Notes under the pieces: model-generated
What the model saw: the letters and a program-made list of their open reading frames with translations, nothing else
What the model was told of the DNA's origin: nothing
Databases searched by the model: none
Assembly: GCA_016190245.1 (NCBI GenBank)
Contig: JACPQY010000024.1
Coordinates: 1-64,000 of the forward strand
Source: Nitrospirota bacterium
GTDB lineage: Bacteria; JACPQY01
DNA length: 64,000 nt
Direction: 5' to 3'
Part shown: piece by piece, positions 1-64,000 of the stretch
How the letters are laid out: the number at the start of each line of letters is the position of its first letter
Numbering within the stretch: position 1 is the first letter of the stretch
Made by a program: the position numbers and the translations under genes

Positions 1-2
1 CG

Positions 3-140
3 CTCAACAACTACTTCTTCGGTTCGGTGAATCGCTTGGGAGAGGCCATCGTGGAAGCGTTCCATCACCTCAACCGACATCCGCACACCGCCCTCTCCCT
101 CGCGTACCGGATTTCTCATGACTTACGTCAGGTGGCTTAG
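3..140 (+). CDS. C-terminal fragment of a transposase-like protein
   Basis: The reading frame is open from the window edge and stops at 138-140, giving 45 residues. The fragment begins LNNYFFGSVNRLGEAI and continues with an LNRHP segment. This resembles the last helices of IS630-type DDE transposases, where an 'N-x-x-F-x-S-L-x-x-L-x-x-A-I' stretch closes the domain. None of the catalytic residues are inside the window, so the family is an inference from a short tail. A strong hairpin follows 33 bases after the stop. It could also be the end of an unrelated protein. Confidence 0.4.
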   Translation, partial: LNNYFFGSVNRLGEAIVEAFHHLNRHPHTALSLAYRISHDLRQVA

Positions 141-172
141 CCAACCACACCCGGACCTCGTGATCCGCGGGC

Positions 173-205
173 GGGGGGAGCGCAGCCTGAGCTGCCGCTC
201 CCCCC
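173..205. terminator. Strong GC hairpin between convergent genes
   Basis: A perfect 10-bp inverted repeat pairs 173-182 with 196-205, and CAG/CTG at 183-185 and 192-194 can extend it. It lies between the stop of the plus-strand transposase-like tail (140) and the stop of the minus-strand activator gene (236). No long T run follows on either side, so it may stop transcription in both directions but is not a textbook intrinsic terminator. Confidence 0.55.
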
Positions 206-235
206 ATCGTTCTACCCCTCCCTGGAGCCCGACGG

Positions 236-3202
236 TTAGTCTTCGGGCTCTCCGGACATCAGGCCATGTTTCTTGAGCTTGTCCCACATCGTGCTCTTTG
301 GAATGCCCAGGAGGCGGGCGGCCCTCGATCTGTTTCCTCGGGCCTTCTCGAGGGCGGCAAGCAGTCGCTCTTTCTCCAATTCTTCCAAATCCTGCAGCGT
401 GTGAGGGAGAAGAGAATCCTGCGCCGCATGCTGTGGTGTGTCCCCCCGTTGGGCGCCGAAGGATATTTCGGCCGGAAGATGCTGGGCCGTCAGGGTGTCA
501 CCCGTTCCCAGCGCCATGGCTCGCTCCAAAACATTCTCCAACTCGCGGACGTTTCCCGGCCAGGCATAGTTCACAAGCGCGGCCATGACCTCCTCATCCA
601 CTCTCCTGAAATTCTTGCCCATGGCCTTGTTGTACTTGTTCATGAAATGGAGGACGAGCGGGTAGACGTCCGAACGACGGTCCCGAAGCGGTGGGACCCT
701 GATGGCCACCACGTTCAGCCGGTAGAACAGATCTTCACGGAACTTGCCGGCAGAGATCAGGGCACCAAGGTCCTGATTGGATGCGGCGATGACCCGCGCA
801 TTCACTCTGATGGTCTCCGTACCACCCAGGCGCTCGAACGCCTTCTCCTGGAGAACCCTGAGGAGGCGGACTTGCGTGCCGGGACTGGTGTCCCCGATCT
901 CGTCAAGGAAAATGGTCCCCTTGTGGGCCAGCTCGAATCTTCCCGTCTTGCGGCCAACAGCGCCGGTAAACGCCCCCTTCTCATGTCCGAACAGCTCGCT
1001 TTCCACCAAGCCCTCCGGGAGGGCTGCGCAGTTGAACCGAACGAAGGGCTCATCCCTACGCAGGCTGTTGAAGTGGATGGCCCGGGCAATGAGCTCTTTG
1101 CCTGTCCCGGTCTCCCCCAGCAGGAGAACCGTCGACGGAGTCGGCGCGACCCTCCCGACCGTGTCAAGCACCTCCCGGATCGCCGGGCTTGAGCCGATGA
1201 CCTCCTCGAAATTGTGCCGGTCTCGGATTTCCTCTCTCAGATACACGTTCTCCTGGACGAGCCGTTCCTGGAGAGACAGGATCTGCCCTTGTTGGCTTTC
1301 GATTTTCTCGACCTGCGCCTTCAACCGCCGATTGAGGTCCGTGACCTTCGCGTAGGAGGCCGAGTTCTCAAGTGCAGTCGCGGCCTGATTGGCCAGGGTC
1401 TGCATGAGGTCCATCTCCTCTGTTGCGAAGAGATCACCCGAAAGTTTCGAGCCCAATCCTAGAAAACCGCGCAACTCAGTCTCGAAGAACAGCGGGATGA
1501 CGGCCTCACACTCGGTTTCGGCCATGGCGGCCAGCAGTTCGGCTCGTTTTGGGGCGAAGCGCGCTCGGTTCTGGATTTCGAAACGTGACAAACCCTTTCC
1601 GGTCTCTGGCAACGCCTGCGCCAACGGGTTGTCAGGGGCGAGTGCCAGGCGCGCGGCGGGCAACCCCTCCCCTGCCGTCGCAGTTCGTTCGAAGCGACCG
1701 GTGGTCCCATCCTGCAGGAAAACGACGCCCTGCCTTAGATGGAGGGCGTCCACGGCTGTTCCGATCGTGGCCTGGACTATGTCGTCTCGATCCAGGAGTG
1801 TGGTCAGTGAGCCGCTAGCTTGGAGGACTTTCTTCCGGAATCCTTGGCGTTCGGGGAAGAACCGCCGGTCCACAAAGGACTTGGCCGCCTGTCTGAGGGG
1901 ATGAAAGACCAGCGCAACGCACAACGCGGAGAGAACCGTCGTCGCGACCGGCGCATCCAATGTCAGGGTCCGAAGCGACCAACTCACCGCCGCCAGGATC
2001 AACAAAAAAAGTCCGACCGCCAAGACAGCGGAGGCAAGATAGGCGACTCCGCGACTCACCAGGAGTTCGATGTCCATCAGGCGATACCGGAAGAACGCCA
2101 GGGTACAGGCGAGCGGCATGATGGGGATGAAAACGAGGAGGGACGGGGCCAGCCCGCCCCACAGGAAAGACGCGAAGTCTCGCGCCAGGAAGGGCCCGAC
2201 ACCCACGAGGATGGTGAGGAGGGTGAGCACGGCAGCCCAGAAGATCCAGCGAATCTGGCGCTTGGTCTCGATCGCCGGGGTGGAGACGTAGCTCCGGACC
2301 AAGCCGATGGCCGTTGCACCCAGGTACAGGGGCACGTGGACTAGGAATACCATCGTGATCTGGATCAGTGGTCGAAAGACTTCGAGGTCGTCCATCCCCC
2401 ATGCAGAGAGCCGCTTCGCGTGGAGCAACAAGGCCACCATGCCACCCAGGTACAGAGCACTCGGCACGTAGAGGAGGAGGCGGTAGGGAGAGCGTCGATC
2501 CGAGGGCCGCAAGCCTGCCCCGCTTGCCAAGGCGAGCGTGAAGTGGAGGAGGAGGGGCGCATAGATGGTGGTGACGGCGACCCAAGGTGCGAAAAACCAG
2601 GTCGACTCCGCCAGCTTCACCCACCTGATGCTCCCGACGATCAGAACGGCTGACGAGAGGCACCAGAGGGAAAGCGTCTTCGCGCCGGGTTCAGCTCCCC
2701 TCTTGAAGACAACCAGCAACCCCAAAGCAACACAGAAAAGCCCCGCGAGCGCGGCGGGAATGGCCATAGGCGGCAGCGGATGGGCCTTGACCGTGATCGG
2801 AATGGCCTCCCTGAAGCCGTCTCGCTCCACCGTCAGGATGACCTGCTCGCCGATCCGGCCATGTCTTTTGGCGAGTTGCATCCAATGGATCTGCCCGGTG
2901 ATTTCTTCCCCTTCTACAGCCACAATCCGATCACCCTTCCTGATTCCGGCCGCCTCGGCCTGTCCCCCCGGTTGGACTGCCAGGAGCGTGCGATCGACGA
3001 AAGGCAGCAGCCCCCCGTAGTAGGGTTGATGAGTGAGGAAATGTAGGACCGTCCCAATGTAGAAGAGGACGCCGGCGCACAGAAGAAGAAGCGACCACCT
3101 CCCGAGCCTACCTCCCCAGTTCTCTGCCAGTTTCACTCGCTGACCCTGGAGGCTGGTTTTGGACGGACTTCTGCGTTGGGGTGAATGTCCGAGCAGCGCC
3201 AC
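236..3202 (-). CDS. Membrane-anchored sigma-54 activator with PDZ, GAF, AAA+ and Fis-type HTH domains
   Basis: This 988-residue protein should activate sigma-54 promoters in response to a signal sensed at or in the membrane. In order it shows one transmembrane segment (about 36-58), a PDZ domain (about 65-140, with [16 protein letters not shown]), a run of membrane helices (about 145-420), a GAF domain (about 455-610), a short coiled coil, an AAA+ domain (about 670-905) and a Fis-type helix-turn-helix (about 935-985). The AAA+ part has Walker A GETGTGKE and the sigma-54 contact loop GAFTGA. The first possible start is GTG at 3202. A GTG at 3136, preceded by AGGGTCA, is an alternative that would begin at [10 protein letters not shown] second sigma-54 activator is divergent at 3541. 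Activators usually carry soluble sensors, so a PDZ plus multi-pass membrane input is unusual. Targets are unknown. Confidence 0.9.
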
Positions 3203-3251
3203 GGGTTTGGCATGCCCGCCCCCGAAAGGCTATCCAAGTTACTGGGCAAGC

Positions 3252-3285
3252 GTCCGGTTTTCCGGACGGACGTCCGGATATCCGG
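3252..3285. promoter_or_regulatory. Nested TCCGGA palindromes in a divergent spacer
   Basis: Between the divergent activators lie GTCCGG (3252-3257), TTTT, CCGGAC (3262-3267), then GTCCGG (3272-3277) and the perfect palindrome CCGGATATCCGG (3274-3285). The half-site CCGGA is therefore repeated in alternating orientation. This fits either an operator for a dimeric regulator, such as one of the flanking Fis-type HTH proteins, or a hairpin. That either neighbour binds it is an inference. Confidence 0.4.
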
Positions 3286-3540
3286 CCATCCGGCTCGGGG
3301 ACGAAATGCCTGTTCGGACATCTGTCATGGGGTCTTCAGTTCTCGAACATGTCGTTTTCACACATACTTCCATATGCTGTCGTCAATCGCAAGCGGCCGG
3401 TTCTCTCCTGGTATGCGGCTTGCTCCTCTGACCCAATCGATTCCTCGATGAACACAACGTGCCCGGAGTCGCCCCCTAGCCATGGGAAGCAAACCGGAGG
3501 CGGCCATGTTTGGGCATCGGTCAAACACCAAGGGGGTCCA

Positions 3541-4791
3541 ATGGCATCTCAGAGCATCGCTCCTTTCCATGAAATGGCTGAGGGCTGCATGCAGCACAGT
3601 CCGAGCGGGCTGGTACAGGAACCCGACGAAAGCCTACCAAGGATGCCGGCACTGATCTCAGAATGGGATCATACCCAGCTTGCCCCCACAGTCGCTGGCC
3701 TTGGGCGCGTGGTGCCGTTGGGACGGGTCAAGTTGCATCGCCGGGAAAGGACTCGGGACGCCGTCCGAGAGGCGAGCCAACAGCTTCATCGAGGAACCTG
3801 GTCGGCAGAAATCGAGTTGGTCGGAAGGAGTGCCGTTATGTGGCGTCTTGGCGAACGGATCGAACGCGTTGCCGCGACCAACTCCGCCGTCCTCATTCGG
3901 GGCGAGAGCGGCGTCGGGAAGGAACTAGTTTCCAGAGCCATCCATCTCTCCAGCGCGAGAAGAACGGGGCCGTTTGTGTGTCTGAACGGAGCCGCGCTGA
4001 CTGAAACACTTGTGGAGAGCCAGCTCTTCGGCCATGAGAAAGGGGCCTTTTCGGGCGCTGCGGACAGAAGGATCGGGAAGTTCGAGGCCGCTGACAAGGG
4101 CACCCTCCTTCTCGATGAGATCGGGGAGATGAGTCCTGCAACTCAGGCCAAGTTCCTGCGCATTCTGGAAGGGCACCCCTTCGAACGAGTCGGCGGCTCC
4201 CAGCCCGTGCGGGTGGATGTTCGTGTCTTGGCAGCCACGAACCGCGACCTCGAAGAGGCCGTACGCAACGGGCAATTCCGCGGTGACCTCTACCACCGCC
4301 TGCGGGTTCTGGAAATCCGCGTTCCCCCCCTCCGGGAACGCATCGAGGACGTTCCCGAGCTGGCCACGTATTTCCTGGAGAAGCTCCGACGATCCATTGG
4401 GCGGACGATCGCAGGCTTCGCCCCGGCTGCGATTGAGAAACTTCGCCGCCATTCATGGGAAGGCAACGTGCGCGAACTCCGGAATGTGATCGAACGCGCG
4501 GTCGTCTTCGCACAAAGTGAGATGATCGACGCCGAAGACATCACCTTCGGCGGAACCCTGCTGGAATCGGAAAGGCCAGAATCGGCACCCTCGGCCGCCG
4601 GCCAGGTGCTCACGCTGAAGGAGATCGAGCGCAACCACATCCTCTCCGCGCTCCAGGCGAACGGCTGGAACAAAAGCCGCGCCGCCACCTGCCTTGCGAT
4701 CCAGCGCTCCACGTTGGACCGCAAGATCCAAAGCTACCGACTGACCCGTTCACAAGGCATGGCCGCCCCGCAGTCCCCATTCGAACTGTGA
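3541..4791 (+). CDS. Sigma-54-dependent transcriptional activator
   Basis: The 416-residue protein has an AAA+ domain with Walker A GESGVGKE near residue 121, the sigma-54 contact motif GAFSGA near 169 (usual form GAFTGA), Walker B LLLDEIGEM, and a C-terminal Fis-type helix-turn-helix near 375-405. The first 85 or so residues match no sensor domain I recognise and contain no receiver, so its signal input is unclear. The frame is open further upstream, but ATG 3541 is chosen because AAGGGGG lies a few bases before it and the upstream residues look non-coding. It is divergent from the membrane activator at 236-3202. No target operon with a -24/-12 promoter was found nearby. Confidence 0.85.
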   Translation: MASQSIAPFHEMAEGCMQHSPSGLVQEPDESLPRMPALISEWDHTQLAPTVAGLGRVVPLGRVKLHRRERTRDAVREASQQLHRGTWSAEIELVGRSAVMWRLGERIERVAATNSAVLIRGESGVGKELVSRAIHLSSARRTGPFVCLNGAALTETLVESQLFGHEKGAFSGAADRRIGKFEAADKGTLLLDEIGEMSPATQAKFLRILEGHPFERVGGSQPVRVDVRVLAATNRDLEEAVRNGQFRGDLYHRLRVLEIRVPPLRERIEDVPELATYFLEKLRRSIGRTIAGFAPAAIEKLRRHSWEGNVRELRNVIERAVVFAQSEMIDAEDITFGGTLLESERPESAPSAAGQVLTLKEIERNHILSALQANGWNKSRAATCLAIQRSTLDRKIQSYRLTRSQGMAAPQSPFEL

Positions 4792-5654
4792 GGTTGGATT
4801 GAGTGGAGTGGGTGTGGAGCCGAGACGTTGTTGTTGGCGTGGGGACGGCAAGGGAAAACTGGAGGTTCGCTCCGGGCACAGGCATGAACTCCGTCTCCCC
4901 CCCCGAGCGGATCAGGGCTTCAGGTTTCAGGAAGGATCAGGCCAGTCTCATGCCGGGCACGGAGGGCCACTGGGTCGCCAACTCCAACAGAGGGGCGTTG
5001 TAGGTGACCCGACTCCATCCGCCGGCCTCTCAACGGGGCTTGCGATTCCGCCGCCTCCGCCCACTCCTCGAATCGCCCCCACCTCAGGTCCCACTTCTTG
5101 CGATCCATTCGGCTCTCTTCGATGTACGCCCTGAGGATCTCCAAGAGGGATGGCTCTCCTGCCCTTTCGCCCATCGTCTGAACCTACCGCCAGCCCGAGG
5201 CCGCCCTGAGGAATCCGCCACCGCCAGTGCGAGCACCAACCTCATCTCACGTCTGTGCACACCTCGCCGTTCGAGGGCGACAGAAAACCATCAAGTCCCA
5301 TGCCAGGCACCGAGACCCGGCACATGCCAGGCACCGAGACCCGGCACGTGGTGGACTTCCTCAGTCGGCTGCATCGTGGCGAGGTTTTCTGACCCAAGTA
5401 CGAGCAGACTCCAAAGCCCGTGAGCGTTGAGCTTGCCTTTACCGGCCAGGCCGGCGCCGTGGCCCGTGAGCTCTATTGGCACGCGACCCAGCGGTTCGAA
5501 CGCCTGGAGGATGGCCGCCAGGGGGAGATCCTGAGGAGCCGGCCGGCTCACTCGTCGTGTGATGCAGCCGCAGCCGGCAACTGATCCATTTCGCTTCCAC
5601 GTCCTCCTGATTGCTCGCGCTCACTTTCATCGGTCCTTCTTTCTGGAAACCTGC
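4792..5654. other. Decayed intergenic stretch without a convincing gene
   Basis: About 860 bases contain only short open frames. A minus-strand ORF at 4920-5174 (84 residues, starting MGERAGEPSLLEILRAYIEE) is helical and acidic at its start and loses character after about residue 45. An overlapping minus-strand frame ends ELATQWPSVPGMRLA near 4940, which could be the tail of a second small protein. A 54-codon plus-strand frame (GTG 5420 to TGA 5584) is also open. These may be remnants of small toxin-antitoxin genes, but I cannot support a function for any of them. Confidence 0.4.
5300..5347. repeat. Two exact tandem copies of a 24-bp unit
   Basis: The 24-base unit starting ATGCCAGGCACCGAG occurs at 5300-5323 and again, identically, at 5324-5347. 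A looser relative of its core (TGCCGGGCACGGAGG) appears near 4949-4963. It lies in non-coding DNA, and two copies are too few for a CRISPR. Confidence 0.85.
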
Positions 5655-5683
5655 TTGAGGGCCTTGAAGACCTTCGGCATAAT
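5655..5683 (+). promoter_or_regulatory. Promoter of the antitoxin-toxin pair
   Basis: TTGAGG (5655-5660) and CATAAT (5678-5683) are separated by 17 bases and match the sigma-70 -35 and -10 boxes. The -10 box ends six bases before the ATG at 5690, so the transcript would start at or next to the start codon and have no ribosome-binding site. Confidence 0.55.
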
Positions 5684-5689
5684 TCGCGC

Positions 5690-5893
5690 ATGAGCAGAGT
5701 GGAGCGGATTGAGGCGGAAATCGCAAAGTTGAAGCCGGCTGAAGCACGCCGGCTCGCCAAGTGGCTGGAGAAATACTTCGAAGACGAATGGGATAAGCAG
5801 ATCGAGGAGGACGCGAAGGCGGGGCGTTTGGATTCGTTGATCGAGGAGGCTATCGAGGACCACAGGCAAGGTAAGACTCGCGCTTGGCCTTGA
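5690..5893 (+). CDS. Small acidic antitoxin of a RelE-type toxin-antitoxin pair
   Basis: The 67-residue, highly charged helical protein begins MSRVERIEAEIAKLKPAEAR and ends in an EEAIEDHRQGKTRAWP tail. It has the layout of antitoxins found just upstream of RelE/HigB-like toxins: a short N-terminal helix pair, a DEWDKQIEEDAKAGRLDSL stretch, and an acidic tail that would cover the toxin active site. The following toxin frame overlaps its stop by ten bases. A promoter at 5655-5683 would give a nearly leaderless message. The toxin is truncated, so this is probably an orphan. The family is judged from layout and residue pattern. Confidence 0.65.
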   Translation: MSRVERIEAEIAKLKPAEARRLAKWLEKYFEDEWDKQIEEDAKAGRLDSLIEEAIEDHRQGKTRAWP

Positions 5894-6050
5894 GGAGTTA
5901 CGCGTCGCCTCCCTTCCGGGAGAGGCTGAACGGCCTTCCGGAGAGGATTCAGCGGCGCGCGAACAGGGCCTTCCTTCTTTGGAAGGCCAACCCTCATCAT
6001 TCCTCCCTTCCTGGCCTTTGGCATGTTTCCGCGGATCGTTCGGACGCACC
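5884..6050 (+). pseudogene. RelE/ParE-like toxin, truncated by a dispersed repeat
   Basis: From TTG 5884 the frame reads LRSYASPPFRERLNGLPERI followed by QRRANRAFLLWKANPHHSSL, which matches the N-terminal half of RelE/HigB-type toxins ('F-x-x-x-L-x-x-L-P-x-x-I-Q-x-x-A' then 'N-P-x-H-x-S-L'). The match ends within a dozen codons of a dispersed repeat that begins at 6043. The frame stays open through the repeat to 6435, but that sequence is repeat-derived and the catalytic C-terminal half is gone. The start overlaps the antitoxin stop, as is usual for coupled pairs. The toxin should be inactive. Confidence 0.65.
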
Positions 6051-6135
6051 CGTGAAGGCCATGTTCCATGCGGCCCTTCCTGGGCCGCAACCTATCATGG
6101 CCCCATGCCATCCTCGGCAAGGGGGTGCGGCTACC
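6043..6135 (+). repeat. Dispersed two-hairpin repeat, copy 1
   Basis: This copy shares most of its 93 bases with minus-strand copies at 33105-33196 and 52612-52690, and part of it with 10957-10989. It contains a stem GCGGCCC (6070-6076) / GGGCCGC (6082-6088) and a second stem around TGCC...GGCA (about 6107-6119). Here it interrupts the toxin reading frame. There is no transposase inside it; it looks like a REP or MITE-like element. Confidence 0.85.
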
Positions 6136-6156
6136 ACACCTCTAGGCTTGCGGGCG

Positions 6157-6180
6157 GTAGTCGCGGGCTTCAGCCCGCGT
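6157..6180. repeat. GTAGTCGCGGGCT hairpin repeat, copy 1
   Basis: CGCGGGCT (6162-6169) and AGCCCGCG (6172-6179) form a perfect 8-bp stem with a 2-base loop, preceded by GTAGT. The same outer sequence, with a longer inserted inner hairpin, recurs at 51763-51815. Confidence 0.7.
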
Positions 6181-6316
6181 CTCGAATTTCGCTTCGATCC
6201 CCTGGTGGATGAGCTTGGCGGGAAATTCCTAAGATTACGATTGTCCAGGGTGTTAGGGTCTGAAAAACCTGCCAAACACCAGTTATGTCTTGAAGCATCG
6301 GCCTCGAAGACAGCCG

Positions 6317-6345
6317 TCGAGAATAACCCCGACCTCCGCTATAAT
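6317..6345 (+). promoter_or_regulatory. Promoter of the atpZ-atpI-atpB-atpE cluster
   Basis: TCGAGA (6317-6322) and a perfect TATAAT (6340-6345) are 17 bases apart, fitting a sigma-70 promoter. Transcription would start near 6352, leaving a leader of roughly 75 bases before atpZ at 6429. The rest of the gap from 6181 holds no gene that I can see. Confidence 0.6.
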
Positions 6346-6428
6346 CGATGCGCCCTCGTCCTGCCTGTCTTGTGCCATGTCAGCGACAGGGCAATCGGAC
6401 CGAGGCTTTTTGATTTTTCGCCATCGCT

Positions 6429-6668
6429 ATGCTAGACGAACGGGACAAAAAGGGATCCGACGGAAAGCCGACGACCAAATGGATTTTCTTCTACACCGTG
6501 GCCTCGGAAACGACGCTCTCGATCGTGGGGTCCGCCGTGCTCGGCCTGTGGGTGGACCGCCGATTCGGCCTCGCTCCATGGGGAACGATCGGCCTGCTTT
6601 CGCTCGGCTTCGCGCTGGCCTTCATCAACCTGATTCGATTGCAACGGGGACATAGGCTGCCCGAATGA
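6429..6668 (+). CDS. AtpZ/AtpI-family F0 assembly protein
   Basis: This 79-residue protein has two transmembrane helices (about 20-42 and 48-70) after a charged, lysine-rich N-terminus. That is the layout of AtpZ-type proteins found at the head of ATP synthase operons, where they are linked to c-ring assembly and Mg2+/Ca2+ handling. It starts at ATG 6429 and overlaps the next gene by four bases (ATGA), so translation is probably coupled. Position ahead of atpI, atpB and atpE is the main support. Confidence 0.75.
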   Translation: MLDERDKKGSDGKPTTKWIFFYTVASETTLSIVGSAVLGLWVDRRFGLAPWGTIGLLSLGFALAFINLIRLQRGHRLPE

Positions 6669-7051
6669 CCACCGATCCTGCCGGCCGCACCATCCTTCTC
6701 GGTGGCGCCACGCATGCGGCCCTGTCGCTCTTCGCTGCGATCATCGGAGATGTCGTGGCCGGGTCCGCTGCGGCCTCGGGTGTCCTCGCGGGCGGCGCCG
6801 TGGGTGGCCTGTACCTGGCCGCCTTGGCCGCTGCCGTGAGACCGATGTTTCTCCAAACGGATCAGCCCCGCCGCGCCACGAAGGCGGTTCAGGCCCTCAT
6901 CGTGGTCAAGCCGCTCCTTCTGCTCGGACTGACGTGGGGTCTGCTTGAACTCTTCCACTTCAGTCCGATCGGCTTTGTGGTGGGCTTCCTCTTGCTGCCC
7001 GCCTCCCTTGCGCTTGCCGGACTTAGGACGCGCGCCCTACAGGCACCATGA
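6665..7051 (+). CDS. atpI: ATP synthase subunit I (AtpI-like)
   Basis: The 128-residue protein has four hydrophobic helices and no catalytic motif, as expected of AtpI, a chaperone-like membrane protein that helps assemble the c-ring. It overlaps its neighbours by ATGA at both ends (6665-6668 and 7048-7051), so it sits in one translational unit with atpZ and atpB. Sequence conservation in this family is low and the call depends largely on context. Confidence 0.7.
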   Translation: MTTDPAGRTILLGGATHAALSLFAAIIGDVVAGSAAASGVLAGGAVGGLYLAALAAAVRPMFLQTDQPRRATKAVQALIVVKPLLLLGLTWGLLELFHFSPIGFVVGFLLLPASLALAGLRTRALQAP

Positions 7052-7743
7052 CCGAGCACCACCCCTTCACCTGGATCGACCACATCCCCGGAATCACCGA
7101 ACTGCCCGAGAACACCGTGACCTTCGGGTTCGTCACGCTCGTCCTCGGCGGGATCGCGGTGGGGATCCACGCCATGCTCGAACGCGAAGGCGACCCGACG
7201 AAACTTCCAACCCGCCGGGGCGCTTTCCTCGTCCTCCACGTCGTTCGGATGCTCCGCAATTTCCTTCGCGGCCTCATCGGCCACGAGGGGGACAAGCACG
7301 TCCCCTTCATTGGCAGCCTTTTCCTCGCGATCCTCCTCTCCAACCTCCTCGGCCTCATCCCCGGCTTCCTCCCACCCACGCAGGTGTTCGCCACCAACAT
7401 CGGTCTGGCGGTGCTGTCCTTCGTCTACTACAACGTCGTGGGCATCCGCGCCCACGGCTGGCGCTACATCAAGCAGTTCACCGGGCCCGTCATCTACCTT
7501 GCTCCGATGCTTCTTCTCATCGAGCTGTTCAGCCACGTCGTCCGCCCCGTGACGCTCACGATCCGTCTGATGGCGAACATCTTCGCAGACCATACGGCCT
7601 TCGAGATTTTTTCCGGCCTCGTCCCGATCGTCGTACCCGCGGCGATCCTGATGCTCGGCACGCTCGTGTCGATCATTCAGGCGTTTGTCTTCGCGCTCCT
7701 CTCGGCCGTGTACATCGGCCTGGCCGTGTCGCATGAACACTAG
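7048..7743 (+). CDS. atpB: F0 ATP synthase subunit a
   Basis: Subunit a forms the two half-channels for ions beside the c-ring. The 231-residue protein has the expected five or six helices and the conserved motif LTIRLMANIFADH, whose arginine (residue 173) is the essential stator charge. Other family features are NLLGLIPG near the middle and QAFVFALLSAVYIGLA at the end. It is coupled to atpI by an ATGA overlap, and 114 bases separate it from atpE. No F1 genes and no b subunit are present, so the rest of the enzyme must be encoded elsewhere. Confidence 0.95.
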   Translation: MTEHHPFTWIDHIPGITELPENTVTFGFVTLVLGGIAVGIHAMLEREGDPTKLPTRRGAFLVLHVVRMLRNFLRGLIGHEGDKHVPFIGSLFLAILLSNLLGLIPGFLPPTQVFATNIGLAVLSFVYYNVVGIRAHGWRYIKQFTGPVIYLAPMLLLIELFSHVVRPVTLTIRLMANIFADHTAFEIFSGLVPIVVPAAILMLGTLVSIIQAFVFALLSAVYIGLAVSHEH

Positions 7744-7857
7744 ACCGCCTCGTTGTGAAATGAATTCGAACAGAATCGGCGCTCCCAACGCGGAACCGAT
7801 CCAGGGAATGCCCGGCGCGGCTCCCTTGCTGAACGACTGAATGGAAGGAGAACCCTC

Positions 7858-8190
7858 ATGACCAAACGTGCTTCCACACTCACGCTGCTGCTCACCTTTC
7901 TTGTCCTCCCTGCCCTCGCGTGGGCGGAGGAAGCCGCCGGCGGCGGTGCCGCGGGCGGAGGTATCGGCGGACTCGTCGCGCTGGGTGCCGGCCTGGGCGT
8001 CGGCCTTGCGGCTCTCGGCGGGGCGTTGGGCCAGGGCCGTGTGGCCGGATCCGCGCTCGAAGGCATCTCGCGCAATCCGTCGGCCTCCGGCCAGATGTTT
8101 CTGCCCTTCATTTTGGGCGTCGCGTTCGTCGAGTCCCTCGTGCTCCTCACGTTCGTCATCGCCTACCTCCTTCAGGGGAAAATCGCCTGA
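7858..8190 (+). CDS. atpE: F0 ATP synthase subunit c
   Basis: Subunit c forms the ion-carrying rotor ring. The 110-residue precursor has a signal-peptide-like start ending near ALAWAEE, a glycine-rich first helix, the polar loop (ISRNPSA) and a second helix with the ion-binding glutamate E92 in GVAFVESL. Residues Q59 (GQG) and S93 are also present; both belong to the sodium-binding set of some c subunits, but the later threonine and tyrosine of that set are absent. GGAAGG-type sequence precedes the ATG at 7858. A leader peptide on subunit c occurs in some lineages and is plausible here. Confidence 0.95.
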
Positions 8191-8331
8191 GGCGCGCCGG
8201 CCACGGACCGGCTATCACGCAATGCAGAGGGGCGTCCGTGCGCCGGGATTCTTGGATCGGGCCGGCAAGCAAACAGGCGTTGCCGGTCCTCCGGTCCTAG
8301 GCGTCACCTCCCACCGGCCGTCGAGGGCCGC

Positions 8332-8341
8332 GGGGGGGGGG
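8332..8341 (+). repeat. Run of ten G just upstream of a start codon
   Basis: Ten consecutive G end five bases before the GTG start at 8346. The run lies where a ribosome-binding site is expected, so a change in its length could alter expression of the following gene. The rest of the 155-base gap after atpE shows no gene. Confidence 0.6.
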
Positions 8342-8345
8342 TCCC

Positions 8346-9344
8346 GTGCCTGAGATCATTCGCGGCTGGGTCCATCGCCCGGGCCGCCACTGCGGGTCCA
8401 CTTCCATATCGGACCTCATGCACTTCAACGGGCTCCCGATGTCGGAAGCCTTGTGCTTCGGGCTGGGGTCCGGCTTGGGCTGCTTCTACGTCGCCCTAGA
8501 CGGGTTCTCACCCTCGCGCACGGTGGCCACGCGGGCAGCCGGCCTGGAGCCCAACTTCTTCAATCTGATCGGCCACCCCTTTGCATGGCGGACGGACGAC
8601 AGTGACGAGAGAGCCCTCGAGGAACTGCGTCACCAGATCCGAGACGGCATCCCCCTTCTCATCCAGTGTGACTTGAAGTATTTGCACTATTACAAGACGC
8701 AAACGTCATTTTCAGGCCACGTCATTGTCGCTTGGGGGTTTGATGACGAGCGCGGCATCTGCTTTGTGGGGGACACCCAGTTCCCCGGCCTTCAGGAGGT
8801 ACCGCATGCCGACATGGCCCGCGCGCGCACGTCGCAGGCCTTCCCCATGCCGGTCCAGAACAACTGGTTCCCAGGGAAGGTCGACGGCCTGAAAGGCAAC
8901 CTGCCTGACCTCATGCTCTCGGCGGTGAAGGCAAACACCCGCGAGATGATGGACGACCAGTCGTTCGTCGCGCGTCGGGGCGTAGGTGGAATCCGGGCCT
9001 TCGCGGAAGATCTGCCGAACTGGGCCGAGGTCCAGGATCGAAAGTGGTGTGCCCGCTTCGCCTACCAAGTCATCGAGAAACGCGGCACGGGCGGCGGCGC
9101 GTTCCGGCTTCTCTATGCCGAGTTTCTTGAGGAGTTGGAACGGACGGTTCCTACGGTGAAAAGTCTGCGCCTGGCTGAACAGATGCGGCGGATCGCCCAG
9201 ACCTGGCAGGCCGTGGCCGCGCTCCTCAAGGCCGAGAGCGAGCGGGAAACCCCCGGCAATCTGCGTGCCGTGGCGGATCAGGTGAAGGTTCTGGCGGATC
9301 TCGAGCACGCGTACTACGAGACAGTCCTCCGACATGTCGGCTGA
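8346..9344 (+). CDS. BtrH_N-like protein, possible acyl- or aminoacyl-transferase
   Basis: The 332-residue protein begins with a domain resembling the N-terminal part of butirosin protein BtrH: an early HCGSTSISDLM segment with the cysteine-histidine pair, then FGLGSGLGCFY, and later SGHVIVAWGFDD. BtrH moves an acyl chain from carrier protein onto an aminoglycoside, and many relatives are cysteine-peptidase-fold proteins of unknown substrate. The C-terminal 120 residues are helical. The start is GTG 8346 behind a G10 run. Its end overlaps the downstream MFS transporter by 11 bases, so the two are probably co-translated. No carrier protein or peptide-synthetase gene is nearby, so the substrate is unknown. 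Confidence 0.7.
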   Translation: MPEIIRGWVHRPGRHCGSTSISDLMHFNGLPMSEALCFGLGSGLGCFYVALDGFSPSRTVATRAAGLEPNFFNLIGHPFAWRTDDSDERALEELRHQIRDGIPLLIQCDLKYLHYYKTQTSFSGHVIVAWGFDDERGICFVGDTQFPGLQEVPHADMARARTSQAFPMPVQNNWFPGKVDGLKGNLPDLMLSAVKANTREMMDDQSFVARRGVGGIRAFAEDLPNWAEVQDRKWCARFAYQVIEKRGTGGGAFRLLYAEFLEELERTVPTVKSLRLAEQMRRIAQTWQAVAALLKAESERETPGNLRAVADQVKVLADLEHAYYETVLRHVG

Positions 9345-10893
9345 GGCGCCCGAGACAGGCCTGCCTCCCGTTGGGGCGCCCCCCCCCCGGCGGCGAAAGA
9401 TAACCCTTCTTGTTGGCCTCGGGCTGGGGATCTTTCTCGCCGCGATGGAAACGACCGTGATCAGTACGGCCATGCCCACCGTGATCGCCTCGCTGGGCCA
9501 GATCGAGATCTACAGTTGGGCCTTTTCCGCCTACGTCCTCGCCAACACGCTCTCCGCCACCCTCTGGGGCCGGCTCTCGGACTTCTACGGCAAAGGCCGG
9601 TTCTACATGGTGGCGATGTCCTTCTTCATCCTCGGCTCCGCTCTCTCCGGACTCGCCCAGAGCATGACCCAACTCTGCGTCTTCCGCTTCATCCAGGGAA
9701 TCGGGGGAGGGGGAATTATCCCGATTGCCATGGCCATCGTCGGCGAGGCATTTCCCCTCGAACAGCGCGCCCGCCTGCAGGGGGCGATCAGCGGCATCTG
9801 GGGAGTGGCGAGCCTGGTCGGACCGCTCGTGGGCGGTCTCATCGCGGACCACCTCTCCTGGCGCTGGGTCTTCTACGTCAACATTCCCCTCGGGATCGCC
9901 GCCGCGCTTCTCCTGAGCGCGAGCTGGCAGGGGACACGGGTTCGGGCCGAGGAACGACGGCTCGACGTCGCTGGTTTCGGACTCCTGACGAGCGCCATGG
10001 CCCTCCTCCTCGTCTTCCTTCTCGAGGCCGGCGAGCGCCTGGCCGCCGACGCTCATCCCCATTGGCCCCTGCTAGGGGGTTCCGCCGCTCTTTTCGCCCT
10101 CTTCGTCCGGCACGAAAGGCGCACGGCCCGCCCGCTCGTGCCGCTCGCCCTCTGGTCGAACCGGATCTTCCGCGCGGCCATCTACCACGGCCTCTTTACG
10201 GCCATGGCCATGTTCGGCTCGCTCTCCTTCGTCCCCCTGTTCGTCCAGGGCGTGATCGGGACCAGCGCCACAACCGCAGGCAGCATCCTGACGCCGTTCA
10301 TCCTGAGCTGGGTCTTCTTCTCGGTCCTCAGTTCGCGCCTCATCCTTACGCTGGGCTATCGCCGGGTGATCCTCGCCGGAGTGGCCGCCGTCGTGGTGGG
10401 TTTCGTGCTGATGCGCGGGATGGACACACGCACGGGGAAATTCGACGTGTCACGCAATCTCGCCATCGCCGGCTCAGGGATGGGCCTGAGCTTCGTGCCC
10501 ATGCTGATCGCCACTCAGAATGCTGTGGCAAGGGACCAGCTCGGCATCGCGACGTCCGGACTTGTGTTCTTTCGGAACTTCGGGGCGACGCTGGGACTGG
10601 GCGTGATGGGGGCCGCCATGAACTACAGCCTGGCGCGTGCCCTGCCCGAGCTCGAGGGCCTGTCACCCCACGAAATTCGCCTCCTGATCAAGGCCGATAC
10701 ACTTGCCGGCCCGCTCAACGGGGCCAACCGGGACCGCCTCCGGGCGGCCTTGGATGAGGCTCTCCACGGCGTGTTCTGGATCGGGCTGCTCGCAGCGCTC
10801 TTTGCGCTCCCGTCGGCGTGGCTCATACCGGCAGGGAAAGCTCGCCAACTCGTTCACTCCGAGGGAGTGGCGGCTCCTCCGTCCTCTTCCTGA
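9334..10893 (+). CDS. DHA2-family (EmrB/QacA-type) MFS drug transporter
   Basis: The 519-residue protein has about 14 membrane helices and typical drug:proton antiporter sequences: METTVISTAMPTV in helix 1, LWGRLSDFYGKGRFY for the loop 2-3 motif, QGIGGGGIIP, and the antiporter motif GPLVGGLIADHLSWRW in helix 5. It should export a hydrophobic compound in exchange for protons. The N-terminus holds a C10 run (9379-9388) encoding prolines. It starts inside the end of the BtrH_N-like gene, which suggests that it may export that enzyme's product, though this is inference. Confidence 0.9.
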   Translation: MSAEAPETGLPPVGAPPPRRRKITLLVGLGLGIFLAAMETTVISTAMPTVIASLGQIEIYSWAFSAYVLANTLSATLWGRLSDFYGKGRFYMVAMSFFILGSALSGLAQSMTQLCVFRFIQGIGGGGIIPIAMAIVGEAFPLEQRARLQGAISGIWGVASLVGPLVGGLIADHLSWRWVFYVNIPLGIAAALLLSASWQGTRVRAEERRLDVAGFGLLTSAMALLLVFLLEAGERLAADAHPHWPLLGGSAALFALFVRHERRTARPLVPLALWSNRIFRAAIYHGLFTAMAMFGSLSFVPLFVQGVIGTSATTAGSILTPFILSWVFFSVLSSRLILTLGYRRVILAGVAAVVVGFVLMRGMDTRTGKFDVSRNLAIAGSGMGLSFVPMLIATQNAVARDQLGIATSGLVFFRNFGATLGLGVMGAAMNYSLARALPELEGLSPHEIRLLIKADTLAGPLNGANRDRLRAALDEALHGVFWIGLLAALFALPSAWLIPAGKARQLVHSEGVAAPPSSS

Positions 10894-10956
10894 ACCTCGG
10901 GCTACCCAAGGCATCTGCGTGAACTAGCCTCTGGCGCGAGAGGCCCGCAGGCTCAA

Positions 10957-10989
10957 AGCCCCTTGCCAGTGAGGGCATGGGGCCATGCA
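10957..10989 (-). repeat. Dispersed two-hairpin repeat, partial copy 4
   Basis: Read on the minus strand, ATGGCCCCATGCCCTCACTGGCAAGGGGCT matches the second-hairpin end of the repeat at 6043-6135. The other half is missing or decayed. It lies in the tail-to-tail gap between the MFS gene and thpR. Confidence 0.7.
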
Positions 10990-11013
10990 ATGCCACGTTG
11001 ATTGCAGCCCCTC

Positions 11014-11089
11014 TCCGCCGCGGCGGACTGCCTTCTGCTCGTAGCACCAGTGCTCCCTGCTCAGGTGTCGCCGCGTCCGCCGCGGCGGA
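11014..11089. repeat. Two TCCGCCGCGGCGGA palindromes
   Basis: The perfect 14-base palindrome TCCGCCGCGGCGGA occurs at 11014-11027 and 11076-11089. A third copy lies inside the ABC exporter gene at 21302-21315. Between convergent genes the pair may act as a transcription barrier, but no T run follows. Confidence 0.7.
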
Positions 11090-11130
11090 CTTCGGCAGGC
11101 AGGCAGCCCGTGTCATTTCGCCGGACGCTT

Positions 11131-11715
11131 TCAGTCTGGGGCAGCCAGCCCGCAGCGGGCCAGCGGCGTGTAGATCGACCCCGCCGGATTCAACTCACTC
11201 CTGAACAGCACCAACTCCCGAACGTCCGTCTCGCCGAACGACTCCTGCGCGCGATCGGCCAATGCGCCGAAGAAGCGTCGGTCCCGGATGAGCCCGCGCA
11301 CCCGCCCGATCGTCAGGTGGGGACGGAATCGCCTGCGCTCGGGCTCGAACCCCAGTGTGGCCATCGCGCGGTCCACACCTCCCGCCGCCGCCTCGAGCGC
11401 ATCGAGATCGCCGGCCAGGCCGGCCCAGATGACCCGCGGATTTCCCCGTTCGGGGAAACTCCCTATTCCCCACACGTTGTACCTCCCCGACCGCCCGCCT
11501 GCCGAAACGGTCTCCAGCGCGCGAGTCACGTCCGGAACTCTAGCCTCTTCCACATCGCCGAGAAACTTCACCGTCAGGTGGATGTTCTCTCTCTTCACCC
11601 ACGAAACCGGAGCCCTGTACCGCTTGAACGCCTCCTGTGCTTCCACCAGGCGCTCCCGCACCCCCGCCTCAATCTCCACCGCCACAAAACATCGCAACCT
11701 CCCGGTCGGCCCCAT
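11131..11715 (-). CDS. thpR: RNA 2',3'-cyclic phosphodiesterase
   Basis: The 194-residue protein belongs to the 2H phosphoesterase family, which hydrolyses 2',3'-cyclic phosphates to 2'-phosphates on RNA. Both H-x-T-x catalytic motifs are present (HLTVKFLG and HLTIGRV), with CFVAVEI at the N-terminus. The frame is open to 11892, but ATG 11715 is chosen because the conserved region starts at once (MGPTGRLRCFVAVEI) and the start lies eight bases after the cinA stop. It is the last gene of the minus-strand block. ThpR and CinA are often neighbours. Confidence 0.9.
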   Translation of the reverse strand: MGPTGRLRCFVAVEIEAGVRERLVEAQEAFKRYRAPVSWVKRENIHLTVKFLGDVEEARVPDVTRALETVSAGGRSGRYNVWGIGSFPERGNPRVIWAGLAGDLDALEAAAGGVDRAMATLGFEPERRRFRPHLTIGRVRGLIRDRRFFGALADRAQESFGETDVRELVLFRSELNPAGSIYTPLARCGLAAPD

Positions 11716-11723
11716 CAAGAGCC

Positions 11724-12968
11724 TCAACCGTTGACAGCCAACAAGTGTCTCCGCAACAGGTCCAGCGCGAGGCTCGAGGTGAGCAGGCGGATCTGGTCGC
11801 GCGTGCCGGCGAGGCGATGCTCCGTCACGGTCGGCTCGTCGCCCGCCGCGAGGGCGATGTAGACGAGGCCGATCGGCTTCTCCGTCGTCCATCCCCCTGG
11901 GCCGGCGATGCCGGTCACCGAGAGGCCCAGATCAACGCCCGACACGAAGCGTACGCGACGCGCCATCTCACTGGCCACCTCGCGGCTTACCGCGCCGTGC
12001 TCCCGCAGCAGTTCCTCGGCCACGCCGAGGGCCTGAACCTTGGCCGCGTTGCTGTAGGCCACGACGGCCCTCTCGAACACCTCGGAGCTGCCCGGCACGT
12101 CCGTGAGGCGCTTGGCAATCCAACCCCCCGTGCAGGATTCAGCGAGGGCGAGGCGCATCGCGCGCTCTCTGAGCAACCTGTTCACGACGGCCTCCAGCGA
12201 ATCCTCCGCGGAGCCGATCACGTGGGCGGACAGCCTTGCCCGGATGGCCTCCGCCGCCTGCTCCACACGTGACTCCGGCACCCCCACACCCGTCACGCGC
12301 AGCGTGATCTCGGGAAAGTGCGGCAGGAAGGCGAATTGCACGCCGGGATGTTCGAGGAGGACAGGGTCCAGGATCTCGTTGATCCGCGCCTCGCGGAGTC
12401 CGAACACCAGCAGCGAACGGGTCGCCACTTTCTGGCGTGGCGGACGGAGCTTCTCCATGCGCGGGATCACGCCCGATCGCAGCATGGGCTCCGCTTCGCG
12501 AGGCACGCCCGGGAGGAAGAACACGGTTGCGCCTTTGTGCGCCACGCAGAATCCGGGTGCGGTCCCCCACAGATTCTCGATCATCTCGGCCCCTTCGGGG
12601 AGCAGCGCCTGTTTCCGATCGCGGCCCGTCGGCAGCCTCCCGAACAGGGCGAACCGCTCCCCGATGGAAGTCCATGCTTCGGCGGATTCCCTCAGGGGCC
12701 GGCCGAAGGCGGAGGCCGCCACCTCCGCGGTGAGGTCATCGCTCGTGGGGCCGAGACCACCTGTGCAGATCACGAAGTCCGCTTCCGCCGTCGCATCGAG
12801 GAGCGCCTTCCGGATGTCGTAAGGGTCGTCCGCCACCACGACGTGTCGAAGCACTGGATAGGAAGCCTCGAACAGGATGCGCGACACCATCGCGGCATTC
12901 GTGTTCACGGTCTCGCCACGGAGGAGCTCGTTCCCGATGTGGACGAGAATCGTTCGGATCAGATCCAC
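11724..12968 (-). CDS. cinA: CinA: competence/damage-inducible protein with NMN deamidase domain
   Basis: The 414-residue protein has an N-terminal molybdopterin-binding-like (COG1058) domain with CTGGLGPTSDDLT, linked to nucleotide pyrophosphatase activity, and a C-terminal CinA domain with ALAESCTGGWIAKRL and GIAGPGG, typical of nicotinamide-mononucleotide amidohydrolases used in pyridine-nucleotide recycling. Length is normal for the full-length form. The start is GTG 12968, which overlaps the end of pgpA by ten bases. Confidence 0.95.
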   Translation of the reverse strand: MDLIRTILVHIGNELLRGETVNTNAAMVSRILFEASYPVLRHVVVADDPYDIRKALLDATAEADFVICTGGLGPTSDDLTAEVAASAFGRPLRESAEAWTSIGERFALFGRLPTGRDRKQALLPEGAEMIENLWGTAPGFCVAHKGATVFFLPGVPREAEPMLRSGVIPRMEKLRPPRQKVATRSLLVFGLREARINEILDPVLLEHPGVQFAFLPHFPEITLRVTGVGVPESRVEQAAEAIRARLSAHVIGSAEDSLEAVVNRLLRERAMRLALAESCTGGWIAKRLTDVPGSSEVFERAVVAYSNAAKVQALGVAEELLREHGAVSREVASEMARRVRFVSGVDLGLSVTGIAGPGGWTTEKPIGLVYIALAAGDEPTVTEHRLAGTRDQIRLLTSSLALDLLRRHLLAVNG

Positions 12969-13423
12969 ATTCTCACAAGGCGCACGCCAAGGTTGGCGTA
13001 GATGCCCGCCACCACGTCATCCACGACGACGCCAAAGGCACCCGGCAGCTTCTTGTCCAAGGGTCTCGCCGGAAAGGGTTTGGTGATGTCGAAGAGCCGA
13101 AAGAGGACAAACGCCGCAACAACAGTCTTCCAGTCCCAGGGCAGGAGCAGGACAGAGCAGTAGAAGCCGATGAACTCGTCAATGACGAAGTGGCGCGGGT
13201 CCGGCTCCGCGAACGCGGGTGCGGCGAAGTGGCACGACAGAAGACCAAGCGCCAGCAACCCCGCCCCGACAAGGCACTGCCCGAGCACTCCCAGATCGGC
13301 CATGAAGCAGGCGTAGATTGCGGCTGAAAGAGCCGTGCCGTAGGTTCCGCTGGGCCCTGGAACGAAGCCGATCCCAAAGCCGGTGGCCACATAGATGGCC
13401 GCGCCTCTAAGGAACCTGCGCAC
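12959..13423 (-). CDS. pgpA: Phosphatidylglycerophosphatase A
   Basis: PgpA removes phosphate from phosphatidylglycerophosphate to give phosphatidylglycerol. The 154-residue membrane protein shows GIGFVPGPSGTYGT near the start, DPRHFVIDEFIGF, and the long C-terminal motif with FRLFDITKPFPARPLD and GVVVDDVVAGIYAN that typifies the family. It overlaps argH by 17 bases upstream and cinA by ten downstream, so it belongs to one compact operon. The pgpA-cinA pair is widespread. Confidence 0.95.
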   Translation of the reverse strand: MRRFLRGAAIYVATGFGIGFVPGPSGTYGTALSAAIYACFMADLGVLGQCLVGAGLLALGLLSCHFAAPAFAEPDPRHFVIDEFIGFYCSVLLLPWDWKTVVAAFVLFRLFDITKPFPARPLDKKLPGAFGVVVDDVVAGIYANLGVRLVRMWI

Positions 13424-14849
13424 CCCTGAGGACTCGGCTGAGGCGGCGCCGCGCGGCGCGGATCTGGGATCTCACCTGCTTCGGCGCCGTACCCCCCGTG
13501 AGGTCGCGGGAGGCCAGGGCCGACTCCAGGCCAAGCCCCTTCAGAAGTTTCGAATCGACCTGAGGCGAAATATCGGCGAGGACGTCAGCCGGCACGTCAC
13601 CGAGTCGCCAATGGTTGTCGAGACACCAGCGAACCACCCGCCCCACGATGTGGTGCGCCTCGCGAAAGGGAACGCCCCGTTCCCTCACGAGCGCATCAGC
13701 GAGGTCTGTAGCCAGTGAGAATCCCGATTGAAAAAACCCGCGCGCCCGTTTCTCGTCCACTTCCACTCCCCGCACGAGCCCCGTCCAGACAGCCACGCAG
13801 TCCTGGACCGTCCGCGCGGAATCGAACAGGGCCTCCTTGTCCTCCTGGAGATCGCGGTCGTACGAGGACGGGAGACCCTTGAGGAGCGCCATCGCCTGAA
13901 CCGCGTGCCCGATCACGCGCGCGGTCTTCCCCCTTACGAGCTCCGCCACATCCGGATTCAACTTTTGCGGCATCAGGCTGGAGCCCGTGCAAAACTCCTG
14001 CGGCAATCGCACCAGCCGGGCCTCGTCCGAGGACCACACAATGAGATCCTCGGCCATGCGTGATAGGTGGATCATCAGCCGGGCGGCCCACAGGTGGAAT
14101 CCCAGCACGAAATCCCGATCGCCCACCGCATCGATGGAATTTGCGGAGATCCCCCGGAAACCGAGTCGCCGTGCGAGCAGTCGCCGGTCCACGGGAAAGC
14201 CGCTGCCGGAAACGGCGCCGGAGCCGAGCGGCAGCACATCCGTTTCGTTGTATCGGACGCGCAGGTCTTCGCGATCGCGCTCCACGGCCGCGACATACGC
14301 CATCAGGTAGTGGCCAAAGACCGTCGGCTGGGCCTGACGCATGTGCGTGTAGGCGGGGAACGGCGTTTGCGCGTGGGCTTCGGCTTTCTCCAGCAGGGCG
14401 GCGATCAGTCCGCGAAGGAGGCCATCGAGCCTCGTGAGGAGTTCCTTGACGTACATTCTCAGATCCGTCGCGACCTGGTCGTTGCGGCTCTTTCCCGCGT
14501 GAAGTTTCTTGGCGACGTCTCCGACGCGCCTGTGCAGCGTCACCTCCACAAAAGTGTGCACATCCTCCCACGCCGCCCGATCCGCCTGACGAAGAAGAGC
14601 GTCCGCCTCCCGTTCCATTCGGGCGAGTCCCCGCTGGATGCGCTTCGCCTCGCGGTCGGTGAGCACCCGAACTCGGCGAAGGGCCTCCGCCCACGCCCGG
14701 TTCACGGAGAGGTCGCAGGCGAGGAGGACGGCGTCAAACGCGAATGAGTAAGTGAGAGACTTCACGGCTTCCGCGGGAGGACGATCGGCCACCCCTCCCC
14801 AGAGCCGCCCCCCCGCGTAGCCGGGCTCAGAGGACTTTGGTCCGGCCAC
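13407..14849 (-). CDS. argH: Argininosuccinate lyase
   Basis: ArgH splits argininosuccinate into arginine and fumarate in the last step of arginine synthesis. The family signature GSSLMPQKLNPD is present, as are the N-terminal RLWGG (usually KLWGG) and the substrate-site sequences GKSRNDQVATDLR and HMRQAQPT. No start codon exists between the lspA stop and RLWGG, so translation must start inside lspA. GTG 14849 and TTG 14882 are the options, and I use the GTG. The stretch after RLWGG (VADRPPAEAVKSLTYSFAFD) is more divergent than usual, but the active-site regions are intact. Confidence 0.93.
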   Translation of the reverse strand: MAGPKSSEPGYAGGRLWGGVADRPPAEAVKSLTYSFAFDAVLLACDLSVNRAWAEALRRVRVLTDREAKRIQRGLARMEREADALLRQADRAAWEDVHTFVEVTLHRRVGDVAKKLHAGKSRNDQVATDLRMYVKELLTRLDGLLRGLIAALLEKAEAHAQTPFPAYTHMRQAQPTVFGHYLMAYVAAVERDREDLRVRYNETDVLPLGSGAVSGSGFPVDRRLLARRLGFRGISANSIDAVGDRDFVLGFHLWAARLMIHLSRMAEDLIVWSSDEARLVRLPQEFCTGSSLMPQKLNPDVAELVRGKTARVIGHAVQAMALLKGLPSSYDRDLQEDKEALFDSARTVQDCVAVWTGLVRGVEVDEKRARGFFQSGFSLATDLADALVRERGVPFREAHHIVGRVVRWCLDNHWRLGDVPADVLADISPQVDSKLLKGLGLESALASRDLTGGTAPKQVRSQIRAARRRLSRVLRGAQVP

Positions 14850-15411
14850 GGAACGAATCGAGGAGAACGAAGGCGATACCAACGGTGATCGCCATGTCGG
14901 CCACGTTGAAGGACGGCCAATGCCACCCTCGAGCGTGCAGATCGATGAAGTCCACCACGTATCCTTGGAGGAGCCGGTCCCAGAGGTTCCCCACGGCGCC
15001 GCCCAAGATGGCGGCGAGCGCCACCAAAGTGTGGGTCACGCCTGGGGGAGTGACCACGATCAGGTAGAGCAGAAACCCCAAGGCCGCCAGAGAGGCCGCC
15101 GAGAAAAGCTTCTTTCCCCAGCCGTCGCGGGCCGCCCCCGCGAACATGCCGAAGGCCCCTCCGCGGTTGTGGATATGGGTCCAGTTCATGCAGCACGCGG
15201 CCACGGTGATCACCTCGCCGGGTTCAATCGTGGCGCGCACGATCCTCTTTGTGGTCTGGTCGCCTGCGAACACGAGCGCGGCCACGATCGCCACGGCCCA
15301 CAGCTTACGCCGCCCGGCCGGAGTGGGCGCGGGGCGGAGGTCCCCGTTCTTCTCGCCACCGGTTGTGGGGTCAGGGCCGTCCACAGGGCCCGAGCCGACC
15401 TCCCCGGTCAA
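14827..15411 (-). CDS. lspA: Lipoprotein signal peptidase (signal peptidase II)
   Basis: LspA cleaves signal peptides of prolipoproteins in the inner membrane. The 194-residue protein has four helices and the conserved blocks GDQTTK, NRGGAFGMF, GGAVGNLWDR with VVDFIDL, and FNVADMAI; the two catalytic aspartates lie in the last two blocks. The first 35 residues are a proline-rich, cytoplasmic extension. It overlaps the PilZ gene by four bases (ATGA) and the likely argH start. Linkage to ileS, seen here with pilZ between them, is common in bacteria. Confidence 0.95.
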   Translation of the reverse strand: MTGEVGSGPVDGPDPTTGGEKNGDLRPAPTPAGRRKLWAVAIVAALVFAGDQTTKRIVRATIEPGEVITVAACCMNWTHIHNRGGAFGMFAGAARDGWGKKLFSAASLAALGFLLYLIVVTPPGVTHTLVALAAILGGAVGNLWDRLLQGYVVDFIDLHARGWHWPSFNVADMAITVGIAFVLLDSFRGRTKVL

Positions 15412-15761
15412 TCCGACGGCTCCTGGGTGGCCACGTAGGCCTCGATCTTTCGGCGCGCGTCCTCAGAAATATCCACGAACATGAGACCCATGCCGGACGC
15501 GCCTGCGCCGCCCTGCTCATCGGGAAAGGCCTCCATCACCCACATCACCTTTGCGCGGACTTGGATCGGGCCGGGCGTATCCGGAAGGTTGAAGGTCAAG
15601 GTCAGCACGGTGTCGGCCCACAGAGGCCTGGGCGTCTCGATGAACGCCCCCCCCCCGCTCAGGTTGGTGATTCGGTCCGCGTACTCATTCTCCACCCTGT
15701 ACGAGACATCGAGATTGACATCTGCGCGCGGATGTTTCCGCTTCTCCTTACCCACAATCAC
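15408..15761 (-). CDS. PilZ-domain protein, likely c-di-GMP binding
   Basis: The 117-residue single-domain protein has both PilZ ligand motifs: KRKHPR (R-x-x-x-R type) near the N-terminus and NLSGGGAFI (D/N-x-S-x-x-G) about 25 residues later. It should bind cyclic di-GMP and act on a partner. A C10 run (15647-15656) encodes the glycines of the second motif. It lies six bases after ileS and overlaps lspA by ATGA, so it is in the same operon. Confidence 0.88.
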   Translation of the reverse strand: MIVGKEKRKHPRADVNLDVSYRVENEYADRITNLSGGGAFIETPRPLWADTVLTLTFNLPDTPGPIQVRAKVMWVMEAFPDEQGGAGASGMGLMFVDISEDARRKIEAYVATQEPSD

Positions 15762-15767
15762 CTCCTT

Positions 15768-18587
15768 CTATTGCACGAGCTTGGCGCACCGGCCGCACAG
15801 CCCACCGCCGGGAGGCACTTCTTCCCGCCACCTCCAGCAGCGCGGGCACTTCCCCCCACTCACCGTTCCAACCTTCGCTGCCAGGCCGCGGACGTGCTCT
15901 TCGCCTCGGTAGAGATCCGGACCATCAGCGATCTGATCGCGAACGCGGGCGGACCCGACGATCAGCACTTCCGCCAGGACCTCATCTCCAAAACCCGCAA
16001 GCACGGCCCCGTAGGGTTCGGGCACTCGAAGTTCCACTGACGCTTCGAGCGAGCTTCCGATAATCTTGGCGGCTCGCTTGGCCTCGAGCGCCTTCATCAC
16101 CTCGCGACGCACCGCCAGCACGCGGTCCCAGCGTTCGGCCAGGGCTTCATCCCGAAATCGCCGGAGGTCGTCGCCCGGCGGCGAGAGAAACACGCTTTCG
16201 GGCTTGCCGGCCCACAGGGGGAGCTGGCCCCAAACCTCTTCGGCCAGAAACGAAAGGATCGGCGCCATCGTCCGCGTGAGAGAACCTCCGATGTGGAACA
16301 GGGCCGTCTGCGCCGCACGGCGGGTGGCCGACTCCGCCGCCTCGCAATAGAGCCGATCCTTCAGGGGGTCCATATAGAGCGCGGAGAGATCCACGACACA
16401 CGCATTGTGCAGCGCATGGAAGACGGTGTGAAACGAAAAACGATCATAGGCCTCCTTTGCCTCCGCCTCAAGGACCGCCATCCGGTGGAGCGCCCAGCGA
16501 TCCGTCTCCTGCAGAAACGCCTCCCACTTCCCGGCTTCCTCCGGCTTGAAGTCGTACAGGTTCCCCAGAATGAACTTACACGTGTTCCGAATCCGGCGGT
16601 AGGCATCCGCCAAGCGATCGAGGATCTCCTTCGACACCCGCACGTCCTCCGAATAGTCTTCCGAGGCCGCCCAGAGGCGGATGATCTCGGCGCCGTAGCG
16701 GTCCATCACCTCCGAGGGCGCGATCACGTTGCCCGCCGACTTGCTCATCTTCTTCCCTTCGCCGTCCACCACGAAACCATGCGTCAGGACGGACCGATAG
16801 GGCGCTTGATCCCGCGTGGCAACCGACAGGAGCAGCGAGCTGTGAAACCAACCGCGATGTTGGTCGCTCCCTTCGAGGTATAGGTCAGCCGGATACGCGA
16901 GCGCGGGGTCGGACTCAAGAACGGCGGTATAGCTCAGTCCCGAATCCACCCAGACGTCGAGAATGTCGTTCACTCTTTCAAGGGTGCTCTTCCTCCCGCA
17001 GTCGGGGCAGACCGGCGATCCCCCCAGCCAGTGCTCGACCGGTTGATCCCACCACGCCTCGACACCGCGAGCCTCCACCTCATCGGCCACTTTTCGCGCA
17101 AGCTCTGCGGAGAGGACGTGCGCTGGGCACTCGCGGCACACCCACGCGACGATGGGAACGCCCCACCGGCGCTGACGAGAGAGACACCAGTCCGGCCTGG
17201 TCTGTACCATGTTCCCGATCCGGTCCTGACCCCAAACCGGGATCCAGTACACGTTCTCTCGGATCCACTTGACCGCTTTCTTTCGAAGCTCCCGATGCTC
17301 CAGGCTCATGAACCACTGCTGTGTGGCGCGGAAGATCACGGGATTGTGGCAGCGCCAGCAGTGGGGGTAGGAATGACTGACTCGACCTTCCCCCACCAGA
17401 ATCCCCCGCTCCCTCAGGTCCGCAATGATAGCCGGATTGGCCTCGTAGACTTGCCGCCCGGCAAACCTCGAGACGTCCGCGGTGAACCTGCCCTGCCCAT
17501 CCACAGGCGAGTACACATCCAGCTTGTGCTGAATGCCAATGTGGTAATCCTCCTCACCATGACCGGGGGCGATGTGTACGATCCCCGTCCCCTCCTCCAT
17601 GCTCACGTCTTCGCCGAGCACGAAGCGGGACACGCCATCTCCCACGGAGCAAGGAAACGGGGGCCCGAAATGGGCGCCGCGGAGATCCTCGTGCGGAACC
17701 TCTCGCACAACTTCGAGTGCGGTCGGATTCGCGACCGACCGCAGCGCCTCGACGCGCGACTTGGCCAGGATCCAATGCTCCCCCGTTGAGCCCGCTCGAA
17801 CCAACACGTAGGGATGCCGGGGATGGAAGCAGAGCGCTTGGTTCGCGGGGAGCGTCCACGGCGTCGTCGTCCAGATCACGGCGAACGTCTTCTCCGGCCA
17901 CTGCGTTTTCCTGGCCGGATCCGTTTGCACCACGGGAAACTTCACGTAGATGGAGGGCGAGACTTTGTCCGCGTATTCGACCTCCGCGTCCGCCAGGGCC
18001 GTGCGGCAGGAGATGCACCAGTAGACCGGCTTGTTCCGGCGCACGATGAACTCCTTCTCCACCAGCGCGGCGAACTCGCGGATGATTCGCGCCTCGTAGC
18101 GCCGGTCCATCGTCTCGTAGGGTCGGTCCCATAGCCCGAACACGCCGAGCCGCTTGAACTCGCTCCGTTGGATCTCGATGTACTTGCGCGCGTACGCCCG
18201 GCAGAGCCGCAGGAATTCTCTCGTGTCCTTCTTGGCGGCCTCACCGTTCTCCTGCTCGACCTGGAGTTCGATGGGGAGACCGTGGCAATCCCAGCCGGGC
18301 ACGAACGGCGCCTGGAAGCCGCTCAGGAACTTGTGTTTCACCACGATATCCTTGAGCACCTTGTTGAGAGCGTGGCCCATGTGGAGGTGACCGTTCGCGT
18401 AGGGCGGGCCGTCGTGAAGGATGAAACGGGGCCGCCCTTGAGCAGCCTGGACCATCTTCTCGTACACGCGCCCTTCTTCCCATCCGCGCAGGAGAGCGGG
18501 CTCTCGCTCTCGAAGGTTCGCCTTCATGGGGAACTCTGTGCGCGGCAGGTTCAGGGTTGCCTTGTAGTCGGTCTTCTCGCTGCTCAT
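15768..18587 (-). CDS. ileS: Isoleucyl-tRNA synthetase
   Basis: IleS charges tRNA-Ile. The 939-residue class I enzyme has the HIGH-like motif in PPYANGHLHMGHAL (about residue 63), an editing insertion, KMSKS in GKKMSKSAGNVI (about 614) and a C-terminal zinc site made of CPRC and CGRC. The frame extends to TTG 18599, but ATG 18587 is chosen because GGGTAGGG lies just before it. A small zinc-ribbon gene precedes it by 33 bases. No T-box leader is visible. Confidence 0.97.
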   Translation of the reverse strand: MSSEKTDYKATLNLPRTEFPMKANLREREPALLRGWEEGRVYEKMVQAAQGRPRFILHDGPPYANGHLHMGHALNKVLKDIVVKHKFLSGFQAPFVPGWDCHGLPIELQVEQENGEAAKKDTREFLRLCRAYARKYIEIQRSEFKRLGVFGLWDRPYETMDRRYEARIIREFAALVEKEFIVRRNKPVYWCISCRTALADAEVEYADKVSPSIYVKFPVVQTDPARKTQWPEKTFAVIWTTTPWTLPANQALCFHPRHPYVLVRAGSTGEHWILAKSRVEALRSVANPTALEVVREVPHEDLRGAHFGPPFPCSVGDGVSRFVLGEDVSMEEGTGIVHIAPGHGEEDYHIGIQHKLDVYSPVDGQGRFTADVSRFAGRQVYEANPAIIADLRERGILVGEGRVSHSYPHCWRCHNPVIFRATQQWFMSLEHRELRKKAVKWIRENVYWIPVWGQDRIGNMVQTRPDWCLSRQRRWGVPIVAWVCRECPAHVLSAELARKVADEVEARGVEAWWDQPVEHWLGGSPVCPDCGRKSTLERVNDILDVWVDSGLSYTAVLESDPALAYPADLYLEGSDQHRGWFHSSLLLSVATRDQAPYRSVLTHGFVVDGEGKKMSKSAGNVIAPSEVMDRYGAEIIRLWAASEDYSEDVRVSKEILDRLADAYRRIRNTCKFILGNLYDFKPEEAGKWEAFLQETDRWALHRMAVLEAEAKEAYDRFSFHTVFHALHNACVVDLSALYMDPLKDRLYCEAAESATRRAAQTALFHIGGSLTRTMAPILSFLAEEVWGQLPLWAGKPESVFLSPPGDDLRRFRDEALAERWDRVLAVRREVMKALEAKRAAKIIGSSLEASVELRVPEPYGAVLAGFGDEVLAEVLIVGSARVRDQIADGPDLYRGEEHVRGLAAKVGTVSGGKCPRCWRWREEVPPGGGLCGRCAKLVQ

Positions 18588-18620
18588 GGCCCTACCCAAA
18601 CCGACAAGCGTTCATCGCGC

Positions 18621-18905
18621 CTACATGTCCTTGAACAGCTTCCGGGCATCTTCGGGGATGCCCGCCGACCCCTTTCCGCCCCGCCGCCCTTGTGCAAGCC
18701 GGAAAAAGTCGCAGAGGTTGGCCCTGTCTTTGAAAAGGACGGGCTCCGCGGACGGTTCAGCGCATTCATGGGGCGCGTGCGCGTCATAGTAGGAGCAGTT
18801 GTAGCACACGCGGATGTAGGCGGAGCACTTCTCGCACACGTCGTTCCGGGTGATTCTCCCTTCCGCGACCAGCACCGCACCGCACTTGAAACAGGAGCCA
18901 TTCAT
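18621..18905 (-). CDS. Small multi-cysteine zinc-ribbon-like protein
   Basis: The 94-residue protein has four cysteine clusters: CFKC (residues 5-8), CEKC, CYNC and a lone cysteine in HECAEP, followed by KDRANLCDFFRLAQ. The pattern resembles a conserved family of small proteins in Geobacter-like bacteria, with a zinc ribbon and a 'KDRANFCDFF' tail. Function is unknown; rubredoxin-like or translation-linked roles are possible given its place 33 bases before ileS. The start ATG 18905 is the only one that includes the first cysteine pair. Confidence 0.75.
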   Translation of the reverse strand: MNGSCFKCGAVLVAEGRITRNDVCEKCSAYIRVCYNCSYYDAHAPHECAEPSAEPVLFKDRANLCDFFRLAQGRRGGKGSAGIPEDARKLFKDM

Positions 18906-18994
18906 GGACCGGATTCTACGTGGATGGCGCGCGTTTTCAATCCAGGCCCGCCGCCGCGCGTCTCAGACATCCCCCCTTCCCCCCCGGGGGCGGG

Positions 18995-20332
18995 TCAGCC
19001 GTGCAGGAGCGATTCGACTTTTCGGGCGACTTCCGCCAGAGCGAACAGGACGACCGTATCCCCCGGCAGCAGCCGTTCGGCTCCAGTCGGGACGATCATG
19101 TCGTCGCCCCGGATCACCGCGCCCACCAGGCTCCCCTTGGGAAAACGGATGTCCGAGAGGCGCTTATCCGCGACCGGGGACTGGGCCGCGATCTGCGCCT
19201 CGAAGACCTCCGCCTCGCCTTCCGCCAAGGTCGTGATGTGGGTTACGTGACCCTTCAGAATGTACTGGAAAATGCGGTCGGCCGTGAGCATCGCAGGCGT
19301 AAAGGCCGAATCGATGCCCAGCCGCTCGCCCAGGGCGGCAGTTTCGACCGAGCGCATCACGGTCATGACCCGCGCCACGCCGAATTGCTTGGCGAGAAGG
19401 GCGGACATCAGGGAAATCTCGTCGCGCGAGGTGCAGGTGATGACCACGTCCATCGTACCGATTCTCTCTTCCTTGAGCAGATCGGGATCGAGCCCGTCAC
19501 CATGGATGACCTCTGTCTTCTTGACCCGCTCGAGCACGGACTCGCACTTGCTTCGCTGAAGCTCGATAAGCCTCACGTCCATTCCCAACGCCTCGAGCCC
19601 GAGGGCCAAGCCCACACCGATGGTCCCGCCACCGACGATCGCCACGCGCTTGGAGGCGTCGGTCTTGAAACCCATCACCTTCTCCAGTTCTCCCATGCGC
19701 CCTGGTGTGGAAATCACAAAGATCTGGTCGCCCGCCCGGATATGGTCGGACCCCGTGGGGATGAAGCACTTGCCGTTGCGCGTCACCATGGCCACCAGGC
19801 TCTGCCTGAGCGCAGCGACCTCCTGGAGGGGCTTGCCCAGCCAGGGCGGCCCCTCGGGCACCTTGAAGCGACGGATGGTGACCCGGCCTCGCGCAAAATT
19901 CTCCACGGCGAGGGCCACTGGGTCGCGGATAATTCGCAGCACCTCGGTGACCACCAGGGTGGCCGGCGTCACGAGCAGATCGACACCCATCGCGTCCCGG
20001 TAGACGTTGCGGCGCAGGAGGAGACGATCGGTCCTCCGGATCACCGCGACGGCCTTCTTGGCGCCCAAGTGCTTTCCGTTGAAGCAGGCAACGAGGTTCG
20101 TTTCGTCGAGGTTCGTCACCGCCAGCAGGAGATCCGCCTCCGCCGCCCCCGCCTGTTGTAGGATCTTGGGGGAGGCCGCGTGCCCGCGCACGATGCGCAC
20201 GTCCGCCTCGGCCGCCACGCGGCGGGTGCGCTCCTCATCCGAGTCGACCCCGCTGATGTTGTGACCCTCGGCGTACAGCTTCCGCGTGAGGTGTAGCCCC
20301 GCTTCGCCCAGCCCGGTGATGATGATATTCAT
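18995..20332 (-). CDS. trkA: Trk-type potassium uptake regulator TrkA
   Basis: TrkA is the cytoplasmic NAD-binding subunit that gates TrkH/TrkG potassium channels. The 445-residue protein has two RCK_N/RCK_C halves: the first Rossmann fold starts IIITGLGEAGLHL with the acidic D in SGVDSDEERT, and the second starts VAIVGGGTIGVGLAL near residue 225. Each half ends in an RCK_C domain (about 145-220 and 370-445). No TrkH channel gene is in the window. The 220-base gap upstream holds two copies of a dispersed repeat. Confidence 0.95.
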   Translation of the reverse strand: MNIIITGLGEAGLHLTRKLYAEGHNISGVDSDEERTRRVAAEADVRIVRGHAASPKILQQAGAAEADLLLAVTNLDETNLVACFNGKHLGAKKAVAVIRRTDRLLLRRNVYRDAMGVDLLVTPATLVVTEVLRIIRDPVALAVENFARGRVTIRRFKVPEGPPWLGKPLQEVAALRQSLVAMVTRNGKCFIPTGSDHIRAGDQIFVISTPGRMGELEKVMGFKTDASKRVAIVGGGTIGVGLALGLEALGMDVRLIELQRSKCESVLERVKKTEVIHGDGLDPDLLKEERIGTMDVVITCTSRDEISLMSALLAKQFGVARVMTVMRSVETAALGERLGIDSAFTPAMLTADRIFQYILKGHVTHITTLAEGEAEVFEAQIAAQSPVADKRLSDIRFPKGSLVGAVIRGDDMIVPTGAERLLPGDTVVLFALAEVARKVESLLHG

Positions 20333-20428
20333 GGAGCCACGCTCGAGTTCAAGCTCCGAATCTTACGCCTCCTCAATGTGAGAGTGAAACCCAATCAGGA
20401 TGCCTCAGGGCAGCAGACCCGTCCCGAT

Positions 20429-20529
20429 GGAGATGGCTTCGTCACCGAGCCTCCCCGCAATGACAAACGAGTGTGTCACTGCGATCCGCCAGTCCGCCGT
20501 GGCGGACCAGCGGGCGGAGAGGCCATCTC
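20429..20529. repeat. Two copies of a GTCATTGCG...GAAGCAATCTC-type repeat
   Basis: On the minus strand, 20429-20465 reads TGTCATTGCGGGGAGG through GACGAAGCCATCTCC. On the plus strand, 20475-20529 reads GTCACTGCGATCCGCC through GGAGAGGCCATCTC, with a central palindromic insert at 20491-20510 (TCCGCCGTGGCGGA core). Relatives lie at 27619-27664 and 49063-49096. The repeat resembles one common in many environmental genomes. It occupies most of the gap between trkA and the exporter. Confidence 0.65.
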
Positions 20530-20551
20530 GTGGCTCAAGCTTTTCCAGCCC

Positions 20552-22411
20552 TCAGCAAAGCCGCCCCACCCGCCGCGCGAACTCGTCGGCGGTGAGATGC
20601 CCCACCAGACGCCCCTGGCTCATGAGCCACACGTGGTCGGAGTCCGCGATGGTGCTTACGCGGTGAGCAATGACCAGGGACGTGCGCCCGCGGAGAACTT
20701 CCGCCAGAAGCTTCCGGAGGGCCGCCTCGAGCAGGGCGTCAACGTAGGATGTGGCCTCGTCGAGAACGACGATCTCAGGATCGTGGCGGAGGAGGCGGAG
20801 GAGCGAGACGACCTGACGCTCGCCCATCGAGAGGTTGAGGCCCCCGCTGCGAATCGGACGTCGGATCTTTTCGAGGAGTTCCCCCAAGCCCGCGCGCTCC
20901 AGCGCCTCCCAATAGCCCTCGCCACCGTTTCCGTCCCCGCCGAGCGAGGCCTCGAGCGGCCCGGAAAAGAGGAAAGGATCCTGTGAGACCAGACCGACCC
21001 TCCGGCGCAGCTCCCTGCGATCCATTTCACGGACGTCCGCGCCGTTGAGGAGGATTCGGCCCGCGCGAGGCTCGTAGAATCTCACCGCGAGATGGGCGAC
21101 CGTTGTCTTGCCCGATCCCGTGGTCCCCACCAAGGCATTCCGGAGACCGGGCATGAGGGCGAAGCTGACGTCCGTTAGCACCTCGCGACGCCCGTCGTAG
21201 CTGAAAGAGACGTGATCGAACTGGAGGAGGGCGGGTGCATGCCGTTCCGAAGGTGCGGGCGCCTGGGCTCGGAACTCCTCACCCTCGCCCTCCCCGCCAT
21301 TCCGCCGCGGCGGACCAGCCGATCGGCGGGCTGGTCCTCTGCGAGGAGAGGGAATGCCGGCCGCCGGGACGGCCGCAGCCCGTTCAGGCGCCGCCGCATC
21401 CTCCGTGGGCTCCGAGAGGACGGTCCACACGCGCTCCGCCGAGCTCATCGAGGATTGGAGCAGGTTGTACTTCTCCACGATGTCCCGGATCGGCACGGCC
21501 ACGTTCTGGCTGTACGTCAGGAAGGCCACCAGCACGCCAAAGGTGAGATCGCCCCTGAGATGCATGGCGCCGCCGTAGAACAACACCAAACTGATGCCCA
21601 GCGCCGAAAGCACTGCCACAACGGGGTGAAAAAGGCCGAACATCCGCGTGGACTTCATCAACTCGTCATAGTAGTCGTCCGTGATGCGATCGAACCTCCG
21701 TGCCGTCTTCTCCTCCGTTCCGTAAAGCTTGAGGGTGGCCACGGCCGTGGGATGGAGCCGCTCGGCGAGAAAGCCGTTGATGGCGGCAAGCTTGCGGCGG
21801 ACCTCACGGTAGATCCCCTTCATCCTGCGGCTGAAGGCGATGGCCGCGCCCGCCATCAGTGGAAGCGCCGCGCAAAACACGAGCGCCAGCTCGGCATTGA
21901 GAATCGCCATGAAGACCAGGATGCCGGCGATGACGCACAGGTCGCCCACGATGACGACGAGTCCGGACGAGAAGAGATCCGCCATGGCGTTCACGTCGTT
22001 GCTCAGTCTCGTCACCACGCGTCCCGCGGGATTCCGGTCGAAATAGGCGGCCGGGAGCTCTTGGACATGTCCGAACAGTCGCAGCCGCAGGTCGTACATG
22101 ACGTGCTGGCCGAGGGCTTGCAGGAGGTACCGGTACCCGGCCTGGACCACGGTCCGGACCCCTTCGAAAACCAGCATGCAGACGCCGAACAGCAGCACAA
22201 CCCGGGGTCTGCCGGGGAGAATCCCTTCGTCGATCGCGCGAGCCAGGAGATAGGGAACCGACGCCGAGAGTCCCATCCCCAGAACCACGAGGGCCATGCC
22301 ACCGAGAAACAGCCGCGGATACGCACGCACGAACGGCGCAAGGCCGCGCAGCAGGCCTGCGTAGTCCGTCCTCCCTTTGACGGTGTCCTCGAAGGCGTAC
22401 TCGCCGGTCAT
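20552..22411 (-). CDS. ABC exporter half-transporter, catalytic-site subunit
   Basis: This type I ABC exporter has six membrane helices followed by an ATPase domain. Walker A is GTTGSGKTT, Walker B ends in the catalytic glutamate (EIVVLDEATS) and the switch histidine is in IAHRVSTI. The signature motif, however, is LSMGERQ instead of LSGGQ. Together with the neighbour's defects this marks a heterodimer. The linker before the ATPase (about 325-375) is long, basic and low-complexity, and includes a TCCGCCGCGGCGGA palindrome at 21302-21315. ATG 22411 is chosen because it overlaps the previous gene's stop by ATGA; about 619 residues result. Exported substrate unknown; multidrug or lipid are usual. 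Confidence 0.9.
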   Translation of the reverse strand: MTGEYAFEDTVKGRTDYAGLLRGLAPFVRAYPRLFLGGMALVVLGMGLSASVPYLLARAIDEGILPGRPRVVLLFGVCMLVFEGVRTVVQAGYRYLLQALGQHVMYDLRLRLFGHVQELPAAYFDRNPAGRVVTRLSNDVNAMADLFSSGLVVIVGDLCVIAGILVFMAILNAELALVFCAALPLMAGAAIAFSRRMKGIYREVRRKLAAINGFLAERLHPTAVATLKLYGTEEKTARRFDRITDDYYDELMKSTRMFGLFHPVVAVLSALGISLVLFYGGAMHLRGDLTFGVLVAFLTYSQNVAVPIRDIVEKYNLLQSSMSSAERVWTVLSEPTEDAAAPERAAAVPAAGIPSPRRGPARRSAGPPRRNGGEGEGEEFRAQAPAPSERHAPALLQFDHVSFSYDGRREVLTDVSFALMPGLRNALVGTTGSGKTTVAHLAVRFYEPRAGRILLNGADVREMDRRELRRRVGLVSQDPFLFSGPLEASLGGDGNGGEGYWEALERAGLGELLEKIRRPIRSGGLNLSMGERQVVSLLRLLRHDPEIVVLDEATSYVDALLEAALRKLLAEVLRGRTSLVIAHRVSTIADSDHVWLMSQGRLVGHLTADEFARRVGRLC

Positions 22412-24183
22412 GAAGCGGCTCCCGCGGGCACACCTTCCGGCGCACCCGATTCCACCGACGTGAGCCATTCCTGTTCACGGTACAGTCTGGCATATAGACC
22501 ACCCCGCTCGAGGAGTTCCTCGTGGCGGCCTTGCTCAACCAACCGCCCCTGGTCCATCACGAGGATGCGATCGGCCCACCGGACGGACACGAGGCGGTGC
22601 GTGATGAGCAGAATCAAGCCGTATTGGTGCAGCCCCCGAATGGCCTCCGCGATCCGGTTCTCGGTGGCGTGATCCACGGCGGAGAAGGGATCGTCCAGCA
22701 CCAGGATGGGCGCCGGCTTGGCCAGCGCGCGCGCAATGGCGACACGCTTGCGCTGACCTCCCGAGAGGTTCACACCCCGTTCCCCGAGCACCGCCTCGTA
22801 TTGGCCGGGAAGAGCCTCTATCTCGTCATGCACCGCCGCCGCCTCCGCCAGGGCGCGAAGATCGATTCCCAGAGCCCCCCCCCCGGAACCGTCCGCGCCG
22901 AGCAGAATGTTCTCGCGGATGGTCTCCGCGAAGATGTTCGGCTCCTGAGGCACAACCGCCGCGCAGCGTCGTAGCGCACCGAGGGGTAGGTCCCTCACGT
23001 CGCGGCCGTCCACGAACACCGTTCCCGCGGGGGGGTCGTACAACCGAGTCAACACGTGGACGAGCGTGGACTTCCCCGCGCCGATCGGCCCGACCACCGC
23101 CACCCTCATCGGCGATCGCAGCTCCAGAGAGAGGTCGCTGATCGCGGGCCGGTTCGACCCGGGGTAAGTGAAACTCAGGCGCCGGATTTCGACCGAGCGC
23201 CCCGTCACATCCTCCACCCCGTCCGATGCCGCCGCCTCCGAAGGCCGGGCCATGATCTCGTCCACGCGCTTCTGGGAGGCGGACGCCTCTTTGAACATGG
23301 AGAAGCTCCAACCGAACGCCATCATGGGCCACGTCATCTTGCCCACATAGCTCTTGAGCGCGACGAAGGCGCCCAGCGTGAGGGCGCCCTTCATGACATC
23401 CAGACCGCCGACCATGAGGACGATGGCCGCGCCGATCCCGGCCGCAAACTCAAGGATGGGAGAGAAGTACGCCTCGGTCCGCGCGAGGCTCAGTCCGCGC
23501 CGGCGATACTCATCGCACGCCTCCCGGAACCTCTCCGTCTCCGCCGTGGCCAGGCCGCAGGCCTTCACCACCCTTGCCCCGGCCACGTTTTCGTGGACGC
23601 GTTCGCTAAGCACCGAGAATCCCTCCTGCAAGCGGCCGAACTTCAGGTCGATGATTCGGCCCACGTGATAAACGAAAAAGGGAACGGCAGGGAGAATGGC
23701 GAGACACATCACGGTCACCCGCGGGGAAAGCCCGAACATGAGCACCGGGATCGTGAGGCAGTAGAGCACGGCGTCGAAAAAGATCAGCAACCCGATTCCC
23801 ATGGCCTGCTTGATGGCCTGCACGTCGTTTGAGGCCAGAGCGATGAGGTGCCCGGTGGTCATCTCGTGAAAATCGTGAAGGGGCAGGCGCACCATCTTCC
23901 GGAAGAGGGCCGCTTTCAGCGACCGATCGATCCGATGGGCGCTCCCCTGGAATCGAATCCGCCATTGATACCGGAAGAGACCCTGGGCCCCCACCACGCC
24001 GAGATAGGCGAGCGCGATGCCGCCGATGAGGCGGGCGGGCAACTTGTCCGTGAGGGCATCGATGCCCCACTTCAGGATGAGAGGCGGCAACAGGTCGAGG
24101 AGGTCCACGATGACGAGGGCGACGAGGCCGACGGCGTAGGCCCTTCGGTGCTCGCGGAAATAGGTGGTGAAAGCCTGCCACAT
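22408..24183 (-). CDS. ABC exporter half-transporter, degenerate-site subunit
   Basis: The 591-residue partner of the following gene has six membrane helices and an ATPase domain with Walker A GPIGAGKST and a canonical signature NLSGGQRKRVAIARAL. Its Walker B ends LVLDDPFSAVD, so aspartate replaces the catalytic glutamate. As in heterodimers of the TM287/288 and LmrCD type, its own site should be degenerate while its signature completes the active site of the partner. A C10 run (22875-22884) encodes glycines between Walker A and the signature. It starts at ATG 24183, 38 bases after the M50 gene. Confidence 0.9.
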   Translation of the reverse strand: MWQAFTTYFREHRRAYAVGLVALVIVDLLDLLPPLILKWGIDALTDKLPARLIGGIALAYLGVVGAQGLFRYQWRIRFQGSAHRIDRSLKAALFRKMVRLPLHDFHEMTTGHLIALASNDVQAIKQAMGIGLLIFFDAVLYCLTIPVLMFGLSPRVTVMCLAILPAVPFFVYHVGRIIDLKFGRLQEGFSVLSERVHENVAGARVVKACGLATAETERFREACDEYRRRGLSLARTEAYFSPILEFAAGIGAAIVLMVGGLDVMKGALTLGAFVALKSYVGKMTWPMMAFGWSFSMFKEASASQKRVDEIMARPSEAAASDGVEDVTGRSVEIRRLSFTYPGSNRPAISDLSLELRSPMRVAVVGPIGAGKSTLVHVLTRLYDPPAGTVFVDGRDVRDLPLGALRRCAAVVPQEPNIFAETIRENILLGADGSGGGALGIDLRALAEAAAVHDEIEALPGQYEAVLGERGVNLSGGQRKRVAIARALAKPAPILVLDDPFSAVDHATENRIAEAIRGLHQYGLILLITHRLVSVRWADRILVMDQGRLVEQGRHEELLERGGLYARLYREQEWLTSVESGAPEGVPAGAAS

Positions 24184-24221
24184 GGCTCAGGCGGTGCGGG
24201 GCGGCTCGCCCCGCGAGCGTC

Positions 24222-24875
24222 TCAGAGTCCCACGGCGGCGTGGATGAGGCCCTGGAGCCACATCACGGGTCGATCGAGAAGAAACCCGAAAACGCGGATA
24301 TTGGCCACGTAGCTGATGAAGAAAAGGCCGAACAGGATCATGGGCCCTTGCGCGGCCCATCGTTCATACGCGGGCCGGTAGGTGTACGGCAGGGAGTTCG
24401 CCAGTACGCGCGACCCGTCCAGGGGGGGAATGGGCAGGAGATTGAACACCATGAGGTAGAGGTTGATGAGGATGCTCCCCTGCAGCATCACCATTAGGCC
24501 CGTCTGCAAGTGGCCGGTGCCCCCCTCTCCACTGAAGAACTGAAGCAGCAGCCGGAGACCCACGGCCGAGAGAAACGCGAGCAGCAGATTGGCCGCCGGG
24601 CCGGCGGCGGCGACGAGGATCATGTCCCGCCTTGGATTTCGGAGGTGGGCGGGGTTGACGGGCACCGGCCGCGCCCATCCGAAGTTCAACACGAAGAGCA
24701 GGATCAGCCCCAAAGGATCGATGTGGGCCATGGGGTTGAAGGTCATCCGGCCCGCCAGCCGCGCCGTGCGGTCGCCGCAGCGCTCCGCCACCCACGCATG
24801 GCCCAACTCATGGAGCGTCAGCGCTAGGAGAATAATGGGCAGGAGCAGAAGGGCGCGTCCGAGGTATTCCGCCAT
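24222..24875 (-). CDS. M50-family (site-2-protease-like) membrane peptidase
   Basis: The 217-residue membrane protein has the zinc motif HELGH (residues 22-26) in the first helix and NLLPIPPLDGS, carrying the third-ligand aspartate, near residue 150. It is the short form without a PDZ domain, found widely and mostly uncharacterised; substrates are membrane proteins. The frame is open further upstream in glnD, but ATG 24875 is one base after the glnD stop and begins the first helix (MAEYLGRALLLLP). Confidence 0.9.
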   Translation of the reverse strand: MAEYLGRALLLLPIILLALTLHELGHAWVAERCGDRTARLAGRMTFNPMAHIDPLGLILLFVLNFGWARPVPVNPAHLRNPRRDMILVAAAGPAANLLLAFLSAVGLRLLLQFFSGEGGTGHLQTGLMVMLQGSILINLYLMVFNLLPIPPLDGSRVLANSLPYTYRPAYERWAAQGPMILFGLFFISYVANIRVFGFLLDRPVMWLQGLIHAAVGL

Positions 24876-24876
24876 G

Positions 24877-27489
24877 TCAGGCCGCCAGCATGTCCAAGAG
24901 CTCGTGGCGCATCCGCTCGATCCGGTCGGCGGACTCGATCTTCCCCCCGGCCACGTCCTGGACGTAGAAGACATCGATCGCCTTCTCCCCCTCCGTGTTG
25001 ACCTTGGCGAGGCGGATGGTGGTGTTCAGTTCGGCCAACTTCCTTGCGAGCGAGTAGAGCAGGCCCATGCGATCCTGGGCGATCACTTCCACAACCGTGT
25101 CCTTCAACGAGATCTCATTGTCGATGAGCACCTGGGGTTTCACACGCGGCAGGTATCGGTCCCGACCCGCGCCCTGGCTGAGCCTCTTCTCGACCAACTC
25201 CTGCACCTGGAGCTCCCCGCTCCAGGCCTTTTGGAGATCGGCCTTCAACTCTTCCCAACGTTCCAGCTCATCATACAACCGGCCGCTCGTATCCTCCACA
25301 TGGTAGAGATCGAGCACCCGTCCGTCGGCCGTCGTGTTGAGCTGGACCTTCAGGATGTTGAGCCCATAGGACGTGAGCGTTCCGGCGTGGCGGCTGAGGA
25401 GGGCCGGCTTGTCCCTCGTGGCGATGAGAAGCTCGAGCAGGGGTCGCTTCTGCAGGCGCCGGAGGGTCGCCACAAACGTCTTGTCGCGGATCTGATGCAG
25501 GATCTGGACGTGACGCGCCACTTTCCACGGCGGGTTCGACAGGACGTAGCTCGGGGGCAAAACCGCCAACTCGGCGCGCGCGACCTCGGCCGGAAGCTTC
25601 GCCGAGGCGCGCCGGACAATCTCCTCGACCCGCTCGTTCAGGCGCTGGCGCTCGTCGCGGTAGTCGGTCGGGTTGATCACCTCCGCCACCTTGATGAACA
25701 GCTCCTGCAGAAGCGTGGCCTTCCACTGGGTCCACGTGCCCGGCCCAACGGCCCGGGTGTCGCAGACCGTCAGGAGATACAAAAGAGTCACACGTTCCTC
25801 GGTCTGGATGCGCTCGGCCAGCCGGCGGATGAAGTCGGGGTCATCCGAATCCCGCTTGTACGCCGCGGTCGAGAGCAGGAGGTGTTGCTCCACCAGGAAG
25901 ACCAGGGTGTCGATCTCCTCGGCTTTCAGAGCCATCCGCTCCGCGATCTCCCTGGCCACGGCCGCCCCGCGATGAGAGTGGTCCTTTCCGGAACCCTTCA
26001 GGATGTCGTGAAAGAGGAGCCCCAAGGTGAGTACGAGGTCGTTCTTGAGGGCGCGCGCCAGGCGCGTGAGCATGGGCATTTCCCGCTGATAGCGCCCGTG
26101 CCTCAATTGCTTCCACTCCCACACGGCGCGCAACGTGTGCACGTCGGTCGTGTAGATGTGGTAGGCGTTGTGCTGAACTTGGCACCGCAGGCGCCCGAAT
26201 TCCGGAATGAGCCACCCGAAAAACCCGGATTCGTTCATCTGGAGCAGGACGGGTCCGAGGCCCGGCCCGGCCTCCATCAATGCCAGGAAGGCCGGCCAGG
26301 CTTCGTCCCGCCGTTGGGCGTCGTTCGAGAAACCCGCGACAGCCCCTTGGACTTCGGCGAGGCTTGCCGGGTCCACCTCCACATCCGCTTCCGCCGCCGC
26401 CCGGAAGGCTTCCAGGATGGCCACCGGCGTCGCCCCTTCGGCCTCCCATCTCACCCGGAACTTCTCTCCGGTGATGAGACCGCGCGGATGAACCGCCTCG
26501 GGGCGTTCGACCCCGGGAGGCGAGAGCCGATCCACGATTCGGTGAAGGATGCGCTCCGTCAGGAACTGGATCTCCCGGGCTTCGAGGTAGTAATCACGCA
26601 TGAAGGATTCCACACCGAGCCGCTGCGGGGTGTCGGCGTAGCCGAACGCCCGGCCGATCCGTTCCTGTTGATCGAACGTCAGGCGGTCGTTCCGGCGCCC
26701 CGTCTCGAAGTGGAGATCGTTCCGGACGCGCAACATGAAGGCCTGGGCTCGCCGGATCCGGTCCAATTCCGCCGGTGCGATGACATCGGATTGCTGCTCA
26801 GCCAGGCCTGCGAAAGGGCGGAAGGCCTTGGCGGCCCATTCCAGCACGTGGAGGTCGCGCAAGCCGCCCACACCGTCCTTGACGTGGGGCTCCAGGAGGT
26901 AGACCGAATCGCCGTACTTGGACCAGGCCGAATGCATATCCCCCATTTTCTCCCGAACAAAGGCCAGGGGATCCCGAAACACCTCCTCGCGAAGGGTCCG
27001 TCGCAAGCGTTCAACGAGGTCCGGATCGCCGAACACCAATCGGTGATCCAGCAACGCCGTGCGGGTCCGCGAGTCCTTGCTCGCCACTTCCGCGCATTCC
27101 TCCACCTTCCTGACCGCATGACCCACCTCGAGCCCGACGTCCCAGAGAAAGTACAGCAGGAACCGGACGAGCCCCTCCCCCGCCGGCTCATCCGAAGCAT
27201 GGAGGAAAAGCAGGTCCAGATCCGACTGGGGGCAGAGTTCCATCCGGCCGTAGCTACCGAGGGCCAGGATCGCCAGACCGGCGGGCGGCGCCGCGCCGGA
27301 GCCGCGGATCAGGCGAGTCAGGTCTTCGTCCATCTCGGTCGCATTTCGGCGCGCCAGATCGAGGCCCGAGGCCCCTGCGCGATGCGCCTCACGCAGGACG
27401 GCCATCCGCCGGCGGTAGCGGGACGTGAAATCCTCTTTCGCTCCCTCGCGGACCTCCGGCTGGAGATCGAGCCCCCTGAGACCGGTCAT
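24877..27489 (-). CDS. glnD: [Protein-PII] uridylyltransferase / uridylyl-removing enzyme
   Basis: GlnD senses glutamine and adds or removes UMP on PII proteins, setting nitrogen control. The 870-residue protein shows the nucleotidyltransferase motif GSYGRMELCPQSDLDLL (about residues 78-94), the HD hydrolase site in FHDILKGSGKDHSHRG (about 490) and two C-terminal ACT domains (about 685-765 and 795-870) for glutamine sensing. No glnB or glnK is in the window. It lies just downstream of the ntrY-ntrX pair on the same strand, separated by 188 bases, so nitrogen sensing and response genes are clustered here. Confidence 0.97.
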   Translation of the reverse strand: MTGLRGLDLQPEVREGAKEDFTSRYRRRMAVLREAHRAGASGLDLARRNATEMDEDLTRLIRGSGAAPPAGLAILALGSYGRMELCPQSDLDLLFLHASDEPAGEGLVRFLLYFLWDVGLEVGHAVRKVEECAEVASKDSRTRTALLDHRLVFGDPDLVERLRRTLREEVFRDPLAFVREKMGDMHSAWSKYGDSVYLLEPHVKDGVGGLRDLHVLEWAAKAFRPFAGLAEQQSDVIAPAELDRIRRAQAFMLRVRNDLHFETGRRNDRLTFDQQERIGRAFGYADTPQRLGVESFMRDYYLEAREIQFLTERILHRIVDRLSPPGVERPEAVHPRGLITGEKFRVRWEAEGATPVAILEAFRAAAEADVEVDPASLAEVQGAVAGFSNDAQRRDEAWPAFLALMEAGPGLGPVLLQMNESGFFGWLIPEFGRLRCQVQHNAYHIYTTDVHTLRAVWEWKQLRHGRYQREMPMLTRLARALKNDLVLTLGLLFHDILKGSGKDHSHRGAAVAREIAERMALKAEEIDTLVFLVEQHLLLSTAAYKRDSDDPDFIRRLAERIQTEERVTLLYLLTVCDTRAVGPGTWTQWKATLLQELFIKVAEVINPTDYRDERQRLNERVEEIVRRASAKLPAEVARAELAVLPPSYVLSNPPWKVARHVQILHQIRDKTFVATLRRLQKRPLLELLIATRDKPALLSRHAGTLTSYGLNILKVQLNTTADGRVLDLYHVEDTSGRLYDELERWEELKADLQKAWSGELQVQELVEKRLSQGAGRDRYLPRVKPQVLIDNEISLKDTVVEVIAQDRMGLLYSLARKLAELNTTIRLAKVNTEGEKAIDVFYVQDVAGGKIESADRIERMRHELLDMLAA

Positions 27490-27618
27490 GGCTCCTCGCG
27501 CTCCTCCGGTGGTTCAGGGGAGAAGTTCCGGCATGATCGTTTGCACATGACATTGCTTCGCTTGCTACTCTGCGAAGCGCTGCGTAGCACGAGTCGCTCG
27601 CCACGACAAGGGAACGGC

Positions 27619-27664
27619 GTCATGGCGAGGGAGACCGCCATGGCGAACGACCGAAGCCATCTCC
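27619..27664 (+). repeat. GTCATTGCG-type dispersed repeat in the glnD-ntrX gap
   Basis: GTCATGGCGAGGGAGACC through CGACCGAAGCCATCTCC matches the minus-strand copy at 20429-20465 at both ends. It fills part of the 188-base gap between ntrX and glnD, where no gene is seen, and may separate their transcripts. Confidence 0.6.
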
Positions 27665-27677
27665 GACACCACTTGCC

Positions 27678-29072
27678 CTATGCACCGCCGGGCTTGCCCG
27701 CCGGCGCATCCGGATCGCGCACGGGAATGTCGTACTGCTTGATCTTGCGCCAGAGGTGCGCGCGGTCGATACCGATGGCCTGGGCCGTGCGCCCGACGTG
27801 ATAGCCGAACTCCTCCAGCTTCTCCTGAATGTAGCGCCGCTCGAAGTTGCGCCGCGCCTCTCGAAGGGTCAGGTCCCGGATGTCGTCAAACATCGCCTTG
27901 CGAGCGGAGACGTCGCTCCTCTGGAAGTGGGCCGGGAGGTCGCCGGCCTCGATCCGCGCCCCTTTGGAGAGCACGACCAGCCGTTCCACGGCGTTCTTGA
28001 GCTCCCGCACATTGCCGGGCCACGGGTACTTCTCCAGGGTGCGCATCACCTCCTCCGACACCTCTTTCATCGGGAGTTCCCCCTCCCGGTGGAATTCCTC
28101 CAGGAAGGTCCGAACCAGTGCGGGAATGTCCTCAGCGCGCTCCCTCAGGGGCGGCACGCTCAGCGGGATGACGTTCAACCGGTAGTACAAGTCCTCCCTG
28201 AATCTCCGCTGCCGGATCTCCTCCTCAAGGACTTTGTTGCTGGCCGCGAGGACTCGGACGTCCACCTCCTGGGCCGTCGTCCCGCCCACCCGCTCGAAGG
28301 TTCGCTCCTGAAGGATCCGCAGGATCTTGGCCTGCGTCCGCAGCGACATGTCGCCGATCTCGTCCAGGAACATCGTGCCTCCGTGTGCGAGATCGAACCG
28401 GCCGGGCTTGAAGCGATCCGCGCCCGTGAAGGCCCCCTTCTCGTACCCGAACAGCTCGCTCTCGATCAGGTCCTCGGGGATGGCGGCGCAGTTCACCTGC
28501 ACGAAGCGCTGCTCGGCGCGGCGGCTGAGGGCGTGCACGAGACGCGCCACCACCTCCTTGCCGGTCCCATTCTCACCCGAGATCAGGACCGAGCTGTGGG
28601 TGGGCGCCACCGTCGCAAGGGTCTCGCGCAGCCGGACGATCGCGGGGTTCGCCCCGGTCAACTCCACTTTCACGGCCGCCTTGGGACGCTGAAGCCGCGC
28701 CCTCTCCTGTCGCTGGGCCTCGAGGGCGTTCTCGATGAGACGGAGGACCTGGTCCACGTCGAAGGGCTTTTCGATGAAGTGGTACGCCCCCAGTTTCGTC
28801 GCCTTCACAGCCGTGTCCACGTTCCCGAACGCGGAGACCATCAACGTAACCATCCCCGGCGCGATTTCCCGCGACCGTCGCAACACCTCCATCCCATCCA
28901 GCCCCGGCATGGCGATGTCCAGGAGCATCAGATCCGGCTCACTCTTCCGGATGGCCGAAAGGGCCGACTCGCCATCGGGCGCCGCGCAGACCCGGTAGCC
29001 CTCTTCCTCGAGGAATCCCTTCAGTGTGGTGCGGATCTTTTCTTCGTCGTCTACAACAAGAATGGTGGACAT
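27678..29072 (-). CDS. ntrX: NtrX-type sigma-54 response regulator
   Basis: The 464-residue regulator has a receiver domain with phospho-acceptor D52 (MLLDIAMPG), an AAA+ domain with Walker A GENGTGKE and the sigma-54 loop GAFTGA, and a Fis-type helix-turn-helix ending GRTAQAIGIDRAHLWRKIKQ, which resembles NtrX more than NtrC. The frame is open upstream inside ntrY, but ATG 29072 starts the receiver (MSTILVVDDEE) one base after the ntrY stop. It should be phosphorylated by NtrY and act in nitrogen, envelope or redox responses. Confidence 0.9.
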   Translation of the reverse strand: MSTILVVDDEEKIRTTLKGFLEEEGYRVCAAPDGESALSAIRKSEPDLMLLDIAMPGLDGMEVLRRSREIAPGMVTLMVSAFGNVDTAVKATKLGAYHFIEKPFDVDQVLRLIENALEAQRQERARLQRPKAAVKVELTGANPAIVRLRETLATVAPTHSSVLISGENGTGKEVVARLVHALSRRAEQRFVQVNCAAIPEDLIESELFGYEKGAFTGADRFKPGRFDLAHGGTMFLDEIGDMSLRTQAKILRILQERTFERVGGTTAQEVDVRVLAASNKVLEEEIRQRRFREDLYYRLNVIPLSVPPLRERAEDIPALVRTFLEEFHREGELPMKEVSEEVMRTLEKYPWPGNVRELKNAVERLVVLSKGARIEAGDLPAHFQRSDVSARKAMFDDIRDLTLREARRNFERRYIQEKLEEFGYHVGRTAQAIGIDRAHLWRKIKQYDIPVRDPDAPAGKPGGA

Positions 29073-29073
29073 G

Positions 29074-31287
29074 TCACTTCCCCACCGGCAGCGAAATCCG
29101 GAACACCGCCCCATGTGGCAGGTTGGCGCCCACCCGAATCGAGCCGCCGTGGTCGTCCACGATCCGCTGCACGATGGCGAGCCCGAGACCCATACCCTTC
29201 TTGCCGTAGGAGAAATACGGCTCGAAGATCCGTTCAAGGATTTCGGCCGGCACTCCCGGGCCCGTGTCCGAGACGGTGAGCGTGGCGGTGCGCGCGTCTT
29301 CTTCAAGCCGCGTGCGCACCTCCACCCTCCCCTGCTTCCCGCCCAACGCGGTCACCGCATTGTCGAGGAGGTTGATCAGCGCCTGTCGGAGCTGGCTGCG
29401 GTCCGCGATGATGGCCTGCGCCCCGTTGCGTCGGAGGCCGAATTCGATGGCGGGGTGGGCCTGCCGGTAGAGCGGCAGCACCTCGTCCACCAATGCCCCG
29501 AGGTCGCACTCCACGGGCTGGTAGGCGGGGATCCGCGCCAGGTCCGTGAGCGCGTTCACCAAGCCCTTCATCTCGTCCACCTGCGAGATGATCGTGCGGG
29601 TGCACTCGTCGAAGGTCCCCTTCCCATCCTCCAGGAGTTGGGGATAGCGTTTCCGCAGACGTTGGGCCGAGAGTTGAATGGGCGTGAGCGGGTTCTTGAT
29701 CTCATGTCCCAGCCGCTTGGCCACCTCGCGCCAGGCGGTTTCCTTCTGGGCCCGGATGAGGTCGCTGACGTCGTCGAACACAACGACCCAATGGGCGTCG
29801 CCCTCGGCCGGATGGCCTTCCCGCTCTCCGAGCAGTCTCGTGACCACGACGCGGAAGCAGCGCACGCCCTGCGCGGTCCGGCTGACGACCTCCCCTTCCG
29901 GCGCTTCGCGCGACCCGGCCTCGGCGCCCCGAATCATGTCCGAGAGAGGGCGGGCGAGGTCGGGGAATACCTCGTGGTACGTCCGCCCGGCCACGCCGGC
30001 GGTGTCCACGTCGAACACGCGTGCCAACGAGCGATTGACGGTCACGACCTTGCCTCGAGCATCCAAGGTCATCACGCCCGATGCCACGCTGGCCAGGATG
30101 GCCTCCATGTCGGCCGCACGCCTCCGCACCTCTCGGTTGGCCGCCTCGATCTCGTCGGTCTTCCGCTTCAGGTCGGAGCTCATCCGGTTGAACGATTCGA
30201 GCAGGATTCCCATTTCATCGCCCCGTTTCAGGTTGACCGTGAACCCCAACTCGCCCGCGGCCAGCCTGCGCGTGGCTCGGGAAAGCTCCCGGATCGGGAC
30301 CGTCAGCCAACCCGAGAGATAGAATCCGATCCAACTCGCCGCGAACAGGGAGAGGAGCCCGATAATCACCAGAATCGTCTGCTGCTGCAACCGGTTGAGA
30401 GGGACCCGCATGGACTGCATCGAGAGAAACTCGCGGTACGTGCGCTCGGCTTCGTGGATTTTGTTCACGAGGTTCCTGGGGAGAACAAGGCTGACGGCCA
30501 CGGCCCCGACCGTCCCCCCCCCCGGCGCGCCGATGGGTGCGACGGCCTTCACCATCTCCTGCTGCCGATCCTGAAAGGGCAGGAGTTGATGCACGTTCTC
30601 GCCCGCCGCGGCCTGCGCCCACAGATCCTCCGGTGTCTCCAGATAGGGCGTGTCCTGCTCCACGTCCACCCGCGTAATCGAGCGCCCGTCCGCCATGCGC
30701 AGCTCGATCGCGTACAGGCCGTGGCGTTTGAGCCTCGACGACAACCGCTCGTGCACCTCCGCGAGCGGTGCGTCCCCGGCTGGATACGCCTCGGACACGT
30801 CCTGCGCCACCTCCTGCGCGGCCGTTTCCGCCTGATCCACCACCGAGGCGTAGTAGGTCTGCGCAACGTCCATCGCCTCCGCCAGCGTACGCTCCACCTC
30901 GCGGCCGAACCACATCTGCACGGACAGCCGCACGAAATCCGAGGCGATGTAGAGCAGGACCGCCATGGGGATGAAGGAGAGGCCGACGAACGCGAGCACG
31001 ATCTTGGTCCGGAGCGAACTGCCCAGCACGCCCGTGCGGCGCTCGATGATGAGCTTGTAGACATTGCGCAGGACGAGGAAGAGCATCAGGACGATGAGGA
31101 GGGCGTCGAGATTGACGAGGGAGAAAAACAGGATCTGCGCGGACCCCGGGATGGGCAGGGGCGCGTACCGATGTTCCAAATAGAACACCACCGGGATGAC
31201 GACCGCGAGGATTCCGACGATCGTCCATTCGCGCTTCCGCCGGCGCCGCTCGCGCAAGGCGTCGCTGTCCGGTCCGCTGAGTTCCAT
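29074..31287 (-). CDS. ntrY: NtrY-type membrane sensor histidine kinase
   Basis: The 737-residue kinase has several N-terminal membrane helices, a periplasmic region of about 190 residues, a HAMP domain (about 300-355), a PAS domain (about 365-480), the NtrY-typical phospho-acceptor box GHEIKNPLTPIQLSAQRL (histidine near residue 528) and a GHKL ATPase domain at the end. It pairs with ntrX one base downstream. A C10 run (30514-30523) encodes glycines in the periplasmic part. A TATAAT box lies 14 bases before its start. A divergent DUF47-PiT operon begins 78 bases away. Confidence 0.92.
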   Translation of the reverse strand: MELSGPDSDALRERRRRKREWTIVGILAVVIPVVFYLEHRYAPLPIPGSAQILFFSLVNLDALLIVLMLFLVLRNVYKLIIERRTGVLGSSLRTKIVLAFVGLSFIPMAVLLYIASDFVRLSVQMWFGREVERTLAEAMDVAQTYYASVVDQAETAAQEVAQDVSEAYPAGDAPLAEVHERLSSRLKRHGLYAIELRMADGRSITRVDVEQDTPYLETPEDLWAQAAAGENVHQLLPFQDRQQEMVKAVAPIGAPGGGTVGAVAVSLVLPRNLVNKIHEAERTYREFLSMQSMRVPLNRLQQQTILVIIGLLSLFAASWIGFYLSGWLTVPIRELSRATRRLAAGELGFTVNLKRGDEMGILLESFNRMSSDLKRKTDEIEAANREVRRRAADMEAILASVASGVMTLDARGKVVTVNRSLARVFDVDTAGVAGRTYHEVFPDLARPLSDMIRGAEAGSREAPEGEVVSRTAQGVRCFRVVVTRLLGEREGHPAEGDAHWVVVFDDVSDLIRAQKETAWREVAKRLGHEIKNPLTPIQLSAQRLRKRYPQLLEDGKGTFDECTRTIISQVDEMKGLVNALTDLARIPAYQPVECDLGALVDEVLPLYRQAHPAIEFGLRRNGAQAIIADRSQLRQALINLLDNAVTALGGKQGRVEVRTRLEEDARTATLTVSDTGPGVPAEILERIFEPYFSYGKKGMGLGLAIVQRIVDDHGGSIRVGANLPHGAVFRISLPVGK

Positions 31288-31301
31288 TAGTGCTCGGGAG
31301 G

Positions 31302-31307
31302 ATTATA
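31302..31307 (-). promoter_or_regulatory. TATAAT -10 box of ntrY
   Basis: On the minus strand a perfect TATAAT sits 14 bases before the ntrY ATG at 31287. The expected -35 position reads TAGAGG, which is weak. The transcript would have a leader of only a few bases and no clear ribosome-binding site. Confidence 0.4.
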
Positions 31308-31365
31308 TCGGACTCACGCCCTCACCTCTATTGCAAGCCCCGTGGGGCTATGGTACACGGGCGGC

Positions 31366-31992
31366 ATGTTTGACCAACTCCTCCCAAAAAAGCGGGAATT
31401 CTTCGACGCCTTCGAGGAGCATGCCGCGAAGACTCTCCAAGCCGCCCAGGTGCTCCTCAACATGTTGAAAAGCCCCGTCGACCTCGACCTTCGAGCCCGC
31501 GACGTGGATGAACTGGAACACGCGGGCGATACGATCACCCACGACACAATGAACATGCTCCACAAAACGTTTGTGACGCCGCTCGACCGCGACCAGATTC
31601 ACGAGCTCATGAGCCGATTGGACGACATCCTCGACCTCATAGACGGTGCCGCGGAACTCATCGTTCTCTACGAAATCAAGGACATCACTCAGGAGGCGCG
31701 GGCGCTCGCGGACGTCCTGGTCCGATCCGTCGAAGCCGTCCAGACGGCCGTCGGAGGGTTGAAAGACGCCAAGAACAACGAACAAGTCCTGCGGACGTGC
31801 ATCGAGATCAACCGATTCGAGAACGAGGCCGACCAGATCCTCCGCCGGGCCGTCGCCAACCTCTTCAAGTCCAAGATCGATCCCCTGGTGGTGCTCAAGT
31901 GGAAAGAGATCTACGAGCACCTCGAAACAGCCACGGACCGGTGTGAAGACGTCGCCGACGTCATCCAAGGCATCATTCTCGAGCGGGCCTGA
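31366..31992 (+). CDS. DUF47 (PhoU-like) phosphate-transport accessory protein
   Basis: The 208-residue all-helical protein belongs to the DUF47/YkaA family, PhoU-like proteins that accompany PiT transporters and are thought to regulate them. The family signs are FFDAFEEHA near the N-terminus, LEHAGDTITHDTMNML and EIYEHLETATDRCEDVADVIQGI at the end. ATG 31366 is chosen because the family starts with a 'MF..L.P' sequence. A PiT transporter follows 71 bases later, supporting the role. Confidence 0.92.
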   Translation: MFDQLLPKKREFFDAFEEHAAKTLQAAQVLLNMLKSPVDLDLRARDVDELEHAGDTITHDTMNMLHKTFVTPLDRDQIHELMSRLDDILDLIDGAAELIVLYEIKDITQEARALADVLVRSVEAVQTAVGGLKDAKNNEQVLRTCIEINRFENEADQILRRAVANLFKSKIDPLVVLKWKEIYEHLETATDRCEDVADVIQGIILERA

Positions 31993-32063
31993 CCGGGTGG
32001 ACGCCGGGCCCTTCATGAGGTCGGCCGTTCGCGTCCCGCATCCGGTGCCGCGATAGAGCCATC

Positions 32064-33077
32064 ATGGACTCTCAGTCCGCTTCTCTCCTCTGGATCGTCG
32101 TCGTCGCCGCCCTCATCTTCGATTTCGCGAACGGCTGGAACGATTCCGCCAATGCCATCGCGACCGTCGTGTCCACACGCGTTCTTCGCCCGCTCTGGGC
32201 CGTCCTCATCGCCGGGGTCCTCAACTTCGCCGGCGCGTTCATCTCCGTGAAGGTCGCCAAGACCATCGGCGGCGGGCTCGTGGATCCAATGATTGTGACG
32301 CATCACGTCGTCTTGGCCGCCATGATCAGCGGCGCCTTGTGGGTTACGGTCTGCACGTTTCTGGGGCTGCCGATCAGCGGATCCCATTCTCTCATCGGCG
32401 GCGTGATGGGTGCGGTGATGGCGGGCCACGGGTTCGATGCCCTCAAGATGGGCGGGATCCGGACGATCCTCCTAGCCCTCCTCGTCTCTCCGATTCTGGG
32501 CTTCGTCCTCGCCTACGTCCTGCAGTATCTCACCTACATCTTCGCCTCGCGGATGTCCCCGGCCCGGGTCCGGTCCGTGTTCTCCAGACTCCAACTCGTG
32601 TCCATGGGCTATATGGCAATCCAGCACGGGCAAAATGACGCTCAGAAGGTCATGGGCGTCATCACGATGGCGCTGATCGCCGGCGGTCACTGGCCGGGGC
32701 TCGAAGCGGGCATCCCGCTCTGGGTCAAACTCGCCTGCGCCGTCGCCATGGGGCTGGGCACCGCCGCCGGCGGGTGGAGGGTGATCCGCACGCTCGGGAT
32801 GAAGTTGGCTCACCTGCAACCGATCCACGGATTCGCGGCGGAGACGGGCGCCGGCTGCGTGCTTCAGATCGCGGCGTCTTTCGGCGTGCCGGTCAGCACA
32901 ACCCATACGATCACGGGCTCCGTCATGGGCGTGGGCGCTTTCAAGAGCTTCTCCGCCGTCAAGTGGGGCATCGGCACCAAGATCCTCTACGCCTGGATTC
33001 TCACCTTCCCCGCGACCATCCTCCTGGCCTACGGGCTCGTCCGGCTGCTCGATCTCGCCGGGCGACTGCTGCCCTGA
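32064..33077 (+). CDS. pit: PiT-family inorganic phosphate transporter
   Basis: The 337-residue protein has about ten membrane helices and the two inverted PiT signature blocks: FANGWNDSANAIATVVSTR near the N-terminus and the second in IQHGQNDAQKVMG, plus LPISGSHSL and VPVSTTHTITG repeats. It should take up phosphate with protons or sodium. It is encoded just after the DUF47 protein. The gene ends tail-to-tail with folD, with a dispersed repeat between. Confidence 0.95.
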   Translation: MDSQSASLLWIVVVAALIFDFANGWNDSANAIATVVSTRVLRPLWAVLIAGVLNFAGAFISVKVAKTIGGGLVDPMIVTHHVVLAAMISGALWVTVCTFLGLPISGSHSLIGGVMGAVMAGHGFDALKMGGIRTILLALLVSPILGFVLAYVLQYLTYIFASRMSPARVRSVFSRLQLVSMGYMAIQHGQNDAQKVMGVITMALIAGGHWPGLEAGIPLWVKLACAVAMGLGTAAGGWRVIRTLGMKLAHLQPIHGFAAETGAGCVLQIAASFGVPVSTTHTITGSVMGVGAFKSFSAVKWGIGTKILYAWILTFPATILLAYGLVRLLDLAGRLLP

Positions 33078-33104
33078 ACCGACAAGGCTCTTCCGGCCTT
33101 TCCG

Positions 33105-33196
33105 GGTAGGTGCAGCCCCTTGCCCAGGAGGGCATGGGGCCATGATAGGTTGTGGCCCAGGATGGGCCACATAGAACATGGCCTTCAGGGTGCGTC
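33105..33196 (-). repeat. Dispersed two-hairpin repeat, copy 2
   Basis: The minus strand matches copy 1 (6043-6135) along nearly its full length. Its first stem is GTGGCCC (33152-33158) / GGGCCAC (33164-33170), whereas copy 1 has GCGGCCC/GGGCCGC. One base pair has changed on both sides, so pairing is kept. The second stem is TGCCC/GGGCA. It fills the gap between the convergent pit and folD genes and may act as a two-way terminator. Confidence 0.85.
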
Positions 33197-33207
33197 TGAG
33201 ACACGGC

Positions 33208-34080
33208 CTACCTGTCCGCCCTGCCGGCGGAAAGGCCGCGGCTACCCGCCGGGGTCCGCGCCGCCCCTAGCACATTGCGCATCAGCATCGCCACGGTAAG
33301 GGGGCCGACCCCACCGGGCACGGGCGTCACACCCCACGCCCTCGCGGACACCGACTCAAAATCCACATCCCCCACCAGCTTGCCATCCACGCGAGAGGTC
33401 CCGACGTCGATCACAACCGCGCCCTCCTTCACTTCCTCACCCTTCAGCGTTCGAGGCACACCGACCGCCGCGACGATCAGATCGGCCTGACGCGTCATCT
33501 CGCCGCGGTCTCTCGTGCGCGTGTGACATTGGGTGACCGTGCAATGTCGCCCAAGCAGGAGCGCGGCCATCGGCTTGCCCACGATCAGGCTCCGACCGAG
33601 CACCACCGCATGCCGCCCCACAAGCTCGACCTGATAGTAATCGAGCAGTGCCAGGATTCCGGCCGGCGTGCACGGCACAAAACCTGGCCGGCCCGCCGCC
33701 AGCTTCCCGATGTTCTCCGGGTGGAGACCGTCCACGTCCTTGTCGGGCGACACCGCTTCCTGCACCTCGAAAGGATCGAGGCCGCGCGGCAGAGGAAGCT
33801 GGACGAGGATTCCGTGGACCGAGCCATCCTCGTTGAGCTCCTTCACCCGGCCCATAAGTTCGCTCCGTGTCGTCGAAGCCGGCAAGTCCACCCGCGTCGA
33901 GCGGATCCCGACCTCCTGACACGCCTTCTCCTTCTGCCCTACGTACACCTTGGAAGCCGGGTCCTCTCCCACAAGCAGAACGACCAGGTGAGGTTGCACC
34001 CCCTGCTGCCGGAGCACAGCGACGTCCTGCTTCACGCCCTCGCGGATCTTCGCCGCGAGCGTCTTGCCTTCCAGTACCAT
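33208..34080 (-). CDS. folD: Methylenetetrahydrofolate dehydrogenase / cyclohydrolase
   Basis: FolD interconverts 5,10-methylene-, methenyl- and 10-formyl-tetrahydrofolate using NADP. The 290-residue protein has the catalytic YVGQKEKAC (tyrosine and lysine), QLPLPRGLD, the DVDGLHPEN block, the nucleotide-binding GRSLIVGKPMA and the C-terminal TPVPGGVGPLT. Several starts exist upstream; ATG 34080 is chosen because GGAG lies seven bases before it and the family begins there. The last 15 or so residues (AGSRGLSAGRADR) extend past the usual end. Confidence 0.95.
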   Translation of the reverse strand: MVLEGKTLAAKIREGVKQDVAVLRQQGVQPHLVVLLVGEDPASKVYVGQKEKACQEVGIRSTRVDLPASTTRSELMGRVKELNEDGSVHGILVQLPLPRGLDPFEVQEAVSPDKDVDGLHPENIGKLAAGRPGFVPCTPAGILALLDYYQVELVGRHAVVLGRSLIVGKPMAALLLGRHCTVTQCHTRTRDRGEMTRQADLIVAAVGVPRTLKGEEVKEGAVVIDVGTSRVDGKLVGDVDFESVSARAWGVTPVPGGVGPLTVAMLMRNVLGAARTPAGSRGLSAGRADR

Positions 34081-34183
34081 CCCCATGCTCCGAGCCCCTT
34101 TAGCGCGGGCCCGCCGCTCCGCTCCCGATGCCGGCATCCATGCCGCGTCTCTATCAACCGCCCCCCCGTCTGTCAAACCTTGA

Positions 34184-39737
<5,554 letters not shown>

Positions 39738-39853
39738 CGCCGCCACCCCGCGCTCCCCCGGCGCCGTTTGACGGCGGCACCTCCCATGTGAAAAAATAGG
39801 TTGTGGCTTGCAGGGATGCCGGAGGGCGGACACTCCCACCTCGTTCCTTTCCT

Positions 39854-42800
39854 ATGACCAACGTGGCGCCACTTCACACGGAGAAGGCCCGATCGAGTCG
39901 GGCCCTCTTGGCGACCCTTGCCCTGACGCTCCTCCTGATCGGGCCTACCCGCTGGATAGCGTGCTTCGGGGGGAACGCCGTGGACACCAATCTCCAGTTT
40001 CGCCTCGTGAACGCCTCCTCGACCAAAGACGAGGACCTCTCGCGGATTGTGCTCCAGCTCTACGACGAGAACGATGACTTTCCAGGCTCCCATGTCACGG
40101 ATGCCTACAACCTGTGCTTCGACCCTCCTATCGCTGCAGAACCCCTCCACCAGGAAATCTTCAACTACAGCCAGCGTACCGCCCGGATCACCGCCACGGT
40201 TCCTGAAGGCGTCATCCACTTCGTCGCGGAGGCCTACAAGCTCGAGCGCCAGCGGGACGGAACGGAGGAATTCAAATTGGTCGCGCGAGGTTTCAGGAAA
40301 GACATTCGCGTGCGCCTGACCAGCCCGACGGACATCGGCGACGTTCAACTCGTGGATGTGCTGGAGAAGAAACGCCCCGGCAATATCAAGCTTGTGGCAC
40401 GTTCCACCACCATCCGGGTGAGTCTGGACGCCCTTCCGGGCGCGTCCGAATACGTGGCCTGCTTCGGATCGGCCACCGGAAGGCGCGCCACCGAGGATGC
40501 GACGGTCCTCACTTCAACCGAGGGTGAGATTCTCGGGACTCCTGATCCCGAGACCGGCCAGCCCATTCCGCTGCGCGTGAACCACCAGTATCTCCTGAAG
40601 GTCTTCGCGCGCAACGCCGCCAGCGCCTCCCTCCCCGCCCTTGCCCCCGGCTTCCCACTCGCGGAGGGCGCCTCGGAGTCGGACTTGCCCGAGAGCGCCA
40701 CACGCGATCAGACCAACACGGTTTTCACCGCGACGACGATCGCCCCTATCGTCTCCGAGATCATCGACACTCTCCAGCCGGATCTCGTCATCCTGAGCTG
40801 GAAACACCGTAGCTCCGAGACGCGCTACTGCATCGACTCCCCCTGCTTCGAGGCCACCCACAGCTCCTGCGAGAAGGATCCCACGAGCGCCCTCGCGAAC
40901 ATCAAGGTCGGCGAGGCGAGAACTGCCTGCGGCGCCACGGCCGCCGAGGACGACCGGTGCGCGATGATCGGCGGTGTGGTGAGCGGACGCTCCTGCACGT
41001 TCAACATCTACGCCCTGAATGAGGATCACGGAGTCAGCGACCCCACTTCGAGAACCGTCGTGGCCGTCTCGCCGCCGAGACCGATCGACATCCGCGCCAG
41101 GAGCGCCTCGATCGAGCTCTCATTCACGCCGTCGCCGGGGGCCACCGAATACGAGATCATCGTGAGCGAGACCCCGGGGGGCGACGGAAGCGTGTGCCGG
41201 GCCACCGCCGGCCAGGTACGGATCGAAAATGGCGTGGCCCATATCTCCATCGGGGCCGGCGGCTTGGCCTGCCTGCCCGCACTTCAAGTCGGCAAGAAAT
41301 ACTACGTCCGCGTGCGGTCCATCGCCGTCCAATCCAGCATCAGCCCCCCCTCGGAAGAAATCTTCGCCACCCCCCTCGCACCCGTGCCCAGCATCCTCGC
41401 CCGCGGTCACAGCGGCAGGGTTCAACTCGGTTGGAACACCCACGCCTCCGCCGATGGTTACCTCCTCTACTACACCTACACCGCCACCCCCGCCGATTCG
41501 AAATACCTCGGTACGGGGGCCCAGGAAGGGCCGTCGCCGGTTTGCGTGAATCCCGGACCCGGGGTCTCAACCTGCGCCGCGCGCCCGAATTCCACGGGGC
41601 CTGGGATCGTGGCAACCGCGGCCACGGGTGGAGCCGGCCTGGCTTCCGGCGGCGCGCTCACCGCCGACCTCACGGGCCTGGCCAACGGCACCACTTACAC
41701 CTTCAACGTCACCGCGTTCGCCAACCGCGGCGCCTCATACCTCGACACGGCCAACCCCGGAGCCGGAGACGATGGGGAGAGCGACTTCACCACCGCGGCC
41801 ACCGCCCTCACACTCGGGATGCCCGCCAACTTCGCCGTTTCCGCGGGCGACGGCACCGTCCAACTTGGCTGGGACCCCTCCAGCCAGGCCGATTCGTACT
41901 GCCTGAGGTACTCCTGTGGGAACGCCGCGGCCAACTGCTCGGATCCCTTCAAGAGCGGACTGGCCAACCGGATCACCGATTCCGTCGCCCAAGCCGCCTG
42001 CGGCTCGGGATCTGCCGCTTCCAGACGGTGCAGCACCCTTGTGGGACTCGTCAACGGCCAGCCCTGCACCTACGTGCAAGTCATGGCCCTGCAAGGCGGC
42101 CTCCACTCGAGCGACCCGACGGACGCCGTCACCGCCACCCCCGTGTCGCCTCCAGGGGGCGTGACCGCCAAGGGCGGCACAAACCGGATCGATGTGAGCT
42201 GGACTTCTGCGGTGGGCGCGGAAGCCTACGTGCTCTACTACGACAGCGACTCACCCGGACCGCCCTACGCCGGCTCGAAAACCGTCTCCGGGGGCGCGAG
42301 CACCACCGCCGCGATCACCGGTCTCTCGAACGGGACCACCTACAACGTGGCCATCCGCGCCACCAACACTACGCTGGGAGTCAGTCCCTACACCACCGAG
42401 GTTCAAACGGTCACTCTGGAAACGCCCGCTCTCAGCACCACAGCGTGGTCCACCTCCTCCGTGACTCTCAAGTGGTCGGCCGTCACCAAGGCCACGGGCT
42501 ATGAAGTGCACTACGACACGGACAGCCCCGACCCGCCCTTCACGGGCTCGGGCGCGACGAACGGCGCCTCACCGGTCGCCGTCACGGAGAGTGCCGCGAC
42601 CTCGGCGTGCCCGACCGGTTCCTCCTCCTCACTCCGTTGCTTCACCTTGAGCGGGCTGACCAACGGCACCACCTACCACGTCGCTCTGAGGGCCACGCAG
42701 ACAACCTATTTCGCCACCAGCAGTTACAGCTCCACCGTCAGCGGGGCCCCGCTCGCGGCCCCCACGGGGCTGGCCGTTTCCAGTTCCGCAGCCCTCGGCG

Positions 42801-45800
42801 ACACGTCGGCGACCCTCGTTTGGACCGCGGTGACCGGGGCCACCGGCTACCGGCTCTACTACGACACGGACGCCACCGGGGCGCCCTACGCCGGCACCGG
42901 GGCCACCGCGGGGAATTCTCCTGTGACGCTGTCGGGAGGAACGACGACTATCGCCGACCTGAACGGGCTTACCCCCAACACGCTCTTCTACTTTGCCGTG
43001 ACGGCGACCGCGGGCAGTTCGGAAAGCGCCTATTCCACCGAACTGCCCTCCGCCACGCGTCTCAGTGCGCCCACGAATCTCCAGGCGCGGGGTGCCACCA
43101 CCCGTGGTGCGCTCTCGTGGAAGAGCGTCAGCGGGGCCACTCAGCACGGTGTCTGCGCGCAGACAACGGCCGGTTGCTCCGCGACCGTTTCCGCCTCCGT
43201 CTCGTGCACCGGCCCCTTCGACGTCATCTGCCCCAGCATGTCCAGCAACAACTGCTGCGCGATCATCAACTCGCCACCGCTTGCGAACGGCACCCAGTAC
43301 TACCTCTCGGTCCGGTCGGAGAAATCCGGCAGCGCCTGCATGGTCTCACCGCCCGCCACCCTCTCCAACAACTGCGGCTTCTTTGCCTCGCCCGAGATCA
43401 CAGCTACACCGATCGCGCAGGCAACACCGACACCCCCGGGCGGGCAGCCCGCCACCTACGCCACGGATGACCAAATCACACTGGACTGGGACGACATCGC
43501 CGGCGCGACCTACAAGGTCTACTACGACACCGGCTCGGCTGGCGCTCCCTACACGGGCTCACAGTCGGGGGGAGGCACCGAGCCATCGCCCATCGCCCTG
43601 ACCGCGTCCACCAAGATTCTCACCACCCTGAGCGCCAATACGATCTACTTCATCAACATCACGGCGGTGAACACCGACCGAGGGGAGAGCGACTATTGGA
43701 CGCCGACGGATCTCGCCCAGGCGACCACGCTCCCGCGGGCGCAAGGCGTCACCCTCCGCCTCGGAACGGGCGAGGGCACGATCACGTGGTCGGGCGTGAC
43801 AGGGGCCACGGGCTACGAGGTCTATTACGGGACGGGCGCCGGCACTCCTCCCGACACCCCGCCGAGCGGGATCCCGGCCTCGCCCGCAGTAACCGGCTCC
43901 ACAAACACAACCCTCGGCGGCCTCTCCAACGGGGCCGCCCACTATGTGTCCATTCGGGGCAAGTCCACCGTCTCGTGCAATCCCTTCCCCTCGCTCTCGT
44001 CCCTCACCCCCGGCAGCAATTGCAGCCGCCTGAGCACGGAGGTGAGCGGAACACCCCTGGCGGCCGTCACGGGCCTCTCGGCGACACCCAACGGAAACCG
44101 GATCGATCTCGCCTGGAGCGCCGTAGCCGCGGCGGACTGCTACAAAGTGTACTACGTCCAAAGCTCCACCTCGCCCGGCGCGTGCAAGCCCCACTCGCAG
44201 AATTGCGTCTCGCTCGGCTGGAACGGCACCGGCGCCACGGACGGGCCTTCTGCGATAGATCTCGCTTCCGTCACGGCGTGCACGGGTTCAACCACCAGCT
44301 ACGCGCTCGCGGGATTGCAAACCGACCTGCCCTATTTCGTGGCCGTGAGCGCGGTGAAAGGCAGCCTCGGGGGGGGGGCTTACGTTACCGAGGCGGATCT
44401 CACTACTGTCGGCCCGGTCTCAAGCCAAGTCGGAACGCCCTCCGGCCTGACCACCACGCTGGATCTGGGCTCCAATCAGTTCGACGGCAGCCTGGACATC
44501 CGTGCCTGCTGGAACACGGTCACGAGCGCCACCAGCTACAAGATCTACTACGATACCGACGGTTGCAGCGCCAAGGCCGGTTTCACCGGAAGCGATCTCG
44601 GAGTGGATGGGGGCCTTCCCGGCCCGTCGCCGCTCAGCGTCACGGCGCAGGTCGGGGCAACCCAATGCGCCGCGCTCTCGGGCGGAACGAACGGCCTCAC
44701 GTACACGGTGGCCGTCTCCGCCGCCACCGCCCTCAGCGAGAGCCCCCTCTCCTCGTGCGCGAGCGCCGCGCCCGTGGCCCGGCCGACCGGCATCCTCATG
44801 GCCCCCGATCCCCTGCGCTCGGCCAAGGTCAACATCGTCCCAAGCGGCGGGACCGCCACGCTCACGTTCTCGTGGCCGCCGGCAGGAGCCATCGGGACGC
44901 CCTCCATCTCCACCGTGGCTGGCACGGGCACCGGCGGATACTCCGGCGACGGTGGATCGGCCACCTCGGCCGCCATCAACCAACCCTGGGCCGTGGCCCT
45001 CGATACCGCGGGCAACATCTACATCGCCGATCGCGCCAACCACCGCGTGCGCAAAGTCACCACGGCAGGCACCATCAGCACGGTCGCAGGCAACGGCACC
45101 GCGGGGTTTTCCGGCGACAACGGCGCGGCCACCCTCGCGAACCTTAACACTCCGTCGGGCGTCGCCTTGGACTCGTCCGGGAACCTCTACATCGCGGACC
45201 AGGCGAACCACCGCATTCGAAAGGTGGACACCACCGGCCTCATCACCACATTCGCGGGCACCGGAACGGCCGCCTACAGCGGGGATGGAGGCCCCGCGAC
45301 GAGCGCCGAGATCAACACGCCCCAGGGCCTCGCCGTGGACACGAGCGGCAAACTCTACATCGCGGACACGTCCAACTACCGCATCCGCATGGTCAACGGC
45401 GCGGGCAACATCACCACCGTGGCGGGAAACGGCAGCGCGGGCTACACAGGCGACAACGGGCCCGCCACCAGCGCGACCCTCAACAACCCCGCCTCCGTGG
45501 CCCTCGACACGGCAGGAAACTTCTACATCGCCGACCAGAGCAACGCGGTGATTCGGAAGGTGTCCAGCGCTTCGATCATCACGACTGCGGCCGGAAGCGG
45601 CACGAGCGGATACAGCGGAGACGGTGGACCCGCCACGAGCGCGAAGCTGAATGCCCCCGCAGATGTCGCCGTGGCGCCGGACGGGACCCTGTACATCGCC
45701 GACACGAGCAACAATCGCGTCCGCGAAGTCTCCGTGGGCGGCACCATCCGGACGGCCGCGGGCACCGGCACCGCCGGCTTCTCCGGCGACGGAGGGCTTC

Positions 45801-48800
45801 CCACCAGCGCCATGGTCAACGCCCCCAGGGGAGTGGCCACCAATGTCTCCGGCTTCCTGTACATCGCGGACACGGACAACAACCGGATCCGCGGCACGGG
45901 CGCGAGCAATTACAAGCTCAAGCGCGACACCGACAACTGCCTCCAACCCTTCGGCACCACGACGAACGTTTCCGGCAGCTCCGTCACCATCGGCGGACTC
46001 ACGACCGGAACGACCTACTACTTCCTCCTCGTGGCCGAGATCGGCGGGGGACTCGAAGTGAACTACTCGGACTGCTTCCTTGTCCAGCCCGGCTCCGTCG
46101 CCGGCGACACCGAGTTTCCCGTCGGCGGCCAGGTCGCCATCTCGTGGTCGGCCGTGACCGCCGCCTCCGAGTATCGGCTCTACTACGCCGACGCGACGGG
46201 CCCGCCCTACTCGTGCAGCGGCCCTCCCCCCAACCCCTCCAGCGGCGGCTGCGACCGCGCCGCCGAAGGCACACCCCCCATCACCGGCCTCACCGCCACC
46301 GCCCAAGACCTCACCGAGATCTCCCCCTTCAACAAGTACTACCTGCGCCTGCAAGCCGCCAACGTGAGCGGGGCGGGCGACTACTCCAATCCCGAGTCCG
46401 AGGTGCGCCCCAGCTTCCCCGTGTGGGACGTGCCCTCCGTGGAATTCATCTCCTCCACCTCGCTCCGGCTCAAATGGAAAAAGATGAACCTTGCCACCGA
46501 CTACGAACTGCACTACGACACGCAGACCCGCGAGGCCCAACTGAGCTCAAGTCCCCCCGACCAGAACTCGACGCCGTACACCGGCATCAGCGGCGGCTGC
46601 CCGGGCGGAACGCTCACCGCCGGAGGCAACCCGAAGTCCACCGGCTTCCTGTTCAACGCCAACGCGGCGGATTGCGGCGACACGACGCCCACCGACAACA
46701 ACTTCGAGTGCACCCTCGCCAACCTCGATCCCACCTGCGTCTACTTCTTCGCGCTTCGCGCCATCAGCTCCGGGGGCAAAAGCGCGTTCTCCATCGAGCG
46801 CCCCTCGCTCCGTTCCCCGGACCTCTACAGCGTCATCCCCGCCACCAGCAAGGTCACGCTCGATTTCTCCTGCGTCAACGGGGCCGACCAATACAACATG
46901 CTCTGGGGCACGGCCCCCGGCGGCCCCTACACAAACACCACCAGCACCGCCAACTGCAACCCGCTCACAGCCGACATCACGAATCCGCCGGACCCCCTCA
47001 CGAACGGAACGACCTACTACTTTGTCGTCGAGGCCGAGAACACCTCGTACGGAGTGAAGAGCCTCCCGTCGAGCGAGATCAAGGCCAGGCCGCTGACCGC
47101 CCCCACTCTCACCTCGGCCACGGGGAAGACCGGGAGCGTGGACCTCACGTACACGGACATCAACAACGGCGAGGACCGCTACCAGATCTACTACGGCCTG
47201 GCGAGCGGCGGCCCCTACGACTGCGGAGGCGGCCCTTGCCCCGCGAAAACGGACCCCGCCAACCCCGGCTTCCCCTCCAACGTCGCCGCCACGAACGGCC
47301 AGACGCGCTATTGGACGGTCAAGGCGATCCATTCGACCGAGAACGGCGCAAGCAGCTTCTCCAACGAAGGCGTGGCCACCGCCCTGGCCGCTCCTCTCAA
47401 TCCCGTGGCCGGCGCGGCCAAGCTGAGCGTGCTGGTCCAATGGGACCCGGTGACCGGAGCGAGCGGGTACGAAATCCACTACGCGACTCCCGCCGGGCCT
47501 CCGTACAACGCCCCGGGGTCCCCCAAGTCCGTGGGAACCGGCTCGTGTGCGCCGACGCCATGCGATGACACGATCACCGGGCTCACGGCCGCAGTCAATT
47601 ACGATTTCGTCGTGCGCGCCACCGCCACGAACTCCGCGAGCGATTTCTCTCTCGAGGTCAGCGCCGTCCCGAGCTACGGGGAGCTCGCCACGGCACCGTT
47701 CGATCCGTGCCCCGGCTCGTGCAGCCAGTTCATTTCGTCCCCCGCCGTCCTGGACCTCGACACCTCGGATGCCGTCTTCGAGATCATCTTCGGCGCCACG
47801 AATTCCAGCGCGATGTACATCAAGAAAGGGAACAACCTCGGCACGAATCTCGCGGGATGGCCACCGGCCACGCCGCCCGGCGCGGCCGTCCAGAGCGCGC
47901 CCGCCGTGGCGGAACTGGACGCCTCAAGCGTGGGCAACGAAGTCGTCATCGCGGGAGACGACGGAATGCTACGGATCTACCGAATGAGCGGCATCCAGGC
48001 CGATGCACAGGCGGTCTCCGGCGCCGCCGGCACCTCCTCGCCCGCCCTCGCGGACGTGGACGGCAACGGCGCGGCCGATCTCGAGATCGTCCTCGTCGCC
48101 AAGAACGGCGCCACCGACTCGCGCCTCCACCTGTTCGACGTCAACGTAGCCACCGGGGCGCTGGCCGAAATCCTTGTCGGCTTCCCCATCGCCCTCGGCG
48201 ATCTGATTTCCACTGGCAGCCCTCCGCGCGGTGTCACCCCCGCCCTCGCCAACCTCGACGGGGGCGCCGACATCGAGATCGTCGCAGGCGACGCTTCAGG
48301 CCGAGCCCACTTCATCAAGGGATCCGGTTCCGAGACGGCCGTGTGCGCCGCCTTCCCGCTCACGATCGGAGGAGGCACTCCGATCAACATCTCGCCCGCG
48401 GTGACTGATGTGGACAATGACGGCTTCGCCGAAGCCGTATTCGCCAACGACGGCGGGAACGTGATCTCCGTCAACGGCCCGGCCGGGGCAAGTCCGTGCG
48501 CGGCAGGATGGACCCAGAACTTGGCCGGGTCGGGACCCTTCCGATCCTCGCCCGTCATCGCCGATCTCGATGCCGGAACGCCGGGGCGAGAAATCGTGAT
48601 CGCCGGCAGCAACGGGCGCCTCTACGTCCTCAAGGGTACCGACGGCTCCTCGCTCAATGCCTTTTGGACCGGCGGGGTGCTCACGAGCTCTCCCGCCACT
48701 GCCATCCGTTCCTCCGCCGCGATTGCAGACGTGAACAACGACGGCGACCTGGAGATCGTCCTCGCCGACGGCAACGGACAGGTCCACGCCTACAACTGGC

Positions 48801-49018
48801 AAGACGCGACCGATCTCGCGGGCTTCCCCACATTCGCCTCCGGCGCCGTGACCTCGTCGCCGTCGGTCGGAAACTTCGACAACGACCCCACGAGTTTCGA
48901 GATCGCCGTGGGCGATGACGCCACGCAATTCCACCTGTATCAAGTGACCGGCCTTGCGGGCATCGGCGCCACCCCTTGGCCCACCTTCCACAAAAACCTC
49001 ACGCGAACCGGCAACTGA
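39854..49018 (+). CDS. Giant exported FN3 / NHL / FG-GAP repeat protein
   Basis: The 3054-residue protein has a signal sequence (about 13-45) with a possible lipobox ending WIAC, then many FN3-like modules (about 90-1670), an NHL propeller block (about 1687-2012, six repeats), more FN3-like modules (about 2015-2600) and an FG-GAP/VCBS propeller (about 2610-3054) that ends WPTFHKNLTRTGN. FG-GAP repeats show calcium-type DVDNDG and DVNNDG loops. An insert motif of the form Y-Y-D-T-D-x-x-G-x-P-Y-x-G recurs at least twelve times in FN3-like modules. No catalytic domain is seen, so adhesion or surface display is likely. ATG 39854 is chosen because it starts the signal sequence. A G10 run lies at 44369-44378. 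Three more exported proteins follow. Confidence 0.9.
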   Translation: MTNVAPLHTEKARSSRALLATLALTLLLIGPTRWIACFGGNAVDTNLQFRLVNASSTKDEDLSRIVLQLYDENDDFPGSHVTDAYNLCFDPPIAAEPLHQEIFNYSQRTARITATVPEGVIHFVAEAYKLERQRDGTEEFKLVARGFRKDIRVRLTSPTDIGDVQLVDVLEKKRPGNIKLVARSTTIRVSLDALPGASEYVACFGSATGRRATEDATVLTSTEGEILGTPDPETGQPIPLRVNHQYLLKVFARNAASASLPALAPGFPLAEGASESDLPESATRDQTNTVFTATTIAPIVSEIIDTLQPDLVILSWKHRSSETRYCIDSPCFEATHSSCEKDPTSALANIKVGEARTACGATAAEDDRCAMIGGVVSGRSCTFNIYALNEDHGVSDPTSRTVVAVSPPRPIDIRARSASIELSFTPSPGATEYEIIVSETPGGDGSVCRATAGQVRIENGVAHISIGAGGLACLPALQVGKKYYVRVRSIAVQSSISPPSEEIFATPLAPVPSILARGHSGRVQLGWNTHASADGYLLYYTYTATPADSKYLGTGAQEGPSPVCVNPGPGVSTCAARPNSTGPGIVATAATGGAGLASGGALTADLTGLANGTTYTFNVTAFANRGASYLDTANPGAGDDGESDFTTAATALTLGMPANFAVSAGDGTVQLGWDPSSQADSYCLRYSCGNAAANCSDPFKSGLANRITDSVAQAACGSGSAASRRCSTLVGLVNGQPCTYVQVMALQGGLHSSDPTDAVTATPVSPPGGVTAKGGTNRIDVSWTSAVGAEAYVLYYDSDSPGPPYAGSKTVSGGASTTAAITGLSNGTTYNVAIRATNTTLGVSPYTTEVQTVTLETPALSTTAWSTSSVTLKWSAVTKATGYEVHYDTDSPDPPFTGSGATNGASPVAVTESAATSACPTGSSSSLRCFTLSGLTNGTTYHVALRATQTTYFATSSYSSTVSGAPLAAPTGLAVSSSAALGDTSATLVWTAVTGATGYRLYYDTDATGAPYAGTGATAGNSPVTLSGGTTTIADLNGLTPNTLFYFAVTATAGSSESAYSTELPSATRLSAPTNLQARGATTRGALSWKSVSGATQHGVCAQTTAGCSATVSASVSCTGPFDVICPSMSSNNCCAIINSPPLANGTQYYLSVRSEKSGSACMVSPPATLSNNCGFFASPEITATPIAQATPTPPGGQPATYATDDQITLDWDDIAGATYKVYYDTGSAGAPYTGSQSGGGTEPSPIALTASTKILTTLSANTIYFINITAVNTDRGESDYWTPTDLAQATTLPRAQGVTLRLGTGEGTITWSGVTGATGYEVYYGTGAGTPPDTPPSGIPASPAVTGSTNTTLGGLSNGAAHYVSIRGKSTVSCNPFPSLSSLTPGSNCSRLSTEVSGTPLAAVTGLSATPNGNRIDLAWSAVAAADCYKVYYVQSSTSPGACKPHSQNCVSLGWNGTGATDGPSAIDLASVTACTGSTTSYALAGLQTDLPYFVAVSAVKGSLGGGAYVTEADLTTVGPVSSQVGTPSGLTTTLDLGSNQFDGSLDIRACWNTVTSATSYKIYYDTDGCSAKAGFTGSDLGVDGGLPGPSPLSVTAQVGATQCAALSGGTNGLTYTVAVSAATALSESPLSSCASAAPVARPTGILMAPDPLRSAKVNIVPSGGTATLTFSWPPAGAIGTPSISTVAGTGTGGYSGDGGSATSAAINQPWAVALDTAGNIYIADRANHRVRKVTTAGTISTVAGNGTAGFSGDNGAATLANLNTPSGVALDSSGNLYIADQANHRIRKVDTTGLITTFAGTGTAAYSGDGGPATSAEINTPQGLAVDTSGKLYIADTSNYRIRMVNGAGNITTVAGNGSAGYTGDNGPATSATLNNPASVALDTAGNFYIADQSNAVIRKVSSASIITTAAGSGTSGYSGDGGPATSAKLNAPADVAVAPDGTLYIADTSNNRVREVSVGGTIRTAAGTGTAGFSGDGGLPTSAMVNAPRGVATNVSGFLYIADTDNNRIRGTGASNYKLKRDTDNCLQPFGTTTNVSGSSVTIGGLTTGTTYYFLLVAEIGGGLEVNYSDCFLVQPGSVAGDTEFPVGGQVAISWSAVTAASEYRLYYADATGPPYSCSGPPPNPSSGGCDRAAEGTPPITGLTATAQDLTEISPFNKYYLRLQAANVSGAGDYSNPESEVRPSFPVWDVPSVEFISSTSLRLKWKKMNLATDYELHYDTQTREAQLSSSPPDQNSTPYTGISGGCPGGTLTAGGNPKSTGFLFNANAADCGDTTPTDNNFECTLANLDPTCVYFFALRAISSGGKSAFSIERPSLRSPDLYSVIPATSKVTLDFSCVNGADQYNMLWGTAPGGPYTNTTSTANCNPLTADITNPPDPLTNGTTYYFVVEAENTSYGVKSLPSSEIKARPLTAPTLTSATGKTGSVDLTYTDINNGEDRYQIYYGLASGGPYDCGGGPCPAKTDPANPGFPSNVAATNGQTRYWTVKAIHSTENGASSFSNEGVATALAAPLNPVAGAAKLSVLVQWDPVTGASGYEIHYATPAGPPYNAPGSPKSVGTGSCAPTPCDDTITGLTAAVNYDFVVRATATNSASDFSLEVSAVPSYGELATAPFDPCPGSCSQFISSPAVLDLDTSDAVFEIIFGATNSSAMYIKKGNNLGTNLAGWPPATPPGAAVQSAPAVAELDASSVGNEVVIAGDDGMLRIYRMSGIQADAQAVSGAAGTSSPALADVDGNGAADLEIVLVAKNGATDSRLHLFDVNVATGALAEILVGFPIALGDLISTGSPPRGVTPALANLDGGADIEIVAGDASGRAHFIKGSGSETAVCAAFPLTIGGGTPINISPAVTDVDNDGFAEAVFANDGGNVISVNGPAGASPCAAGWTQNLAGSGPFRSSPVIADLDAGTPGREIVIAGSNGRLYVLKGTDGSSLNAFWTGGVLTSSPATAIRSSAAIADVNNDGDLEIVLADGNGQVHAYNWQDATDLAGFPTFASGAVTSSPSVGNFDNDPTSFEIAVGDDATQFHLYQVTGLAGIGATPWPTFHKNLTRTGN
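44914..45900 (+). repeat. Six tandem NHL repeats within the giant gene
   Basis: Six units of about 165-170 bases each encode a segment like STVAGTGTGGYSGDGG, a variable AINQP-type stretch, and a GNIYIADRANHRVRKV-type strand. Six blades would form one closed NHL beta-propeller. The units are similar at the DNA level, which makes this stretch prone to recombination and misassembly. Confidence 0.85.
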
Positions 49019-49062
49019 CTCCCGCCTCGTCTCGGAGCGAGACAGAGATCCCCCAACTTGAG

Positions 49063-49096
49063 ATCGCCATCCGCCAGTGGGCGGAGAAGCAATCTC
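49063..49096 (+). repeat. GCCATCCGCC...GAAGCAATCTC repeat
   Basis: ATCCGCCAGTGGGCGGAGAAGCAATCTC resembles the plus-strand repeat at 20475-20529 without its central insert. It lies in the 159-base gap between the giant gene and the next exported protein, where no gene is seen. Confidence 0.5.
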
Positions 49097-49177
49097 ATCA
49101 AGCACCACCCAGGCGGGTGGGGGATCCCTGGGAGGGAGACTTGACCCGGGACGAGCGCCCGGATATGAGTCATACCC

Positions 49178-50149
49178 GTGGGGCCTCGACTTCTTCTCTC
49201 TGCGACGCTCGCGACGGCGACCACCCTCCTGGCCGCCTCGGCCTCAGGCGCCACGGAAATCCGCGTGGCCGCGGGCACGATCCGGACCACCGATTCAGCC
49301 CAGAAAGACTTCGTCCCCTCCCACAAGTCCGGTGAGATCCTCCTCCACTTGGACGCCCGAATCAGGAACGGCTACAACGGGCCGCAGCCCGGCCTCTGGA
49401 TCCGCCCCTTCTCCATCCTCGACCTCGATGTCCGCCTGTCCACCGCCTGGTGGCCCCTCTATCGAATCTTCAAGAACGAATACAGCCTGGACACCGTCCT
49501 CCTGGGCTACGGCACACCACCTGTGGCGACGACGCCCGCCCGCCGGCCTGCCGATCCGTACGCCGGGGCAGGGGTTTTCGGGGGCAGCGACTTCTACCGG
49601 CCACGGTTGTCCAGCAGCGCCCTCTCCTGGAACGACACTCACGACCCGCGCCTGCCGCGCGTGCAGATCTTTACCTGGCGAACCGCAGGCCTCAAGGGAT
49701 TCGCGGGCCGCCCGATCGGGGGGTATCGGCTCGACGGCGCCCTCGGTGCCTACCACCTCCTCTCCCTCAACTCGTCCGCTCTCCTCCACGACATTGACAC
49801 CGAGGAAGCCGAAAACGCGCTGAGCCGGGTCTTCATGAGCGAGACGCACACGAAACAAAACTACTACTACTCCCAAGGGCTTCTCATAGAGGCGCGGGGC
49901 GCCCTCGCGAGAGAGAACCTCGGCGAATTCGGATTCACCGACAAGTTCTTCGCCTTCCAGCCGCTGCTCCACAACGGCGAGATCCGCGATCAAATGAACC
50001 TGCTGAGGAGCTACCTTCGTGCCTACCTCTCGCCACGCATAGATCTCGAACTTGGGGCCGAGCACTGGACCATCCGCGGTCGGATCGACGAGAGGCGCGA
50101 GACCGCTCACTGGGCCTCGATCTGGGCGTGCCTCGCGTATCGGCTATGA
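49178..50149 (+). CDS. Exported protein, probable outer-membrane or periplasmic
   Basis: I do not recognise the family of this 323-residue protein. It has a signal peptide (about 1-25, ending ASASGA) and alternating polar/hydrophobic strands, and it ends with strand-like SPRIDLELGAEHWTI and SIWACLAYRL, as an outer-membrane barrel might. Its stop overlaps the start of the DUF3943 gene (ATGA), so the two are co-translated and may act together. The start is GTG 49178, the only one that gives a full signal peptide, without a strong ribosome-binding site. Confidence 0.6.
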   Translation: MGPRLLLSATLATATTLLAASASGATEIRVAAGTIRTTDSAQKDFVPSHKSGEILLHLDARIRNGYNGPQPGLWIRPFSILDLDVRLSTAWWPLYRIFKNEYSLDTVLLGYGTPPVATTPARRPADPYAGAGVFGGSDFYRPRLSSSALSWNDTHDPRLPRVQIFTWRTAGLKGFAGRPIGGYRLDGALGAYHLLSLNSSALLHDIDTEEAENALSRVFMSETHTKQNYYYSQGLLIEARGALARENLGEFGFTDKFFAFQPLLHNGEIRDQMNLLRSYLRAYLSPRIDLELGAEHWTIRGRIDERRETAHWASIWACLAYRL

Positions 50150-50883
50150 AGAGCACGAGCGCCGTCCGAGGGGCCCCCCACCGCAGTGCGATCATCCTCC
50201 TGCTCGCTTCACTCGCTCTCCCGATCGGCTCCGCCTCCGCCTCCGATGCGGTCGGGCTGGATGAACCCGGTTGGTCCATCACCGGCGAACCCACGCAGGA
50301 ACGCCGCTTCTGGCAGGGCTTTCTGGAACTCTTCTTCCTCAACGGCCTGGGCGAGGCCCAGTACTGGATCCGCCGCGAGGTCAACATCCCGGACTGGAAA
50401 TACCAGCCGACGTGGGACGGCATGAAGGAGAAAGTCAGCGACGGCTGGGCCTGGGACACCAACGCCTTCCGAACCAACTCCGTCTATCACGCCTACTCGG
50501 GGAGCCTCTACTACCAGATCGGCCGAGCGAACGGCTACGGCCCGCTGGGCTCCACCGTCTGGGCGTTCGGCGGAAGCCTCATGTGGGAATACGTCGGGGA
50601 ATATCGGGAACAGGTCAGCACGAACGACATGATCATCACCACCTTCCCGGGCGCGCTGATGGGGGAAGCCTTGCGCCAGTTGAGCTACACGCTCGAACAG
50701 CGAGCGCCGCGCAACTACGTCTCCACGTTCTTCGTCCACCTCTTCGACCCCTTCCGCAAGATCAACGAGTATCTCGACCACCGCTTCCCGCGAAATCACT
50801 TCGAAGTGCGTTTCGGCCTCTTCGGGCAAAACCGGGCCGTGGGGATCGCCGACCACATCCTGGCCGGCCGGCACCTCCCCTGA
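50146..50883 (+). CDS. DUF3943-family exported protein
   Basis: The 245-residue precursor has a signal peptide ending SASA and a DUF3943 domain: WAWDTNAFRTNSVYHAYSG, LYYQIGRANGYGP, SLMWEYVGEYRE and TFPGALMGEALRQLS. The family is membrane-associated and of unknown function; many members are predicted near the outer membrane. ATG 50146 overlaps the previous stop by ATGA. It probably works with its upstream partner. Confidence 0.8.
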   Translation: MKSTSAVRGAPHRSAIILLLASLALPIGSASASDAVGLDEPGWSITGEPTQERRFWQGFLELFFLNGLGEAQYWIRREVNIPDWKYQPTWDGMKEKVSDGWAWDTNAFRTNSVYHAYSGSLYYQIGRANGYGPLGSTVWAFGGSLMWEYVGEYREQVSTNDMIITTFPGALMGEALRQLSYTLEQRAPRNYVSTFFVHLFDPFRKINEYLDHRFPRNHFEVRFGLFGQNRAVGIADHILAGRHLP

Positions 50884-51683
50884 ACCGCCTCCACCTCCTG
50901 TTTCCGGCCGTTCTGATGGCCGCCGCCCACCTCGCCTGCCGTTCCCCTCTTGAACGCCCGACACCGGCGGAGTCACTCCGCGTGATGACCTACAACATCT
51001 TCTGGGGGAAGTACGGTCTGGACGACGTGGCCGAAGTCATCCGAAACGCCAAGCCGGACGCCGTCCTGCTCCAGGAGGTGGACCGATTCACCGAGCGATG
51101 CGGCGGTGAGGACCAGTTTGAGCGCCTCCGTTCCACCCTCGGCTGGAATGGAGTCTTCGCCCCCGCCCACCGCTACGCCGATGGCGTGGGCGTCCACGGC
51201 TTGGCGATCCTCTCGCCCCACCCCCTTTTCGAGGACGCCGTTTTCCCGCTTGCCCCCGTTCCAGGCCACAAAGATCGGGCCCTCCTCCGGGCGCGACTCG
51301 AATGGCACGCAAAGACGATCTCCCTCTACTCGACACATCTCGTGGCCTGGTGGCACGGTCGAGGCACCGCGCGCAAGGATCGCGAGGCCCAAGCCGCCCA
51401 GATCCGCGCCATCCTCGCGGAAGACCCCCATTTCATCGTGCTCGGGGGCGATCTGAACATGTCCCGCCGGGCGAAAGCCTTCGAGATCCTTGCGGCCGAT
51501 GCCCTAGTCGACGCCTGGGACTCTGCCGGCGTGGGGCTCTGGGGCGCGACGTCCTACAGCTTCTTTCCCCTGCTCCGCATAGACCACCTCCTCGTGGACC
51601 GCCGACTGCGTATCCTCCGCGCCTTCGTTGTTCGCTCCCTCGCCAGCGATCACTACCCCGTCATCGCCGACCTGCAGTTCTAG
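50880..51683 (+). CDS. Exported endonuclease/exonuclease/phosphatase-family protein
   Basis: The protein has the EEP fold motifs of DNase I-like enzymes: MTYNIFWG, VLLQEVDRF with the metal-binding glutamate, LYSTHL, GGDLN and SDHYPVIADL with the catalytic aspartate-histidine. Substrates of this family include DNA, phospholipid head groups and inositol phosphates, and the sequence does not decide. The conserved part begins soon after a hydrophobic stretch with a cysteine (LMAAAHLACRS), which suggests a lipoprotein. CTG 50880 overlaps the DUF3943 stop (CTGA) and gives a full signal peptide; ATG 50916 gives almost none. I extend to the CTG but the start is uncertain. Confidence 0.82.
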   Translation: MNRLHLLFPAVLMAAAHLACRSPLERPTPAESLRVMTYNIFWGKYGLDDVAEVIRNAKPDAVLLQEVDRFTERCGGEDQFERLRSTLGWNGVFAPAHRYADGVGVHGLAILSPHPLFEDAVFPLAPVPGHKDRALLRARLEWHAKTISLYSTHLVAWWHGRGTARKDREAQAAQIRAILAEDPHFIVLGGDLNMSRRAKAFEILAADALVDAWDSAGVGLWGATSYSFFPLLRIDHLLVDRRLRILRAFVVRSLASDHYPVIADLQF

Positions 51684-51762
51684 GAGCGTCTAGCAGAACC
51701 AACGCCTCGCTCAGGATGCCCGCACGCTGGACCCCCCCGCCCACCTCGGATTCTCGGTCCAG

Positions 51763-51815
51763 GTAGTCGCGGGCTTCCCGCCTGCGCCTCTTCGGCGGGC
51801 AGGCAGCCCGCGTGA
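51763..51815. repeat. GTAGTCGCGGGCT hairpin repeat, copy 2
   Basis: The outer arms CGCGGGCT (51768-51775) and AGCCCGCG (51805-51812) match those at 6162-6179. Between them lies an inner hairpin with arms CCCGCC and GGCGGG. It sits in the 200-base gap between the EEP gene and the antitoxin. Confidence 0.7.
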
Positions 51816-51865
51816 TGACGTCGGACGTCCTGGGTAGCCGCCCTCCCGCTTGAGGATGGAGGTGG

Positions 51866-51890
51866 GTATGGTAGTATGGTTGCTGTATGG
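51866..51890 (+). promoter_or_regulatory. Three GTATGG direct repeats at the antitoxin start
   Basis: GTATGG occurs at 51866-51871, 51874-51879 and 51885-51890; the last copy includes the ATG. TATGGT at 51875-51880 could be a -10 box giving a leaderless message. Ribbon-helix-helix antitoxins usually repress their own promoter by binding short repeats like these; that they do so here is inference. Confidence 0.4.
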
Positions 51891-52168
51891 TAAAGGCCAC
51901 CTTCACCTTCGACGATGAGACGTTTGGGAGCCTCAGACGTACCGCCGAGCGCCTGCGCATCCCCCAGAGCCAGGTCGTCCGCGAAGCGGTGCGGTCCTAC
52001 GCCGAGCGGTCTCGGACCCTCCCGGAGGAGGAGCGGCGGAGGAAACTCAGGATCCTAGACACCATCCTCGACCGCCGGGCGAACAAGACGACCTCCCACG
52101 TGGATGACGAGTTGAGAACCCTAGGGCGCTCGCGCCAGGGCTACGGGCGAAAACACCGCGCGGACTGA
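51887..52168 (+). CDS. vapB: Ribbon-helix-helix antitoxin (VapB-type)
   Basis: The 93-residue protein starts with a ribbon-helix-helix fold (VKATFTFDDETFGSLRRTAE, then SQVVREAVRSYAE) and has a charged tail that should wrap the toxin. A PIN-domain gene follows two bases after its stop. Three GTATGG repeats overlap its start. No ribosome-binding site lies at normal distance; GGAGG at 51858-51862 is too far. Confidence 0.8.
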   Translation: MVKATFTFDDETFGSLRRTAERLRIPQSQVVREAVRSYAERSRTLPEEERRRKLRILDTILDRRANKTTSHVDDELRTLGRSRQGYGRKHRAD

Positions 52169-52170
52169 AG

Positions 52171-52548
52171 TTGCTCATCCATCTCGATACGTCCTTCCTA
52201 ATCGACGCGCTCGTCGGTCCGCGCCGGAAGGGGAAACAACTCCGCACGTGGTTCGAGAGAGGCGAGATCGTGACCTTGAGTTCACCGGTCCTCTACGAGT
52301 GGCTCCGAGGGCCGCGCACCCCCGAGGAGATGGAAGATCAGGAGCGGCTCTTCCCCGTAGCCGATACCGTGCCCGTGGACGGCGCTGTCTCCGCCCTCGC
52401 GGCCCGGTTGTATCGGGCGGTCAGGTCGCCCCGCGGCCGCGAGATCGACCTCCTCATCGCCGCGTGCGCCATCGAGCACGGCGCGGCCTTGGCCACTCTC
52501 AATCCCCGGGACTTCGACGACGTGCCGGGTCTCGACCTCGCCGGATAG
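52171..52548 (+). CDS. vapC: PIN-domain ribonuclease toxin (VapC-type)
   Basis: The 125-residue protein has the PIN acidic set: D6 in HLDTSFLIDAL, E43 in LYEWLRG, D93 in EIDLLIAACA and D114 in NPRDFDD. PIN toxins cleave tRNA or rRNA with Mg2+. It starts at TTG 52171, two bases after the antitoxin stop. All catalytic residues are present, so it should be active. Confidence 0.85.
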   Translation: MLIHLDTSFLIDALVGPRRKGKQLRTWFERGEIVTLSSPVLYEWLRGPRTPEEMEDQERLFPVADTVPVDGAVSALAARLYRAVRSPRGREIDLLIAACAIEHGAALATLNPRDFDDVPGLDLAG

Positions 52549-52611
52549 CAATCCGAACCGAACCTCTCGTGCCTGCGCGCACAAGTCTGCCTCCTTTTCC
52601 GAACAGTTCTG

Positions 52612-52690
52612 GGTAGCCGCAGCCCCTTGCCCGAGAGGGCATGGTGCCATGATAAGTTTTGGCCCAGGATGGGCCACGTAGAGCTTCATG
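52612..52690 (-). repeat. Dispersed two-hairpin repeat, copy 3
   Basis: The minus strand matches copies 1 and 2, with stems TGGCCC/GGGCCA and TGCCC/GGGCA. It lies between the convergent vapC and retropepsin-like genes. The end nearest 52690 has decayed. Confidence 0.8.
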
Positions 52691-52752
52691 CGATGTGGTG
52701 CCGACCCCAGCCGCGGCCAGGAGGGCCGCCTTGGCTTGACGCCAGCAGATGG

Positions 52753-53148
52753 TTAGTCGACTTCGGTGACCTCCGGGTCGCGCATGTCCCGGCCCACGAT
52801 GACCTTCGTCTTCCCGTTGCGATTCCGAATCGTGATGTCCCACGCCTGCATCGTCTCGGCACCAATGATGAATTCCCTCTGGAGGTCAGGCGAGACAAAG
52901 GCCGGGCTCCGAATGATCTTGCGGCCGATTCGAATGACGAGGACCACGTCGCCCACGACTCGAACCTTGGCACGGCGTTTTGCCGTTCCGAGCGTGTGAG
53001 CCGTCTTGTAGGCGGCCACCGCATTGCCCGAGGGCACGCAATCAGACCTGACGATCGTGTAGAACGAGCCCGTATCGAAGAGCCCCGGCACCGTTCTCGC
53101 TTTCTGATCCGCCGTGGTCAGGGTCACTTTCAGAACCGGCTTGCCCAT
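52753..53148 (-). CDS. Retropepsin-like aspartic protease domain protein
   Basis: The 131-residue protein has a catalytic-type D-T-G-S (D25-S28) in GLFDTGSFYTIVRSD and a later hydrophobic FIIGAETMQAWDI flap-side segment, like bacterial retropepsin-like proteins that act as dimers. No signal peptide or membrane helix is seen, so it should be cytoplasmic. It stands alone with a 158-base gap upstream in which no gene is seen. Bacterial members are poorly understood, and activity is not proven by sequence. Confidence 0.7.
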   Translation of the reverse strand: MGKPVLKVTLTTADQKARTVPGLFDTGSFYTIVRSDCVPSGNAVAAYKTAHTLGTAKRRAKVRVVGDVVLVIRIGRKIIRSPAFVSPDLQREFIIGAETMQAWDITIRNRNGKTKVIVGRDMRDPEVTEVD

Positions 53149-53306
53149 AGGTTGATGTTAGGTCCGGTCAAAAAGGATGTAAAGGCGATGGAATGGATGA
53201 ATTATGCTCGAGGCGGACACCCCACGCCAACGAGCATCCTCCCGCGTGGCCCGGAGCCGTTCTCGGTCGTGGTTGCGGCATCACAGGTTTCCGGAGCTCC
53301 ATCAGG

Positions 53307-55706
53307 TCACCCCTCCCGACCCGAGCCCACCGCCAACTCGTCCCTCCCGCCCCGGCGGCCGGCCACGACGCGCAAGAGCACGGGAAGAAAGAAGAGCGAG
53401 GCCAGCGTCACGCAGATGAGTCCGATGTTGGCGAGGACACCGATGGACTCCAGCCCCTCGTGATGGGCCGTGATCATCCCGCCGAAGCCGAATATCGTGG
53501 TGAGCGAGGCCACCAGAATGGAGCCCAGGAGCCGGTTCATCGTCACGCCGATGTCGCCCTCCGCCAGATACCGGTGCAGGATGTGAACGCCGTAATCCGT
53601 CCCAATCCCGATCAGGCTCGGCAGGACGATCATGTTGAAGAAGTTAAGCTTGATTTTGAAAAAAAACATCGCCGACAGCATCCACACCATCCCGACGACC
53701 AGCGGGACGAGTGAAAGCGACGCCAGACGGATGCTCCTGAAGTCGAGCAATACGAGAACCACGATCGCGAGGAAGGCGGATAGGAACGCCGTCCGCCCGT
53801 CACGCAGCATCAGATCGAAGACATCCACCAGTACAATCGTGTCGCTCCCCGCATGGAAAATCCCCTGCCGAGTCGGGATGGTTCGGACGTCTTCCGCGAA
53901 TCGGCGCGCATCCTTCACGTTCGCGAGCTTCACCGTACCCGAGTCCGAGTACACCAGGCCCAGGTAGTACCCCCCCCGCTCGAACTTTTCCCGGAGGTCG
54001 GCCGGAAGGTCCTCCAGGCCGATGGCGTCCACCGTGAGCCGGCCGCGCAACCGCCCGATCCTGTCGCGATCGGCGGCGGGGAGCACACCGATCGGCTCGC
54101 GGTCAAGGATCTCCCGGATCTCGCCCATCACCTTGAGCTTCTCCTCCTGCTCCTCGGGCAGGAGCGAGTAGAGCGACTTGAAAGACTTGATCGTCGGGGA
54201 GTGGACATCGTTCTTGATCTTGTCCTCCACCGCCTCGCGGACCGCATCGAGTTCCTCCAGCGATCGCGTGAGGACCACCGCGGGCGTCAGCGAACCGCTC
54301 AGCACGTCGCGCATCTTGCTCCGCCAGACCGAGGATTCCTTTTCCTGCGACTTGAGGGCGGAGAAGTCGTACTCGAACTTGATCCGCGGGGCCAGCACGC
54401 CGCCGAGGAAGGCCAGGCCCATCCCGAGGAGGAGAACCCCGTTCGAGAGCGGCCACCGGCTCCCCCTGGCGCCGCCCCCGGCGCGGACCTTTAGGAAGCC
54501 CCAGCGGTCCAGGACGAGCAGGAGCGGCCCCTCGAGAAAACCGTAGCTCAACAGGATGCAGACGATCCCCGTGGATGCAATCTGGCCGAAATGAGAGAAC
54601 CCCTTGAAATCGGTGATGAGGAGCGTGGCGAAGGCTCCTGCCGTCGTGAGCCCCGAGATGCCGATGGAGCGGGCCGTGCCTCCGCTGATACGTTCGACGG
54701 CCTCCTCCGGGGTGACCCCTTCCCGCCTCTGCTGAAGATAGTGGTTGAGGAGAAAGACGCCGTAGTCCACACCCAGGCCGAAAAGAGTAAGGAATAGGAA
54801 GGCGGTAAACATGTTGAGTTCGCCAAGCGTGAGCTCCGCAAGGGCGAACGCCACGGCGATGCCGAGAAAGAGCGGGAAAAAAACGGGCAGAAAAGCCCCG
54901 AGACTGCGGAAGTAGATGAAGACGGTGGCCAGGATAAGAAGTCCACCCGTGAGGGCGCTCGATCGCAGATCGCGCAGGATCGAAGCGTATTCATCAATCC
55001 GGTTCTGGATCGGTCCGGCAAGGCCGCAATCCAGGGATGGATGGTAGGAACCCGGCCGCAGCTCTTCCTTCGCGACGGCCAGGATCTGCCGGGCCGCCGA
55101 CTTGATGTAGCCCATGTCCGATGTCGGTCCGGTCAGCTTGAGGACCAGCAGGAGGATGTGCCCGTCCCGTGTGGCGTAGTACAGGCGGTCCAGGCGTTGG
55201 GATTCGTCCTCCGGCAGCTCCGGCGGGGGATCGTCGAGGGAGAAGTAGAAAGGATTCTGCTTGAGTTTCTCGGCCTCGATCCTCTTCAGGATTCTCGATT
55301 TCAGGTCCCGGAGATCCTCCACGCTCGCGTAGAGGAGGGTGTGCTGCTCGAGGAACGGGTTCCGCCGCTCGTAGGTGGCCTCGCGCACGAGGCCCGACGC
55401 GACGAGGCGTTGGCCGACGTCGCTCGCGAAACGCCGGCTCGCCTCGAAGTCCTCGGACTCGATCACCAGCATGAGATCGCCCGATCCGCCGGCGGCCGTC
55501 TCCGCCACGCGGTTCAGTTCCTTGACGCTCTCGTAGTCGTCCGGCAGCAACGCCACGAGGTTGGTCTCGAGCGAGAGGCGTCTAACGAGGGGAACACAGG
55601 CCATGAGGAGCACGAACGCCGCCGCGAGGGTGAGATACGGTCTTGCCCGGAGTCGGCGGGCCACGGGCCAGGACATGGGATTGGCCCAGAACACCTCCGG
55701 CCTCAT
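53307..55706 (-). CDS. MMPL-family RND exporter, probably of a lipid
   Basis: The 799-residue protein has about 12 helices in two repeats, each with a large periplasmic domain, and the RND/MMPL pattern LFGLGVDYGVFLLNHY (helix 4) and PSLIGIGTDYGVHILHRY (helix 10). Relatives move lipids such as hopanoids (HpnN) or mycobacterial lipids. It is the last gene of a minus-strand set with inositol-phosphate synthase and two CDP-alcohol phosphotransferases, 40 bases after the fused enzyme, so it may move their lipid product; this is inference. Confidence 0.85.
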   Translation of the reverse strand: MRPEVFWANPMSWPVARRLRARPYLTLAAAFVLLMACVPLVRRLSLETNLVALLPDDYESVKELNRVAETAAGGSGDLMLVIESEDFEASRRFASDVGQRLVASGLVREATYERRNPFLEQHTLLYASVEDLRDLKSRILKRIEAEKLKQNPFYFSLDDPPPELPEDESQRLDRLYYATRDGHILLLVLKLTGPTSDMGYIKSAARQILAVAKEELRPGSYHPSLDCGLAGPIQNRIDEYASILRDLRSSALTGGLLILATVFIYFRSLGAFLPVFFPLFLGIAVAFALAELTLGELNMFTAFLFLTLFGLGVDYGVFLLNHYLQQRREGVTPEEAVERISGGTARSIGISGLTTAGAFATLLITDFKGFSHFGQIASTGIVCILLSYGFLEGPLLLVLDRWGFLKVRAGGGARGSRWPLSNGVLLLGMGLAFLGGVLAPRIKFEYDFSALKSQEKESSVWRSKMRDVLSGSLTPAVVLTRSLEELDAVREAVEDKIKNDVHSPTIKSFKSLYSLLPEEQEEKLKVMGEIREILDREPIGVLPAADRDRIGRLRGRLTVDAIGLEDLPADLREKFERGGYYLGLVYSDSGTVKLANVKDARRFAEDVRTIPTRQGIFHAGSDTIVLVDVFDLMLRDGRTAFLSAFLAIVVLVLLDFRSIRLASLSLVPLVVGMVWMLSAMFFFKIKLNFFNMIVLPSLIGIGTDYGVHILHRYLAEGDIGVTMNRLLGSILVASLTTIFGFGGMITAHHEGLESIGVLANIGLICVTLASLFFLPVLLRVVAGRRGGRDELAVGSGREG

Positions 55707-55746
55707 CGATCAGGGGCGGCCGCGAAGGTGCGCAGGAGGGATAGGG

Positions 55747-57198
55747 TTACTCTTTGGCGCGGACTTCGCCGCGCGCGGGGACGCCCTGCCAGAGTTGCGT
55801 GCGGGCCAAGAGGTAGATCAGCCACAACACGTTGCTCGCCACGGCGCCCGACCAGAGGATCCAGAGCGGCTTCCCCGCCACGGCGAGACTGAGAAAGAGG
55901 ATCGCGAAGAAATCCCGCTTCACGGCAAAGCGCAGGTAATAGAAGAACCGGACGAGCGGCGAGCAGTCCTGCACCACCTGGCGAAGGTTCGAATCGAGGA
56001 GGACGAGCGTGCCCCGGCCGTTGCGATGCACGTAGTGGTACATGAAGGCGAGTGAAGCGACGGTGCCTCCCACGGCGAAGGCTCCAAGCCAAATCGTGGA
56101 AACCTCCGGCACCCTCTTGTAGGCCCCGATGGTGACCCCCGCGAAAAAGGCGAGATACGACAGGTTGTCCGTCACCGTGTCCAGCCACTCCCCCATCCGG
56201 CTCTGTCGGTACTTCAACTTGGCCACCTCTCCATCCACGCCGTCCAGGACGGACGTCAACTGGAACAGCGCCGCACCCATGATGAAGGGAATCGCGCTCT
56301 TGAAGCTCACGAGGTAGGCCGCCAGCAGGGCGAGGGCAAAATTCGCGAAGGTGATCTGGTTCGGCGTGACGGACGTACCGCTGACCCACCGACTTACCAC
56401 ATGCGAGATAGGCCGGTTGAGGTGGCGGGAAACGACGCCATCCGTGTGCTTCTCCGTCGCCCGCAGGAGGAGTTTCTCCGCGTAGTGGAGGGAGCCCGGT
56501 GTGTCCACATCCTGCCACCAGCCGGGGCCGATATCGAACACGCGCAGGCGGCCGGTCTCGGCCAGTTGCCGGACACCGTCCGCCAGAGAGCAGTCGCCCT
56601 TTCGTTCGTAGCACGCGCGCAGCGAGCCGAAGAGCGCCGGTGTGCAGAGGAACATCCCGGTATCGATCGCGTTGTAGCTCCCGAGATCTTTGGCGATGGC
56701 CCCAACGCGACCGTCCTCCACCTGGACCTTCATGGCATCATCCAGGTCGAAAATCTCGTCCACCTTCCGATCGATCGCCAGGATCGTCTCACCCTCCCCG
56801 AGGGGCGCTTCGAGAAGGGCCTTGAGCGTTTCGGCGGGGAACAAGTGATCGGCCATCAGGAGGACGAACGGATCTCGAACTGACTCGGACGCCTTGAGGA
56901 CGGAAACGCCGTTGGCCTTCTTCCAGTCAGGGTTGGAAATCCACTTGAACGTAAGGCCGGCGAGGTCGGGGCTTCCTTCGATGGCAGCCCTGATCTCATC
57001 GGCCCGGTAGCCCACCACGATGTTGAACTCGCGGATTCCGGCCTGGCGGGCGGACATGATGACCCGCTTGAGAAGGGGTACACCCAAGACACGGACGAGC
57101 GGTTTGGGGGACCGTGTGAGGGGGGTGCGGAGCCGGGCGCCGCTTCCTGCGGCGATAATCACCGCCTTGTGGACAGGCATGTGGTCAGACGTTATCAT
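55747..57198 (-). CDS. Nucleotidyltransferase fused to CDP-alcohol phosphatidyltransferase (IPCT/DIPPS-like)
   Basis: The 483-residue protein joins a sugar-phosphate-nucleotidyltransferase-like domain (about 8-240, with IIAAGSGARLRTPLTRSPKP) to a membrane CDP-alcohol phosphatidyltransferase (about 265-480) with the metal-site motif DGVDGEVAK, then G-x3-D-x3-D. The order matches the bifunctional CTP:inositol-1-phosphate cytidylyltransferase / di-myo-inositol-phosphate-phosphate synthase of hyperthermophiles. Inositol use is supported by an inositol-1-phosphate synthase gene just upstream. It could instead make a CDP-inositol used for a phospholipid. The usual arginine after the DGxxA is a lysine. 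It overlaps the previous gene by ATGA. Confidence 0.82.
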   Translation of the reverse strand: MITSDHMPVHKAVIIAAGSGARLRTPLTRSPKPLVRVLGVPLLKRVIMSARQAGIREFNIVVGYRADEIRAAIEGSPDLAGLTFKWISNPDWKKANGVSVLKASESVRDPFVLLMADHLFPAETLKALLEAPLGEGETILAIDRKVDEIFDLDDAMKVQVEDGRVGAIAKDLGSYNAIDTGMFLCTPALFGSLRACYERKGDCSLADGVRQLAETGRLRVFDIGPGWWQDVDTPGSLHYAEKLLLRATEKHTDGVVSRHLNRPISHVVSRWVSGTSVTPNQITFANFALALLAAYLVSFKSAIPFIMGAALFQLTSVLDGVDGEVAKLKYRQSRMGEWLDTVTDNLSYLAFFAGVTIGAYKRVPEVSTIWLGAFAVGGTVASLAFMYHYVHRNGRGTLVLLDSNLRQVVQDCSPLVRFFYYLRFAVKRDFFAILFLSLAVAGKPLWILWSGAVASNVLWLIYLLARTQLWQGVPARGEVRAKE

Positions 57199-57965
57199 GA
57201 CGCACCCGGGCTATCAAGTTTTTTGAGGATGTTATAGGTCCGATATAGGGCTGTCAAATTGGTGCCCAGGGCGAAGAGCACCAAGCCGGCCTTGAACAGA
57301 TATTCTGGCTCGAGCACAGGCCATCGTGGGATCAGCAGGTCCGCCAGCGGAGTGAGCACCGAGACGGCCCACAGATAGAAGATCCGTTCCGACCGCTTGA
57401 AGAAGCCCCCCTTGAAATTCAGGCCGAGCCCCTCCCCCCTGGCCTTGGTGTAACTGACCAGCATGGACCCGAGGAACGAGAAGAGCGCCGGGTAGAACCA
57501 GCCCGACGCCCGGTAGTACCCCGCGATCCCGATGAAGACGACGCCTTCCGTCCAGCGATCCATAGTCGAGTCTAGGAACGCGCCGCCGCGGGTTTCCTTT
57601 CCCAACCGGCGGGCCAAGTGCCCGTCCAGCGTGTCGAGGATGCCGCCGAAGGCGAGGAGCCAACCGGCCGCGCCAAAGCGCCCCTGGAGGTAGGCGTAAG
57701 CCGCCCCGAAGGCCAGGGCGGAGCCGCCCAGGGTGAGCATGTTGGGGGTGATCCCAACACGTCGGCAGAACCGCTCGAAGGGATCGAAAACCCACAGGAT
57801 GAACTCAACGAGGTAGCGTTTGAAGGGGATATTGAGGTTGATGTATTTCTCGTGATCCATCTCCTGCGTTCCGACCCCCCGCAGGAGGTAGAGGGCGAAG
57901 AGGACGACGGTGAGGATGTAGAGGGCGAGCAGCGGGCCGATGACGACCCAGAGGGGGCCTGACAT
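57195..57965 (-). CDS. CDP-alcohol phosphatidyltransferase, possible phosphatidylinositol-phosphate synthase
   Basis: The membrane protein carries the complete family motif DTLDGHLAR, then G-x3-D-x3-D (GGAFLDSTMD). It may join CDP-diacylglycerol to inositol-1-phosphate, since the gene for inositol-1-phosphate synthesis is directly upstream and a second phosphatidyltransferase directly downstream (ATGA overlap). Sequence motifs alone do not separate this from PgsA-type or other alcohol acceptors. ATG 57965 is used; GTG 57968 is an alternative. The first 40 or so residues contain an extra membrane helix. Confidence 0.8.
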   Translation of the reverse strand: MSGPLWVVIGPLLALYILTVVLFALYLLRGVGTQEMDHEKYINLNIPFKRYLVEFILWVFDPFERFCRRVGITPNMLTLGGSALAFGAAYAYLQGRFGAAGWLLAFGGILDTLDGHLARRLGKETRGGAFLDSTMDRWTEGVVFIGIAGYYRASGWFYPALFSFLGSMLVSYTKARGEGLGLNFKGGFFKRSERIFYLWAVSVLTPLADLLIPRWPVLEPEYLFKAGLVLFALGTNLTALYRTYNILKKLDSPGAS

Positions 57966-58069
57966 CACGCCTGATCCAGGCGGGGCGCCAAAGTGTCTTT
58001 CATGCCTGCTGTGGGCCCAAATCGGTCTATCTCGGGGGTATCCGCCTCACCCCGGGACAACCGGTGTCG

Positions 58070-59176
58070 CTACCGTTCCGCCCGGCCCTCGATGTAGTCT
58101 CGAACGAGCTGGCGCGCTCGTTCATCACTGATCTGGACTGGGGGATGCTTCATGGTGCAAGCCGAGATGGACGTGAGCGGACCGCCGACCTTCCGGTCGC
58201 GCGCCAGCTTGCAGCACCGGATCGCGTCGATCGCCACCCCTGCGCTGTTCGGCGAATCCTCCACCGACAGCCGCGCCTCGAGTTCCAAGGGCACGCCGCC
58301 GAACCCGCGCGCCTCGATCCTGAGGAAGCAAAGCTTGTTGTCCTTCAGCCAAGGCACGTAGTCAGACGGCCCGATGTGGATATCCTCGGCCGGGAGGGGC
58401 TGAGCGAGCTGCGACTGTACGGCCTCGGTCTTGGAAATTTTCTTCGAGGTGAGCCGTTCGCGGGCGAGCATGTTAAGGAAATCCGTGTTTCCGCCGGCAT
58501 TCATTTGATAGGTCCGTTCGATCTTGACCCCGCGATCCCGGAAGAGGCGGGCCAAGGTGCGATGCAGGATCGTGGCGCCAAGCTGGCTCTTCACATCGTC
58601 TCCCACGATGGGGAGGCCTTTCTCCTGAAACTTGGCTGCCCACGCGGAGTTGGAGGCAATGAACACGGGGATACAATTGACCATCCCCACGCCGGCGGCC
58701 AGGCACGCCGTGGCATACGCTTGGGCGGCCTTTTCCGAACCGACAGGCAGGTAGTTGACGAGGATCTCGCAGCCCGTCTCGCGGAGCGTGCGTTCCACAT
58801 CTACCGGGTCTGTGTCGGCCAAGAGGAAGGTCCGATCTTCCGGATACTCAGCCATGTGGGAGGCGACCCCGTCGAGGACCGGCCCCATGCTGACTCTCGT
58901 GCCGTTGCAGGAGAAATCGCCACAAAAGACCTTCGTACAGTTGGGGGGAGCAAAGATGGCCTCGTGGACGGGGCGCCCCACCTTCCGCTTGTCCACGTCG
59001 AACGCGCAAACGACCTCGATGGATTCCGGCCGGTAGCCACCGATTTCGCGGTGCAGGAGGCCGTCCATCTGGGCGGCTGATTTTGCCCCTTCGCGGGTGT
59101 AATACTCGATGCCTTGAAGGAGGGAACTGGCGCAGTTACCTACACCTACAATCCCGAGCCTGATTCTCTTGTCCAT
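58070..59176 (-). CDS. ino1: Inositol-1-phosphate synthase (Ino1/MIPS)
   Basis: Ino1 turns glucose-6-phosphate into inositol-1-phosphate with NAD. The 368-residue protein shows the nucleotide-binding GIVGVGNCASSLLQG at the N-terminus, FVIASNSAWA-type and LPIVGDDVKSQLGATILHRT segments, and QMNAGGNTDFLNM, all typical of the short bacterial/archaeal enzyme. AGGAAAG lies just before ATG 59176. It heads the minus-strand set that continues with two CDP-alcohol phosphatidyltransferases and an MMPL exporter, though a 104-base gap follows it. Confidence 0.95.
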   Translation of the reverse strand: MDKRIRLGIVGVGNCASSLLQGIEYYTREGAKSAAQMDGLLHREIGGYRPESIEVVCAFDVDKRKVGRPVHEAIFAPPNCTKVFCGDFSCNGTRVSMGPVLDGVASHMAEYPEDRTFLLADTDPVDVERTLRETGCEILVNYLPVGSEKAAQAYATACLAAGVGMVNCIPVFIASNSAWAAKFQEKGLPIVGDDVKSQLGATILHRTLARLFRDRGVKIERTYQMNAGGNTDFLNMLARERLTSKKISKTEAVQSQLAQPLPAEDIHIGPSDYVPWLKDNKLCFLRIEARGFGGVPLELEARLSVEDSPNSAGVAIDAIRCCKLARDRKVGGPLTSISACTMKHPPVQISDERARQLVRDYIEGRAER

Positions 59177-59316
59177 CTTTCCTGTTTTCCGATTGCCCCT
59201 TATTTACTCTGGGTCAATTCTGCGAAGCTAATTACTCCGCAAAGCTAGGGTTGTCAAGCGCACCCGTCAGCCCCGTCCGTATCGGGCCGTGTGGCGCCCC
59301 GAAGCCCGATCCGCCG

Positions 59317-60132
59317 TCAGGATGGCGTGTGGGATAGGAGGCGAAGAAGGGTGTCGAGCGTCGTTTTGAGGTTGGGCCGGGCCACAATCAAGTCGATCAT
59401 CCCGTGCTCCAAGAGGAACTCTGCCCGCTGAAAACCGTTGGGAAGGCGCACCTTTATGGTCTGTTCGATCACCCGGGGACCGGCAAACCCGATCAGCGCC
59501 CGGGGTTCGGCCATGATCACGTCCCCTTGGAAGGCAAAGCTCGCCGCCACGCCGCCGGCTGTGGGATCGGTCAGGACGGAGACGAAGGGTTTCCCCACCT
59601 CGCGAAACCGTGACACAGCCGCAGATGTCTTGGCCATTTGCATCAGGGAGATGATCCCCTCTTGCATGCGCGCACCGCCGGAGGCGCTGAAAAGGACCAC
59701 CGGGCAGTCCCGCTCCCGGGCCCTATCGAAGAGCCGGCTGATCCGCTCACCCACGGCGTACCCCATGCTGCCGCCCATGAACCGGAAATCCATGACCCCC
59801 ACCGCCACGGCGCGGTTCATGATCCGCCCTTCGCCGGTCACAACGGCCTCCGTAAGGCCGGTTTTCTTCTGCGCCTGCTCGATCCGATCCGGGTAGGTCG
59901 TCGTGTCCCGAAACCCCAGGATGTCGGTCGTCCCGATCGTGGCGTCCCACTCAACGAGCGCTCCATCATCGAGGACCATCTGGAGGCGCTCGGTCACCGT
60001 GAGCCGAAAATGGTACTGGCATTTCGGGCACACGCCCATCCCCCGGTCCACCTCTTTCTTGAAGATGACCTCGTGGCACCCCTCGCACTTCACCCACAGT
60101 TCCTGGGGGATCGATTTCTCGAAGAGACCCAT
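59317..60132 (-). CDS. accD: Acetyl-CoA carboxylase carboxyltransferase subunit beta
   Basis: AccD with AccA moves carboxyl from biotin to acetyl-CoA to give malonyl-CoA for fatty-acid synthesis. The 271-residue protein has the four-cysteine zinc ribbon (VKCEGC and VCPKCQYH) and the carboxyltransferase blocks FMGGSMGYAVGERI, FSASGGARMQEG and LTDPTAGGVAAS. A TATAAT box lies eight bases before the ATG, suggesting a leaderless message. No accA is nearby. Confidence 0.97.
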   Translation of the reverse strand: MGLFEKSIPQELWVKCEGCHEVIFKKEVDRGMGVCPKCQYHFRLTVTERLQMVLDDGALVEWDATIGTTDILGFRDTTTYPDRIEQAQKKTGLTEAVVTGEGRIMNRAVAVGVMDFRFMGGSMGYAVGERISRLFDRARERDCPVVLFSASGGARMQEGIISLMQMAKTSAAVSRFREVGKPFVSVLTDPTAGGVAASFAFQGDVIMAEPRALIGFAGPRVIEQTIKVRLPNGFQRAEFLLEHGMIDLIVARPNLKTTLDTLLRLLSHTPS

Positions 60133-60140
60133 GAGGCGCG

Positions 60141-60168
60141 ATTATAGCCCAAACTCATCCCACGTCAC
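60141..60168 (-). promoter_or_regulatory. Promoter of accD, probably leaderless
   Basis: On the minus strand, TATAAT (60141-60146) is preceded after 16 bases by GTGACG (60163-60168), a fair -35 box. The -10 box ends eight bases before the ATG at 60132, leaving no room for a ribosome-binding site. Confidence 0.5.
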
Positions 60169-60216
60169 GGACTGGGCGTCACCCCGGGTGCCGGCGCGAC
60201 TTGGCGCATCCACGGC

Positions 60217-60246
60217 TTGACAAGTCCCCATATTCGGAACTATGTT
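60217..60246 (+). promoter_or_regulatory. Promoter of the cupredoxin gene
   Basis: A consensus TTGACA (60217-60222) and TATGTT (60241-60246) are 18 bases apart. The transcript would begin near 60253, leaving a 35-base leader with a strong ribosome-binding site AAAAAGGAGG at 60272-60281, seven bases before ATG 60288. Expression may be high. Confidence 0.6.
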
Positions 60247-60287
60247 CGCACGAGCATCCTTTCCCACTCAGAAAAAGGAGGTTCATC

Positions 60288-61001
60288 ATGTCTCGACTCG
60301 TGCTGGTTTCTGCGTTGCTCCTCGCGCTAGTGGTCCCCGCCTTTGCCTACGACCAAGTGGATGTCGCGGGCGGCGGCTCCATCTCGGGCACCGTGACGCT
60401 CACGGGGAAGGCCCCGGCGGCAAAGAAGAGCCCCGTGACGAAGGACCAGGAAGTCTGCGGCAAGGAACGGATCCTTCAGGCCGTGGTCGCCTCACCGACC
60501 AGCGGCCTGCAGAACGCGGTTGTACGCATCACGAAGATCGAGAAGGGAAAGAGGTTCGCCGCGAGCCCCGTCACGATGGACCAGAAGGGATGCGACTACA
60601 CGCCGCACATCATCTTGCTGCCCAAGGGCAAGGATCTCGAGATCCTCAATTCTGACGGGATCCTCCACAACGTGCACACGTACGGGACCAAGAATCCTTC
60701 CTTCAACAAGGCCATGCCCAAGTTCAAGAAACAGCTCACGGTGCCCGGCAGCGGTTTCAGCGAAGCCGAGAACATCGAAGTGCGGTGCGATGCGCACGAA
60801 TGGATGCACGCATGGCTTCAGGTGATCGAGCATCCTTACTATTCGCTGACGGATGCCGCAGGAAAGTTCAGCCTTGCCGATGTCCCCCCAGGTACCTACA
60901 CCGTTGAGGTATGGCACGAGAAGCTTGGCCAGGCCACGAAGGATGTCACCGTGACGGGCGGGAAGGCCTCCAGCGCGGATTTCAGCCTCGCGGCGAAGTA
61001 G
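60288..61001 (+). CDS. Secreted cupredoxin-type protein with carboxypeptidase-regulatory-like domain
   Basis: The 237-residue protein has a signal peptide (about 1-21) and should be periplasmic. A type 1 copper site is suggested by LHNVH and by RCDAHEWMHAW (C-x2-H-x2-M). The C-terminal part (HPYYSLTDAAGKFSLADVPP, then GTYTVEVWHEKLG) is a carboxypeptidase-regulatory-like beta domain that often accompanies such copper sites. An electron-transfer role is likely but unproven. The ATG follows an AAAAAGGAGG ribosome-binding site and a consensus promoter. The next gene is a universal-stress protein with zinc and PCP_red-like modules. Confidence 0.82.
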   Translation: MSRLVLVSALLLALVVPAFAYDQVDVAGGGSISGTVTLTGKAPAAKKSPVTKDQEVCGKERILQAVVASPTSGLQNAVVRITKIEKGKRFAASPVTMDQKGCDYTPHIILLPKGKDLEILNSDGILHNVHTYGTKNPSFNKAMPKFKKQLTVPGSGFSEAENIEVRCDAHEWMHAWLQVIEHPYYSLTDAAGKFSLADVPPGTYTVEVWHEKLGQATKDVTVTGGKASSADFSLAAK

Positions 61002-61046
61002 TCGCCGGCCTGCGGGCATCAGGGGGAAAATCTCGGGGCCCTGGCG

Positions 61047-62936
61047 TTGGATCTAACAACGAACCCGGCCGGGGTCCAGGGGTGGCGTTCCATCTACGTC
61101 CCTCACGACCAGTCCGACCATTCCATGGCGGCGGCCGCGATGGCCACCGAGATCGCCCGGAAGTGCGGGGCCCGGCTCACGGCTTCCCACATCTATGCCG
61201 CCGCCCTTCACGACGTCCGTTTCCGCCAGATGGAGTACACACTCCCCGAGGAATACCTCGACGAGAAGGAGATGGAACGGCAGCGAAAGCTTCACGACAC
61301 GCTCATCACCATGGGCCTGCGCCTGATCTCCGACTCCTACCTCGACCAGGTGCGGCTCCTCTGCGAGAAGCACGGGGTTCCCTTCAGCGGCAAGATCGTG
61401 GACGGTCTCCACTGGCGCTCCCTGGCGAATGACATCCGCGAGGGCGGATACGACCTCGTCGTGATGGGCGCGCTCGGGATGGGCGCCACGAAGGAGAGCC
61501 AGATCGGGAGCGTTTGCGAGAGGGTGGCGCGCCGGACCCAGACGGATCTCCTGCTCGTGCGTGAAGTCGAGGGAGGCGGCGCCCACACCAACGGGCACGG
61601 ACGCCGGATCCTGGTCGGCCTCGACGGGTCGCCCCAGTCCTTCGGCGGGCTACTCACGGCCTTCCACCTCGCGCACATGTTCGACAAAGAAGTCGAGGCC
61701 GTGGCCGTGTACGATCCCTATCTCCACTACGTCCTCTTCCACATGATCTCGAAGGTGCTCTCCGCCGAGGGATCGAAGGTCTTCCGTTTCAAGGAGCAGG
61801 AGAAACTCCACGAGGAAATCATCGACACGGGGCTCGGCCGCATCTACCAATCCCACCTCGATGTCGCGAAGCAGGTGGCGGAGCAGCACGGCACGAAGCT
61901 GCGCACAACGCTCCTCGACGGCAAGGCCTATCCGAAGATCCTCAAGCACGCGCAGGAGACGAAGGCGTGGATGATCGTTCTGGGCCGGCTCGGCTACCAC
62001 GGGAGCGAGGACCTCGATATCGGCAACAACACCGAGAACATCCTGCGCATGGCGCCGTGCAATGTGTTCGTTTCGACGCAGAGGTACATGCCGCCCCTCG
62101 AGATGCGCACGCAGCAGTACCTCACGTGGTCCCCGGAGGCCGAGAAGCGGATGGAGCGGATTCCCGCGATGAGACGGAACCTCATGCGGATGGTGGTGGC
62201 GAAATACGCGTTCGAGATGGGCCACACGGTGATCACGGAGAGCGTGATCAACAAGGCCGTCGGCAAGCTATTCCCCGAGCAGGCCTCGCGGCTCCTCGCC
62301 GAGACAGCAGTCAAGTACGTCTACGACGCCGTCAGCGCCGGCAAGGTCCGGCTCAGCGTTTGCCGGAACTGCGGCCACGTCACGCGTACGGTGGCGCCCA
62401 TCCAGTGCGCGGTCTGCTCCTCGACCGAGTTCGGCCCCCTCGATGGGGAAGCCTTGGAAGCCCTCGCGTTGGATCAAGGCCGGCCGCGCGAGGAGGAATC
62501 CTTCGATGGGGCGCGTATCCGCTGGTCCTATGAGGCGTGGAATACGCTGGCCAAGGCTCCGCAGGGCTACACGAAGCGGCGGCTGAAGGCCCGCATCGAG
62601 AAGAACGCGCGCATCCGTTCGCTCTCCATCATACCCCGCGAGTTCGTGGAGGAGATGTTCCGCTCGGAAGGGCTCGGAGATTTTCTTGGCGGGTACGACT
62701 GCAAGTGGACTGAGGAGGCGTTCCAAGCTGTCCAGGCCTACCCCGAGGGATTCCTCCGGAAGAAGATGAGGGAGACGGTCGAAGGCTATGCCGCGCGCCA
62801 CGGGATCAAGCATGTCACCCACGAGGTCGTCAAGTCGGCGCTTGACCAGGTCGCGGACGACCTCCGCCGAGTGGAGCGACGAGCGCCGGGTTCGACGGGG
62901 CCGGAGCCGGGCACCGACCAGGAGTCCGATCAGTGA
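61047..62936 (+). CDS. Two-domain universal stress protein with zinc ribbon and three PCP_red-like modules
   Basis: The 629-residue protein has two UspA domains (about 14-172 and 184-345). The first ends with the full ATP-binding pattern GALGMG...GS (G-x2-G-x9-G-S); the second has GRLG...GN, one residue off. Then come a PCP_red-like module (about 361-407, WSPEAEKRMERIPAMRR), a zinc ribbon with CRNC and CAVC (about 439-457), and two more PCP_red-like modules (about 492-541 and 553-602). PCP_red modules take their name from a protochlorophyllide reductase subunit. The stop overlaps the radical-SAM gene start. The start is TTG 61047, the only candidate before the first UspA strand. Confidence 0.85.
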   Translation: MDLTTNPAGVQGWRSIYVPHDQSDHSMAAAAMATEIARKCGARLTASHIYAAALHDVRFRQMEYTLPEEYLDEKEMERQRKLHDTLITMGLRLISDSYLDQVRLLCEKHGVPFSGKIVDGLHWRSLANDIREGGYDLVVMGALGMGATKESQIGSVCERVARRTQTDLLLVREVEGGGAHTNGHGRRILVGLDGSPQSFGGLLTAFHLAHMFDKEVEAVAVYDPYLHYVLFHMISKVLSAEGSKVFRFKEQEKLHEEIIDTGLGRIYQSHLDVAKQVAEQHGTKLRTTLLDGKAYPKILKHAQETKAWMIVLGRLGYHGSEDLDIGNNTENILRMAPCNVFVSTQRYMPPLEMRTQQYLTWSPEAEKRMERIPAMRRNLMRMVVAKYAFEMGHTVITESVINKAVGKLFPEQASRLLAETAVKYVYDAVSAGKVRLSVCRNCGHVTRTVAPIQCAVCSSTEFGPLDGEALEALALDQGRPREEESFDGARIRWSYEAWNTLAKAPQGYTKRRLKARIEKNARIRSLSIIPREFVEEMFRSEGLGDFLGGYDCKWTEEAFQAVQAYPEGFLRKKMRETVEGYAARHGIKHVTHEVVKSALDQVADDLRRVERRAPGSTGPEPGTDQESDQ

Positions 62937-64000
62937 CCGGAGCGGGGCCGAGCCCGCCCCGATTCATTCCCCTCACCCTCTCTTGGAATCTCACGCGCCG
63001 CTGCAATCTCGCGTGCGCGCATTGCTACATCGATGCCTCCGGCCACGAGAAAGGCGAGAACGAGCTCACCACCGGGGAGTGCCTCGAAACCCTCAAGCAG
63101 GTGGCGCGGCTCAACCCGGAGGCCTTTCTCATTCTGACCGGCGGCGAACCGCTCCTCCGACGGGACATCTTCGAGCTCGTTCGCGCCGCTTCAGGTCTGG
63201 GATTCTGGACGGTGCTCGGGAGCCACGGCGGCCTCATGGACCGATCGGCGGCGAGAGAACTGGCCCGCGCCGGCCTGCGCGGTGTGGGGGTCAGCCTCGA
63301 CTCACTCGACCCCGCCAAGCATGACGCCTTCCGCGGCATCCCCAAGGCGTGGGAGCACACGGTGGCGGCGCTGGACGCCCTGCGCGAGGAGCGTCTTCCC
63401 TTTCTGATCGAAACGACCATCACGAAGATGAACAGGGCGGAGATCCCGGCCCTGCCGGAGTTCGCGGCGGCTCAGGGTGCGACCGCTCTCAACGTGTTCT
63501 TCCTCGTGCCGACCGGACGCGGCGCGAAGGTGAACGACCTGACGCCGGCCGAATACGAGGAATCGCTCGGTCTGCTGGCGGACTTGCAGGAGCGCTTTGC
63601 CGGCAGGCTCCTCATCAACGCGAAGTGCGCCCCTCACTACAGACGCGTGCTCTGGGAACGCAATCCCCAGTCGGAATTCGTCCGAACCTTCCGCGGAGGC
63701 GGATGCCCCGCGGGGACCTACTATGCCCGGATCGGTCCCACGGGGGACGTCACCCCGTGCCCCTACATGCCGCTCGCGGTCGGGAATGTACGCTCGGCGC
63801 CGTTCGATGAAATCTGGGAGCGATCGGAGATCATGGCGCAGTTCCGAACGGAGCGGCGCGGAGGGCGCTGCGGGGCCTGCGAATTCGACGAGCTGTGTGG
63901 CGGATGCCGCTGCCGCGCTTACGCGATGACGGGCGACTACCTGGCTGAAGATCCCTCGTGCGTCTATCAACCGGGCAAGTACGATCGGCAACGCACCCCC
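62933..64000 (+). CDS. SPASM-type radical-SAM protein (3' end outside window)
   Basis: The 356 codons in view run off the window edge. The radical-SAM cluster motif CNLACAHC is at the N-terminus, and a SPASM-like set (CGACEFDELCGGCRCRAY, then DPSC) lies near the end. LTLSWNLTRRCNLACAHCYI and LILTGGEPLLRRDIFEL resemble the NirJ/AhbC/AhbD group of heme-pathway enzymes, but PqqE-like peptide maturases share these features. GTG 62933 overlaps the upstream stop (GTGA). Co-translation with the PCP_red-bearing stress protein favours a tetrapyrrole role, which is inference. Confidence 0.85.
   Translation, partial: MTGAGPSPPRFIPLTLSWNLTRRCNLACAHCYIDASGHEKGENELTTGECLETLKQVARLNPEAFLILTGGEPLLRRDIFELVRAASGLGFWTVLGSHGGLMDRSAARELARAGLRGVGVSLDSLDPAKHDAFRGIPKAWEHTVAALDALREERLPFLIETTITKMNRAEIPALPEFAAAQGATALNVFFLVPTGRGAKVNDLTPAEYEESLGLLADLQERFAGRLLINAKCAPHYRRVLWERNPQSEFVRTFRGGGCPAGTYYARIGPTGDVTPCPYMPLAVGNVRSAPFDEIWERSEIMAQFRTERRGGRCGACEFDELCGGCRCRAYAMTGDYLAEDPSCVYQPGKYDRQRTP

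Follow-up and report, generated by a model that had tools for sequence, protein, structure and literature searches.

A putative operon for inositol phospholipids, pairing two routes that start from the same precursor, in a Nitrospirota genome

Bacterial inositol lipids are known or proposed to be made either from CDP-diacylglycerol (CDP-DAG) or from CDP-inositol. In 2015 Jorge, Borges and Santos (cited in PMC10191378) reportedly described how thermophiles make inositol phospholipids from CDP-inositol. Such lipids are less rare in bacteria than assumed (Heaver 2022, PMC9246714), contrary to the original prediction for the locus considered here, which had called them uncommon. The actinobacterial phosphatidylinositol (PI) pathway consists of Ino1 and the phosphatidylinositol phosphate (PIP) synthase (PIPS) PgsA1 (RsPIPS, 5d91; MkPIPS, 6h53). 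The Bacteroides thetaiotaomicron cluster BT_1522-1526 (PMC9246714) combines MIPS and a PIPS of the BT_1523 type with a PgpA-like PIP phosphatase and an AUR1-like inositol-phosphoceramide synthase, and for Bacteroides vulgatus and Prevotella an alternative cluster of MIPS, an NTP transferase, a CDP-alcohol phosphotransferase (CAPT) and HAD has been proposed (PMC9246714). A bifunctional IPCT/DIPPS occurs in Archaeoglobus fulgidus (4mnd).

The window, a 64,000-nucleotide stretch of contig JACPQY010000024.1 from a Nitrospirota bacterium, contains four neighbouring minus-strand genes that follow one another in the same direction and look like one operon. They encode Ino1, a CAPT, a fusion of a nucleotidyltransferase with a CAPT, and a transporter of the MMPL/HpnN type. 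We infer that these probably form an operon for inositol phospholipids in which two routes run side by side from a single precursor, a reading that covers substrates, products, lipid acceptor and the cargo of the MMPL protein. Observed directly were the gene order with its conservation, protein family and fold, which active-site residues are kept or lost, and the genomic link of the fusion family to Ino1. The features, with comparison to one relative from the same family but another genus (G001), are as follows.

59317..60132, minus strand: accD (fatty-acid synthesis), conserved upstream neighbour of the cluster (TIGR00515; same place in G001)
58070..59176, minus strand: Ino1, myo-inositol-1-phosphate synthase, mycobacterial type, 368 aa (PF01658, 1gr0 match)
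57195..57968, minus strand: PIPS-like CAPT, 257 aa (NCBIfam scores, 6h53, full signature)
57555..57557, minus strand: R138 codon of the PIPS-like enzyme, directly after the last signature Asp, equivalent to MtPIPS R94
57384..57386, minus strand: codon of R195 (KRSER) in the PIPS-like enzyme, equivalent to MtPIPS R155 and RsPIPS R153 by alignments
57240..57242, minus strand: codon of R243 (TM6) in the PIPS-like enzyme, equivalent to MtPIPS R195 and RsPIPS R191 by alignments
57195..57198, minus strand: ATGA stop/start overlap of the PIPS-like and fusion genes
55747..57198, minus strand: predicted fused CTP:inositol-phosphate cytidylyltransferase and CAPT, 483 aa (NF041135, 4mnd)
56449..57198, minus strand: cytidylyltransferase domain, fusion residues 1-250 (R22, K32, D117)
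55750..56448, minus strand: CAPT domain, fusion residues 251-483, six predicted TM helices (signature; helices in the AF2 model)
56164..56166, minus strand: codon of fusion N345, aligned with an Arg of inositol-phosphate-using CAPTs
55906..55920, minus strand: K-R-D-F-F, fusion residues 427-431, start of TM5, with Phe for the second Arg of R-D-x-R
53307..55706, minus strand: MMPL/RND transporter, HpnN-BstA type, 799 aa (PF03176, TIGR03480, 6wu0)

The four ORFs and their common direction were as first described, and the ATGA overlap was confirmed by reading the sequence directly. Ino1 and the CAPT gene were separated by 101 bp and the fusion and MMPL genes by 40 bp, the CAPT and fusion genes overlapped by 4 bp, and GC3 was 0.79-0.84 in all four ORFs, typical of coding DNA in this genome. 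Pfam scores were all far over the cut-offs (Inos-1-P_synth, 127 bits; CDP-OH_P_transf, 62 and 42; NTP_transf_3, 57; MMPL, 122), and the upstream accD scored 386 bits on TIGR00515, also over its cut-off. A search of other genomes for the same gene order had been proposed, and in our comparison within the phylum, comprising two genomes, the order accD-Ino1-CAPT-fusion-MMPL recurred in G001, the one relative compared (L008, 5780-12790). Protein identity between the two was 62-74% across the cluster, with a lower value of 58% for the NTP half of the fusion. All of the cluster enzymes scored under the equivalog cut-offs of their named NCBIfam models.

Ino1 is present in a single copy in each of the two genomes, and the copies are 74% identical. 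The protein carries an Inos-1-P_synth domain (PF01658; 127 bits against a cut-off of 27) that places it among MIPS proteins, and it scored 424 bits on TIGR03450, under the cut-off of 638. Its closest solved structure is the inositol-3-phosphate synthase of the M. tuberculosis type (1gr0, E 2e-116). The proposal that Ino1 feeds two transferases in an inositol-phosphate-based lipid cluster is supported, as are the two types named for them, a PIP synthase and a CDP-inositol enzyme.

For the first transferase, the evidence consists of family scores and inositol-phosphate residues. The CAPT scored 126 bits as an archaetidylinositol phosphate synthase (cut-off 180), 110 bits on PIPSynth (cut-off 170) and 114 bits as a BT1523-type PIPS (cut-off 350), compared with only 24.6 bits on the pgsA model; neither transferase scores as PgsA, a grouping that would have told against the predicted cluster. 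As it falls under every curated PIPS or AIPS equivalog cut-off, we call it PIPS-like and do not treat it as a proven member. It matches the PIPS structure 6h53 (E 1e-20), and its CDP-AP signature is complete (D112xxD115G116xxA119R120...G129xxxD133xxxD137). All of the tested MtPIPS residues for inositol phosphate (S132, K135, R94, R155, R195) are present, with S172, K175, R138, R195 and R243 as the aligned counterparts. All PIPS-type rows of the alignment have Arg directly behind the last signature Asp; in MtPIPS this residue, R94, contacts the phosphate of inositol phosphate, and the R94Q change nearly abolishes activity (PMC6506517). In our tree a long branch led to PgsA, which grouped with other PIPS rows, so the tree placement of this CAPT is by itself unsure.

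A mycobacterial-type Ino1 and a PIPS-like CAPT with full signature and inositol-phosphate residues are thus shared with the actinobacterial pathway, although the window's CAPT is under the PIPSynth cut-off and its operon adds a putative CDP-inositol enzyme and an MMPL protein. MIPS and the BT_1523-type PIPS are shared with B. thetaiotaomicron, whereas the window cluster lacks the inositol-phosphoceramide synthase and has the fusion and the MMPL protein. A clustered PIP phosphatase is absent, a difference from both systems, and the suggestion of a self-contained system thus lacks support. PgpA homologs are encoded elsewhere in both genomes.

The second transferase closely resembles the A. fulgidus enzyme in domain order and fold. 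The fusion matched 4mnd (E 1e-45), and an AF2 model (pLDDT 83) superposed on it over 403 residues at 2.7 A (Z 33.8), a full-length fold. On the IPCT/DIPPS model NF041135 it scored 233 bits, under the cut-off of 580, with the match stopping at model position 346 of 419. In its cytidylyltransferase domain R22, K32 and D117 are invariant among 15 homologs and correspond to the Arg, Lys and Asp of the Thermotoga IMPCT active site (PMC12275187), the match to that paper's D112 being inferred from alignment. The membrane domain bears the signature DGVDGEVAK...GEWLDTVTDN, which deviates in having AK for AR, with Lys replacing the signature Arg.

CDP-inositol is the likely intermediate of this enzyme, because fusion homologs track Ino1 in Myxococcota and often adjoin it. 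Among 188 Myxococcota genomes, Ino1 was found in 66 of the 74 with fusion-family matches compared to 44 of 114 others (p about 1e-12, uncorrected for shared ancestry). In eight of the 13 genomes with long fusion matches, Ino1 was encoded on the same strand no more than about 350 bp away, and a partial match (NTP-only or CAPT-only) occurred at most 5 kb from Ino1 in 31 genomes. A tblastn search with the window's Ino1 had found almost no Ino1 within 10 kb either side of fusion homologs, suggesting that the fusion was unlinked to inositol. This was an artefact, since Myxococcota often carry Ino1 genes of a different and longer type; the picture reversed once domain matches were compared by their coordinates, which revealed Ino1 near fusion homologs.

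The fusion differs from A. fulgidus IPCT/DIPPS at the acceptor site, where the three arginines expected to hold the acceptor phosphate (after the last signature Asp, second of R-D-x-R, and in TM6) are all missing. The N345 position is Asn, Asp or Val in fusions of the window type and Arg in AfDIPPS, Af2299 and all PIPS, and TM6 has no conserved Arg or other conserved basic residue. Direct comparison of PIPS with the fusion left the register of the TM5 arginine ambiguous; it was settled by the Arg-bearing fusions, which have R-D-x-R, and by the residue after the signature, whose alignment is unambiguous. The Arg-bearing fusions form a second clade that, like AfDIPPS, keeps the first two arginines, and the states at the two positions co-vary across the family (7/2/0/47). 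In the tree AfDIPPS is the sister of the window's own clade, which also includes CAPTs of sphingolipid-like clusters; a lipid is therefore the most likely acceptor, as judged from sequence. In that role the fusion would share with the thermophile route the use of CDP-inositol as phosphoinositol donor for a lipid. The nearest outside homolog adjoins a glycerol-3-phosphate acyltransferase and an LPG_synthase_TM protein.

On the family, residue and acceptor evidence, both bacterial routes seem to be present in the operon, one joining CDP-DAG with inositol phosphate and the other CDP-inositol with a lipid. Ino1 would convert glucose-6-phosphate to inositol-1-phosphate. The PIPS-like enzyme would combine inositol phosphate with CDP-DAG to give PIP, while the cytidylyltransferase domain of the fusion would make CDP-inositol from CTP and inositol phosphate and its membrane domain would pass phosphoinositol to a lipid hydroxyl, most likely that of diacylglycerol, giving PI without a PIP intermediate. 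One product may then be moved away from the inner membrane by the HpnN-like MMPL protein. Each route is already known or proposed; we knew of no earlier operon that combines the two and adds a candidate exporter. If the reading is true, the two routes could be compared in one host beside a candidate lipid exporter, and the operon could shed light on the transport of inositol lipids to the outer membrane. A sphingolipid function in the window organism was rejected (no serine-palmitoyltransferase-like match in its genome, while G001 has a single PLP acyltransferase of that family), and replacement of LPS is unsupported, LpxC being absent from the incomplete window genome but present in G001.

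That the cluster has its own exporter, as first proposed, is weakly supported by the presence of the MMPL gene in the operon of both genomes, whereas no MMPL gene accompanies fusion homologs in other phyla (none in 77 other related loci, searched within about 10 kb). HpnN and BstA, hopanoid and sterol transporters, are its best-scoring families and share its MMPL/RND architecture (HpnN structure 6wu0, E 3e-27), but it is well under their cut-offs (TIGR03480, 270 bits against 752). Squalene-hopene cyclase had no match in either genome, so that with these scores a role as HpnN hopanoid transporter is probably ruled out. The protein could instead be a bystander whose gene simply happens to follow the inositol genes, serving as a general RND/MMPL transporter for a drug, a siderophore or another lipid. 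This is a serious possibility, though not the one we expect, and is compatible with the reading of the enzymes; it fits the absence elsewhere and the several further MMPL proteins in both genomes. It sits less well with the position of the gene, which has the same orientation, begins 40 bp downstream and is retained in the relative (62% identity). The nearest named families, moreover, carry hopanoids and sterols, yet the cyclase had no match in either genome.

For a single operon to have two ways of making nearly the same lipid seems redundant. Sequential building of the head group would avoid this, with the PIPS-like enzyme making PIP or PI and the fusion adding a second phosphoinositol from CDP-inositol, the tandem-inositol lipid then being exported by the MMPL protein to the outer membrane. 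Caulobacter CPG2 (ceramide diphosphoglycerate), with two phosphoglycerates of which the second needs a cytidylyltransferase of the same superfamily (PMC12275187), would be a known parallel, and the fusion does not have the type of acceptor site that takes free inositol phosphate. We nevertheless find this unlikely, as fusions in Myxococcota stand beside Ino1 alone with no PIPS in the neighbourhood and therefore have no need of its product there.

The best-scoring family and fold, and the nearby Ino1, would also fit an IPCT/DIPP synthase making the compatible solute di-myo-inositol phosphate (DIP), leaving lipid synthesis to the PIPS-like enzyme. A DIP synthase is improbable, because the fusion lacks the arginines that hold the acceptor phosphate in PIPS, AfDIPPS and the second fusion clade; the first of these arginines is the one whose change to Gln nearly inactivates MtPIPS. 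For the same lack of arginines the inositol-solute branch of the original prediction is not supported. The fusion also has no phosphatase domain, unlike two Arg-bearing fusions whose HAD phosphatase domain is what a DIP synthase would need, and we regard this alternative as decidedly doubtful. Activation of another phosphate, such as phosphoglycerate by CpgD, is very improbable given the strong family tie to Ino1 in Myxococcota and the Ino1 gene in the operon of both genomes, although CpgD and IMPCT are homologous within a superfamily of varied phosphate substrates (PMC12275187) and some fusion homologs belong to sphingolipid-like clusters that have no Ino1 nearby.

Our preferred reading of two parallel routes shares with the B. 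vulgatus/Prevotella cluster, compared by description, only the kinds of protein (Ino1, cytidylyltransferase and a CAPT acting on CDP-inositol). In the window the NTP and CAPT parts are fused, a PIPS-like enzyme and an MMPL protein are added, and no HAD hydrolase was found in the cluster among ORFs or by Pfam, which sets it apart from the MIPS, NTP, CAPT and HAD combination. Within a single fused family, the residue test tells DIP-solute synthases apart from enzymes that probably use a lipid acceptor, and it would aid annotation of many genomes in Myxococcota, Verrucomicrobiota and elsewhere. Counting against the preferred reading, three of the eight fusions adjoining Ino1 in Myxococcota were of the Arg-bearing type. 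In its favour, PIPS-type homologs adjoined Ino1 at 16 places in the same phylum, two of them also beside a cytidylyltransferase.

The original prediction had placed four genes in an inositol-lipid or inositol-solute system with its own MMPL exporter. All four were confirmed at their positions on the minus strand with well supported domains, and an ATGA overlap joins the two transferase genes.

59317-60132, accD, upstream of the operon
58070-59176, minus strand, Ino1
57195-57968, minus strand, PIPS-like CDP-alcohol phosphotransferase (CAPT)
55747-57198, minus strand, nucleotidyltransferase-CAPT fusion of 483 aa
53307-55706, minus strand, MMPL protein

The window lies on contig C10 of a metagenome-assembled genome (completeness 84.8%). 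These five genes occur in identical order in G001, a relative of the same family and a different genus, so the arrangement is not due to chance, with conservation documented in these two genomes of the phylum only. The cluster is real and coherent and agrees in part with the original prediction: a probable inositol-lipid operon of new make-up and known parts, with predicted products and a predicted exporter link. A CDP-DAG route has been characterised in Bacteroides by Heaver and colleagues, who proposed a CDP-inositol, Kennedy-like route for others (PMC9246714), and a review credits Jorge 2015 with CDP-inositol use for phospholipids in hyperthermophiles (PMC10191378). The open-access literature yielded no description of an operon that combines the two routes with an exporter.

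Ino1 is single-copy in both genomes. Among solved structures it is nearest to 1gr0, an inositol-3-phosphate synthase of the mycobacterial type (E 2e-116), and its top NCBIfam model is mycothiol-type INO1 (424 bits, under the cut-off). The first CAPT scored 110-126 bits against three inositol-type CAPT families compared to 24.6 against pgsA, with a complete CDP-alcohol signature (8/8 residues). PIP synthases hold inositol phosphate by R153/R191 in RsPIPS and S132, K135, R155 and R195 in MtPIPS (PMC4634129), together with MtPIPS R94 (PMC6506517); these residues are all kept (S172, K175, R138, R195, R243). Curated cut-offs were not reached, and the protein is therefore named PIPS-like. In a tree, the first CAPT and other PIPS rows split from the fusion family with full support, but long PgsA branches were placed among the PIPS rows, so the tree alone is compatible with a PgsA identity.

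The whole fusion resembles the Archaeoglobus IPCT/DIPPS in sequence (4mnd, E 1e-45), and its AF2 model (pLDDT 83) matches that fold over 403 residues (Z 33.8, 2.7 A). The Arg, Lys and Asp known from the Thermotoga cytidylyltransferase IMPCT (PMC12275187) are invariant across 15 fusion homologs. As this superfamily also accepts phosphoglycerate and other phosphates (PMC12275187), the inositol link was tested by genome context. Among 188 Myxococcota genomes, Ino1 was present in 66/74 with a fusion-family match compared to 44/114 without (Fisher p 9e-13, uncorrected for ancestry). In 8/13 genomes with long fusion matches, a same-strand Ino1 domain lay at a distance of 180-345 bp, and partial matches (NTP-only or CAPT-only) lay <5 kb from Ino1 in 31 genomes. 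PIPS-type homologs adjoin Ino1 at 16 places, and Ino1, PIPS and cytidylyltransferase occur together in two Myxococcota genomes. This genomic tie makes inositol phosphate the likely cytidylyltransferase substrate. At three loci (L055, L086, L087) a CAPT ORF whose N-terminal domain resembles a degenerate nucleotidyltransferase directly follows a separate intact nucleotidyltransferase gene, which looks like a split form of the fusion. G001 encodes a second CAPT pair (L009:7711-9275), a PgsA-like protein then a fusion-family CAPT that lacks an active NTP domain; radical SAM-like genes come next.

The acceptor of both PIPS and DIPPS is inositol phosphate. In PIPS, the position directly following the final signature Asp (MtPIPS R94) is critical, R94Q nearly abolishing activity (PMC6506517). 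Every PIPS row and AfDIPPS carry Arg here, but the window fusion carries Asn and its Myxococcota relatives Asp, Asn or Val. Another group of fusions, some of them adjoining Ino1, keeps this Arg with R-D-x-R at the TM5 start, where window-type fusions have R-D-F-F; the two sites co-vary across the family (7/2/0/47). No conserved basic residue was found in TM6 of window-type fusions, and no description of this residue split within the IPCT/DIPPS family was found in the open-access literature. The inositol-solute branch of the original prediction is thus unlikely, the window fusion lacking the acceptor-phosphate arginines kept in AfDIPPS. A HAD phosphatase domain follows in two Arg-bearing fusions, which fits a DIPP-then-DIP pathway. 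Cytidylyltransferase-CAPT-HAD phosphatase proteins at L064:785-3202 (an Acidimicrobiia MAG) and L137:1510-3567 (a Myxococcota genome, adjoining Ino1) look like complete DIP synthases in a single protein.

In the tree, the window fusion falls into an Arg-less group (support 96/85) together with Myxococcota fusions and with CAPTs from Chthoniobacterales clusters; these clusters additionally encode a serine-palmitoyltransferase-like (SPT-like) enzyme, a GNAT protein, an SDR and a fatty-acid hydroxylase. L011, the closest outside homolog (42% identical), adjoins a glycerol-3-phosphate acyltransferase and an LPG_synthase_TM protein; a BT_1521-type lysylphosphatidylglycerol synthase was noted close to both Bacteroidetes inositol clusters (PMC9246714). 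We infer from residues and neighbourhoods that the acceptor is a lipid, with diacylglycerol as the probable one. L027:9213-17479 and similar Chthoniobacterales loci, with conserved SPT-like, GNAT, SDR and fatty-acid hydroxylase genes, two CAPTs and an IPCT-like nucleotidyltransferase, are candidate sphingolipid clusters whose head-group step would be of the CDP-inositol type.

The families that come nearest to the MMPL protein are HpnN and BstA (cargo hopanoids and sterols, respectively), with scores far under their cut-offs. A search for squalene-hopene cyclase was negative in both genomes. Because the MMPL gene sits in the operon in both genomes, an inositol lipid is its putative cargo. Support for a dedicated exporter is weak, as this MMPL was found near the fusion family at none of 77 other loci searched (0/77). 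Both genomes encode further MMPL proteins. Directly downstream of the G001 MMPL gene lies a CRISPR-like array (L008:12913-15430; repeated FQSSPDPKAGRN-type translation).

Further features of the window were recorded.

39803-49018, repeat-rich ORF of 3071 aa, in which visual inspection suggests segments of fibronectin-III-like, NHL-like and FG-GAP-like type
51887-52548, RHH protein and adjacent PIN-domain protein, likely a VapBC-type toxin-antitoxin pair
61047-62936, fusion of universal-stress-protein domains with PCP_red domains, the latter otherwise a C-terminal feature of the protochlorophyllide reductase BchB
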